Below are positions 1 through 64,000 of a stretch of DNA of 64,000 nucleotides, piece after piece; position 1 is the stretch's first letter; the number at the start of each line of letters is the position of its first letter. The translations under genes were made by a program, and so were the position numbers. The notes under the pieces are model-generated. The model had not been told where the DNA came from. It did no database searches and was given only the letters and a program-made list of their open reading frames with translations. The DNA lies in the NCBI RefSeq assembly GCF_964275005.1, contig NC_092699.1, forward strand, positions 16,034,149-16,098,148. Reading direction: 5' to 3'. Origin of the DNA: Diadema setosum. Its lineage: Eukaryota; Echinodermata; Echinoidea; Diadematoida; Diadematidae.

Positions 1-290
1 TGTAATTTCATATCTTGATAAAGTATGATCTAGTTAGTAACCATGCCTTATTGCATTACGGATAGATGGCCATATGTACTGATACGACCGATGACTGACT
101 AGGAATAGGATGAATATATATAGGACTAGAATGGCACTATGCCATATGAGACTGTTGTTTTAGGTTATGTTAGGAGTAGGACAGGCCATGTTTGTCCTGC
201 AATCCATCACTCGCCTGTCACGAGTATTCCTGGATAGGGCTATTGATTCTCCCAGATTTTTTTTTTTCGATCCATCCTGTGTGGTACTCT
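1..290. other. No gene seen at left edge
   Basis: AT-rich sequence with scattered short repeats and no reading frame or RNA gene that I can support. The poly-T at about 256-266 may be the A-tail of a minus-strand retroelement or simple sequence. Confidence 0.5.
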
Positions 291-430
291 CCTGTGGTAC
301 CATGGTAATGCTATGTGGTAATGCTGTGTGGTAATGTCCCAAAATACCACAGGACAGTTCCTGTGGTACTGGTCCTGTGGTACTATCCTGTGGTACCGCC
401 CTGTGGTACTGCCCTGTGGTACGTCCCAAA
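291..430. repeat. CCTGTGGTAC repeat cluster, left copy
   Basis: About ten copies of the 9-10 bp motif CCTGTGGTAC or its complement GTACCACAGG, spaced roughly 10-15 bp apart. It includes the sequence GTCCCAAAATACCACAGGAC. The same motif, with the same GTCCCAAAAT linker, recurs at 2733-2885 on the other side of the LINE. It is followed by a short (CT)n run at 431-448. It could be the expanded end of a mobile element or a local minisatellite; the class is not known. Confidence 0.7.
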
Positions 431-449
431 ATCTCTCTCTCTCTCTCTA

Positions 450-2732
450 GTCACGTAGCATACAAACATGCAGGTGTGGTTCGGATGAGAGAACGCCATT
501 GTTACTCTAGTCACCTGTTTGATGTCATCAAGCCAGCTTGCTGCAGGTCTTCGTCTTTTACGTTTTCCCTCAACCATTCCCTGGATGATTGTTTTCTGAA
601 GGCAGTCATGTCTGGTAGCATGGCCAAAATATGTCAGTTTTCTGGCCACAATATCAGCCCGTAGTTTCTTTTCCACTCCAAGCTCCTCTAGCACCCATGT
701 ATTTGCTCTTCTTTCTTTACATGGTATCCTCAGTATCCTACGATAGCACCACATCTCAAATGAATCCAGTCTCTTCTTGTCTGCTGAATTCATTGTCCAG
801 GATTCTGAGCCAGATGATGACACGGCAAAGGCTGTAGATCTTAATAGCCGGACCTTGAGGGCGGAAGGGAGTTTACTTTTCCAAAGCTTTGTCATACCTT
901 GTGCCACATTCCGGGCCATTGCTAGTCTTCGTTTAATCTCCGGTGAGCAGTCCCCTTTGGTGTTTATGATGGAACCTAGGAACTCGAAGCTTTCCACCTC
1001 TTCAATGACATCACCATGTAGAGAAAAGACACCATCTGCAAAACTCCGTTTTCCATCTACAACCATGATCTTAGGGCGTGTTTATACAGAGAAGCAAAAT
1101 ACGCGCTCATGCCGGCTCATGCCGGCTCATAACATGCCGGCTCATGCGAGAGGACCTCTCGAATTTTGCTCTGTATAAACACGGCGTATGCCGGCATACG
1201 CCGCCAAATGCAGGCTCATGCGAGAGGTTCCGTCCGCCACCTTTTGAGGTGGCCGATGCGAGAGGAGCCTCGCGTATTTTGCTGTGTGTTTATACAGACG
1301 ACCGAAATTCGAGAGGTAACCGGAAAGCGTGTATTTCAATATCTGTCATGATCGAACCACGTCTTCTCCTTCTTACTGAAAAACTGGATTTCAGTTGATC
1401 ATTTGGCCGGGTGGTTGTCAAGAGGAACGTTACAAGAATGACCTTCAAGCTTGGTGGTCCTGATGACTTTGCCGGTGCCATCTTGATTTTTTTCATTTTT
1501 TCCCATCATGCAATAAACTGCACTGCGAACGTGACCTATGCTTGACACAAAAATTCGATAGGTCCGGTTCAGCTGAGGTCCGCTCGCATCGGCTCGCATG
1601 AGCCGGTATTTTGACTTCTGTATAAACACGAGAAATAAGCGCTCATGCGGGAGGTGAAATACCGGCTCATGCGCGCCGATGCGAGAGGCTCCTGTATAAA
1701 CACGCACTTTCAGCATTAGCCCCCTCTCTTCACTTGCTATTTTCACTGCTCTGAGTAGATCCATCAATTCTCTTCTGTTGTTGCAAACCAGGGTGGTGTC
1801 ATCTGCATACCTGAGATTTGTTACCCGTTGGCCACCTATTGTCACTCCACCAAGGAAATCTCCAAGGGCATCTCTCATAATCCGTTCAGCATAGATGTTG
1901 AAAAGCTGGGGCGATGATATGCATCCCTGTCAATCCCTCTACCAATCTTGAACCATTCTGTGTCACCTCTGCTTGTTCGTACTGTAGACTCTTGATCTTC
2001 ATACAGCTTGCTGATGAGCTTCACTATATGACTAGGAAAACCCATTTCTCTCATAGTGTTCCATGATTTTACATGACAGACACAATCAAAGGCTTTGCTG
2101 TAATCAATAAAGCACAGGTAGAGTGGTACAGAGTGCCCTCGGCAATTCTCAATGATGTTTCTGATGTTGATGATATGGTCTTTCGTGCCTCTTCCTGCTC
2201 TAAAGCCAGCCTGCTCTTCAGCTATCTCATTTTCCATCTGCTGTTTCATTCTGTTGTTGATGATCTTGAGTAGTATTTTGCTGGCATGGCTTATTAAGCT
2301 AGTGGTGCGGTGGTTTGAGCACTCCTTTACATTTCCCTTTTTAGGTATCGGGATAAAGACCGCTCTTCCCCAGTCCTCAGGCCATTCCACATTCCTCCAG
2401 ATTCTGTCACAGAGTTTCCACATGATGTTCATGCCTTCCTCACCAGAGGCTTTCCATAACTCGCCTGGGATATCACCCCAGCCTGGTGATTTACCGTTCC
2501 TAATTTCTCTCATTGCTTGGCGCACTTCCTCCAATAACGGGGGTGGTTCTAACTCTTGTTCCCCTAGGTTGCTGTTGGTGGAGTCCACCTGGGTCTTCTG
2601 CTCGTAGAGCTCATTGCAGTACTCGGTCCATCTGTTCTTTATGTCTGTGCTCTCTGTTAGGGTGGTACCATTTCTATCATTGATGACATCTGACCTTGCT
2701 GATGGTTTTTGAGTAACTTCTTTGACTAGACC
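450..2732 (-). mobile_element. RTE-like LINE, broken, 5'-truncated, minus strand
   Basis: Degenerate non-LTR retrotransposon read on the minus strand. The fingers/palm part of the reverse transcriptase lies at about 1930-2710, with QAGFRAGRGTKDH and the catalytic-core motif CFIDYSKAFD. The catalytic YADD motif lies at about 1790-1805 (NLRYADDTTLV). The C-terminal region lies at about 500-1066, with FEFLGSIINTKGDCSPEIK, then LRIPCKERRANTWVLEELG and YFGHATRHD. These C-terminal signatures resemble RTE-clade 'endonuclease-reverse transcriptase' proteins, but the clade is not proven. The upstream apurinic endonuclease is absent, so the copy is 5'-truncated. The reading frame shifts between the FIDYSKAFD and YADD parts near 1920, and the element is split by an inverted-repeat insertion at 1076-1705. 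It is not functional. Confidence 0.85.
1076..1705. mobile_element. Modular inverted-repeat element inside the LINE
   Basis: This 630-bp insertion separates the YADD part of the LINE from its C-terminal part. Its ends are inverted copies of GCGTGTTTATACAG (1076-1089 and 1692-1705). The core GTGTTTATACAG, or its complement, also occurs at 1171-1183, 1286-1297 and 1618-1630, so smaller inverted-repeat modules are bounded by the same termini (for example 1077-1183 and 1286-1630). Each module carries GGCTCATGCGAGAGG-like motifs in either orientation. No target-site duplication is clear and no transposase is encoded. It is best read as a MITE-like element, possibly several copies nested in each other. 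Confidence 0.7.
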
Positions 2733-2885
2733 AAAATACCACAGGACAATTCCTGTGGTACTACCCTGTGGTACGTCCCAAAATACCACAGGACAATTCC
2801 TGTGGTATAACTGTCCTGTGGTATCGTCCTGTGGTACTGTCCTGTGGTACTGTTCTGTGGTAATTACCACAGGAGTACCACATGA
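2733..2885. repeat. CCTGTGGTAC repeat cluster, right copy
   Basis: A second cluster of CCTGTGGTAC/GTACCACAGG motifs, about ten copies. It includes two blocks of AAAATACCACAGGACAATTC followed by CTGTGGTA. It lies exactly at the truncated 5' end of the LINE and matches the cluster at 291-430 on the far side. The pair may be related ends of one element that contains the LINE, or two insertions of the same repeat. Confidence 0.7.
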
Positions 2886-2886
2886 C

Positions 2887-3046
2887 TTTTTTTGTAAGGG
2901 CTATCCGAGGGACAGAGTGTTTTGCCTCTTGCTAGAGGGGACGGTATGCTTACAGACAACATTGCTCAGTCCAGACTCGGGTTCGAACCCGGGCCCTTAG
3001 GATCGTGAGGCAGACGCGCTACCGACTGAGCCAACTCACCGCCCTA
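2887..3046 (-). mobile_element. tRNA-derived SINE, minus strand
   Basis: Read on the minus strand, a tRNA-like head carries an A box (TGGCTCAGTCGGTAGCGCG) and a B box (GGGTTCGAACCCGAG). A body follows with GAGCAATGTTGTCTGTAAGC and AGCAAGAGGCAAAACACTC, ending in an A-rich tail at about 2887. The acceptor-stem ends do not pair, so this is a SINE and not a working tRNA. The body motifs recur in the + strand copy at 47740-47975, which shows a dispersed family. Confidence 0.85.
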
Positions 3047-3049
3047 GTT

Positions 3050-4920
3050 TTGTACACGACTCTTTGACCTCGTTTACAATGCGGGGCTGGGACGAGCCGC
3101 GACGAGCCGCGGTCTCCATACAGTAAAATTGAACAGTTTATGCTGGTGTATTATGTGAAGTATGTTTTGGCTTTAAAACGTTTTCAGGAGTGCATTTCCT
3201 CCAGTGTCATAAATCTGCTATCAAGATCAGTAATGGAATTAAACAGATGCTTGAAGGAACACCATTTACGCGACATTTGTTTATCAATATCTATGTATTC
3301 TGCCAATCACAAAAATGTTGCAATTTGATGGACATGACTTTTGTTACTCATCAATGCAAAGTAATATTATATCAAATCGATTTCTGTTAGATGGGAATTT
3401 CCCTAACGTTGCGTGCAACAGTTGACGAATGGATGCGAACACGTGGTGCTCTCTGTGTTTGCAAGTGACCACATTTTGTATGCTGAAGAAATAAAAGAAA
3501 TAAGTTAACATCTGAATGCAAATCATTCAATCCTCATTCTGGTATCCTTAAGAGTATTAAAAAATCCAGGTAGACTTTGTTCCATTCTGTGTGTAAAAGA
3601 GCATTGATACTTACTACGGTTAGGATAAAACGCGAGTCAAGGAATTACGTATTATAATGATTGATCTGCTGCTAGTTACTAATTGTCTCAAAATGATTTT
3701 TTTTTTTGCTCAAATAATACGTCAAAACGAGTATTACTAGTTAGATTTCGTCTCAAATTTATCCTAATCAAATAATTTCTTTCATTCAGTTCCAGTAAAG
3801 ATATATCGATACAATTACATGTATATTCGTTTATTCAAGAAAGTCTTCTACATTCTGTAAATAGGCCTATAAAACCTCAACCATTATATCGACATAACAT
3901 AATTATTTCTTCCAGAAAGATAATGTTTGTGAGAGAGCAAGACGTTTGCAGAGAAGCAAAAAACAACAACGACAAACCCGACGTGAGTGCAAAGGTAAAC
4001 TCTGATATAACTCTGGAGCAGGTAAAGAAATGGAGAAGAAACTGAACAGAAAGCACGGGAGAAATAAAAGAATACTTTCAATGACTATTTTGCTTTTATT
4101 CCGCATTCTCTGAATGTACTTTGTTCGAATCAAGTCAGCGAATTTTGGGTACACCGATATCCGTGTCTTCTCTCAAACGGATTTGATAAAATTCTTTCCA
4201 GGGGTGACCTCGAGACGGAACAACAAAGAGAAGGTTCGAAATCGTCATGTCGTGTTAAACAAACAAAACTCTTACCACATTGACATATCATTACCCATTC
4301 CCAAAAAGAGACATAATAAGTGAAAACGAGTGTTTAGTCCTCGTACACTTACTCTGCATGAGAAAACAGCAAGAAGATATCAGAAAACAAAGATACAACA
4401 GACATCTATTGGACTCACTTCTTTAGGGAAAATAATTAATGAAGTCATGCTTTGATACTTGCCGCACGCACAGACGCAAGACGAATGTTTAAAAATGAAT
4501 ATAATAGTTAAATTATGGCGACTTTGTTTCTCTTGATGATACATATATCATTGAATGTGTAATACAGAAACATGCTTGGAACACTGATAACTGCACACCG
4601 TACATCTCATTCTATTCCCTTGTTCAAAACGTTGAAAGAGCACGTATACTAAAGTTTTGTATGATAACTATAAACTATAATGATTGTCGTGTCCCTCAAA
4701 ATACGCGTTTACTGATGAGATGGTTTTGTCGGTAGATTATCATTTCTTCTGAGGAGGTAAAAGTAACAAGTCTCTCGGGAAACTTAGCAGGTTCTAAAGA
4801 TTACATAACAGGAGGGCTAAGTTGAAATTACAATGTCGCCACTTTTGATTTCGTTTCTTTCCGACGAAGCTAAGGTTAGAGCGAACTTGAAGGACTGCCG
4901 CTCCATTACTGAGATTTCGG
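3050..4920. other. Intergenic, no gene seen
   Basis: AT-rich DNA between the SINE and the first receptor gene. Only short, unconvincing reading frames and no recognised repeat ends were found. The last few hundred bases should hold the proximal regulatory DNA of receptor gene A, but no specific element other than the TATA box could be supported. Confidence 0.5.
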
Positions 4921-4925
4921 GTCTG

Positions 4926-4933
4926 TATAAAAG
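4926..4933 (+). promoter_or_regulatory. Candidate TATA box of receptor gene A
   Basis: TATAAAAG lies 83-90 bp upstream of the ATG at 5016. A start of transcription 25-30 bp downstream (about 4955-4963) would make the ATG at 5016 the first in-frame start and exclude the more upstream in-frame ATG at 4833. No initiator was confirmed. Confidence 0.5.
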
Positions 4934-5015
4934 CAGTTTCAATTCAAACTGCTATCAAAGTAATGCAAGAGCACAGTTGACAACAACAGCAATAACAAAA
5001 TTCTGGCTCTCTTTG

Positions 5016-8000
5016 ATGAATATGGACGGCGCGACTACACCCCTCTTTGCCGATGGTGGAACGGGCGCCGTTTTCGACGACGAAGGCTCTCACGAGATCA
5101 ATAACGGAACGGACGTCGCGATTACAGAGTTATTCCGGACCGTTCTGCAGGAGTTCGAGCAGACGTCAGCTACCCTCTTCGGGACCGAGGACGCCAGCGA
5201 TCTGGTTGTGGCGGGAAGGCAGTCTTTCGAGGTTCCTTTTCTCGCCTGCGTCATCATTCTTGGAGTCATCGGAAACTCGCTGGTCGTCGCCGTCTACAGT
5301 CAAAAAGGTCTTCGCGTGACCAACGCCGGCCTGCATATACTGAACCTAGCAGCAGGTGTGTACAAACCAAAATTTCATACAAATAAAATGATCATCCTAG
5401 TTGAATTCACTTATCATTAATTTTACTGTTAAGATCAATATGTTAATATCATAAATAACTAACATCATTTTATTATTTTGATAATTATTATTCTTTATGA
5501 TGATTATTATTATCATCATTATTTGATCTTAAGTTCCCATCACCGTTTCTGAACCGCAAAAACCTCTCCGCAGAAACAGATTGATTAGTTTCTTCCTTTC
5601 AAGATATAACTACTTAGCTCTCAGTACATGTATTCCAATACAACGACAATGTACAACATTGTGTACTTGAAAAACTTTTCTATTTTGACGCCAGATGAAA
5701 AGACGGATTCAGTGCAAATCTACTCCATGTTTGAAGTTGATATTAGTGATCACACTCAAGCGCAACAAACACTGACATTTTCACGAAGATTCGATAGAAA
5801 AGAGAAAGTTATGGCTATTTGAATCGCTCAGTGTCAGACATTTCCAAGAACACCGAGTTAGGCTAATGTCACATGAATGTATCGAAGGCAATTACAGTGG
5901 TGACGCGACATTAATTTTGCTCCTGCGACAGTCGTCCCAGTCTTTTAATATTCTAATTCTCCGAGGGCTTAGGGTAAGGGCTGTGATATGGTTTGATGTG
6001 AGGATTAGGATTAGGATGAGGATTAAAGGGATACGTTCTGGGTAGAATTCATGTTTGGCTTGGTTGTGCAAACATTTCATGGGAGCAATTGTCGCAGGAG
6101 CAAATGTCATCGAACCAGTTAGGCTACAGTAGTCTCCTATTTACATGACTTATCACGCCCTAACAAGTCATTTATCTTGCACATAAATCTTTTTCTGATT
6201 TTTTTTCGGACATTAATTTTTAGAAGAGGCAATACAATCGTTTCCTTTACATTAGATTGTCAATAAGTTGTAAGGAGTCAGCAATGCTGACACTTCATAA
6301 TGTCGTCTTGAACGAGGCGGGATGAACGGCTAAATGAACAAATCAATACCACTCTCATGTTTGTCACTCGGTCATACGAAGAATCAGTGCACGACGGGCT
6401 TTGACAATGACAATAATAATCTGTAGGCCTACCCTTGTCCAGCTGCTTGCACGCCGGCAGTGGCGGATCCAGAGAGGGGGCGCATCGGGCGCGCGCCCCC
6501 TCTTTATTCTTGTTAAAACAAATGAGATAAAAAGAACAAATGGGGTCGAGTGCGCCTCCTTCAGTTGTTGGTTTTTGTTGTTGTTGTTGTTGTTTTCTGT
6601 TGTTTTTTAAGGCGCCTCCCCTTTACGGAATTCCTGGATCCGCCCCTGCGCCGGTATGAATATAATGGAAACCAGACCATTCATGAATGACTGGGAATGG
6701 GGTCCTTTGTTCATTTCATACAGGCGATGTGTTTCTTCTGGTAATTGTCGGTGGATTTCACATCACCGAATTCTACTACAGTACCTGGGCCATACTTTGG
6801 AGAACAGATATCCAATGCGTCCTCCATCGATTCGCCCGGTTTGTCGGCTTCAACATCACCATTTTCGAGATGATGGCCATGGCAGTCGACAGGCAAGTAG
6901 ATCACACATCCCTACTAGCGCTTTGTATCCAGTGGAAAAGGCGCTCTATAAATGTCTACTATTATTATTACTGCATATTTATTTTGACCTTAGACAGAGG
7001 TAAAGGGGAAGAGAAAGAGCCTAAAGAAAGAAAGACAGAAAGAAAGAAAGAAAGACGTGAGAGAGACGGGCGAGAGGGGCAAATTAAATTCTAGTTAGAA
7101 AAAAACCCACATAAACTGGACAGGTAAAACGTTGCTATTCCATAATGCCATTACACATTGTGACTATTCCTACAGCTGTAAATCAATTTATGGCACTGCT
7201 GTCATATTTTCGTTAGAAGGTCAAAATACCAAATGTAAAGAAGTCAGAAGTAAACAAATCTTACAATCATGGAACAATGTCAGAGGAACAATTCACGACA
7301 TATCAAGTGACTGTATCAATCCAAATGCTGTACATAACATTTAATCGTCTTAAATTATGATTATTGTAAGTACATCACACATCCCTATTTGTTATACAAG
7401 CGCTTTGTATGCAGTGGAAAAGGCGCTCTATAAATGTCTACTATTATTATTACTGCATATTTTTTTTTGACCTTAGACAGAGGTAAAGGGGAAGAGAAAG
7501 AGCCTAAAGAAAGAAAGACAGACAGAAAGAAAGAAAGACTTGAGAGAGACGGGGCGAGAGGGGCAAATTAAATTCTAGTTAGAAAAAAAAAACCCACATA
7601 AGCTGGACAGGTAGAACGTTGCTATTCCACAATGTCACATTGTGACTATTCCTACAGCTGTAAATCAATTTATGGCACTGCTGTCATATTTTCGTTAGAA
7701 GGTCAAAATACCAAAGGTAAAGAAGTCAGAGGAACAATTCACGACGTATCAAGTGACTGTATCAATCCAAATGCTGTACATAACATTTAATCGTCTTGAA
7801 TTATAAATATTGTAAGTAAACAGTGTGCGTGTAGTGGTGAAGTTTATTCCTATAAAGATGTCTTTGAAATTTTACCGCCTATATATACACTCAGCAAAAA
7901 AAGAAAGCAAACAATTTTTCAAGTTCATATTTTCCTGGATGATTTGGATGAAAATCAATGTATTACATACCATATTAAAGGTAATTTAATTGGCTATCGA

Positions 8001-11000
8001 GCTAGTAGGTTAACACAAAGGGAAACTTTATGCATGAGCGAACACGCTCATTTTTGCCGTCCAAGGCACAAAAGAAAAAATTGCAAAATTTGACATAATT
8101 TATTATTGTCTTTCAGTTGGCAATGCCCTTCAGATAACAATGACAACAAAAAGCCAGTTTAACTCAATGAGAGACATGAATGAAATAGCAAAAACAAGAC
8201 AAGTTTTTGTTCTCTTTATAACCTCAAACAAAAAGAAAGTGGGAAACTAAAGGGGGGAAATAAGAATTTTCTGTCAGCTTAAAGGTACTAGCCCACATTT
8301 GCAAACCCACGAAAATCAAAACTGCATAAAACAGGTCCAATATGACTTCAAGTACAAGTTATAACAGTAACATACCTCACCTGTCGCTCTTTGTCTATAC
8401 CATTCGATAAAAGAGAGAAAATCATCGTTTTAAAATCAATTTTCAAACCGGGTCATCCCGACCCATATTTGTCTATACCATTCGATAAAAGAGAGAAAAT
8501 CATCGTTTTAAAATCAATTTTCAAACCGGGTCAACCCGACCCAAAATCGAATTACGAGCACGGGCTATAGCTACGTACATTGTACATGTAACACGTACGT
8601 GGACCGGAGCTAGCGAGCGTTATACGCATGCATACGGATTACGGTGCATTTTCATTTATTTTTATGAATGTAATGGACTAATTGGAACGAAATTTTGCAC
8701 AGGTGTTACTGCAATCATACCCAAACTCTATGCTAACTTTGAGACCAATTGCTGCAGGTTTACAAATGTGGGCTAATACCTTTAAACTTCAAACGACATA
8801 GGGAGTTATGGCATAAAGATGATTACATAAACAGAATTTCTTTATTTCAGTCTTTTTACTTAGTAATTCATGAAATAAATTTAAGAGCAATATATTATTG
8901 ACAATTTTCCTAATTTGAAAACAAATTGAAATTTCTACCATTTTTGTTCATATTGCTGCTTATCTTACTTCATTTGAATTTGGGTTTGACCCAAGATTCT
9001 TCTTTTTTTCCCTTAATTTTGGCCTTTATTGATATTTTGGGCTTCAAAGATATTATGGAGATCAAAGGTTTATTTTTGCAACTTAATTAATGTATCTAAT
9101 TGTGTTAAATTTGTTTTTTGTTCTTATTGTTATATGGAAGAGCACTTACGCATGAATGACAACTTGTTCATTTTTGCAATTTTTACTTTTTTGCCTCGGG
9201 AGATAAAAACAAAGGTGTTCACTCATGCGTAAAGTTTCCCTTTTCATTGACCTACCAGGCTGATAGCCAATCAAATTACCTTCAATATGATATATAATAC
9301 ATTAAGTTTTAGCCAAATATTCCGTGAGAAATGTAAACTTGAAAAAGTGTTTACTTTCTTTTTTTGCTGAGTGTATATATACACATTGGATGTATCTAAT
9401 TCGACATTTGTACCTCTGGAAAATTGCCTCTTTTCAACGAAGCAGTTTAAAGTCATATTCTAACATTTCCATTCTGTGGACCACGTTTTTTTAATTTCCA
9501 GAGATTGACGTTCCAATCGTACATAGAAAAGAAAGATTTGTATTCTAAACTCTTAATATTTAGAATAGACCTGTGGATTTCCAAATCTCGACAAGATACC
9601 CTGCCATGTCGTGAAACATTTATCATGTAGCAATATTACAAGCAGATTGATCACTTTCTTCTCGGTGTCCAAGATAGAGCTAAAGTATATTGATATTTCA
9701 TACTGGATAACTAAGTTGCCTATCATTGCAAGAGATGATGTCACCTTACTCCCTCGTTATTCTCCTTTTCATAACTCTTCTTTCACCTTTTGTATACTTG
9801 AAGGTACATCGCTATCTGCCATCCCTTAAAGTTCAGGATTTACTGCACGACCAGACGAACGAAGATGAAAATGATTGCAACGTGGATTGGCGCGTTTCTA
9901 GCTGCGATACCAATTCCGCTTAACATCGGGGTAAGAGATCCGAGAGATACACGTGGTCCTATAGTAGTTTAATCTGTAGAGAATAATGTTCTCCCCCCCC
10001 CCGCCTTTTCCTGAAATGAGGACGACATGACAGTCTATCTAATCTCACACCAATTCAGAAACTTACAACTCTGACACTCCGATATGAGCAAGTTTATTTA
10101 GATGATAATCAGGGGCTTGTTTCATAATAAAGATTGAGTCTAAGATTGCGATTGATGCAAAATTTACGCTAGATCTGTTGTGAAATAAGTTTATGTGCTT
10201 TAAATCAATCTTTATGAAACGGAATTACGATCAGAACTGATTCCACGCTTGATGCACTGACTTACGCTCAATAAATCGAGCGTAAGATCAATCGCAACTC
10301 CTTATCATACAGGATCCAAAATTCAATGAAATTAACTGACGCCATAAAGTTCTACGTATAGACTGTTGCGTCAAGCAGTTCTAACCAGGAGGTGACTTGT
10401 TAAAAATCAACGTCGTTATGATTGAAATGCCATTTGATTCAGTTATCTGCTGGTATAACATTTATTGTGATATAAACACACCCTTTCAAAACTGACAGAA
10501 TTCTTTGAACATTCCCATCATTGGTATGAGCTGTGAACCAGCCGTCTATTCGTCAGAATAACCACTGCCTTGATATGGAAATATGGGTGATTTTCCTATT
10601 CCGAAGTTCCAATGTTATCCGAAAATGAAATACACGTTCTTCATTCTGAAATGCACAAGTTCCGAATACCTAAATAAGATGTTCATTAATTGAAAATGAA
10701 GAAAGAAAAAGTTCGCTGATCCAAACATTTGTTACGTTAATTCGGAGGTTCGTTATTCCAAAGATTAGTAATTTCAAAAATGAAACGAGATCTGTTATTT
10801 CGAAGGTTCGTTAATCCGAACATGAAAAGAAAGTGCATTCTAGCGAAATTAGCGAAACTTCAAAATGTCAGAACGTCTTTATTTTTCACCCGATTTTGAT
10901 CAAAATTTTACCGTTGCATTCGTATGATTTTACTCTTTCTTATCATGCAGACTAACTAATATTTGGACTGGATTTCCCCTTTAACCAATGTAATATCTTA

Positions 11001-14000
11001 GATTATTCAATGTGTGTATACATAAGTGTGACTGTGTGTGTTTGCGCGCGTGTGTCTATCATCTATGTCACTGGTCTATGTGTGTGTTCACAGCGCGAAT
11101 ACCGGTATTTTGCTATGATCTTCAGAACACAAAATCAAAAGCAGGTTTAAGTACATGACACAGTCATAACCACTATTTGTTTAACCATGTGATACATAAC
11201 TATTGTTTAATAACTCTTTGGAAACAAATTATATTTTACCTCGATAACAATGTCATATTCATCTGAGGAAATAGTAGCCGCAGCAACAGAAGCTAATTCG
11301 AGACTGTATCTTTTCCAGTTTTTCTTCCATCTCTCTCTACCTATATCTCTTAACATGGACCTGGTCAGACTAAGTATGGTGTGTCGGTGATTAGCGCGGA
11401 GTACAGAGGAAAGACTCCCTATGCCTGCCGAGGGTTAGCCGGCTTCCCCTATTGGTACGTGGTGGCAAAGTTGGTCGACGTCAGTCTCGTTCTCTTCGTA
11501 CTCCCAGTCACCCTCACCGCGATCATCTACACCGTCATGGTCTTCTACGTTCGCCGGAACAACCGCAAGTTTGTCAAGGTGATGGGCAACACTCGACCTC
11601 CCGTTTATGATGTATAATAGTTCTGGCACGTTTCCACGACAGATCTTCCATAAACCTTTGATCCTGTCGCCTTTACGCACAATACTTACGATTGTCTGAT
11701 TCTTTTTTTCCGGTTGTATTGATTTATAAAATAATATATGACGTAAACTTACAATGGAAGCAGGGTCTATATCTGTGTTGTAATCATGAGATCGTGCACC
11801 TCGCAGTCAGATCAATACCAGAAATAAAGTGAACAGTTGAGTTGTGCTCCCAGTACACCCACAAGTGTTTTAGATTAGAATAATGGTATCACAAAATGAA
11901 AAGGCCAGGTCATTAAAAGAGGAAATCCGCCGAAAAGAAGAATAAACTTCAAAAGAAAGAGAAAAATATTCCCCACAGAACGATACAAAAATGACAAAAA
12001 TTAGATTAGAAATAAGGAAGATATGATATTTTGGAATTTCACATTTTTTTTTTTCGGAAAACACTTCTTGAACAGTCGTTATGAATTACGATATTCAAAT
12101 CAGCAAGTTGACGATGTCATGCTATCACAAGTTCTTATTCCTTTCATACACAGAAATGACCCAGAAGAGAAAAACCCAAACAAATATTTCAGCTATATAT
12201 AAACTTGCCTTGAAAGCAACCTAAAATGAAAAAAAAAATGTTAACTTTGATACATCTTGTTATGGGAACATGCATTTACTTGTATTAGCTAACAATAAAA
12301 TTTCTTTCTTTTTTTTAGAATTTCAGCTACAACATACATGAAAAATTGTGAGGGTATGACATCATCAACTAGCTTATTTGAATGTTTTCCAAAAAAAAAA
12401 ATAAATATCATAATATCTTCCTCATTTTCCATCCGATTTTTGTCATATTTGTATCGTTCTGTATAGAGAAGATTTTCTATTTCCTTTTAATTTCGTCTAT
12501 TTTCGGGGTGGATTTCCTCCTTAACCCTTTGCGTGCTTTGAGTACCGAATAAACACAGAAAACCTCATAGCATTGTACACACTGTCCGAAGTCCCTGACA
12601 CAGAAAGTGTTAAGGGGATTTGAGGACTTTATCAAAATAATGATTCTCTCGAAAGTGAAATTGATAACATGAGAGATCGAGCAACCGCGTGAACAAAAAA
12701 ATGAATGTAATCAAGAACATGATGATGACCCATTTTCCCGCCAGATGTCGAGCCAAGAAAATAAACTCCGATCACACTGGAAGACAGCCCGAGTGTTGCT
12801 TATCATCTTCGTGGCTTACGTTGCTTGCTACGTCTTCTCGGTTGCTCACATCCTGGTCCAACTCTTCGACCCTTTCAACAGATCAACAATCCTCGCACAC
12901 GTCAAGAACATAGGTGGGTAATTAGCTCACCTGAAGCGCGAAGCCCACTGCTGGTTGGGATATTTGTTTGTTTCATTTTGTTTTGTATTGTATTGTTTTG
13001 TTATTTTTACTTCACTTGCACCTATTTTCCTTTCATTCCACTTAATCATCCGCTTTATTGAATAATAACTGAAGTAGCCTAATACCGGAAACGGATATAA
13101 GAGACTGGTGCTTACAACTATCACTCCAAACCCCGTATACAGCACCACAATGCATTTGTCATATTTGTCATATTGGAGACACTGTGGTATAGTGGATACG
13201 ACGCCTGGAAGTGGATACGACTCCTCCCATTCGGAGGACCCAAGTTCGAATTCAGTCCAGCGTAGGGACTTTTTGTAAAAACAGAGTATAAAAATCGCGT
13301 TTACAGAACATACTCAAATTTCTTGGGAATTAAACGTAGTAAAAAAAAAAAAAATCACCGTGAAGGACTATGATCATAACTTATGAAAACTTCATTTTAC
13401 TGTATGTACGGGCAGAGCGACTTTCACTTTACCATTCGTCTGAAATGTATTCATTAAAAGCTTAAACGTGATCGCATTGTTCGAGCAATAAAAATTATTC
13501 TCATATTGCTAAAAAGCATAGAAGAAAGGGAAAATGTAAGGTTTACTAAAGATATGTTTCAGGGGGCACACTCGAGGACGCGAGGCTACCATCTATACAC
13601 TAAATTTCCTCATCAGTAAGTATTAGTGTATAGTCAGGGCTCGACACTAACGGTGGCCCGGTTGCCCGGGGCCACTAAAAATGAAAGTCGGGCCACCAAA
13701 TTTCAAAAAAGGGCAAATTTTGGTGGCCCGCCTGGGGCCACCAAAATTTTGGGAAAAGCATGTTAATAAATTCGTAACTTTTTGCGCCGGAAATTAGCAG
13801 ATAAATTTGTTCAAAGGATGGATGAACAGGACTGAATGAATGCCTGAGAGTGAGTGTTGCAAATTTGTTGAGGTTTATTTATGAGTAGATATGTCCAACT
13901 TTCAATTCTTACTATGATAAAGCTTAAATATTTGACTCATCAAAAAAACAGGACTTTTAATGTTTTGAGGGGTTTTTTTTTTTGCTTTTTTTTTCGGGCC

Positions 14001-14651
14001 ACCAAATTTTCCTCTCGGGCCACCAGAAATGTGAAATTATGAATCTTGGTGGCCCCATCGGGCCACCAAAAAGAAAAGTTAGTGTGGAGCCCTGGTATAG
14101 GTATTATAATGTATATTAATAATGTATTATGATTTTAACCGCATTTTCAGGTATGAAATTGACAACTTTTAGACAAGAAAAGTGCCTTTATTGCTCATTT
14201 TGGTCTTTAAATAAGGGGGGGGGGGGCAAAAACTCGTTTTGCCCCAACTACCTACCACTACCACTAGTGGTAGTGGTTGTTCCCTCCTTGTGAATGGCGG
14301 GAACAAAGATCGTCGTATATGGAGGTCTTCAAGAGCAGTAAAAATTTTCTGTGTCGTTCTACGCTCAAGAGACGTCATTTTTGTTCTCCTTGTTGTTGTC
14401 ATGAGGGTAATTATGAATATTACATCATTTGTTTGTTTCTTACAGGTCTGTTGTCCCCATTCGCCAATAGCTTTATGAACCCTGTCATCTATTTCATCAT
14501 CAACCCCCGCTTCCGGGTAGGTCTCGGCAAACTCTTCGGGCTGAGCCCGAGCAAGAAGCAGGACAGATCTCAGGTCAAAAATAAACCAAATACCGCCGAA
14601 TCGGCAAGTAACAAGACGGATTCGACCGCTGTCCCGTCTAAAGTTATCTGA
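5016..14651 (+). CDS. Class A (rhodopsin-type) GPCR, gene A, six coding exons
   Basis: Predicted seven-helix plasma-membrane receptor of 406 aa. Exons: 5016-5355, 6724-6892, 9804-9930, 11369-11578, 12745-12913, 14446-14651; intron phases 1, 2, 0, 0, 1. The N-tail has about 70 residues and an NGT sequon at N30. TM1 is about 72-94 with GN; TM2 has LNLAAGD with D115 (2.50). C145 (3.25) should pair with C232 in loop 2. TM3 ends in DR/Y at 169-171, split by intron 2; TM4 has W197; TM5 has P258 and Y266. TM6 is atypical: the FxxCWxPY core reads F304-V-A-Y-V-A-C-Y, lacking Trp6.48 and Pro6.50. TM7 has NPVIY (350-354) after ANS, as in peptide receptors. Loop 3 is short. The donor of intron 2 is GC (CAG|GCAAGT). 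The start at 5016 fits the TATA box; 4833 is an alternative. The nearest relative seen is gene B downstream. The ligand is unknown; a peptide is a guess. Confidence 0.88.
6458..6648. mobile_element. MITE in intron 1 of gene A
   Basis: Short inverted-repeat element bounded by CAGTGGCGGATCCAG and CTGGATCCGCCCCTG and flanked by a CGCCGG direct repeat (6452-6457 and 6649-6654). No coding capacity. CAGnGGCGGATCC-type ends are commonly seen in hAT-like elements, but a 6-bp duplication is shorter than the 8 bp expected for hAT, so the superfamily is left open. Confidence 0.75.
6893..7811. repeat. Tandem duplication starting at the 5' end of intron 2
   Basis: Two direct copies, about 6893-7365 and 7366-7811, at high identity with a few small indels. 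Each contains AAGGCGCTCTATAAATG followed by an ATT-rich run (a SINE/LINE-tail-like signature), an (AAAG)n stretch and about 300 bp of unique sequence. The first copy begins at the splice donor of exon 2 (GCAAGTA). The copies end in ATTGTAAGTA at 7363-7372 and 7809-7818, so the junction shares AAGTA microhomology. Confidence 0.9.
8283..8781. mobile_element. Nested TTAA-flanked MITE
   Basis: Bounded by AGGTACTAGCCCACATTTG and the inverse of AGGTATTAGCCCACATTTG, with TTAA on each side (8279-8282 and 8782-8785). The TTAA target is typical of piggyBac and Kolobok elements. It sits within the larger TA-flanked element, so it inserted later. It carries a 78-bp tandem duplication and codes for nothing recognisable. 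Confidence 0.85.
8391..8546. repeat. 78-bp tandem duplication inside the nested MITE
   Basis: Two nearly identical copies starting TTGTCTATACCATTCGATAA at 8391 and 8469, each ending with a small hairpin of the form GGGTCATCCCGACCC or GGGTCAACCCGACCC. Confidence 0.9.
10555..10830. repeat. Degenerate GGTTCGTTATTCCGAA minisatellite in intron 3 of gene A
   Basis: Diverged repeats built on TTCGTTAATCCGAA and GAAATGAAATA motifs, for example around 10741-10760 and 10803-10820. It is the inverse of the AACGAACCTTCAGAATAACG family found in intron 3 of gene B. It lies about 540 bp upstream of the TM5 exon. Confidence 0.65.
12521..12613. mobile_element. Miniature TTAA element (about 93 bp)
   Basis: Bounded by TTAACCCTTTGCGTGCTTTG and AGAAAGTGTTAA and containing GAGTACCGA. 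It matches a better-preserved copy at 22076-22165 and a partial copy near 20345. It is too small to code and looks like a very short MITE of a TTAA-targeting family. Confidence 0.65.
13171..13285 (+). mobile_element. tRNA-derived SINE-like sequence in intron 5 of gene A
   Basis: An A-box-like TGGTATAGTGGATACGACG is followed, about 55 bp later, by a B-box-like AGTTCGAATTC, with no pairing acceptor ends. GTGGATACGAC is duplicated inside the head (13192 and 13210 areas). The body motifs of the other two SINEs are absent, so this is a different family or a head-only copy. Confidence 0.6.
13635..14094. mobile_element. hAT-like MITE rich in GGGCCACC, intron 5 of gene A
   Basis: A 460-bp element with ends CAGGGCTCGACACTAAC and, inverted, GTTAGTGTGGAGCCCTG. 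A GTATAG direct repeat flanks it (13628-13633 and 14095-14100), compatible with a decayed 8-bp duplication. The subterminal regions hold repeated GGGCCACCAAA motifs in both orientations, which could serve as transposase-binding sites. No reading frame was recognised. Confidence 0.75.
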
Positions 14652-16850
14652 AGACGCGCTTTTTCTCTTTGTGATGTAAAAACTGTATTAAAGATGGACT
14701 TGTGATCTTATGTGCACACTCATATACACTCATATCTACATTCGTAGTATGCTAATCAAACTTTTTAGTATTGATACAGTTGTAAGGGTTTTGACCCTCT
14801 TTGGATGGGGTGATTGTAAAAAAAAGGGGGGGCTTTGAGATATTTTAATCATCGTGAACATGATTGGACATTTGGAGGAAAATAGACCTGTACAGTGACA
14901 TGATATATTCTATGATCTAAATGATACATTACAATATATAAGGATTTGATCTCCCAATAATTTTTTTTTTCTTTTGAATCACCAGCTGGTTAGAATCATC
15001 TCCATCAGATTCGCTTGCATTGAAATGGCAATCCAGTCATCTTCTAAGATAAAAAAAACAACAACCAACCAACCAACCAAACAAACACACATACAGACTT
15101 CTTCTGACACGTCAGGGAGGAAGGGAGAGAAGGAAGGGGTAGAGAGAGAAAGAGAGGGATAGAGAGAATTGTTAAAGAAGAAGAAGAAGACGAAGAATTA
15201 AGTGAGTTTCTATGAGCTGATGATAATGCCTCACTGATTTATATCAACTTGTAATAATCGTAAAAGTCAGGTTGCCGAGATCCAGGTTTACATTAAGAGT
15301 TCAACTTGGTATGCGAACAATCGTCATCTAACCGGAACAGAATCTTAAAGGTCTTGTTTACCTTTGGGAGCAGTTATTAAAAAAAGAAGGTTCAAAATAT
15401 CACATTTAATGCACATTTGTAGGTCTGTTGTATCACAAAACATCATACCATGTAAAATTTTTACGATAAAGCCTAAAATATAAGGAGATATCAGTATTTT
15501 TCTCAATAAACCATAACTGACGGTTTAGTTTGGAAACATTTTTATTATAACATTTTGTGTATTTAGCAATACTCATCATCCATTATACGGATTCAAACTT
15601 TTTACAGTTTTTTTTTTTATCCCTAACTCACATTTTAGAATTAATTTTAAGCACTAATGCTGGGTTTTTGTTTCATCTGTAAATGGTAAATTATGCCTTT
15701 AAGTGAATTGCAAAAGGCATAACAATGTTTTGCGTTATTTTATGAGTGCGTCAATTTGTAACTGTCGCTGCATATTTCCCCCGCCTCTTTCATAACTTCC
15801 TATGTTATTAGCTCTGATTTTCCCATTAAATTACTCATTAAAAAAAACATCAAATACTCTTTTACCTATTGAAGGTATTTCTTTTCTTCGTGCCTAAACT
15901 GCTTCAATTTTAATCCTATTTCGTTACAGGGCTTTTATGTTTCTTATCAGTATGCAATCATATTGCGCTTAATAATTACCCAGAAAATATAACATAAAAG
16001 CTATTGTGTATTCTAGCGTTTCAATAGGCTTAAGTTTCCAGCAAAAAATGATTTAAACAGACGACGGTTGAGTAACTAAATACATGTAAAATTAACTGTT
16101 GTCTTTGCAGGTGGGAGGATCCTTCTGAATATCACGTCGTTTCAATTTTGAATGTTTATCTCTTTGCAAGAAGAAGAACACTTTTACTTTTTTTTTTCTT
16201 AGGAAACGTTTTACTGTATAGTTGCATGCACTTGTCACCCGAATACTTTTTCAAATGTTGAATGGTTAGGAAAGAACGAAACCGATCAAAATATGCAATT
16301 ACATAATTATGATAGTGTTTATATTGATACGAACCATGAACTGTCAGAGACAAATGAGCACTTTGATTTTAACATCGTAATCTAGATATTTGTTTGTATT
16401 CAATAAAAAAAAAAGATCACTGCATTTACCCAGGAGTGGTAGTGGTAAAGCTGCCATGTCATCAACCTTGTTGACTGTGATTTCTCATGAATTTTGAAAC
16501 ATTCTTAATCCTCATCCCAATCACTCTAAATTCTGAAACTGAAACCGTGTAACCCAGTATAACCAATTTATAGATGTTCACTAACAATGCAAAAACAAAA
16601 CAAAACAAGACAAAACAAAACAAAACAAAAAACCTTTAGGGGTTCAGATAATCACAAAAGCAAGCGCCTGTTAATAGGTAAGACAAAGCCCTCCTGCACA
16701 AACAGACGTCCTATCAAAGAAAGCATAATTATCATAAATATTCATGTGATCAGGGTATGACGTCCCAATATGAGATGGAAGTGGGAAAAATCATCTTCAC
16801 GCTGTGCTAGGCTGGTTCTTTGTTCTTTCTGCGACATGACACGTTTTAAA
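14652..16850. other. 3' flank of gene A, then intergenic DNA
   Basis: ATTAAA at 14687-14692, 36 bp past the stop codon, is a candidate poly(A) signal of receptor gene A. The remainder is AT-rich with purine-rich simple sequence at 15110-15195 and a (CAAAA)n run at about 16589-16630. No gene was found. Confidence 0.5.
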
Positions 16851-16899
16851 ACGGCTAGAAGAGAAAAACAAAATAGAGCAGCGAGAATAATCCACAATA

Positions 16900-18732
16900 A
16901 ATACAAAGTTCGCCTGCCTTACTATGTATAATTACTATGGACAATAGATGGAAGTATGTCGACGACCTGAGCATAGTCGAAATCTCTCACAAAGCCGGCC
17001 ACAACAATTTGCAATCTCATATTGAATCTGTTTGTGAATGGAGCAATGCTAATTACATGAAACCCAAGCCTGAAAAATGCAAATTGATGCACTTCACCTT
17101 CTTGCGTAATCATGTCCCCCCTCCGGTCATTACTATTGGAAACAACCCGATTGAAGTCGTATCCTCCATGCGCATTCTTGGCGTTACCATCCGATCAGAC
17201 CTGAGATGGGATAGTCAAGTACGGGAAATGATCTCGCGCGCCTCTCGGAGACTTTATATTTTGTGCTCACTCAGGAGAAACGGAGTTACCCATAATGATC
17301 TGTTGTTTGTGTACACCGTGTATATCCGCCCCCTTCTTGAATTTGCTGCCCCAGTGTGGTGCACCAACCTGACTCATGAGCAGTCACAAGCGTTGGAAAA
17401 GGTGCAGAGGAGAGCTCTCCGCCTCATCAGTTACCCCTTATATCTCCCCTATAATGATGCTCTCCGCGATATGAACATCGAGTCATTGTCTGAAAGAAGG
17501 AGTTCCCTTCTCACTAGTTTTGGAAAATCCCTCCTTCGCTCTACCCGTCACCGTGACATGCTTCCTCCTCAGCGTTCCCAACTCATAACTCGTAGCCTTA
17601 GGAACTCGTTAAATATCGACATCCCCCGAACCAGAACACAACGTTTCAGAAACTCAACAATCCCTTGCTTAGTGAGGCTACTCAATGGCTTGTAGACTTT
17701 TCTACTCATCAATGTGCAATATTCCTGACCTTTTGTAAAGTATTCTCTTTGTGTTTTTGATAGTAAATTTCATGCGTATTTTGTTCATGTCCAAAAGGTC
17801 AAGGTCAATTTCAAGTTCATATCTCTGCCCATCAATGATTCTCTTGAGAGTTTTGAGGTCGTGGGGTCAAGGGTCAAGGGTCAGGCTGGATGCTATAAGT
17901 TTGTTGTTTGGTGCTGATTTTTTTTTTCTCTTTTATGTTTTGATGCATGGATTTGTGATAGTTTCGGTGTAAGTTGAAACTTTTTGGATTTTTAGATATC
18001 TTGTTTTTTATTTAATAACTTGGATGTTCATTGATTTGGACTTGGTGGGTGGGGGTGGGAAGCACTCAATACCTTTGTGATAAATACACAGTTTTTAAAT
18101 GTTTTGTCAACTGTGTTGAAATATTGTTTTATATTTGAAATGTGCTTTAGACTTGTTTTGAGAACCACAATATGTTGTGCCATAACGGCGTCTTGAGTTT
18201 GTTTACATTCATATGATTGTGTTTATGATGCGTATCGATAATTAAGCTCAATTATTTTATTGTTCAGAAATTTGATTACTCCCTGCTCAGTTCAGTTACT
18301 CAATGATTTTTACAATCATTTGTTTCTTTACATGTGCAATATTTTTCAGTATTCGTAATCCATTATTGATAATTTTAATACATGCATTTTTATTGAGGGT
18401 TAAGAGGTCAAAGGTTTTAATCAGCGAAAAAGAAAATATTTATGCATGTACTGTTTGTTGATAATTTCCATTTGAATTTTAGGGTCTTGGTTCAAAATTC
18501 AGGGATTTGAGGCCGGGTTGAAATATCAATGTTTTATCTGTTTGTGCAGTGTTTCCGTCATATTCATATTCATATCGATAGCCAATTTCACAAATATATA
18601 TATATATATTTATTTTGTACAATGTTGTATTTCTGTTTTAATTGTAAAATGAACAATTTCAGCTGATGAGCTGCATGTTCTTTTTTATTGTCAATAAACC
18701 TTCATTGAATTGAAATTGAATTGAATTGAATG
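16900..18732 (+). mobile_element. 5'-truncated LINE with complete 3' tail
   Basis: An open stretch at 16937-17695 encodes about 250 residues of the C-terminal part of a non-LTR reverse transcriptase. It starts at the YVDD box (WKYVDDLSIVEI) and continues with ILGVTIRSDLRWDSQV, YIRPLLEFAAPVW and LEKVQRRALRLISYP. This resembles jockey/CR1/L2-like pol proteins; the clade was not resolved. The 3' untranslated part runs about 1 kb and ends with AATAAACCTTCATTGAATTG and a short (TTGAA)n array, the usual end of such LINEs. The 5' two-thirds is missing. The ORF is intact to its stop codon, so the copy is fairly young. Confidence 0.85.
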
Positions 18733-21572
18733 GTTGTTTGTGTACTTGAATGTGTTTGTGGGCGCTGCAGGATTTGATGTCCCTTCCCTTTGAAGAATGG
18801 CTAAGACATCGGGATATTCAAAAATGGAAAAAAAACCCCAAACCAAAATATGCAAGATGTTTACATTCTACTATACGCTCACAGGCTGCTGAATCTATAT
18901 TCACCCATGGAATATTTACAGTGGAATTAAATTCACATACGCCCATAGCTTTTGCTAATACATGTATTATGTGCTATGTAAATGCTTTTGTATGTGAACT
19001 TATAACTTATAATTTATGTGACACTTTACATTGTCATCGATGGATGTTGTAAACACAACACTGTATGATTTGTGTGGAATATTATCTTAATACACACATT
19101 TTGAATAAACCTCTATTAAAAGAAAATCGTCCCCATGGGAAACTAAATGACCTATAATCAGACCGCCACTGGAGTGTCATGCCTGGAATATGTATTTCTT
19201 CATATCATTTCTTTATAGGGAATTTTTAGAATCTGCGTGTAGTGTGTGAGTGTATAATGTACAGTATGTAGGAACCTACATTTGTTTTTGCTGATACAAT
19301 GCACTTCTGTTATGACAATGAACACGGTAATAACGAATTTTCGTTGTAACAAAGTGAAACTTCAGGTTCCAAAAGTCAATGGTGCAAAATTCGCTTACAA
19401 GGAACACGGTAACATAGAAGTCTTTTCTGAGAGCGATTAACAAAGGAAAACGGTTGTCCAAAGAAATGTGCTCCTTTATAATAACAAAATGCTGCTCGTT
19501 TACGAAATTTGCAGATCGTCTCTGCATGGGAGAACGTTTCACATTTCAGTTTACTTGTGAAAATCACGGAGAGAACAGTTTCATACAAGTCGGTGATTCA
19601 GTAAATTCCTCGACGCACAAACAGTAAAGGCAGTAATTATTACATAGCCCATTTTTAATATCGAGACAGGTCAAATATATATATAGTTGAATTAGAGTTT
19701 AATCGTCAAATTTTGTCGCGCTTACAATGTTGATTTTGACAAGATAAATATAAATGTGGCATAGGAAATGACTGAAACAACAGATTCACAAGTGTCTATA
19801 GAACTGGTCACAACTGGTCACAACTTCTTGGATGTTCGCGTTCCCTTCAGCTGCGCAGTGCTGAGTCGAGACGTCGTTGCCATCCAGCGCCCTGGCTGTA
19901 GCTGGCTGGCACTAGCTGCACCCCGGATCGCTTGGCTTGTCGTTTGGTAGATCTCGTAGACTTGACCCTCATCAGGGATCAGCTAGACCTTCACCGTGTC
20001 GGCAGCCGCTCCAGCTCCCTCGGCCTTTAAAACAGTCCTGCTGCCGTAGAAATGGATCCCTTCCAATACCAGAGATGTTCAAACGCAACTCAAAGACGAG
20101 TAGGCAGGTCAAAATTTAGAGTACCTCGCCGACATCGAATAAAGCCTTGTAGATAATGGATGACTGGAACCCGTATCGAGTTTCGACTGAGATCGATGTA
20201 TACGACGTGCTAGCTGAAATGTTTCTCGGTGATGAAAATAAGTTTACCCCAAACCCTGACTTTGGCATCCAGATTGTTGCGCTGAAATCTTGATTTTGTT
20301 GTCTAGATAGGAAAATGCATGAATGGTCGTGAAAGTGATTTTTATTAACTCTTTGTGGGCTTTGAATAAAAACAAAGACAATCCCAAGTGTGTGTTTGTA
20401 TGACATAGGTAAATAAATGTGCATATGTGAGGGCGTGTATGTGTGTATACCGAAGTCAAGGAACACGCTTGGTGACAGATCAAAAATTGACATTAATATT
20501 GCGGTTGTGACGAAATGTTTTGAGTCATTCTTAAAGTTTTCGTCTACTCCCTTAATTCCTTTATTCTTCATGCATTCAAAAAGTTTCCGCTCTGCATTTT
20601 TGTTTCCTTCTTTGTCTCTTATCCAGTGAAGCTGAGTCGATTGACAAAAAGTGAATCAGTGATACTTTAGCCGGTTAATTGATAGTTTGATATAATCTTA
20701 TATTATTATCTTATAGTTTTGGTATTTTATGTTTTCGAAAATTCACGTTGTTTTATAAACACCCCACCTCACGTATAATAGGCATAGGTGCTGATTATCA
20801 GTTACCTTCTCTCCTCGCTGGGTCGCAGGTCTTTCCGCCCAGCTAATCTTCTAGCTGACGCCAGCATCCCAATTATCGGTCTGTTTGAGTCTTGTTTGAG
20901 TCTAACAAGTCTGAATTGTCACGGTATCCGAAACTTGGTCATAGGTCCTCCGGGAGTGTTTGTCGGATGTCCCTCGCTTTACTAATTGACCTGTCCCGGT
21001 TTTCTTGAGCGTCATGTAGGTGAAACAGTAGTCATATATCCCAGCGAGCTTGACTTCCTGTGACGTAAAAACACGCGGATTATCAACGCATCGATGTCAA
21101 TATGCCCCTCCAGGGAGCGACAGTCGCGGATGAATTCCAGTGGTGGTATCATCAGATCACTTGGTTTCTCCGAGACCAAGCGGAAAGCCACAATTTCAGG
21201 CTTAGTCTAGGGAGGACATTATAAGGCATCTAGGACTGTCTGACATTTAATGAAGTTCTTCTCATAGCAGATATGCATTCCACTGAGAAAATCTTCTGTC
21301 TTCCCCTATCGATGCCCTAGATGTGAAGGGTTTAATTGCAAAATGAGCTCAAGCGCCATTTTTAAACATTTAAAAGTAAGTCCATCATCCAATAGAGCAA
21401 AATTAAGCCTTTCCAATAATACCTCACTTGTAACATGAGATGGAATTTTTTAGAAGCTATGATTAAGAATATCCCGTATTTTCTTATTATTTTCGTTGTT
21501 TGTTTCAACAGCTTGTGTCATAAATATCTCAACTTAACATGAATGGAGTTAGCTTGTATTGCGATAAAACTC
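18733..21572. other. Intergenic DNA with possible decayed coding pieces
   Basis: No gene is supported. A short open frame at 20156-20293 on the + strand (46 codons, starting MDDWNPYRVSTEIDVYDVL) and an open minus-strand stretch at about 21017-21210 read like protein remnants. I do not recognise either; they may belong to a decayed mobile element. A partial copy of the miniature TTAA element starts at about 20345. Confidence 0.4.
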
Positions 21573-21575
21573 TTC

Positions 21576-21889
21576 GGCCCGTATTCACGAAGGTGGTACA
21601 ATTGAAACCATGGTTTAAACCATGAACAATTTGTATGGAGCGCCAAGTGTCGCATGGCCTATTTCGTTACGAAATCAGTCATTTCGTCGACGAAATGATC
21701 ACTTCGTAAGCAAAATGTTGTCATTTCGTCAACAAAATGTCATTTCGTTACAACATGATCATTTCGTCGACGACATGACTGATTTCGCAACGAAATTAAT
21801 AATAAGGCCATGCGACACTTGGCGCTCCATACAAATTGTCCTTGGTTTAAACCATGGTTTCAATTGTACCACCTTCGTGAATTCGGGCC
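21576..21889. mobile_element. Hairpin MITE with long inverted repeats, TTC-flanked
   Basis: A 314-bp near-palindrome. Arms of roughly 90 bp start GGCCCGTATTCACGAAGGTG on the left and end with the inverse on the right (CACCTTCGTGAATTCGGGCC), flanked by TTC on both sides (21573-21575 and 21890-21892). A 3-bp target fits PIF/Harbinger-type elements. The centre is made of short repeats of ATTTCGTNNACGAAAT. No coding capacity. Confidence 0.85.
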
Positions 21890-22075
21890 TTCATGTCTAG
21901 ACGTACATAATGTCTGTATGCTCTGTATATTTGTAAGCCTGTACATATGCCTACTCATTGTTGATATCAGATAATGGTCGATATTTTCTTTTTTTAACAT
22001 AACGCTGGGTAAGCACTGGAGTGTAAAAAAAAAGACGCACAAAATATAGGGCATTGAGTAAACCTTATATATACA

Positions 22076-22165
22076 TTAACCCTTTCTATGCTTCGAGTGC
22101 CGACATGCACAGAAAATCCCAGTGTTGGGGGCGCTGTCCAAAGTCTCCTACACCGAAAGGGTTAA
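22076..22165. mobile_element. Miniature TTAA element (90 bp), second copy
   Basis: Bounded by TTAACCCTTTC and GAAAGGGTTAA with GCTTCGAGTGCCGA near the left end and CTGTCCAAAGTC near the right. It is the same family as 12521-12613. Confidence 0.75.
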
Positions 22166-23104
22166 CGAATATTTACGTCTGTTTTAGCATTTGGATAGAG
22201 GACTTTCAAATATTTTACTTGGTTGAGTAGTGATTTTTTGGGTTTTTTTTTTTTTTTTTTTTTTTTGCGACGCCTTACTTTATCAAGTGAGTACTGAGCT
22301 ACAATTACAGTAACATGAAATACATGGATTCTGGGCTATGATAAGATAAAGTATAATGTCTGTGTTTTTTTTTTTTATGCAGGCATTTTGCGTGTTCAAG
22401 CAGGATCCTCGGTTTAATGATATCAATCCTATTAAATTACGACTTAATATTTATGTATGTATACATGGTTACAGATCTTCTTATATCTTCGCGTTATATG
22501 CATGTATCTGCATATTTTTTTTTTTGCTTTTGTTTCTGCAAACGTTCGAATTTTATTTGATCAAGCTGCAACGATTGGAGTATTAGTTGTATTGTTGTCT
22601 TCAGCGTGTACGTGTGCATGTGTGTGTTTGCCTCTCTGTGAATGCGATTTCAGTATCATTCAACGGAATTCAAATAAATATAAAAAGAAACAGGCGAATC
22701 ATGCCACAGACATGAAAACTGAAGTAACATCAAGATAGGTAAGTGATTTTTTTCTTTCTTCTAAATACAGTATGTTAACATTGACGTGGATGCAATTTAC
22801 ATTAAAAGCAACAACGAATTTCATTGTATAATGTGGAGTTGTGCTAATTGTAAGATTGTAGTGCACTATCATAATTATATGATTTTCTAACCATTTGGGA
22901 GGTTAGTAGGACCCCCCTTCTCTGTAGGATAAGGCTTATGAAAGGCAGAGATTTTCAAAGCGCCCTCTATAAATCAAATGCGCGTAGTTCCCCCTCCCCC
23001 CCCACTCCGTTTAAAGACAAAACCTTCGCTAATAGGTAAACACTTCTTCGTTTCTGACTTGTCGCATTTATATCTCTAGCAAAGCTAACAAGAACACCTC
23101 AGTG
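22166..23104. other. Upstream region of gene B
   Basis: Poly-T and AT-rich sequence, no gene. CATTTATATCTCTAG at about 23066-23080 resembles a 3' splice site, so gene B may have an untranslated upstream exon. This is not established. Confidence 0.35.
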
Positions 23105-26100
23105 ATGGAGACATCAATGCTTAACTCGACGATCGAATTCATCGAAGGGGAAAATGATTCCAGCATCGTCGAAGAAAAGACGATTACGCCGGCTGGTAAG
23201 GCCTCGTTCGAAGTCCCCTTCTTCATCACGATGCTCCTCTTTGGAGGGGTCGGTAACCTAATCGTCGTCGCCGTGTATGGTCAGAAGAAATTTAGGAACT
23301 CGAACGCAGCTCTTCACATCTTGAGCCTTGCTGCGGGTGAGTGAAAATATTAATTTTTACGTAGTAATGTAATTTGATAAGTGTGCTTTTTTAAAAACTA
23401 TATATTAAAGATTATCAAATAGGCATACAGTTTATCAAAAAGGGCACATGATGTCTAACCTGCCACGAGTAGACAAACGTCGCATGAGTTTATGATTGCT
23501 TCTTTATTATCAAACGATGCACTACCCATTGATATTTTAATCCACTACTATCTCCTTAATCAAACCGAAACTGTCGACGAGCTTATTCGTACCCACAATT
23601 TAAGATGGCCGAAGTTATATCACTTAAACATAGCCCGAGTGATGAAGATTCCAACGGTGTTTTTATGGAGTTCTTGATGATAGAAAAATATAGTTGCAAG
23701 GGTGTTTGTGAACAGTTTCACTGGATTTTCTTTGTCTTCCTCAAATGTTCATAAATTCTGTGGGTGCGAGATTGTAGGTATTGCAGGTATTTCAGAAATG
23801 CAATTCGACGTCGAGTTCAAGTTAAATATAGTGAAGAGAGTGAAATTAGACAAACCGTGTGGTAAGCTTCAAGGTTTCATTATAATCGAGCTTGAAATAG
23901 AAATTAAAAAAAGGTCGTAGAATACTGAAGTTTCAACTCTGTCTTATCAGACCAGTTGTATCAAAAGCAACTACAAGCGCAAAATGGAAAACGCCATCAC
24001 CGCACAAAATACCACTTCTCTTACTATTTTCTTTATTTTGACAAAGAATTGATAAGAATAAGCTGTATCATTCAAAGAATTATTGTTGTCTGATAATAAA
24101 TTAGCAACTTAAGAGCAGGAGCTTGCCGCGTTGCTATTAGTCCATGGGCCAAGAGGCGAAAAATTGGTTATTGGTACCATCTCAGGGGGCAATACCTTTT
24201 TGGTGTCATTTTGTTTGTTGGGCATAGATATGCTTATCAAGCTATGATAGCATTTCCAAATGAGTAGCTTAGTCCTAATAAATGAATTTTTAACCAATTT
24301 GGGCTCGTTTTTATATCCCCATACTTCTGAATCGAGGCTAACCGCTACAGAAACAAGAGCACGGTCTTCTGTATGTCCATGGAGCTCATGGTATGTCCAC
24401 AGGTGTTCTGTTGTAAACGCGGTGCGCTTAGTATTTATTCAAGGCGGCGAAGGGAATATCCAAAGGGTGATGCTGTCCAGAGCTAAACGCGGTGCGTTTA
24501 GTCTTTATTCAAGACGGCGAAGGGAATATCCAAAGCCTATGATACAGTGCATATCCCTTTATCTAAAAAAACAAACAAAAAATCAATTCCTCGTGGATTT
24601 TGCCGTATTTTTTATTATTCATCATTTTCCGGTGAAAACGCTAGGGTGAAAACACTAATGCCACGCCAATGTAGCTTTATTTCCATCAAACAATGAACCG
24701 GTACACTACAATACGTAATAATAAATACTATTGTAAATGAGCAGAGTGATTTTTGTTTAAAACTGATGTATTTGTTGAGAGGGTAGTATAAAAACAGTAT
24801 AGATAATTCCTTTAAATAGTAACTTTAGATATGATAACGGTACATTGTTTTGTTTTGTTGTTGTTGTTGTTGTTGTTGTTTTTTTCTTTTTGCAGTGTTT
24901 ACCAGAACTGATATTGTTGTTAATCAGACAAACACACACACACACAGACACGGAAACAATTGTCACACAATTAGTCCATGGGCCAAGACCCGAAAAATGG
25001 GTTACTGGTACCACCTGAGGTGGCAAGTTCTAGTTGTGCATTTTGAAATGGCATATAATATTATCTAAGGAATATTATTTTGCTATAAAAGTATAATAGC
25101 ATTTCCAGAGTAGTAGCTTAGTCATAGATTTCAGCCATCAACCCGACCAATGCCAAATATTTTTGACGCTCTTTGACCAAAGACAGGCAGAGTGTGACCT
25201 TTGAAAATTTCCACTAGGAATTGTTTTTTTGTTTGCTTTTTAAATAAAGGGATATACACTGTATCATTAGCTTTGGATATTCCCTTCGCCGTCTTGAATA
25301 AAGACTAAGCGCTGTGGACATCGTAACCCTTGGATATTCCCTTCGCTGCCTTGAATAAAGACTAAGCGCACCGCGTTTACAACAGAACACCTGTGGACAT
25401 ACAGAAGACAGTGCTTTTCTTTCTATAGCGGTTAGTTTCGATTCAGAAGTAAAGGGATATAACAGCGACACCAAACGGGTTAAAAATTCATTTATTAGGA
25501 CTAAGCTACTCATTTGGAAATGCTATCATAGCTTGATAAGCATATCTATGCCCGACAAACAAAATGACACCAAAAAGGTTTTGCCACCTCAGATGGTACC
25601 AATATCTGGCCTGGCCCATGGACTATATTATATAGATACCCAAAACACGATTTTTTAAAAACAAAATCACCATTCACAAAAATGGAGGCTTTCTAACACT
25701 AATTGTTTCTTTAACCTTTCGTGTGTAGCAATCCAGGCATTTGCTCGTCTTATGAAAGAATTTTTCATGTGAAATAAAACCACCTCAAAAAATTTTAATC
25801 TTTTTTAGTCATAATGTAAAACATTATCGTGCCAATTACTGTCTTCGTAACAAATTTTCTTTTTTATTATTTCAACAAAATCACTTGAAAGAGAAGATGT
25901 AAACTTGGGTCACTCTCAAGATTGCGTGGGAAGAGATAACGACCTTTTAGTTCGCCATAGCCGTATGAGACGTCTGGGCAATATTCTCATAAAATCTCAC
26001 TCATCAATCATAATGAAGATTTTGATAGCAAAACGGATTAAGCACCATTTAAATGACAAAATGAAATATTTCCAGTGATACATCACTTGCTACATAACAA

Positions 26101-29100
26101 GGAATATTCTTGAAATACGGGTAAAAAATGTGTTTCATGTTTTCCTATTATTTCTAACTTTTTTAGCAGCTTTAATGGCAAATATCTCAAATTATGAAAA
26201 ATTATACTTAATTCATTTTGCAAGCAAACTCTTCTTTTTCCGGTCAGGGGATATCTGCCTACTCATCTTCGTTGTCGGCCTACACATCTCCGAGTACTAC
26301 CGGGTCACATGGTTCATCTTGTGGCGCACCGATGCCCAGTGCATCCTACACAGATTCGCTCGCTTTGTCGGCTTCAACGTCACTATTTTTGAGATGATGG
26401 CCATAGCAATTGACAGGTAAACTTGACTTATTATGTTTTATAGTGTGAAACCCTTAATACGGGACAGGATCTGTCATAAGCTTGCGGGTAAACACAAAGA
26501 GAGGTGGATGATGATAATGCGCTAATGAGTTATCTAGTTCAATTGTCTAACTCTTTTTGAAGACCTTTGGTAATGCTCCAGTTTAACGAAGATAAAGACA
26601 GACTGGCCGCCAATCTGTAAAACTATGTCCCCTCATTGTAGCATTTCACTCAAACACTCATAATCATATTGGTGTTCAAAGCTGCGAACCTACAGCAACT
26701 ATTCTTTGATACTTTCTTGTGTTAAAAGCTACGGAAATAGTAACAATGTTTCTAATACGTGCCAAACAAATTGAAATCAGTACTACTGCGAGCATAATAC
26801 TGGCGAGATATCACTATGATTAAACGCAACTTTCAGAAATTGCATCGTAAAACCGTTCCTTTGTAAAACTCGGAATCATGTCAGTGAAGCGCAAGTAATT
26901 CATGCACACCAACTGGTACAAACTGAGGAGAATAAAATTAAATAATTTGTGTATGTGTGGTTCTAATATAAGAGAATCATTAAATACAGTACCGGTTCGA
27001 TACATTGAAAACAGCACTGGAAAGTACTAACGGAAAGATAACGGCAGCAGAAGGTTTTGTCATAAAATTGTAGTGCAAAAATTCTGGCAATCTCGAAATT
27101 TCTCTGTGACAGCTGATGAAATACATGAACACAAGAACAAACAAAGAAAAGTGATTCAAGTGATAACATTGCAGTTGCATGATCAAATTTACTCTTAGTT
27201 CTAAAATAACAGAGTTCCTGAATAACATAATCACAAAAGATATTGAAAAGTGCCCACCACAGAAAGGAAAGGGGAAGATTTTTCTCGTGAAATTGCATCG
27301 TCTAAAAAGAACCAAAAAAAAAAATCCTTCAACAAGTTTATCATTTTCTATATGTGGCTACGCATGTACGATACTAGTGCATGTAGACAGGTACAAAATG
27401 AAATTATTCAACGCACAAAATGTTTCCGATTTGCATCGTTAAAAAAAAAAAATCTTCCAGGAAACACTGCTTGACAAAGAATGAACACAGGGGTACTAAC
27501 AAAGAATACTGTTTTACGTAGGACAATGATGGCAGTTGATTTGGTACGGGCTGCTCTCAGGTAAGAGAGTTATTGAATGTCGAAAGATGTGGAAAGTGTC
27601 GTTCGAATGATACTGTAAGCGAAGCGGAATAATTTCTTTTGATACTGAATCGTGAAACTTCTTCTTGAAAACTCAGAATTAACGCACGGCAGCGAATGAA
27701 CACAGGCACAAGCAAAGTAAAATGACTCAAAATCGGAAGTGATGTCAGTTAATTGATTGGGCCTGTTCCATATGTGTATATGAGATTACTACTAGTATCT
27801 CTCAAACTACAGTAATGCACATCATCAAACGTCATTTGTCGGGCATGTGAAACGCACACCAAGCCAATGAAGCAAGGTGCAATGCACCAAATTGTGTTTG
27901 TGTGTTTGTGTTCAGTCATAATCTTTACGAACAAAAAAAACAACAACCATAAAATGCAAGTAGACCACATAGAACTGCTTTAAACTTTAGCTGTTTAACC
28001 TCGACGATAGTACAATGTATAACCCTAACTGAGTTAAACTTCGAATCAAGGACCGCATGAGCTGTGACATCTCCCGTGACAAGATGCTTTGTAGCTGGCA
28101 TATCATGTCGAGTTATCCTCAGCGTTCCTAACCAGAAGTTGTTGTGGAGCAGACTTCAGTTGTAGCTCATTGAGTAGAGTGTCGCAGTAATCACAACCAT
28201 GTGAACGCAATAACCAGGAAACTTTTGGATAAGCTTGACACAGTGTCAAGCGCCGAATCATCTAAAGAAAACGAGACTTCGGATTTATAGAGCAAAAAAA
28301 TAAAAAATAAAAAATAAAAATACGTGTAGCAAATGTTTCTGTCTTCTTGGTTCACCTTGATGACACACAAGTCTTGGATTTTATCATCGAGTGTCATTTA
28401 GCATGATAATTACAACGAACGAATTCGTAGTCAGAGAGCGATTACACTTATCATCGACGGTAAGTTAACTCTGTGAACATGGTCACATCAAAATCCCACG
28501 TGCACATTGTTATCAACAACTTTTTTTTTTTCAGATAATGTACGGTGTCACCCAACGGCGATGAAGAAGTGAAGAGTTTGTTCGCAAAAACCGATAAGTC
28601 CATATTTGCCAAATGGAGATATTTGCGATTAAAGGTTCAGAAAAATAAAGAGTATCATAAGAAAATGTATGGTTCTTTTGACCATAACTTCATAAATGTA
28701 CCTTTATAGTGACCAATATATCATTTAAAATGGTATTATTTTGTACTTCATAACAGAGACCGTACTTCAAAATCTTCAAAAATGGACTTATCGGTTTTTG
28801 CGAACAAACTCTTAAAGTGCATTGCGCCGTTTGTAAAGACATGTGGTTTTTACTAACGATTTGTAATTTTGTTGCGGATACCCTATTCAAACTTACCATG
28901 AAATGACTGCACAAAACTTGGTATGTACATGACTTTTGCAACGGCGCCTATATTTATGTCTTGTGTGGACTAGTGTTGTTTCCTCAATAAAGCTTAACGA
29001 GAATTCTACATAATAAGAAATGCGTATTTTTAGTTTGGAAATAAATTAATCAAAAATAAGGAATGGATGTATCCATCAATATAATAAACACCTCGTTCTT

Positions 29101-29112
29101 TGCATATTCCGT

Positions 29113-29143
<31 letters not shown>

Positions 29144-32100
29144 GCTTTGTTTTTGTTTTTGTTTTTTTCGCTTATGAATAAACAGGACAAAAATAATTGC
29201 TCTACTCCCCTCTATCTTTCTCTGTAAGTTCGATTGATGTTGGCCCTTCTTAATAAGCCACGCGCAAAATCGTACGGGGCCTACATGCTTATAACGTACC
29301 CCACCTGAGATTTTATTGAATAAGCTTTATTAGAATAAAATGATGCTGTCACAACTAATTATTGCGGAATCGTTTCACAGTGCATAACAACCTACACATA
29401 TCTGGACATGATATTTCATCATAAAGTAGACACAATAATGCTGAAACATTCATAGAAACTAGAAATGTCCTTATGGCGACTGGTATGCCTCTGCCATAAT
29501 GCATGGTTCTGCTAATAGGTCTATACTACAATGTCTTGGCAATGTGTAATGACAGTTTCACATGGTTTGTCACAAACGTGTTGAATGTTCACTTTCCTTA
29601 AACTAAGTTTGCTATATTGTCTAAGAATGCAGGTATACATGTATTTGGGAATTCCAGGGTTTTTGCTCGACTTCTGACTCTTTTATATGTTTATGCATTG
29701 CATTATTTTCAAGGTACGAAGAAAAAAGGTAATTTCAGTATTAAATAGAAAAAACTTTTGCATTTTATTATGGCCTTTGACCCTTGACCTTTAACCCTAT
29801 GACCCTAAAATTTCCAAGAGAATCTTTGTCAGGTAGAACATGCATAAATATGTACTAAGCTTCATAACACCTTGAGTCACTTTCAAGATATTTAGGAAAA
29901 AGTGAAATATAGCACTTTCACTTGAGCTTTGACATTATTATGTTTGACCTTTCACCTTTTGGCAGGAAATTTCAATTAGGTAATACATGTATATATTTCC
30001 ATTAGGTAATACATGTATATATTAAGGTTCATGAAAAATCCTGCAAGCATTGCATAAATATGAGGGAAAAAGTGAAATTTTGAGGAGTTGACCTTGACAT
30101 TTGACCCCTAACCTTTGACCCATGACCCCTAAATTCCCTAGATAGCCTGCCAGCAATTTCATGTATATGTACCAAGTTCCATGAAGATATCTTGAAGCAT
30201 TTGCGAGATATGGAGAAAAAAAGTGAAATTCTAACATTTTCACCTGACCTTTGACCTTCTGACAATTGACCTCATGACCTGAAACTCTCTGGAGAATTTT
30301 CATTTGGTAGTACATCTATACTCTAAGCGTCATTAAAATACCTTCTGGCATTACATAGATATGGAGGAAATAGTAACATTTTCAGCATTTGACCATGACA
30401 TTTTGACCTTTGACCTCTTGCCGTTTTCACTCAAAAACTACCGAATTAATTGCTCCATCATACGTCATTCTTGGACCAAGTTAGGTGAAATTTACCTTAT
30501 CGAATCTCGAGTTATCGCGTAAACGGATAAATTTTAGAGTTAACGTTGACCTTTGACCTTTGGCCTCTAGTTGATTTCACTCAAAGACTAATCAAGTAAT
30601 GGCCTCATCATATGTCATCCTTGGACAAAGTATGGTGAATTTGCTTAAAATGTCTTGAGTTATCGTGTAAACGGATACAATTTCATGATTTGACCGTGAC
30701 CTTGACCTCTGGCTGATTTCACCCAAAATCTAATCAAGTACTTGCCCCTATCATACTTCATACTTGGAAGTTTGGTAAAATTCCACTCAATATTACTCAA
30801 GTTATCGCGTTTGGACGGACATTGTGGTCGTACGGACGTACGGACGTAAGCACGGACAGACGCACAATCCGAAAACATAATGCCCCCGGCACCCTTCGGG
30901 CTGAAGCATTAAAACGCTGTGATATGTAAAATGCAAAAGTTGGTAATTCCTTTCCATGAAAACAAAAGTCAATGGTTTATACAACTTGCACAATACATGT
31001 ACGTGCCAACTTACAAGGAACCAGTTTCTTTGTACTCCTGTCTTCATAAAACCTATCAGTCAACTTGTTTTCTGGGTTTTTTTTTTCTTTAAGATTTACT
31101 GTCTGCTTAGCAAGGATAACAATCCAAAGTAGATAAAAGATTTTCAGTACGTTTGGCAATTAAAACTCCACTCTCCAGGTCGCAGCACACAGCCTGTCTG
31201 AGGTGTGATCATGGACCTAACTTTGCTAGGTCCATGGTATGATTGAGACGGTGAAGAAGGGCCGGATTATCATACTAAAGACGCCAAATATAAGAACCAT
31301 ACATTATCCCCAATTTTTAGTGAGCAAAATAACTAAAAGGATGGCAAAATGTAGGAACACACAAAGAATGCATGTAAAGACGAGCGTGATTTTCCAAGGG
31401 CGAATGTATAAGTGACATGATTATTTGCTTTTCGTCTTTTTTTTTTCTTATGTTACGACCACAATCACTCTGAGAATGATCGCACAAAAGAAACCATCAA
31501 CTAATGTTCAGGCGGTTTATTAACAGTGATATTGTGGGTACATACTCGTAATCGGTTTTCACATCAGTACAATAATGATCAATAGAAACAATTACAAATC
31601 GGTTATAGAATCACTTACATATTATGTTATCAAGTAGTCCTTTGAAAATGTTCAGATACGATGTTCGATGCACCGATGAATGATCCTTGACGCACCGATG
31701 AATGATTCCTCCGACGTAACTCCAAAGGCACAGGTTGCATTAATCCACAGTATAAATCCGGGGTAAAATCCACGATAGATGCCCACGGTATAATGTTCAC
31801 AGCGAAACGTGTAAAATCCAGACGTTATGACGACCACGTCCAGTTGATGCGTTGAATGATGATTCACTTCACAATGTCCAGCGAGGAATCCGCCCGTCAC
31901 AGCTTTGCCGTAACAATGTCCGTTGACATTAAAATATGGATTCTGTCTCCAACGTAGGCAAATTAATTCTCTGCAGGCAAAATGTCTCCCAAGCCTTATC
32001 TCCATAAACACAGTTTGTATAGCAGGTCAGCAGGTAACACAGGACTGATTATAACAAGTCGCTTCAGAGCCAGAAGTGACGTAACTCTCAGAGCAGAGGT

Positions 32101-35100
32101 GTTAGGTACTCTGCCTACCTCAGAATTTCTCCGGCTTATATACTATCCATTCACCCCTTTCTAGTACATTCTCTCATTTTCTCCAACCTGGGGCCACATA
32201 CCTGAACATACTAGCAAGTCCAAATTCCAGGAATCCTGGATGACTCACTGCCTAATATGTGCATAACATCATTGCCAAAATTAACTACCAATCACATTGG
32301 GTTACAAGGGCAGTGCCTCACTCAGCCAGCACTTCCTAGAATTTTCTGGAATGGGTTAAATCATTCTAGATTGAGTGAGCTATAATGTATTTCCTGTCAC
32401 ATGCATACATGTACTGTAGCTACATTGTATACCATGTAGAAAATTCTCCACTGATCTGGTCAGCCTGTATGTACTATATCTATATCATATAGAATGTTCT
32501 CCATTAATCTGGTCACCCTGTGTACATACACATTAAACAACCATGCATACAGCCTTGATACATGTACATAACTACTTGTGTGTACATTTGTGACACTTAA
32601 AATGCAGATATCTGGCTGTCTGCTTCCCTCTCAAGTTCAAAGTTCACTGCTCTCCTGAAAAGACGAAGGTCAAAATCGTCATTCTCTGGATCCTCGCTTT
32701 GATCACTGCCATCCCTGTGGTTCCAAACTTTGCGGTAAGCACCACGATTAGTTTTCATGCGTCTCATGTTATCTGAATGCATTTGGTTCGGTTCTTATCT
32801 GAAAGCAAAAACCCTACCCAGTGTCTATCCATGATTACTCTAAGATGTGTGGCGCAAACATTCGGAACATACCCGAATGTTGTTTTACAAAATGCCGCGA
32901 TGACATCTGGGTTTTTCATGAATATCATGGATAAAAGTGGCAGTGTTTGTGACAAAGAAAATAATGCTGTTTGACTCTACGAGATATAACTTTTACAGAG
33001 AACTCAAAGCTGTTTCGTAAAAAGAAAATTGAAAGTTGTGCTGACGTTTGTTTTCAATGTAGGCAGCCGGAAATCTAAAACGTAACTTTTTTTGGGGGTA
33101 TACAATTTCGTCATTCGAAAGCTCTGCGACAAACAGGAATGTTGCTTCGACAGAACCCTTTTACTTCAAATTATTTTTGCGTCTTTCCAGAAAACAAAAT
33201 ACTCATGATGACATAATGGGTTTTCATCGTTCTGTATCACGGAAGTGTAAACTTTAGGGGATGTGTACAATTGCTGTTGCTCATTTATGTTCAAGGAGTG
33301 TCATATTACATTGTAGGGGTGAGTATAAGTATAGAAAAATCACCATGAAACATAATTGCGTAGGATAGTGTATCGCATTTATTGCACGTATGAGTTGATA
33401 TACGACTGATATAAACATGACTGATAGAGATTGTGACCCGATAGCGTAGAATGTAAGGGGTTTAAATCCAGGCAGACCCAAATTAAAAGACAGCCAATTT
33501 ACTGTTTTCCTGACGATGTTCTATTACAGGAACTAAATGAATAGATTCTAATGAGTTACTTTGTTTGATTCATATTTTGCGTGTGTCACTTTTAAACGGT
33601 TACATTTTGTTATTCCAGATGTTCGGAAGATGAAATTAGGTTCAACATTCCAAAGGTTTATTCGTATATCCGAAAATGAAATAAGGTTCATAATTCCGAA
33701 GTTTCATCAGTACGCACCGTCTTTACAACTTTAGATGAACGAACCTTCGGAATAACGAACCACATTTCATCTTCGAATTAACAAACCCTCAGAATAACGA
33801 ACCTTATTTCATAATCAGATAAACGAACCTTCAGAATAGCGAACCTTCAGAAAAACGAACCTTATTTCATATTGTGATTAACGAGCCTTCAGAATAACGA
33901 GCCTTATTTCATTTTTGGATTAACGAACCTTTACAATAACGAACCTTCAGAATAGCGAACCTTATTTCAATTCAATTCAATTCAATTCATTTTATTTTCA
34001 TACTTCTCATTTATGAACATTACAACAGAAACCAGACAAGATCTTTTACCTTGTGAACAATGTGCAGAAAACAAACAATATACATGGTGATAACACAGTA
34101 ATTACATGTAATGATAACTGGTCAAAATCGAAATCGAAATGGCCGGGGTTGATGAAAGAGAAGTATGACGGGACCAACATGAAAGCTAGCTTGTTTGGCT
34201 GTAAGCCCCGATTAATCAGTGTTTGTGAAAAAGAAACGGAGAACGGATAGAAGATAAGACCAGAATGATGATGTAAGGTTGCCAAATTTTATGTGAAGAA
34301 AAAAAAAATAAGAAGAAGAAAAAGAAGAAGAAGAAAAACAAACAAACTATACTTTAATATGAACTTACTGTGACCGAGCCATCATTATTATAAAGCCTAC
34401 TTTGGTATATATACTAGTACTATAAACTATTGCTGCATTAAAACTATCACTAGGATATGATCAGTAAGACACAAAAAGTAACATGTACAGCTATTAAGGG
34501 TGGGATTTCACGGAGCACGCGAACGACTTGCGAAGGACGCGAATGACAAAATCCAACATTCGGAAAAGTTTTTCTCCGAATGTTTTCCGACAATGAAGCT
34601 GAAAACTATTCTTGTGCAATTTGTGCGAAGTTTCCACGACGTATGTGCGAATGTCGTGTGTATCATTGCTAGAGTACAGCATGTTACGTACACGAAGAAC
34701 ACGCGACGGAAATGCGAACAACGAAAAATTTTCAATAATCATGGGAGAAAATGTACCCAAGGAGAGGTGGAAGCTATCTTGAGTTGAATTTTTTTCTTTC
34801 CTCTATTTCTCCTTTCTTTTTCTCTCGTTTCTCTATCGTGTGCTTGCCTACATTTTTTTTTTTTTGCTAGGACATATCTCCACTCGTAAAGCATTTGATC
34901 TTTTTTTTTTTTTTGCAGTTCCTCCAACACATAATCTCTATAGTTCAAATGAAATTTTACATACTTTAGATTAATTTTATGTGTATTCTGCGATTTTTTT
35001 CTTGTATATCAAACATTTATTTCTCTTTGCTAGTCTTTAATTTCTTTTGTTACTATAATTGTTAATAATTGTTTGATGTTTAGATGTATGCTACGATTTT

Positions 35101-37826
35101 TATTTGTAGAAAACGTATAGGTCATACATCCCCCAAACGTGCGCTAAACGTTCGCGAGAATGTCTCAAAAGGTACGCGAACAGTTTGCGATTACGTCGTA
35201 AAATGATCGGAAAAACTTCGCAGATTTCGCGTAACACACGCGAGACATTCTCCAAAGTTTCGGAGTCTGTTTGGGGTTTCACGAACATTTTGCGAACATC
35301 GCGCGTGTCTTGCGAAGGTCTTGCGCATATGACGAGGCTTTAAAGACACTTTCGAGAACAATTCACGAGCAAATCACGACCAAGTGTGCGGAAAAGATTC
35401 GCAAAAAATGTCAGACTTTTTTGAAATTCTCGCCGAAGTAAAAACGACATTCGCGAACAATTGACGACGCTTCCGACCCCTCACGTTCGTTTGGCGATCT
35501 TTTGCAGACTAAAATACGAATGCTGGATTTTGCCATTCGCGTCCTTCGCAAATCGTTCGCGTGCTCCGTGAAATCCCACCCTTTAAGTCATTTGGTGCCT
35601 GCCGTCAAGCTCTGCATAGAAAGTTAGAGACTGGTAGAGGGAAAGAGGAAGAGAGGGAAACGAAGTAGAATGTGGAATTGCTAATGATGAATTCAGAGAG
35701 CCTGATGGCAAGACCATAAATGGAATCTGCAACGTGTTGACAAAATGTTTGATTGGACAATAACATACCACAGTATTACATAAGACATTACGACTATTCA
35801 GTGTCTGCAAAATATGCACTCAATAAAGACTCTTTGTTAAGAGTCATATTCGGATCATATTCGGATCAACGAACCTTCAAAATAGCGAACCTCATTTCAT
35901 ATCCAGATCAACGAACCTTCAAAATAAAGAACCTTGTTTCGTATTCGGATTAACAAACCTTCAGAATAACGAACCTTATTTCATTTTCGGACTAACAACC
36001 CTTCAGAATAACGAACCTTATTTCTTTTTCGGATTAACGAAACTCTAGGCACATTGATTTTGTGTGTTTCGGAATAACGAACACCAACCCTTTTGACCTT
36101 CCATAGACGAAGTACAGCGTGTCATCGTTTGATGTGAACTTTCGCGGAAAGACTCCGTTCGCCTGTCGTGTCATCTTGGATTTTCCTGATTGGTATCTCG
36201 ACTTCAAGATCATTTACGTCAGTACCGTCCTCTTCTACGTTCCCATCATCATCACCGCCATCATTTACGTCATTATCGTCGTCTACGTGCGCCGAAACAA
36301 CCAGAAATTTGCAAAGGTTGGTTGTTGATGGGACAAGGTCTGTGAAGTATCACATAACACAGGTTTAAGTAAATGTGAGCCACGTGTTGGAGGTTGGTCG
36401 CCGTATCAAAATTACAAGTTGATGGCCATTGTCTTTAGCATACACTTGTCCATTTTGATGTATTCGATGTACCATTTTGAAATTATGAAACGATGAGTAA
36501 ACTTGACCGAAAAGTTATTCACACAATCTAATTCAGTACCAACGCACCAGCGGGATATATTATAAAAGATCTTCCTTCTTTAAAGGGCAATAAGTGAAGT
36601 ATACAGATGAAGTATTGAAATTGGTCATTAAGCCGCGGGACTCAAAAGGAGAGGGCAATGTGAGTTCATTGATTGCTTATTTACATGTACTCAATAAAGA
36701 TACGTGTTTATTCATTTTTTTAACTACCAATGTAATCTTAATTGTATGACTCGGTTCATTCTTAGATATCCAACAAGGATGCCAATCGGCTGCGATCTCA
36801 CTGGAAGACGGCTCGCACGCTACTTGCTGCGTTCGCCCTCTACGCCGGTTGCTATGTTCTCCTCGCCACCTACACACTCGTCCAAACCTACTCACCGGCT
36901 GCTGTCAATCCCACCATTAAAAATTTAGGTAAGTTCAGATTAGGCGACAGTGCATTGTCGGATACAATCATGATAGTGAAATTCCGATATGAAAAGTCCT
37001 TATGTAACGAAATACAAACTAAACAACAAACTATCTTCGTTAATTTAATCGGAACAAATTCCATTTTGGTATAGTTGCAGCCCTTTTATATTTCATAAAC
37101 ATAAAGTTATACAAATGCAAAATGTTCATTAAACTCTTAAGAAACACAAATATCTTCTAGATGCCTAATCTACCTACTAAATTTTGCACATAAACATTCA
37201 TGTTAGAAGATGAATTAAGTTGTTGAGCGTTTTGGTTGCACTGTGAGTTTAACTGCAGGTAAAATATTGATCGTGGCAGAGTCATGTCCACAAATTTTAT
37301 AAGTATGAGTTCTGTTCTTTTTATCCCCATGAACACCGTTATCCAACTAAGTGATCGAGATATCATAGTTTTATGAATTTGTTTGTTTGTTCTTGAATTA
37401 AGTCACGCAATATGAAACAATGTAGTTAAGACAATTCTATCTTGAATATCTTCATGACACACCGAACAACTTTCTTGTAATCCTCTGCTAGGACTCCTGG
37501 TTCCCTATGCCAATAGTTGCATGAACCCTGTCATCTATTCCATCGTCAACCCGCGATTTCGCCGAGATTTTCGCGCGCTCTTCTGCTCGGCCACCGCGTC
37601 GAAGGGAAAGAACAAGAAGTCGGCGCGGAGCGACAAGGATAATTCGACGGGAACCCGGCTGACTGGTGAACGCCTAGATATGTCTAATCAGTCGATGCCA
37701 AAGAGCATTGACTGCTCGGTGTCCGAGGCACCAAAGACTGACGTCATTTCCGCTACTTCCGGTCACGACAACCCGTCGCTCGTCGTCGATGAAGATGGTG
37801 ACGAAACCAAAAACCAATCCGTTTAG
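23105..37826 (+). CDS. Class A (rhodopsin-type) GPCR, gene B, six coding exons
   Basis: Predicted seven-helix receptor of 411 aa, tandem paralogue of gene A. Exons: 23105-23336, 26248-26416, 32608-32734, 36107-36316, 36766-36928, 37492-37826; intron phases 1, 2, 0, 0, 1 as in gene A. The N-tail is short (about 35 residues) with sequons at N7 and N17. D79 (2.50), C109 (3.25), DRY at 133-135, W161 (4.50), C196 in loop 2, P222 (5.50), Y230 (5.58) and NPVIY (312-316) are present. TM6 reads F269-A-L-Y-A-G-C-Y, so Trp6.48 is Ala and Pro6.50 is Cys. The C-tail is longer than in gene A (about 90 residues after NPVIY, Ser/Lys-rich; C332 may be palmitoylated). The intron 4 donor GTTGGT is weak. A solo LTR ends 12 nt before exon 3. 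All exons are open, so the gene appears live. The ligand is unknown. Confidence 0.88.
24138..25624. mobile_element. Fold-back element with arms of about 450 bp, intron 1 of gene B
   Basis: Inverted arms at about 24138-24600 and 25200-25624 begin and end with TAGTCCATGGGCC/GGCCCATGGACTA. A third copy of the arm start lies in direct orientation at 24971-25128, so one copy appears inserted in or rearranged with another. Within each arm a unit of about 70 bp containing GGCGAAGGGAATATCCAAAG is duplicated. No transposase frame was found. A TAT on each outer side may be the target duplication. Confidence 0.8.
28572..28813. mobile_element. Small MITE, intron 2 of gene B
   Basis: A 242-bp element with inverted repeats of about 31 bp, starting AAGAGTTTGTTCGCAAAAAC on the left and ending with its inverse on the right. 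AAGTG occurs just outside both ends but not at a perfectly matching distance. No coding capacity. Confidence 0.75.
29459..30912. repeat. Dispersed repeat with tandem TGACCTTTGACC motifs
   Basis: About 1.45 kb, starting ACTAGAAATGTCCTTATGGC and ending near TAATGCCCCCGGCACCC. It consists of degenerate units of roughly 140-200 bp, each with a TGACCTTTGACC-like block followed by a (G)ATATGGAGGAAA or TTGAGTTATCG block, and ends with GGACGTACGGACGTA repeats. The class is unknown and there is no coding capacity. Confidence 0.65.
31451..32595 (-). mobile_element. Solo LTR, minus orientation, intron 2 of gene B
   Basis: A 1145-bp segment with TG...CA ends (TGTTACGACC... and ...TTTGTGACA) flanked by CTTA on both sides (31447-31450 and 32596-32599). 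Read on the minus strand it has a TATATAAG box (32135-32142) and AATAAA near its 3' end (31516-31521), as expected of an LTR promoter and poly(A) signal. No internal region is present, so it is a solo LTR fossil. The superfamily is unassigned (gypsy- or BEL-like are possible). The intact flanking repeat suggests it is not very old. It ends 12 nt upstream of exon 3 of gene B. Confidence 0.7.
33614..33965. repeat. AACGAACCTT minisatellite, first block, intron 3 of gene B
   Basis: Degenerate units of about 40 bp built on TTAACGAACCTTCAGAATAA and ACGAACCTTATTTCATTTTC. The first 100 bp (to about 33705) are in the opposite orientation, so the block is locally inverted. The array resumes at 35846 after about 1.9 kb of inserted elements. 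Confidence 0.8.
33966..34300 (-). mobile_element. 3' end of a LINE or SINE-like retroelement, minus strand
   Basis: Starts with (TTCAA)n followed by TTCATTTTATTTTCATACTT, which on the minus strand is an AAAATAAAATGAA end with a short (TTGAA)n tail. The tail style matches the LINE at 16.9-18.7 kb but the body differs. It is 5'-truncated with no coding region. It splits the minisatellite. Confidence 0.55.
34494..35585. mobile_element. TTAA-associated inverted-repeat element rich in CGCGAA motifs
   Basis: About 1.09 kb with inverted ends of roughly 65 bp: GGGTGGGATTTCACGGAGCA on the left and its complement TGCTCCGTGAAATCCCACCC on the right, next to TTAA at both ends with one extra base on the right. 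The interior has many TTCGCGAA/GCGAACA-like motifs. No transposase was recognised. Confidence 0.8.
35846..36075. repeat. AACGAACCTT minisatellite, second block
   Basis: Continuation of the array at 33614-33965 with the units GGATCAACGAACCTTCAAAA and TAACGAACCTTATTTCATTT. It ends about 30 bp before the 3' splice site of exon 4 of gene B. Confidence 0.85.
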
Positions 37827-37945
37827 ACAAAACGCACAGCAACAAATTCTTACATCTTTTTTGGGGGATGGCATTTCTCACTGATCATGATTGTGCTTTT
37901 CTTTCTTTTAAAGCTACGTATATCTTCAAAAAGAAGTAAACAGAT

Positions 37946-37951
37946 AATAAA
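37946..37951 (+). terminator. Candidate poly(A) signal of gene B
   Basis: AATAAA 120 bp past the stop codon of gene B. A second AATAAA lies at about 38439. Neither was tested. Confidence 0.4.
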
Positions 37952-38969
37952 GGGGAAAATACCAAATAATGACAACCTGTCATAATGGAAGAATCAGGAA
38001 TATAAAGTCATAGGATTACAATAATATATATCGTACATATTGTACATAATATTATGCTATGATGCAACATAAACATTTGTTCAACACGTCGACAACAGAC
38101 AATGATCGTATGCGTAAGAAAAAGAAGTGACAGATATATTTTGGTGACGACCAAATGAATGATTATCATCAGTCGATCATGGTATCATCGCGAAGAGTCC
38201 ATAAAGGCTTGTAGCACACATGACCATGCTGTGTGCATCGGGTACTCAGCAAGATTACAGATTTTATTTATTAGTTGTACGGTGTTTGTTGTAAGTGTTC
38301 CATTATTACTTCACCAAGTCTTTCTGCACAGGTAGAAGAACATGGACTGCCTTAACACCGATGAGGTTGATTCAGACACTTCTAGAATTATCTTTTTCAC
38401 CACCATCATTGACGGTCAGAATATTCACAGTTGCAAAATAAAGATGTCATATAATGTTATAAATCATTGCAGTCAGAAAGTGTTATATTGGCTATTATAA
38501 GACAAGCGTATACAGATAGCCCAAGCAAATCTTGTCGTCACTGCATGAGTATGACTGCTGTTATTGAGCATAATTGGTCACTTATGATATTATTTATTTA
38601 AAAAAAAAACACTTCTCGTAAACAAACTTATTTTTGTAGAAAGCGTTTCTTCGTACAATGTATCGTGTATCGAAACTTTAGACCTATCTTGACATTATCG
38701 TGGGTATTACTATGTGAAGAGAGCTAAAATATCACCCAGCTCGTGTAATATGGTAATGAAGCAAGGGTAAAAACAAACTACGACAAAAGACAAACTTGTA
38801 TTTTTACTGTGATGATTAATGTTATTCACTTCTCCGTCCTTCCTGAAAAAAAAATACACAAATCTGTTAAATTTGTGACGTTTATCGATATCGCTTATTC
38901 GAATTGGCAGGAGAAAATCTGTTTCAGAAAAGCTCCCCCTCTCTTTTTCTATCTCTCTCTAAGCATAAA

Positions 38970-39014
<45 letters not shown>

Positions 39015-39145
39015 ATTTTCCACGTGTTGGACTTCGAATGTTGTAAGTATAAGAAGAAAGAGTCTCAAGTACGCCATGGATCCAACGATTACAAAAAAAA
39101 AATTGTAATCGTTGGATCCATGGCGTACTTGAGACTCTTTCTTCT

Positions 39146-39211
<66 letters not shown>

Positions 39212-39476
39212 CATATGTATGAAAATATTCCCGTGCCTTGTTTTACGAAGAGTTAAAATTGATTATAAAGTTGATTTCTATCATAAGTCTATGGCAACCT
39301 GTGTGTTTAGGAAACTTAACATCGATTATATCTTTTGATAAAACATGGCCCTGTTCTATTTCATCCTAGCACGGACTGTTTGAGTGTGAATTTGACAAGG
39401 AAATGTTCGACAGTTGTGTAAATACTGATGAAACTTCATCTGACACACTTTGCACATCATTTATGCCTATAAGTCA

Positions 39477-39512
<36 letters not shown>

Positions 39513-40350
39513 CTTTTAGCTTTATACGCGTCCAAGCGTCTCACACTTCTCGGAAATGAATAAATATAATAATAACCAATTATTCTTTCTCCTGTTCGGC
39601 TAATATGTTTCCCTGTTCAATGATAATATATGATAGAAAATACACGGATAATTAAAGTGTGTTTTTATTATTGAGCTCGGATATTTTATTTTCTGCTTAT
39701 TTCTTGCTACAAGTTGTGAATGTTTTGTCAACAAATCTTTACTATATTTTGTAGACCATATACCCCGCAATTTGTTACCAACCTTTATCATCATCATCGA
39801 TATAATTACGGACAAAAATAAGTGAGAAAAGTGCTCCTTAGATCACCGTATCGGCAAATACCAATGCCGTATCGGCAAATCGTACCAATGCAATCTGTAT
39901 TCATGGTCAATTACAAAACTTTCATATAATATCGACAGCCACTGCTAGAGAGTAGACCACATTCTTCCTCTTCCAAGCCCCCTCCGAAAGCAAAGTCATA
40001 TGAATAGTATTACTACTAAGAATAATCGTAGATTAATTATGATAATTGTAATAATGAGGAGGAGGAGGAGGAGGTGGAGAAACATGAATCTGAACAACTG
40101 AGCGATGGTCATACTACTGTATATGGACACTGAGGGCGCCCTGAATGATGATACCAAACACCAAGCCATCACTTGTCTTGTACGGGGTGATGAAAGAAAT
40201 CCTGCTTTCTTCTTTATGGAAATTTCAAAACGCAATCGCTAAAATGTTGATAGAGTTAAGATTTACTTTAAAAAAATCTTAGTCTTTTCTGTGTTTCGCT
40301 CTTTCATATTTCATCACTATTCAAAATTCAATATACCCAATTGTATTCTT
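37952..40350. other. Intergenic, AT-rich with simple repeats
   Basis: No gene. It contains (TA)n tracts at 38972-39011 and 39147-39207 around a perfect hairpin, a (CT)n run at about 39481-39508, and short AT-rich sequence. Confidence 0.5.
39048..39149. repeat. Perfect 47-bp inverted repeat with A8 loop
   Basis: Left arm 39048-39094 and right arm 39103-39149 are exact complements across 47 bp, with a loop of eight A residues. The arms contain GTACGCCATGGATCCAACG. The right arm runs directly into a (TA)n tract. It could be a recent fold-back copying event, a hairpin RNA source, or an assembly artefact. Confidence 0.9.
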
Positions 40351-41130
40351 TTAACCCTAAAAGGGCCGGGGGGGGGGGGGCGGAATCCGCCCCCCCCCCT
40401 CGACGTTTCGCGCTATAATTCGGTTACGCGAGAAGGCCTCGTCGCGAGGCTTCTTGACTTTGTTTGTTCAAGTCTCGCGCAACTTTTGAGACCAAATTTG
40501 CGACGTCCGCGCGTACTTTTGCGAAGCCACGCCCATTTTTGTAACGGAATGTCGCCCCAAAACGGGCACAATTTTGTGATTTTGTGTACATTTCCTATGG
40601 AAAACAGTGCTCTGTCGTGAAAGTCATAAAAACCTGATTATTTTTACAATTTATCACTTTCATTGATTAGTTTTGTGCTAATTATGGTAGAAAAGTGGTC
40701 AGTGACAATTTCCAATGAAAAAACAAAGAAAAAACAAAAGTTGAAAAACAGAGAAATACATAAGAAATTCTGAAAACAATAAAATACATAAGAATTGAAA
40801 TGAATTTTGGAAGTTTTTGTGATGTACAATCGTTGAATATGCTGCAACAGATTTACAGACCAAAAATTAGACTCTCAATGCTTTTAATTAGGCTAAAATA
40901 TGATCTTGAGCTTAATTTGCATAATTAATTAATTAAAATTAGAAATTGATTGTTTCAAAAAATCTTATGACACAATCTTGTAGATTATGACGCAGGTCTC
41001 ACGCATGCAAAATTTCATCGCGATCGCGCCACCGATGGCCGAGATCTCGGGGGGGGGGGGGGGGCGGAATCCATCCCCCCCCCCCCCCGGCCTGAGCATA
41101 GCCAAAAAAGCTCGGCCCCTTTAGGGTTAA
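40351..41130. mobile_element. TTAA-bounded MITE with G-tract hairpins
   Basis: A 780-bp element from TTAACCCTAAAAGGGCCG to CGGCCCCTTTAGGGTTAA. The TTAA target and CCCT start resemble piggyBac-type elements. Just inside each end is a hairpin whose stem is a run of 10-17 G paired with a run of C around CGGAATCC (40366-40400 and 41049-41090). No reading frame was recognised. Confidence 0.85.
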
Positions 41131-42529
41131 ATAGATACCAGCTTCGCAACGACAACACAAAATACAGTTACAGCTACGTCTAGCAGCCAATCAAGCAACC
41201 AAGTTATCATCTTATTTTCCCCGCAAGTGCAACGAGGGTAACAAATAAAAGGAGCCGGGGAAAAAATAAAGAAAAACAGAAGAAGAAGAAGGTTTACTTA
41301 CTTTACTCACTCAGACCGTTGTATTTTACGTTTAATGTTATAGTTCTAATTGAATTTACAGGAGAACTTATACGAAAGGCGAATACACGGACTGACACGT
41401 ACAGGCGGACAAACGGACAGGCAGACAACCAAACTGTGCAGGTGACATGAATCAGGAACGAAAGACAGAATTTACGTTGCATGGCACTTTAAAATCTCTA
41501 CAAAGAAAAAATGCAAAGCCCCTCTCACACTTTGCCGGATATGCCCATCGTACAAGAAATGGGCTCATCCGTTATTCAAATCGTCAGTCCGGTGGACAAG
41601 GTGCAAAGTTTCCGTTTTAGAGGAGCTTACATTCACGGTTTAGTGCCCGAACAAAACGAAAAAACAAAAACAAAAACAATACACCTGGGGCGATAGTGTG
41701 CAGGACAGTGGAACGTGCGCAAACGCATGAGAAACGAATATGAACTGCTTGCCCAAACGCACGAGGAACAAATAGGTGACGCATGAGACGTACATCGAGC
41801 GTCAGAGATCCATTGACGTGACGGCTATAAATTTATTGCATCATCTTGGAGCGTCCAGCACTCGGCCAGTTCTACCTGTACACTTCACATCCATCTCATA
41901 TCAGCTCCCATCCATATGCTAAAGGGATCGAAGGCCAGGACTTAGCCTCGTCCTCAATATGGCTGGCTACTTTTGCTAGACCTTTAACACTACTTTCTTC
42001 ATTTTTGTCCTAAATATCACTTAAATGCAGATTTACCTAAAAGTTTCTCACTTTACACAAAATCGTTTTCATTCATGCCCGATGTTACTTCGCAGATTTA
42101 ACCTTCTCTATTTTTTGTTTCTGATTTATTATTTTTCAGATGTTCTTTATTTATGAACGTTGATATTCTCAAGTAAATGCACATTTTATTATTCTTCATT
42201 GAACTCATCCATTGTATTGGAAGATCCTGAAGTCATATTACATTAATTGACTGCATTCAGAATATCAATGTCAGCAAAACATTTTTCAAGTTTGGACATT
42301 GACTCCAGGTTTGAAGCAGTCTCTATTTTCTCTCAAACAGTTTCTGTGATACATCAAATCAAATGCATCACAGTCACATGACACTAATATGGCTCATTTA
42401 GATTTCCTAATGCTATTCGAACCCTGACGTCATGGGTTTTAATTTTGATGGTTTCTACTCATTGTCTCATTTTCAACTCAAAGTTCACTCACAACTTTTA
42501 ACCTGTGTATGCCCAACAGTTTATTTCAG

Positions 42530-43086
42530 CCAATGCCCAGTCATATCAAATGTACTGCCCCATGATAGCGAAGCTGATCAAGGCTGGCCTTTTTGATGGT
42601 AAAACCTACAACTAGTGTATTATAAGTGATAATGATGCTTCCCTAAATTTGTTCAGATCTCTGCTGTTCCTCATTATTTCCAACAATCTTACAAAAGCCA
42701 TGATAGTAAACTGACTGAAATCTTGCTTTTCCGAAAGACTTGTTGTCCTGTCACAGAGGGGTGAGAAGTTCCCCCTCCCCAGAAGATGATGGTCATTCCG
42801 ACCTTGAAACATGTGATGCATTTGGCTTTCTTTTTGATGTGCCTCTCACCTTTTCACCTGAAACCCAACATTTGCATGGTAAATTCGGGGAGACTTACTA
42901 GCAAACTAGTTCGAATTTGTTTCGCCTTTGTGTCTTTGACAAAGCATATTGTTCACATAAACCAAAATGCCTGCGTCTCTTAGGACCAATTTGCCACTTC
43001 TTGGACCGCATCTCCCTTCTCTGTTGCTTGCGTTGCCTCCTCCAGGCGGCAATATACTTTTGGAGGGCCAAGTTTCGGATCTGCCT
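42530..43086 (+). other. Exon-like segments inside the 2.3 kb element
   Basis: Three segments are open and bounded by AG and GT: 42530-42598 (22 codons, NAQSYQMYCPMIAKLIKAGL and FD), 42783-42878 (DDGHSDLETCDAFGFLFDVP and on to QHLH) and 42984-43086 (PICHFLDRISLL onward). The first two join in phase (1 nt plus 2 nt gives Glu) and the second and third also join in phase (Gly). The introns would be 184 and 105 bp. I do not recognise the protein, and no start or further exons were found. It could be a gene of the element, a captured host gene fragment, or chance. Confidence 0.3.
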
Positions 43087-43561
43087 GTAAGGCTGCCCTG
43101 TATCGAAGTATAGCTTGGAGCCGGTGGCAGTTCATTGAGACAGAGAGGCATTGAATGAAAAGGGCGAGGTCCTACGACTTTCTTTATGTCCTTGCAGGAG
43201 TCAAATGTAGCAAGGCTGGTATATATTCGTTAAACATCAGCTTCATTTCCTGTTCATATACTGTGGATGTGCTGTAGATATCCTGTAGATATGCTGTAAT
43301 CATCACTTATGACCGTCCTGTCCGTTTGTCATCCGTAACTTCATGCTTTTTGCCCGGTAATTGTCATGTGGCTATGCCGTGGGTATGCGTTCAATGTGCT
43401 TTACATAGTCGTTCTATCGTCCCATCTCTTGCAGCAACGGACTTTACATGAGGCCTAGCGGATCGAAACGCGTGGAAAACGCCAAAGTACAGTAAAGATA
43501 CAGGAGAAAACGTGCAACTATAGGACAAAGGGTCGGATCGCGCTATCCGTTTTTGGCGAGG

Positions 43562-43641
43562 AAAAACTTTGTGCATGCACAAAGTTTTTTTTTTTGGCGA
43601 GGAAAAACTTTGTGCATGCACAATTTGTGCATGCACATTTT
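43562..43641. repeat. Duplicated palindrome around TGTGCATGCACA
   Basis: The palindrome AACTTTGTGCATGCACAAAG occurs at about 43565-43586, and TTTGGCGAGGAAAAACTTTG then starts a second copy about 40 bp later, followed by a further TTTGTGCATGCACA. It lies near the right end of the 2.3 kb element. Confidence 0.8.
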
Positions 43642-43805
43642 TTTTTTGCCACTCTGACGGAAATCACTGGAAGATAAACGTCTATCCAAAGGATAAAAAT
43701 GGCATGAAACGCACTTTAACGGATATCAACGGATCCCAATAAATCAATCTTCGTTTCCCATGCGTTTGCCTCATCCGACAAAGTGTGACAGGGGCATTAC
43801 ATGAA

Positions 43806-45527
43806 AGTCGAAGAAGACCGATAGGAGAACAATAACGCATGAAACAAGGCTGTCGTATCTTCAAGCTATATGCTTATTTTACGACAGACTTCTGCATTCA
43901 CACTCCCAAAACATGCGCCATAATTCAGTCAGATCATTTGATTCACTTTATCCCGAGTGGTTCCCAATTGACGTGTTTTCTCATTTTTTTTTTCTTTAAT
44001 CTGTACACGTATATCTCAGTTTTATGTTCGGATGTACACGCTGTATGTTTTATTGTCTTAAAGATAAAAAGAAATGACTGCATTTCATTTGTAATATATA
44101 TTCAATGCAGAAAATTCCGAATAAATTCATTTGAATTGAAAAAACAACAACAGCAAAGAGTCACAAGCTATGACTGGAGGAGGCCTACGTGAAGATGAAG
44201 AAAATTAGCAACACAAGAACATGAGCAAAAAATGCTAAGAGACATGTAGTGACGAGGAAGAAGAAAACAACAACAAGGAGAATGTTTAGCCCAAGATGAT
44301 TATGTAAGATGTAGGTCGGTGGTATAAAAGTTATCACATGGATTTTCAAATTATGGACTCAACGGGAAGCCGTTTTTAAATAAGCCATGAGAAATATGTT
44401 ATTATCTATTGACAGGGGAACCTCCGACTTTTCACTTGTACATTGACACACGGCTAGCTCATAGACACATACACGTACACACTGCATACGGAACACACTC
44501 ACATACACACGCTCATGCGATAATCATGCATTGTACACACTGTCCTTTTCATTCCATTGATGGGGTATTCTTACCAAACCCACTCTCGTTCAGCAAACTG
44601 CGAGAGACTTTCTTTTTGTTTGTTTTAGCCTTTTTGTGAGGGAGAATGGCGTAATCCTGCTTCCATTACGACCGGCCCGCCAATGAAATGAACGCTCTCC
44701 AGAATGATACGAAGTGTTCGCAAATACGAGCATGTAGTGAAGCCCCGGGTCTGACGCACCACTGCCCATAGAAACGGCGACGCTAAAAAACATGCATTAG
44801 CATTCAGTCTCCCCGTAGCACAGGTAACCTGCATGTCTGCGAACAACAATCAGTTTCATCTATTTTGCCCCCTCCTCGCAACAAAAGATAAGTACAAGGT
44901 TCGCCCATTGTATCGCATGCCGGTTTGAAAGGCTCACTCCTCATCGATGGTATTGCTGTTAGTTCACGTGCCTGGTGTATGGTATCTCGTAGTCCCTCGA
45001 CTAACATAACTCGTTATTGCTTGTCAGCCGTAACGACATCTCGACTTCAGTTCTCTTGGGGATAAAACAATCCTCGCGCCACGTACGATCTCTCGACGTT
45101 CAAACGGAGCCGAGGCTTGGCGGTGATTTGACTTTTTCACACAGGTGAGTTTCTTGTCACGATAGGACCAAGGATGTTCTTATTTGGCAGGACTGAAGAA
45201 AATTCATGTCATGGCGTTCGGCACAGAACACACCGTGTTACTTATGAGCGACTATGAAATATGTTGATCGACTTCTTATGTGATTTAGGATTCATGTTCA
45301 GGGCATAAGGGCGCAAAATCAGCTTAAGAAAAGGGGGAAAGGGGAAGAATGCACAAAGATTGTGTAGAACAGAAATGTTAGCAAACTTCATGAATTGTTA
45401 AAGAGATTAATACTTTGGCTCATTAAGTTTTATTGTGTGTATGTATGTATTTATCTCTTGATTTTTTTCCATCTCCATTTCCACCTGTCTATAAGTATCT
45501 GTATGTATGTGTATGTATACATATGCA

Positions 45528-45569
<42 letters not shown>

Positions 45570-47739
45570 TGGAAAGAAAAGAAAGGTTCAGACGTAGAAT
45601 ATCCAGGTTCGAATGAGATGACGAGGTTTTTCAGAGTTTCATTTAAACGAATTACAAGAAAAAAAAATAAGGAAAAAGTTCCTTATGAACCCCCCCCCCC
45701 CCACAACTAACCTAGGACTCCGGCGTCCGCTTTACCTCAAAGGAGGACACGAAGATCAACGTTGCCCTAAACCTAACCCCAACCCTAAACTCTAACCCTA
45801 TAACTCTAAATCCACCTAAATTCAATCATTTCACTTGTACATATCACTTCATTTTTTTTTCTCTTGCCGAAAAAAAAAAATGGGTAGACTGCTTACATTC
45901 TCAACCTGTGCCTTAAATTTCCATTATTACATTCAGCATCATCGTTGATATGGCAAAGATGCTCAGCAGTATCTGTCAAGTTTTGAATAAAGAAAATAAA
46001 ACGACAGGGCATATAATCATATCTTCTGTAGCCACATCATTTTTTTTTTCAAAATTAGCTCCGGAACTTATCTGGGTACACTCACAAAGACACAAAGACC
46101 TTCATTTCATTTCTCTTTATTTCTGTAACTATCTTGTCATCTATCTGTGAATGTAATATGCCTGTAATTTAATACACAAGGATGACATTTGCGAATACAC
46201 ATATGAATACATACATATATATTATACAGGGCGTGATGAAAAGAAGAGATTGTAATGGATTATGAGCGTCCAACGACTTTCAAAAGAGAGACGGAAGAGA
46301 GAGAGAGAGAGAGAGAGAGAGATGCTGAAAGAGAACACTGATTTTTAGATGTATTATTCACACCTTCAACTGTCGCGTCCCGCCCATCCCTTGTCAACGT
46401 GGCACACATTTTGGAGGTGAATACTGACTATACTGCTTAAAGCGCGCATACAAAAATATGAACTGGTACAGATAGCTTTAATCACGATCGTAGCGAATTC
46501 TATTGTATTTGATAAAGATGTACCTGTTGCCTCATGTGGGAAAAAGACATTACACTCTATTAACATGAACGCCTGTGAATATAGGGATTGTATTCGAAAA
46601 CCTTTATGTCATTACGTTTATCATTCACTCTTATTGTCTGCTCCACGCAAACACGCAATTATCTTCCATTAAAAAGTGTCCACTATTCAGGCGATCTTTC
46701 GTCCCAGCTATGTTTATGGCTATTATTGCCAATTTTCTTTATTCAAATGGAAACGTCAAACAATTGAAGAAATGAAAGTATCACAGGTTCAGTCGAATTG
46801 CGTACATGTATGTACACACATGTTTAAGTTTCAGAAAGGTCGAGGGGAGACTTTTTTTGTTGTTGAAAGACTATGATGACTCCTGACGATTACAAGGTGG
46901 GCCTAATTTTCCTTCAAGATCGTTTAAGTCAAGAAACTCGTTCACGGGATTAACATTCGGTTGTCTGCGAACATATGGCTTTCAAAAAAGTTTTTTTTTT
47001 TTCCTTTCATTCGCTCATGTTTTCCAGGACTTGGTCTGTCCAGGCCTTCTTCCCTTTCTTTTACTTCTCCCATTCTTCTGTCTCCATCACTTTGTCTTCA
47101 CCTGTAACTGTTTTTCTTCTTATTTTTTTTTCTCTTATCAAATAGCACTTTATGGCTTCCGTATTGGTTACCGGAGTAAGCTGTTTACAGTATTCAGGTG
47201 ATCGCAAGATTAGATGGTATCGAAAGCATTGTCAGTCGTTACGCCAATTTCAAAGGCTTCTCTATTTTAAAACAACATGAAGAAGGGTCGCGGGGGTGGG
47301 GTAGGCGGGAGGGGGTCGATAGTGCCTCCAGATCCTTGGTATGTATTCCTTTGTCCTGTTGTCCTGATAAAGATTATATCATGTTTGGATGCATAAATTT
47401 TACACCTTTGGTCCACTGAGTCGTGTTTATTGCTTCTTTTCTTGCTACCATGCATCAGTGTCCTGTACACAAAATGGACGAACTTCCAGTAGATCGCATT
47501 TAAGTGTCTGATTTCGGAGTGAATCGTATCTTGATATTTTCTTCATAATTATCCACGTACAACTTCCCAAGGCGGAGGGAACATAAATTCATATTTAAGC
47601 TTTCAAGAAAATTAAGAACCTTAAGATGGTCTTACGATTTATTTGCTCACTTTGCCATGACAGTTTGCAAAACGCACTGATAAGCATCACATCGGAAATG
47701 CAAAATATTAAACACTATTTTGTTATCATTAGAAGCATT
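43806..47739. other. Intergenic with simple repeats
   Basis: No gene supported. It contains (GT)n at 45533-45563, a poly-C run at about 45690, a short degenerate CCCTAA-like stretch at 45765-45812 and (GA)n at about 46295-46321. A possible untranslated first exon of the scramblase gene may end at 45144. Confidence 0.45.
45060..45144 (+). other. Possible untranslated first exon of the scramblase gene
   Basis: A locally CG-richer stretch ends in ACAG|GTGAGT, a strong 5' splice site, 7.7 kb upstream of the acceptor at 52874. GATAAAAC at about 45060 is a weak TATA-like match. The link to the scramblase gene is only by position and direction. Confidence 0.2.
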
Positions 47740-47975
47740 GGGTCGGTGATTTGATTCAGTTGGTATTACCGCGCCTGCCTCTCAACCATACGTGCCGGGT
47801 TCGATTCCCGAGTCTAGCTGAGCAACATTGTGCGTAAAGATACACCGTCTCCTCCAGTAAGAGGCAAAACACTGACAGGACATAAAATGGAGGTCCCGTG
47901 TGTGAGAGTCACAACTCATGCACGTAAACATCCGGCTTCATGCATTCATCGCAAAAAAAAAAAAAAAAAAAAAAA
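47740..47975 (+). mobile_element. tRNA-derived SINE, + strand, with A-tail
   Basis: Head with A-box-like TTGATTCAGTTGGTATTACCG and B box GGGTTCGATTCCCGAG. The body contains GAGCAACATTGTGCGTAAAG and AGTAAGAGGCAAAACACTG, and the 3' part GTGTGTGAGAGTCACAACTC is followed by CATGCACGTAAACATCC, ending in an A23 tail at 47953-47975. It is the same family as the minus-strand copy at 2887-3046, which lacks this 3' part. Confidence 0.85.
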
Positions 47976-48334
47976 GCTAGTGTAACAGCACATCCAACAG
48001 CTAGTACAGTTTTTCAGATTGAGAATGAACCAAATGAACAAAATATGCCATCTAATGAGACTAATAGACACTACAGATGCACTTGTCATGCCCTGTGTTT
48101 TCTTTCTCATAGATCTTGATGTCTTTACAAATGTCATTGTGCTCCTCTACTCCACGCTAGTTCTGAACAGTTTATCTCCACACATGCCACAAAACCTGCG
48201 AGACACGCACACTCATTGGCACGTATGCTTGCACACGCCCACACATACATGAGATGATGCAGCAAAAAGAACCTTAATGAATGCTGCTGGAGTAAATCAC
48301 TACCACGCTTTTTACACTTACAGTTGTCGTCGAT

Positions 48335-48864
48335 CTGAAAATATCTATATTCTAGCATGAATGTTACACTTCTATGTTACTGTTCATCGATACTATTTAT
48401 ACGGTAATCAGTGGTAATCAGACTTCAGTTTATATTAGATCTGAAAATATCTATATCCTAGCATGAATGTTACAATTCTATGTTACTGTTCATCGATGTT
48501 ATTTATACGGTAATCAGTGGTAATCAGACTTCAGTTTATATTAGATCTGAAAATATCTATATCCTAGCATGAATGTTACACTTCTATGTTACTGTTCATC
48601 GATATTATTTATACGGTAATCAGTGGTAATCAGACTTCAGTTTATATTAGATCTGAAAATATCTATATCCTAGCATGAATGTTACACTTCTATGTTACTG
48701 TTCATCGATATTATTTATACGGTAATCAGTGGTAATCAGACTTCAGTTTATATTAGATCTGAAAATATCTATATCCTAGCATGAATGTTACACTTCTATG
48801 TTACTGTTCATCGATATTATTTATACGGTAATCAGTGGTAATCAGACTTCAGTTTATATTAGAT
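48335..48864. repeat. Minisatellite, five copies of 106 bp
   Basis: Copies start with CTGAAAATATCTATATCCTA at 48335, 48441, 48547, 48653 and 48759, an exact period of 106 bp. Copy 1 carries a few substitutions and the rest are almost identical. Each unit contains GGTAATCAGTGGTAATCAG, a 9-10 bp doublet. Confidence 0.97.
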
Positions 48865-48959
48865 AGAAATTTGACTCCATTTCTGTATCATCAATCTGAT
48901 CTTTTTTTTCTCCTCCACTCCAACTTATCATCTGTCTGTCTGTGTGTCTCTATCTCTCG

Positions 48960-48995
<36 letters not shown>

Positions 48996-51956
48996 CCCCC
49001 TCTCTTTCTGTCCCTCTCTTCACCTCTACCCTCTCATGCTACACACAATATGAATGTGACATCATATTTCTCATATTGGTTTCTCATTATTCCGTTTATT
49101 CTAGAGACACTTATATCGGATAGTTGTAATTTCCCCTTCCCGACGTCAGAAGGCCGCTTGAATTTCGGAGAAAGATTTAGTTTACTAAACAGGCTAATAT
49201 TAAATTCTAGCCGTATCAATGGGCCCGAGAATCCTGACAATGAAAACTTGGCTCCGTGTTTCGAGTGGTGTTTACCCTCGATGATTTACAGATACATTAT
49301 TTGTACCAGCCGTTGCCACGCTGGGGGTATTCATGACCGTATAATGGGTGGTGCGGGAAGGCAATCGTGCTATTTCTGGACTTCACGTCACGTGTTGAAT
49401 AATTCGGTGAAAACATCATCGGTGCATATAGACTACCAGCGCATACTTACAGATTACAGCGTTATTGTTTCTCGATAATATCAGCATTTAATTACACCGA
49501 CAGGATCTACATAAACTGTTTTAAAGGTCTCTACTGTAAAATGATTGTATCTTATACCCTTAAAACAACGAACCCTGTGACAAGTTTGATAATTCACGAT
49601 TAGTATGAGTATCAATTGATATTGTACACTTTATGGGACGCTTATAGTGTAAAAGTAGGCCCACTAGTCTTATAAGATATAGATCTCTATCGTTGAGTCC
49701 CGTAATATCAATAGAATTTAGACAGTACTTGCACTTCAGTTGTGCAGCTCTGGTGCATTTTAGACCTTCGGCGTACTTACTCCAGGAATGTGGGATAAAC
49801 AAGTTGCCTGCTCGAAGTTTGTTCATTCGGTAGTATTTTCATGATGAAAAAAAAAAGTCTCTTTGAATATTGTTGAACTATACTGTATCTATATTATTAG
49901 TAACATCATAAATGTTTCGATCTTGATGCATAATTTTATTTAAACCTTTTACTTTAATTGTCGAGTCGCGTGATAGTAAAGCCGCCATCTATAGAAGGAC
50001 CGGTTAAGTTTCGTAAGAGACTGCTAAAATATGCAGCATCCGCATCCGCCATTTTGAAGGATGTCAACCGAGTTTCTCGTCACAAGGCCAAAATTTGACA
50101 AATAAAAAAGAAGCATTGTCCCTAAAGTCTATGCACTGCAGGCGTGCCCAATGCCATTCTATTTGCAAGGATCCACTCAGCAAACTTATTACATAATCTC
50201 TATTTTACATTCATTTACACACGCAGACGCACACACACGCAAGCACAAATACACCACCATACAAGATGTACATGATTTTACACAAAGTTCACGCCTCCCC
50301 CCCCCCCCCCCAAAAAAGAGAAATGTTCACCGCTACAAGGTTTTTGGTGTACACGTACCTGTATGGTTTACTAGGCCTAAGAGTCATCGTCACCTCTTGT
50401 CAGCGGTAACTCATTTGCTGCTTTTTATGCACATTACTTGTGAGGTGATGGAGCCTGCAATAATGGGTAGCATCTAACCCTGCAATGAGTGAATTACTGA
50501 CTCTGTTTGAAAGAATGAGAGAGAAATAGCACACACACACACACACACACACACGCACGCACGCACAAACACAAACAATGCGTGCATTATACATAATGAC
50601 TCTGTTACGTCACACCTAATAACTTCGTGTTCATCAGTCAAGATCATGTTAGTCCTGACATCATGTTGGACTAGTGCACAGATTCCGCTTATTTAATACG
50701 ATCGCCTGAGAGATTATAAGAACAACGATTATTCAGAATAAGAGAATAGTATTTGTTTATTTCATTAAAAGCAAACAATTAATTTCAAGAATACTCAATG
50801 ATTCCCTATATAAGCAGTAAGTGAATATACAAAATTGTGCTCGCACAAAGACGGCACGATTTGTTCTAGGAGTCCCGGATACTCCAAGAAAGCATTAGAT
50901 TGTCTGTATGTAAGGAATCGAACAAATGCAGTATGGGGAGGAGGGGAATGAAAAATATTCAAACAAGAGAGGGAAACTGGAGAAGACTGGAAATGAGAGA
51001 AGAAAACAGAAAGGAAAGGGAGACAAGAGGAGGAAGAGAGAAAAGACGGGAAGAGGATGGAAGACGAGAGAAGAAGAGGGTTAGGGGAGGAAGAACAAAA
51101 TAGGCTTACGAAGATGAATAGTTCGTCGTGTTTCAGTATGTAGTATGTAAGAAAAGACAGGCAAATACTGGTATAATACGTACCATCCTCAGAAACCTCA
51201 TGGGTTTGTCCTTTAATGATTATATCGAAGATTTTTTTTTTGCCATTAATTAATTATGTTCTCCCACACACACACAAATGGGAATATGCATTGCGTGACG
51301 GCATCACGGTTATGTTGAAGCTTTGATACGGCATCGTTTCTTTTAGTCCGCTTTCGTTGTAGCTTTTACAGTTTTCCAAACATTCCGAATATTCTTTTGA
51401 TTATCTTAATTTTCTCACCTTTCCTTTACCTCTTTCACCACGCCCATACACACATTCTTTCTGTTTTCTTCATATTCTTCATTTTCTTTAGTTGAAGAAT
51501 TCTCCATACTCCCACTATCACTCTACTTCGACTGCAGTTGATAATCGATAGTGATAATTTTCACCTTAATTTTCAGTGTTGATTTGCATGGATATACGGC
51601 TTTATAAGAACAGTTTTTCCACGTGCCATAATGTAACTCGGTCGTGCAGTAATACAAATAAGCTCATTTACTCAGCACCGGGCCCGTCCACTGCTTTCAA
51701 CATCCCTCGCTTTTTATACCGTCATCTTTTACCCGACCGGCGACAGTTTGTGGAGTGGCAAACACGAAGCTAATTGAAGCTTGTGTGTCAATGACGAGAT
51801 GAAAGCCATTACGGTCCTTGGTGTGGCGGGGATATAATGCATCCCGTGGCGTGATTGTAATTAGCACAGAAATTCGCACTCTGATTACTTTCTCTGTAGC
51901 GACACGTACGCCTGTTCAGAAGACCCTCAAGTCCAATACTGTGTGTGTGTGTGTGT

Positions 51957-51994
<38 letters not shown>

Positions 51995-52874
51995 GTGTGT
52001 GTGTGTGTGTGCGTGTGTGAGTGTGTGTGTGTGTGCGCGCGCGCGCGCGCGTGTGTGTGTGTTTTATTCATGTTGTATGCATGATTTGTTTTGTTATATT
52101 TTCCGTAGTCCTCGGTTTCTTTAAGTCTTCCGTTAACACACTCTGACCTCGATTTTCCCTTTCTTTTTTTTCTTTTTTTTTTTTTACAAATCTATCTTGA
52201 TGGCTGTGACACAATTCCTTTTTTAATTAAAAAACCCCGCAATTTAGAAAGAGCATTTGATGCAAATGAGTCCATTAAGCAATTATCAATTGATGCTGAT
52301 TTGATTAATCTTTTTATTCATGTACAGGAACATTTTATTTACGCTGATACATGAAAATTGCAATGGATGATGCTACTGTAGGGGGTATATTTTCTTTACT
52401 TGCCACATTTCTCCTTGCAGAAACGCAGCGATCATACAATGAGCGTTTGGTCTATAGACCAGTGACATTATTCACTATTGCCATTTTCACAGGATAGAGT
52501 ATAGTTGACACCCAACCCTCTCCGTCCCTCCACTTCCCTTCTTTGATGCCCAGACAGACTCGTTATGCCACAGTAATGTTATCTGACTCGAGGCTATGTC
52601 AATAATTGTGTAATATATAGGATCATGGCCATTTATAGACATACCTTGAAACTGTATGGGTGGATTCACTTTGTATATATCATTATGTGACCTTACGCTT
52701 AGTGCCGTATCATTCTAACTCCGCATAATGATGAGTAGAAAATATAAATAGATTGGGCATGAACGTTTCCTGTCATCAAAATGAGCGTCATAAATCATAT
52801 TGATGGCTCGTTCAATGCCACGCATATTGTAACGGCTGGCTGGTCACGATTCATTGTTTTCTCCTGCTTCACAG
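48865..52874. other. Intergenic with simple repeats
   Basis: No gene supported. It contains (CT)n at 48963-48990, poly-C at about 50297, (CA)n at about 50531-50552, purine-rich sequence at 50930-51100 and a compound (GT)n/(GC)n tract at 51941-52063. Confidence 0.5.
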
Positions 52875-52920
52875 GTGATTGGTTAACCGACTCTATCGGT
52901 GCGTGTCAAAGACTTTAATC

Positions 52921-53712
52921 ATGGCGGTTCAACCAGGAGCGATGCCGGTAAGTTATTCTTCATTATAGCACCATACATCAATGACGCAACAGGCATAACA
53001 GGTGCAAAGACACCGTTCTATGCTGGGCTCACTGTCATACCCGTCTGAATGGCAGACAGTTGTGTGTTTAATTGCACGAGCGCTTTCAATCTGCAGTCAG
53101 TAAAGTATATCGTAGTGATTCATAAACATTCTTCACGAGGATGGTTGTGCGTACGTAGCGCAAAATGCGTGGAGAAAGAACAGTCAATGTCGCCTAGAGT
53201 AAACCTCGCACAACTGGTGGAAAGATGGAAAAGTGGAATGGAAATTTTATCCCAGATGAATATTAACATTTGTTGATTGCATTGATCAAATCGAAATTAA
53301 CGCAAGTTGAAAATATTTTCTCCCATTCCCTTGGATTCGACCTAAGAAACTTTGACTGTGATAAGGTGATATGGGTTGCAAGGAGGTTTGGCTTATGATT
53401 ATGTTTTCCATGCCTATCTAGGAGAGGATGTTGTGAGATAAACCCAAGCCCTTGGTGACAAAAGAGTAAGCAGAATATATGTGTAAATATACCAATAAAA
53501 TAGATGAATGCACTGTAAATCTATTACAGTCTTAGTTCGGGAAGCTGTTTCCATATTATTAACTCTGTAACGGTGATGTCAATCACACATACTGTTTGTT
53601 CTTTTTTTTTTTAATAATCAGCATTATCGATTTGAAATTATCAGAGTCAAACTGTGATAAACAGTTGTGCAATGTCATTCGATCTCTTTTCCTCCCTCTC
53701 CTGTCTGTCCTG

Positions 53713-53795
<83 letters not shown>

Positions 53796-54059
53796 CGATA
53801 ACATGAACACTTTTGACTGTATGAATTTCCATTCAAACACACAGATGACGACGCAGCCCGGCAGTGCGCAACAGGTGCAGTGGATGCCCGCCCCTCAGGG
53901 CGTGGTAGCAGAGTGCCCCCCTGGTCTGGAATACCTCACCCTCATCGATCAGATTCTTGTACATCAGCAGGTGGAGCTCTTCGAAGGTAACTATAACTGT
54001 GTGTTTCCTCTTGCTCGTACGTGTGTGTGAACGTGCGAATGTGCGTGCGTGAATTGTGC

Positions 54060-54098
<39 letters not shown>

Positions 54099-57000
54099 CG
54101 TGTGTGTGTGAATTTGCATGTGAATGTGTCAGGTAATTTTCACCATTGTAATTTCATTCATTATAATTGTCCACGATTTAAAGAATTGATGTTTTGGATG
54201 CTGTCAATGTGTGCACAAAGATTAAATGAAGTGTTCATTTCCGTTTAATTGACATAGGGAAGTGTTCACCATGGTATCTGTATACTTTTTTTCCCTTTCT
54301 ATGTGTGTATGTCCATTTTTGTTTTTAGAATGTTTAAGAGTCTCATTCTCCCAAAATGCGGGAGACAAAATATATCTGCAATTATCCACAATTACTTTGT
54401 AGAGTACAAATCCTCAGGTCATTATGTTTATTCGAATGCAAAATCAGCCTTGATCCATCTTAGAATAATTGGTACCAACACACAGCAGTAAACCCCGAAA
54501 TAGTCATGTTAATGGAAGAATGGTTCTTCTGTAACAACGAGTATGGTAGACTTTTCGTCGGATTAAGTAGTTGTGTCCGAGGTACGGGATGCCTCATTTA
54601 GAGCCTCAAGTTTCTGATAGGTTATGAGCATGTTTACAATCATTGTTTCATATTATAATCTAATGTTGGGTAATGTATGAGTCTTTTGTGTAAAGGAACG
54701 ATGAAAGGTAACAACGATTAGATATCTTGGTACAATGTGGGGAGACACTGAACGTCATTTTATTAGTATGACGATGATGAAAATTGGAATCCACTTGGAA
54801 AATTTACTTAGTCACTACAGTGGACTATTATGACATTATTGACATCCCTTTTTTCTCCTCCAGTGTTTACTAGCTGGGAGACGTGTAACAAATATCAAGT
54901 CAAGAACAGTCTGGGACAGCAAATCTTTCACGCCAGTGAAGGTAAGTTAAAAAAAAAAAATCTTTTCACTCTTTCAAAATGCAACAAAATTCGACCTTCA
55001 TCGCAAATTCACGTGACTCAAAATCAAATGCAAATGACAGTATTTTGGATACCATTCACCGTCTCATGAAAGCTGCTGACCGGTGAAGGGGTTCCGGCGC
55101 CGCGACCAACCCCGCTCAAGAAGTACAAGCATAAAATTTCATGAAGAGTACACATTACCTCGACATCTTAGACTGATAATTATTCTCTAAAACCCTTATC
55201 CATCCCCACTCCTTTCTGAAGGAACTGGGTCAATAACGATTTCGTCATTCTGCATGTATTATGAGTAATTTCATTTCTTGAGTATTATGTGTGTGTGTGT
55301 GTGTGTGCGTGTTTGTGGAACTTTTTCTAGATCTTAATATTCTGTTTTGACGTTACAAAGTGTAGATTGCGTTCCTACAGAGGACGACACATGAAATAAA
55401 TCACAACCTTTGGATTTCCCATGAACTTCCACAAATGTTATATTAATCTTTTTGTAATATGGGCATCCATGCAAAAATATGTTTTGGAGATATCCCTTTG
55501 AGCAGTCGAATGGCGGCTAAGAATCGAGTCCATTATATACGATGTGTCTGTATGCTGTGATCTGTTTGACATGCCTAGCAGAGCTACCGCAGAGGGGTTG
55601 GTCACTTCTTGAGTTAATGTTAACATTGCATTATAGTGGGTTCTCGTCTATTATAGAGACTGTCCATCAGTGCAAATGAGAAATGATGCGTCTAATATCG
55701 CGTTCGTAAAATATTTGACCTCCATTACCATGGTACACTCCTGCCCCAGCCAATTAGTTAGTTAGTCAAGTTATCCTCTTCTTGAATGAGAGATATATTT
55801 CATCGACTCTCTACCTTAAATCATTTCAGAACGATATTATAGACGTCGATTGTTGATAATATCAAAATTATGTCATATCTTCTCTCAATCAAAATAATCA
55901 GAATTAGCTTTGATCTTCAAAAAGCTTTTAACTGTAATCAGAATAACAAAGTAGATGAAAATGGGCTTCTTTAATCAAGGATGATTTACAGTGCCGGTTG
56001 ATTCAGAGCATTACATTTTCCCCATGTGTACCTTACTCAATGACACAGATTAAACACAGTGTGTGTATCTGTGTGAACTCTGTGCGTAAATATCCGAGTG
56101 GGGCCCACTCAGCATCATGGGGCGGCTTTCTGTATCCATGACAACCAAATGCATCTGCCTATGTACAGATATTTGCTCATCTCGAAAAAAGGACTACTCA
56201 GGAATATTGCCTCTCTGTTGACATATTGGGAAGAGAATGTGCCCCTATCCCTCCAATCTCCCTGTAAGAAATAGAAGACTGTGCATGAAGCAAATGCCAC
56301 ACAGCACTAATGGTCGCTTTAAATTCGTGACTCCAAATCATCGGTGATTTCAGAGGAGTATATAGGTGAGAGACTTTTAAGTTATTTCACAATCAATGTT
56401 AATCGCTCGATGGTCAATTCGATATCATTACGGGTATCAAAGCACCAAATATTGCGACCAGCTCACTTGGGCCTAGTTACGGAAGGGGGGGGGGGGGTCA
56501 ATTAGGCTAGTCATTGTGCTGATCGACATAATGGTAGCAATCTAGTTTAACCTATATCGATGATTAAAGATGGCGAAGGGGGCTATTATCATTAAACATG
56601 TTTATGTTGATTGTTATTGTCTTAGTTTACAGACCTTGGGATAAAAGCGAGGCGCGATTATAATTGTCTTTTCAAATCCGTATCCAATATTTATATATTT
56701 CTAATTTAGCCGCATTTACCTGTAATTGTTTAATGGATCTCAAAGGGTGTAATCATACGCAACTGCAATAAAGATCTTGTACTGAAACTATATGTAGACG
56801 TAAATACATCATTATATGCAGTCATTTTGTTCTCTCATGAACACAAAATGATACACAAAATTGCGCAAAAGCGATCATGTTCACTCTCTTCCGTTAACTC
56901 TGTAATGATGCCTTCTTTTTGTTGTACTGAAAATATAAATATCATAACTCAAGGCCATGCGGTTCAACATTCAGACTTGGTATTTACAGAACTGATATAT

Positions 57001-60000
57001 TGAATGATAACATTTATATTGAAATGAACAGTTGTGGAAGTTATGTGTTTGATTTCTGTATTTCGTGTACTATAGAAATGTAATTTGAAGAAATTATCTG
57101 AAACATTCATAGGGAAATTAGCCATGGAAAAGTCTATGTATATCCAAAATAAAACACGGAGAGTTTTCATGTTGACGTGCAAGGCGTCCGCTATAATTTT
57201 CCTTGTGGCGATATATAATTCTTGCCATTTAGAATGTCAGTGTCATCACTATCAGATAAACCATGTGATGTGTTTTATTTCTACAGTGTACTTTCTTTCT
57301 TTCTAAAAGTGTATAATGTTTGTCTCTTTTTGCCACTTAAAATGTTCATGTTATCAATGTCAGAGATATCCCTGTGGTGTGTTTCATTTCTACCTCTGTA
57401 TGGTCTTTCTACTCTGTTTCAAAGAGTGGAGAGTGTTTGTCCCGTAAAACCGGGAATGAGGGGGAGGGGATGAATAGCGAAGTATAAAAAATATCGATGT
57501 ATATTGAAATGTGATAGAGTGCATACTATAGATTACAGACATATCATCATAATTTTCGTAATTCTCCATCACACAGAGTCCGAGACGTGTCAGCGGCAGT
57601 GTTGTGGTAACACGCGCGGGTTCACCATGCATCTCACAGACAACAACGGCCAGGTAGGTGTTTTTTTTGTATGCCTCGATAATAACACTTATATATTGAG
57701 GGGAAAAACCCGCGAAAAGGCACGTTTACGTGTATAGATTGATATGCAATGATTGACGGGTTATATTGACCGGTCCATTAGTAGAAGTTATAATATCGAG
57801 GACATCTTTGGGGGAACAGAGGGGGAATGATGAGAGTGAAAAGGGGGGAAAGGAGGAGAGAGGGAGATAAAGATGGAGAGAGAGAGAGTATGAAAGACGA
57901 AGAGAGAGAGAGGGAGAAAGAGAGAGGGAGAGGGAGAGGGAGAGGGAGAGAGAGAAAAGAAGAGAGGCAACGAAAGAATTGGAGGAGAGATGAAGAATAT
58001 ATGAACTTGGAGCGAGAGAGAGATTAATGTTAATTTCATTGTTTTATATTTGCGGCGAGTGTATAGTGAATAAGACGTAAAGCAATATGCATCCACGTAA
58101 ATTAGTACGCCTTTCTTGTAATCATTTTATCTATATCTGTATATATGTAATTAAGTTTCTTTTGGAACTGTAAATTTTGATACTGTAAAATGAATATTTC
58201 AGTTGTAATGATGCTGATCCGTATAAGTTCGTGTACCGATAATACAAAAATAAATGGAAGAAATGTTATTCAATATCATTTTCATAACTTTCATATGTGA
58301 ATAGACGGGATGTTCAATGTAATAGCTTGTAAAGTTAGTGAAACCTGAACTGTGCTGTTTGTATAGCTCAATCAGTTGGAGAAAAAAGTATCGCCTTAGA
58401 TCAATTTGACATGTCCGATAACGGTTTATTGATCATATCATGCATTAAAAAAAAAAAGATTAAACTCTGACATATTTTACCTCTTTTATTTTTACCTCTG
58501 GCACTTTTACCACTAACGTCATTACTTTTTTTTAATTACATTTTTACCAATGGCACTTATTCTTCAGACAATACTATCCATGATGATTAATTTTAACCTC
58601 TGACGTTGCTTCCAATGTTCTTTTTACCTCCCCCATTTTTACCGCTAAAGTCTTTACTCGTATAATATTTTTACCTCTGCCATTTTCACCTCAGGCCATA
58701 CTGTCCGTGACATTTTAACCTCTGACTTTTTTACCTATCTATGTTTATCGATATACTATTTTTACCTAAATATCATTTCTATCTATATATCGTCTTTACC
58801 TTCTGGAATTTTTCTATCGAACCACAGGAAGTGATGCGGGTGACCCGAGAGTTCAAGTTTTGCGCGGGATGCTGTTGGTGTGCCAACGTTGACTGCTGTG
58901 CTATGGAGATCACCGTAGAGGCCCCTGTTGGGCAGGTCGTCGGCTACGTACGACAGGCGTAAGTTGCCCTTCTACGGGTGGGGGAGGGGGTCATTTCAGA
59001 CTGGCAAACATTAATGACATCATGACAAAATGACATTAATGTTATTGTCATGAATATGCATTTATACGAATTGGGTGTGGCCTATTTGGACCACGTTGAA
59101 AAAAAAGATGGATCGACACTGGCACGATGCCGTGTGAGGCGAGGGAAGAATAAAGTTTCCATTACTTTACGTTTGATATCATTGGTGATGGTGATTTGTT
59201 TTGGTGTCAGAATGTGTGACATGTTGTTGCCCCACCAGGATTTCCCTCTCTTCCGTAATACTATCCATCAGAAATATGTAATCGGGAGCAAGCCAATATA
59301 ATTAGGAGGAAGGCTATTTGATGGGATCGGAAATGCAACTTGTCTATCTTTCAATGAATGTATGTAATAATCATGTACAGTCAAACCTGTCTACAGCGGT
59401 CATCCAAGGGAGACGAAAAAAGTGGCCGTTATATCTATAGACAAGTGGCCGCTATAGACAGGTCTTTTAACATGCTCTTTTCTCTCGGAAGGGATTGTTG
59501 GTGTTTTTTTTTTTTTGGTGGTCGTATACGCCAGGTGGTCGCTTTAGACAGGTGGTTGCTAAGACAGGTTTCTATCGTATGTGTATGTGTGTGTGTGTAT
59601 GTATGTTTGTGAGTAAGTATGCATCATATATGTATGTATCTATCTATCGATTTATGTCTTTCTGTCTACTTGTATTTAACTTACTAAATGTACAGTCAAA
59701 CGGGTTGGTACCCGAACTACCTGATCCTGGACGCGTCTCGTAACTGCGTGCTGAAGGTCAAGGGGCCGTGCTGTATCTGCCAGGGGGCGTGCTGCACCTG
59801 CGACCAGGAGTTCAAGGTGAACCATGTACTCCGGGATGATTTCCCCTAATGAAAGGGGGACTGACACTTGACTGCCTTTTTCTGTCCCTTAGTTTTTGTA
59901 ATCGTCTTCTCTTCTTCTTCTTCTTCTTCTTCTTCTTATCCTCCTTCTTCTTCTTCTACTTCTTCTTCTTCCTCTTCTTTTTCTTCTTCTTCTCCTCCTG

Positions 60001-60856
60001 TGACTGTCATCCCTTTGGCCTTTCATGTACAACTGTACCTTCTGTACCCAACCCCTTACAATACTACTGCTACTTCTACTTCTACTACTGATGATGATAA
60101 TGATAATAATGATAATAACAATAACAATAATAAAAATGATGATAACAATAATACAGTAGTAATAGTAATGATAATGATAATAATAATAATCATCATCATC
60201 ATCATCACCACCATCATCATCATCATTATAGTAATAAACAACCCAAAGTCCCTCGAACAGCGGTTTCCGACATCCAGGTAAATTGGAGAAGAGGTTAACA
60301 CAAGCGCCGTTGAGTTGTACATGTTCCTTGTGCTATTGTGCTTGATTGTGTTTTCATTGAGGAGTCGGGCTATGGACATTGTACAGACATAAACGCCTCT
60401 TTAAAACAATATACGAGAGTGATAATATGATATCACTCGTTGTGTGCAAGATTCACGTGCAGGAATGTACTTAATTTACAAATTTCTCCTGCCACACACA
60501 GGTCATGGACAAGGATTCGATCAACGAAGTGGGAAGGATCAGCAAGCAATGGAGTGGATTTGTCAAGGAGCTGTACACGAAAGCTGACAACTTCGGAGTT
60601 TCCTGTAAGTTATACAAGCAGTAAAATAATAAGGGCAATAGTTTTTTTTCGGCTCGTAGGCAGAGGTAATGAGAAGCATAATGATGATACTGTCATTGTT
60701 GTACTGTTCGGATGCCCGCCCTCTCTGTGTGTTAGAACAAAGTGGTATTTCCCGTTTTTCAGAGCACGAGTTCTGTGGTTCCAAAGCGCCCTGGCGATTG
60801 ACTAGTCATCATCAGAAAGTTGTGCCATGAGCGCAGACGCACTCATACCCACCCCA

Positions 60857-60939
<83 letters not shown>

Positions 60940-62734
60940 TAAACAACAACAACAACATAAACAACAACAACAACAAACAAACACGAAATAAAGTGGAGCT
61001 CACTATAGCTTCCTTGTATCTTATGTTACTCACATCTTACCTCAAATCATTTTGTCAATTTCCATCGTCTAATGGCAGATTTTTCACGTGCTGCAAAATA
61101 CCCGTGCAAATAGATTTAATAGTAACCATGAAATAAACCCAAGTCCACTACAGGAGTATCACAATTGATTACTTGTATATCATGACGACGTAAAATGTGT
61201 GATATAATAGCCAAGCATTATACAGTGCGTGCTCTTGAACGAAACAGTCCTACTAAGGCAGATGGCATGCTTTATTACATGAATTGGCTCTCCTCTATAG
61301 CATATAAGTTAGATATAAAGGACTGGTTCTAAGTCTCATATGCATCTCTTTCCCCATTAGTTCCCATGGACCTGGACGTGAGGATGAAAGCTGTGATGCT
61401 GGGAGCAGTCTTTCTCATCGTGAGTATGATTCATAAAGTTATTTTTCCCTTCTCTGGATTATTGAATAATATTTCTTGTCAAAAATATTATAATAATATT
61501 ACATGTGTTATCTTTTAATATCTTCAATTCTCAATATAAGGCCTTTCCAAACCTAATACCCAGCACTGCCAGGGATCTATTTGCGTAACTTGCTTAAAAC
61601 TGCCAAAACGGGTAAACTACCTATCATGCACATAATTATGCCTGGCTGGATTCGAACCAAGAGAGTAATTTGGAAGGGTCCGGAGTCTTGATCCACTCAC
61701 TCTCGTTTTATCTGAAGAGAAAGCAAGTTTACGCTCTTCAGAGGGGCACATTAGGGAGTCGGTAAATTTGACATCCGGTTTAGTTAACCTTAGCGAAGTT
61801 GTTGGTTTCAGCATGGACAGGAAACTGTTCTGGGAAAAGATCTTTACTGAAGCCATTTCTTGAAATATGAAAAAATAAGTTGGGGAAGAATTGTGATGAT
61901 CTGTCACTGGTGTTAAGAAATGAATGAATGAATGAATGAATGAATGAATGAATGAATGAATGAATGAATGAATGAATGAATGAATGAATGAATGAATGAA
62001 TGAATGAATGAATGAATGAATGAATGAATGAATGAATGAATGAATGAATGAATGAATGAATGAATGAATGAATGAATGAATGAATGAATGAATGAATGAA
62101 AAGGTATTTTTATTGGGTAACATCCATAGCAGCCCGCAGACTGAACTGCAGACATTTTACATGAGTTAGTGATGTTACGTGTACATGTATTAAATCGTGT
62201 AGAGTACTCTTTTTTTTTTTTGTAATCTTAACCCCCCCCCCCCAAAAAAAAAAAAAAAACTCTCGAAGGATAGCTTACTTTGTTTCAAGTATTATGAAAA
62301 CCACCAACTTCACTACACCACCTAATATCCTTCCGTTAGATATGGCCGTTAGTTATGGCATCTAAAACAAAAGTAAGAACTGAAATCATGAGACTCGTCA
62401 AAGAACAACAACAAAAAAGAAATAGGTCTCTCCTGCGATCATTTCGTTTCCAAATAAAGGAATAAACTAATTTCTGGCTTAATACAGCCTTTCATAATTC
62501 TTATCGTAAATATTGCAGTTTCCATACGCATGTTATTATAAAGTAATGTTACGTAATAGGTGATTTGTTGGCAATGCGAAGTGCTATCACGCGTTGTCAC
62601 GATATCATGAATCTTAATGCTGGTGTTATCTACAACGAGTGGTTTTGAGTATCTTACTTGGTGTTTATGTTTTCATTTTTCTTTTGTAGGACTTCATGTA
62701 CTTCGAGGAAGATGACAACAATCATAACAGCTAA
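52921..62734 (+). CDS. Phospholipid scramblase, nine coding exons
   Basis: Membrane protein of the scramblase family, known for Ca2+-dependent bidirectional lipid movement and for nuclear and signalling roles; 260 aa. Exons: 52921-52947, 53845-53986, 54864-54941, 57577-57653, 58828-58958, 59696-59816, 60502-60604, 61361-61419, 62690-62734, all with GT-AG borders and matching phases. The conserved core begins at [20 protein letters not shown] (about 34-53). It continues with a Cys-rich segment (residues 119-133, CAGCCWC and DCC), a second Cys-rich segment (176-187, [11 protein letters not shown]), then the EF-hand-like loop ADNFGVSFPMDLD (220-232) and the C-terminal hydrophobic helix [18 protein letters not shown] (235-252). 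Palmitoylation at the first Cys cluster is expected from relatives. The N-tail is short and lacks the long Pro-rich PPxY region of human PLSCR1. Exon 1 adds only nine residues. The 5' UTR may continue upstream, since AG at 52873-52874 looks like an acceptor. Which vertebrate paralogue it matches best cannot be said. Confidence 0.95.
53711..53797. repeat. (CT)n then (TATC)n microsatellite in scramblase intron 1
   Basis: A compound run of CT dinucleotides followed by about a dozen TATC units, ending about 50 bp before the acceptor of exon 2. Confidence 0.95.
58470..58800. repeat. TTTTTACCTCTG repeat upstream of scramblase exon 5
   Basis: About thirteen degenerate copies of TTTTTACCTCTG at irregular spacing of 14-47 bp (for example at 58490, 58621, 58667, 58727, 58758). 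The array ends just before the 3' splice site at 58827 and makes the intron end strongly pyrimidine-rich. Confidence 0.8.
59378..59572. mobile_element. MITE with CAGTCAAACCTGTC end, scramblase intron 5
   Basis: Left end CAGTCAAACCTGTCTACAGC; right end AAGACAGGTTT, its imperfect inverse. Inside are repeated blocks AAGTGGCCGCTATAGACAGG and GGTGGTCGCTTTAGACAGGT. It is a short non-coding element whose superfamily is not assigned. Confidence 0.65.
59906..60232. repeat. Pyrimidine and ATC/AAT microsatellites, scramblase intron 6
   Basis: (TTC)n at about 59908-59998, then TAC, GATAAT and AAT runs and (ATC)n at about 60190-60225. No gene content. Confidence 0.9.
60857..60980. repeat. (CAA)n microsatellite, scramblase intron 7
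   Basis: About 40 CAA units with two ATAAA interruptions near the 3' end. Confidence 0.97.
61580..61712 (-). mobile_element. Possible tRNA-like SINE head, minus strand
   Basis: On the minus strand a B-box GGTTCGAATCCAGCC lies about 45 nt after GTGAGTGGATCAAGACTCC, an A-box-like sequence. The acceptor ends do not pair and no known body follows. It may be a degraded SINE. Confidence 0.35.
61921..62100. repeat. (TGAA)45 microsatellite, scramblase intron 8
   Basis: 180 bp of uninterrupted TGAA units, 45 copies. Its reading on the minus strand gives a Phe-Ile-His-Ser repeat, which has no sign of being a real protein. Confidence 0.99.
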
Positions 62735-64000
62735 AACGTCAACTCATTTCCTCCGTCGCCGTTGTCTTTCACGGTCTCCTATCGTCAGCTCCTTCCAAGG
62801 AATGAAAAAACCTATACATTTCGTACTGACACAGAACGGGTTTTCTCAGTTTTCCACGAAATTTAAAAAGAAAAGTACATCGAGCCTTTGTATTTTTGGA
62901 TTAAATTTTGGTTTGTATCCGGGAAAAAATAGAACCAGATTTCAATTAGAACGCACAATGCAAACTTGACAAAGACTATCTTGCACATGCACGGCCGTCT
63001 TATTGGAGTCACTTTTACTGAATTTCAAGCCATAAACTTGAAATTTGAGGAAACTACAAGGTGTACAAGATTTGTTTGTTTTTTTTTTCTTAAGACGCTT
63101 TTACCACTGGAGTATATGTCCGTTATTCGACTTTGACGGAATATTTATCTTGCACATTCGATTTTGCATTTTTCAGCTGTCGCCTGTGCCATATTTCAGA
63201 TCAAACGTTGAATGTGTGAAGGTTTACCTCCCAAAATAGTTACCATGGCAACACATTGTCCGGGCACTGATGAGAAATATTAGTCTTGCACATACTATTA
63301 CGGATATGTTTGCCAAATTTCAAGTCAAGGTGTTTGAGAGACAAAATTTTGTGACAGACCGACCGACCACACAGTGATTCCTACATGTCAGCTTACACAC
63401 TATGGGTTGGGATATGGTAAGCAACATGCATATCCATTTTGTCTGTATGTATTATGTCTTGATACTCACAACTCAACATATTCGATTACAGCGGAATATG
63501 TATGAGTATTATTGCAGGGGAAAATAGTATCCAACAAAAGCAAAGAAAAGGTGTAAAGGTATAAGGATATCATTATATTTTATTTCTTTTTTCTTTTACA
63601 ACGGCATCTACACCTGCATATCTCAAACCAAAACGGTAAAACCAAGGAAGTGGGTGAGGTGTGTTCATCTTTTCTGGTAAAGTTATAGAAGAAAATGTCA
63701 ATATAAGGACAACACTCCGATTCGTTTTAATCGTCTTCAATGCGCTAACGATGGACTTGTCCTCGGACCCTGTAGAAGCGGCGAGCAACTGCAGGTGTTG
63801 TCGCTGTTATTGTTTTATTTCAGTAATCTTAACAATTGATTGGACGGAGATTGGCACAGCCAGAGAGGAGTAATCTTTTCTAGCAAACCGGAGTCGTTTT
63901 TTTTTTATACCATTTTTTTTTTTTGTGGCTGAGTTAAAGTACAAAGAAATCAAAAACATCACTTACAATCCATTGATTTGATTATAAATTAATTATCATT
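62735..64000. other. 3' flank of the scramblase gene with degenerate repeats
   Basis: ATTAAA at 62900-62905 is a weak poly(A) candidate. From about 62970 to 63400 three diverged units begin near TATCTTGCACAT (62979, 63148) and AGTCTTGCACAT (63281) and end with ATTTCAAG-like sequence. The last is followed by GACAGACCGACCGACC, a common dispersed-repeat end. Nothing further was recognised to the edge of the window. Confidence 0.5.

Follow-up and report, generated by a model that had tools for sequence, protein, structure and literature searches.

What becomes of an exon when the remnant of a retrotransposon lies between its pyrimidine tract and its AG? The question arises at exon 3 of a receptor gene, here called gene B, in the window, by which we mean the whole stretch of 64,000 nucleotides that was analysed (C15:16034149-16098148); positions given without a contig name are those of the window. 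Another contig of the genome bears a mitochondrial COX1 followed by tRNA-Arg and tRNA-Lys, which to the eye translates sensibly if AAA is Asn and ATA is Ile; this gene order and code point to an echinoderm. Genes A (six exons, 4833-14651, start codon assumed) and B (23105-37826) are tandem rhodopsin-like receptors with a common exon structure. Gene B is open over 411 amino acids with no stop, and its 7tm_1 match, over positions 1-260 of 260 (E 4.5e-36), makes it a class A (rhodopsin-like) GPCR. All six of its exons are open and have GT donors and AG acceptors, the exon 4 donor being weak. Paralogue C is found on C19, and C15:26.1-26.4 Mb holds a further three; in all six paralogues an intron precedes the DRY motif's aromatic residue (Y or F). 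The acceptor at that intron is pyrimidine-rich by eye in gene A, as the earlier note on this DNA had said, and likewise in the other four paralogues, gene B being the exception.

A solo LTR splits the acceptor of exon 3

The sequence that lies just upstream of gene B exon 3 is a solo LTR of an LTR retrotransposon, and the positions that the earlier note had given for it, for its CTTA target duplications and for the exon all hold (Table 1). Its termini are TG...CA (it begins TGTTAC and finishes GTGACA), CTTA stands at either side, and the window copy has no internal element sequence beside it.

Table 1. Positions in the window of the gene B exons, the LTR and the acceptor signals.
Feature	Position	Strand	Remarks
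Gene B exon 1, coding part	23105..23336	+	from assumed start codon
Gene B exon 2	26248..26416	+	
Native acceptor signals, stranded upstream of LTR	31415..31449	+	
Left target duplication	31447..31450	none	CTTA, 4 bases
Solo LTR	31451..32595	- (sense)	1145 bases; antisense to gene B
Top candidate cryptic acceptor (combined score), first exon base	31475	+	predicted product 149 aa
LTR end now in branch point/pyrimidine position	32548..32595	+	
Right target duplication	32596..32599	none	CTTA
Native bases before exon 3 (12)	32596..32607	+	CTTAAAATGCAG; end in native AG
Gene B exon 3	32608..32734	+	127 nt; DRY tyrosine to TM4
Candidate cryptic acceptor inside exon 3, first exon base	32636	+	predicted product 155 aa
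Gene B exon 4	36107..36316	+	
Gene B exon 5	36766..36928	+	
Gene B exon 6	37492..37826	+	

The earlier note had staked its reading on the recurrence of this sequence elsewhere in the genome, and it does recur. We searched the genome (912.7 Mb in 102 contigs), scoring 40 of 1122 first-look candidates, and found a family of at least 40 copies, the window copy included, with 94-100% identity; the window LTR is 94-98% identical to the 39 others listed. Among the matches listed, 38 of the 40 copies cover the whole query, and the remaining two are short by one or two end bases. Eighteen of the 40 form nine pairs that bound longer elements, with spans of 5.9-7.7 kb, and 22 stand singly. Of these 22, 18 (the window copy among them) are flanked by a duplication that is exact over 4 bases or more, and four are not; in one single copy the duplication is 8 bases long and lies in an AT repeat. 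One of the four copies that have no duplication (L075) has a PBS-like flank, which indicates that it is part of a longer element whose partner LTR is absent among the matches listed.

In the paired copies a PBS-like stretch, which we take to resemble that for tRNA-Pro, lies to the inside of the 5′ LTR, and a purine tract precedes the 3′ LTR. The PBS-to-purine-tract direction and coding sense of these copies, like the TATATAA (32142) and AATAAA (31521) within the LTR, are on the minus strand. This makes the LTR antisense to gene B; the start of its U3 adjoins exon 3.

Gmr1 elements have their integrase before the reverse transcriptase (RT). The domains of the present family were read from two inner pieces, each from a different copy. 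The gag piece of one copy matches SCAN (Pfam, 8e-08, above the cut-off), and a zinc knuckle in an inner piece falls below its cut-off. An open frame of 652 aa has Pfam integrase domains within its amino acids 117-467; an RT start follows the integrase by eye only, at the end of the piece, with no Pfam RT match there. From these sequences the family is probably Gmr1-type Ty3/gypsy: it has in common with that group, which is linked to SCAN (PMC4592553), a SCAN-like gag domain (Pfam) and, if the RT start placed by eye is right, an integrase upstream of the RT, and it differs in that here the RT is seen by eye at a piece end and the domains come from two copies.

Within each of the nine pairs the LTR partners are 98.8-100% alike. 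The nearest relative of the window copy is 98.0% identical among the matches listed, and six substitutions and one deletion are private to the window copy against the 39 others listed. These values suggest, on an uncalibrated dating, that the insertion is young, and it may still be polymorphic. A second haplotype was sought in two ways: the 271-base left flank has a genome match to itself only, and a protein search turned up no further near-identical exons of gene B among the best 101 of 855 candidates, the best other match there being 72% identical, on C19.

The earlier note had the LTR replacing the acceptor environment of exon 3. Only 12 native bases are indeed left before the exon, but the native tract persists, at 31428-31449, preceded by two candidate branch-point adenines, 31415 (GTGAC) and 31420 (ATGAT). 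The acceptor has thus been split, by an insertion between its pyrimidine tract and its AG, rather than replaced; 1,149 bases (the LTR and one duplication) now part that tract from the 8 bases with which the intron ends. With the flanks rejoined, the right one being exon 3 itself, an ordinary-looking acceptor is restored whose T-rich tract is 10 bases ahead of the exon. At the present site the place of the branch point and tract is taken by the LTR end, where the best candidate branch A is 32571 (ATAAC), at -37, with a TG-rich stretch after it.

We propose that a probable Gmr1-type element inserted antisense to gene B, 8-12 bases from the exon 3 boundary, and was later reduced by recombination to the solo LTR. 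The insertion would have cut the AG off from the branch region and pyrimidine tract that natively preceded it, leaving a weak acceptor. Most gene B transcripts of this haplotype would then skip exon 3 or take wrong acceptors (31475 or another within the LTR, or else 32636 within exon 3), and the receptor would be truncated soon after TM3; correct splicing by LTR-borne signals would be the minority outcome. To this reading, in which most transcripts are mis-spliced and the receptor truncated, we give a probability of roughly 0.6.

Acceptor scores with and without the LTR

The reference set held 36 acceptors, 22 from dynein heavy-chain genes and 14 from receptor genes, with that of gene B exon 3 omitted. 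Dynein junctions were placed by frame, length, donor and AG, the pyrimidine tract being ignored; eight of the 18 wanted dynein stretches were used, and 36 neighbouring exon pairs, less nine with no solution and five with unsuitable gaps, gave the 22. Acceptors of paralogues E and F were omitted from training because their exon 3 acceptor has an end like that of D. A matrix of 27 positions was applied with leave-one-out, against a background of 1067 intronic AGs. A combined score was formed from branch motif and tract, with assigned branch weights.

The loss of score is large under both models. By the matrix the empty site, as read from the rejoined flanks, reaches 8.76 bits, which exceeds 19 of the 36 local acceptors and is matched by 1.0% of the 1067 intronic AGs; the present site has -0.91 bits, under all 36, and 28.6% of the 1067 are at least equal to it. 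By the combined score the empty site has 18.1, which exceeds 33 of the 36 and which no AG among the 1067 attains; the present site has 4.2, which exceeds one of the 36 and which 38% of the 1067 attain. The pyrimidine fraction of the present site is 0.50, and two of the 36 true sites are equal or lower. TG-rich acceptors occur among the true local sites.

Robustness was examined in 30 settings, combining training set, scoring window and pseudocount. The present site outscores none or one of the 36 true sites in every setting, and the empty site from 0 to 23, depending on the setting. The empty site is above the present one in 28 settings. In the other two (GPCR acceptors only, 43 positions) it outscores no true site and falls below the present site, and these speak against the contrast.

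A less probable reading is that the LTR end provides both a functional branch point (ATAAC, 32571) and, in its TG-rich stretch, a tract, with the native AG used and splicing normal or near normal. The present site has an AG-free stretch of 53 bases, a property of 14 of the 36 true sites and of 5.6% of the 1067 background AGs, and this zone, the passable branch motif at -37 and the TG-rich tract count against mis-splicing. So do the limits of the models, trained on 36 acceptors only, with branch weights assigned, and in disagreement on the empty site; these weaken the mis-splicing reading. The intact 411-aa frame is expected of a working gene, and equally of a recent insertion. The family has also been under long-term constraint: over 167 codons, comparison of A, B and C gives pN 0.24-0.26 and pS 0.69-0.74, or a dN near 0.3 and a saturated dS of about 2 or more. 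To judge by these codons the constraint among A, B and C is clear despite the saturated dS, and it would concern the long history of the genes, not the time after the insertion.

Against such help from the LTR stands the matrix score itself, under that of every true site. Moreover, when random segments from introns of the window were joined to the same 12 native bases they were equal to or better than the LTR end in most of 19,775 cases (65% by the matrix, 72% by the combined score), and 11% had an AG-free zone as long as that of the present site; on this scoring the LTR end behaves like a fair sample of ordinary sequence and has nothing of a special acceptor. Nor is there a sign of tuning after insertion, as the window copy is identical to the family majority, among the copies listed, past 32175. 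We hold it rather doubtful that the antisense U3 end of this family is a ready-made upstream half of an acceptor, with the receptor depending on an element-derived branch point and the native AG.

Predicted transcripts and the state of gene B

If exon 3 is not spliced at its own AG, competing sites are abundant: in the region 31440-32700, 30 other AGs outscore the present site under the combined model. First among them is 31475 (15.0), where the stranded native tract would serve the LTR's first AG, followed by 32636 (10.6), 32165 (9.9) and 31958 (9.6). Two caveats attach to 31475: its branch-to-AG distance, 55, is long, and its plain matrix score is not above zero. Its use would produce an exon of 1260 nt; exon definition may disfavour an exon of this length, so skipping of exon 3 would be likelier than use of 31475.

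Skipping shifts the frame, as the earlier note had pointed out, with a predicted stop at 143 aa, shortly after TM3; the 14 alternative acceptors that were traced have predicted stops at 138-179 aa. The full receptor is obtained from one of the 62 AGs in 31440-32680, namely that before 32608.

Three other ways out were considered and rejected. In-frame exonisation of the LTR fails because no AG but the native one keeps the receptor among these 62. An alternative exon 3 was sought in the window, where the only further copy is that of gene A. Polyadenylation by the LTR in the gene sense would have to do without AATAAA, the gene strand of the LTR having two ATTAAA only.

The earlier note had reasoned that the LTR must hold the branch point. 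This is right for correct splicing to 32608, but the native tract can serve 31475. It had also left a choice between LTR-supplied signals and an exon skipped or poorly spliced; the model scores favour the second, and the cryptic site at 31475 is an outcome that it did not list. What the transcripts do, and to what extent, we infer from the sequence. Gene B as represented here is most likely a young, splice-impaired and perhaps polymorphic allele.

The insertion would matter little if gene B was already dispensable or silent, with the LTR a step in neutral decay irrespective of splicing. Gene B is a tandem duplicate of A, with paralogue C and three more in the genome, and could have been spared on that account; we think this improbable, as apart from the weak exon 4 donor the gene shows no other damage in its six open exons with their GT and AG ends, its 7tm_1 match is strong, and A, B and C have been constrained. 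An assembly error that misplaced the LTR here is very improbable, for we found no support for one, the 4-base duplication is exact and matches the family habit, the native flanks rejoin to a normal-looking acceptor, and the left flank matches the genome at its own place only.

Comparable insertions and what the locus offers

Retroelements that land within or near 3′ splice sites are known from human genes. In NF1 the downstream exon was skipped after an Alu had entered the pyrimidine tract (three cases) or the AG (one case) of its acceptor (PMC3219598). The likeness is a retroelement landing within the 3′ splice site; those are Alus in human patients, with the transcripts shown, and ours is a solo LTR in an echinoderm-like genome, known from its sequence. 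In SLC2A9 a polymorphic Alu lies 31-34 bp upstream of an exon whose skipping goes from 89.9% to 99%, and scrambled sequence in place of the Alu gave more than 98% skipping; the same source has Alus depleted within 100 or 150 bp of exons, and effects at five of 23 loci with Alus at 100 bp or less, one of the five toward inclusion (PMC6326789). There, as here, an antisense element is near an acceptor, and its effect was independent of the element's sequence; more than 30 native bases were kept with the AG there, against 12, without a pyrimidine tract, here. By analogy with these two genes, plain disruption would be the default at gene B with only 12 bases left, if not a certain outcome.

Other comparisons are looser. 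Antisense L1 in mouse introns, which has candidate splice sites and can be exonised (PMC2176070), resembles our case as an antisense intronic retroelement with such sites; here the exon-side AG is native, and the element could give the upstream signals only. At mouse agouti an intronic solo LTR alters the function of its host gene, as it may here; that LTR sits within another element, a VL30, in the intron, and splitting of an acceptor is not reported in the available part of the account (PMC6677723). Our literature search found no description of an LTR between tract and AG, though one may be in print.

The locus is a clean natural experiment, in that the flanks show what the empty site was, the limits of the element are exact, and one AG among those examined yields the receptor. 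It could serve to gauge what separation of its parts a 3′ splice site tolerates before the exon drops out, and the receptor allele that it marks has likely lost its function. The insertion itself is ordinary and of a known kind: if the 1122 candidates are copies, and if the introns number a few hundred thousand, as we assume, chance would place a few copies no more than 20 bases from an acceptor.

Repeats and mobile-element traces

Intron 1 of gene B, one of two tandem rhodopsin-like receptor genes in the window, holds four inverted-repeat pairs at 24169-25604, with arms of 60-211 nt and 88-96% complementarity; these are a foldback-type element. Other repeats of this gene are tabulated together with reverse transcriptase-like pieces found by eye. 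Two resemblances were likewise noted by eye: sequence near 10600-10830, in intron 3 of the neighboring gene A, resembles the 42-nt arrays, and L002, a genomic copy of the LTR family represented by the solo LTR of gene B, is adjoined by sequence resembling the TGACCTTTGACC-rich repeat. The elements bounded by the nine pairs among the LTR copies listed fall into two size classes, about 5.9 kb (four pairs) and 7.3-7.7 kb (five pairs).

Repeats and reverse transcriptase-like open frames in the window
Feature	Location	Window positions	Strand
Tandem repeat, ~150 nt, TGACCTTTGACC-rich	Gene B intron 2, close to LTR	30376-30768	
Arrays of 42-nt unit, aacgaaccttcagaataacgaaccttatttca type	Gene B intron 3	33738-33977, 35855-36043	
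Open frame(s), non-LTR reverse transcriptase-like pieces (by eye)		383-2900	minus
Open frame(s), non-LTR reverse transcriptase-like pieces (by eye)		16901-17695	plus

Donor site of receptor intron 2

Gene A has a GC donor (GACAG|GCAAGT) at intron 2 (6892-6898), where gene B, its paralogue gene C and the three paralogues at 26 Mb of the window's contig have GT.

Paired dynein exon matches

Two other contigs of the same genome (G000) each carry three dynein exon matches, at C20:22707120-22713613 and C21:714787-721032, with nearly identical profile ranges and spacing; either the stretch was duplicated recently or a haplotype has been retained.
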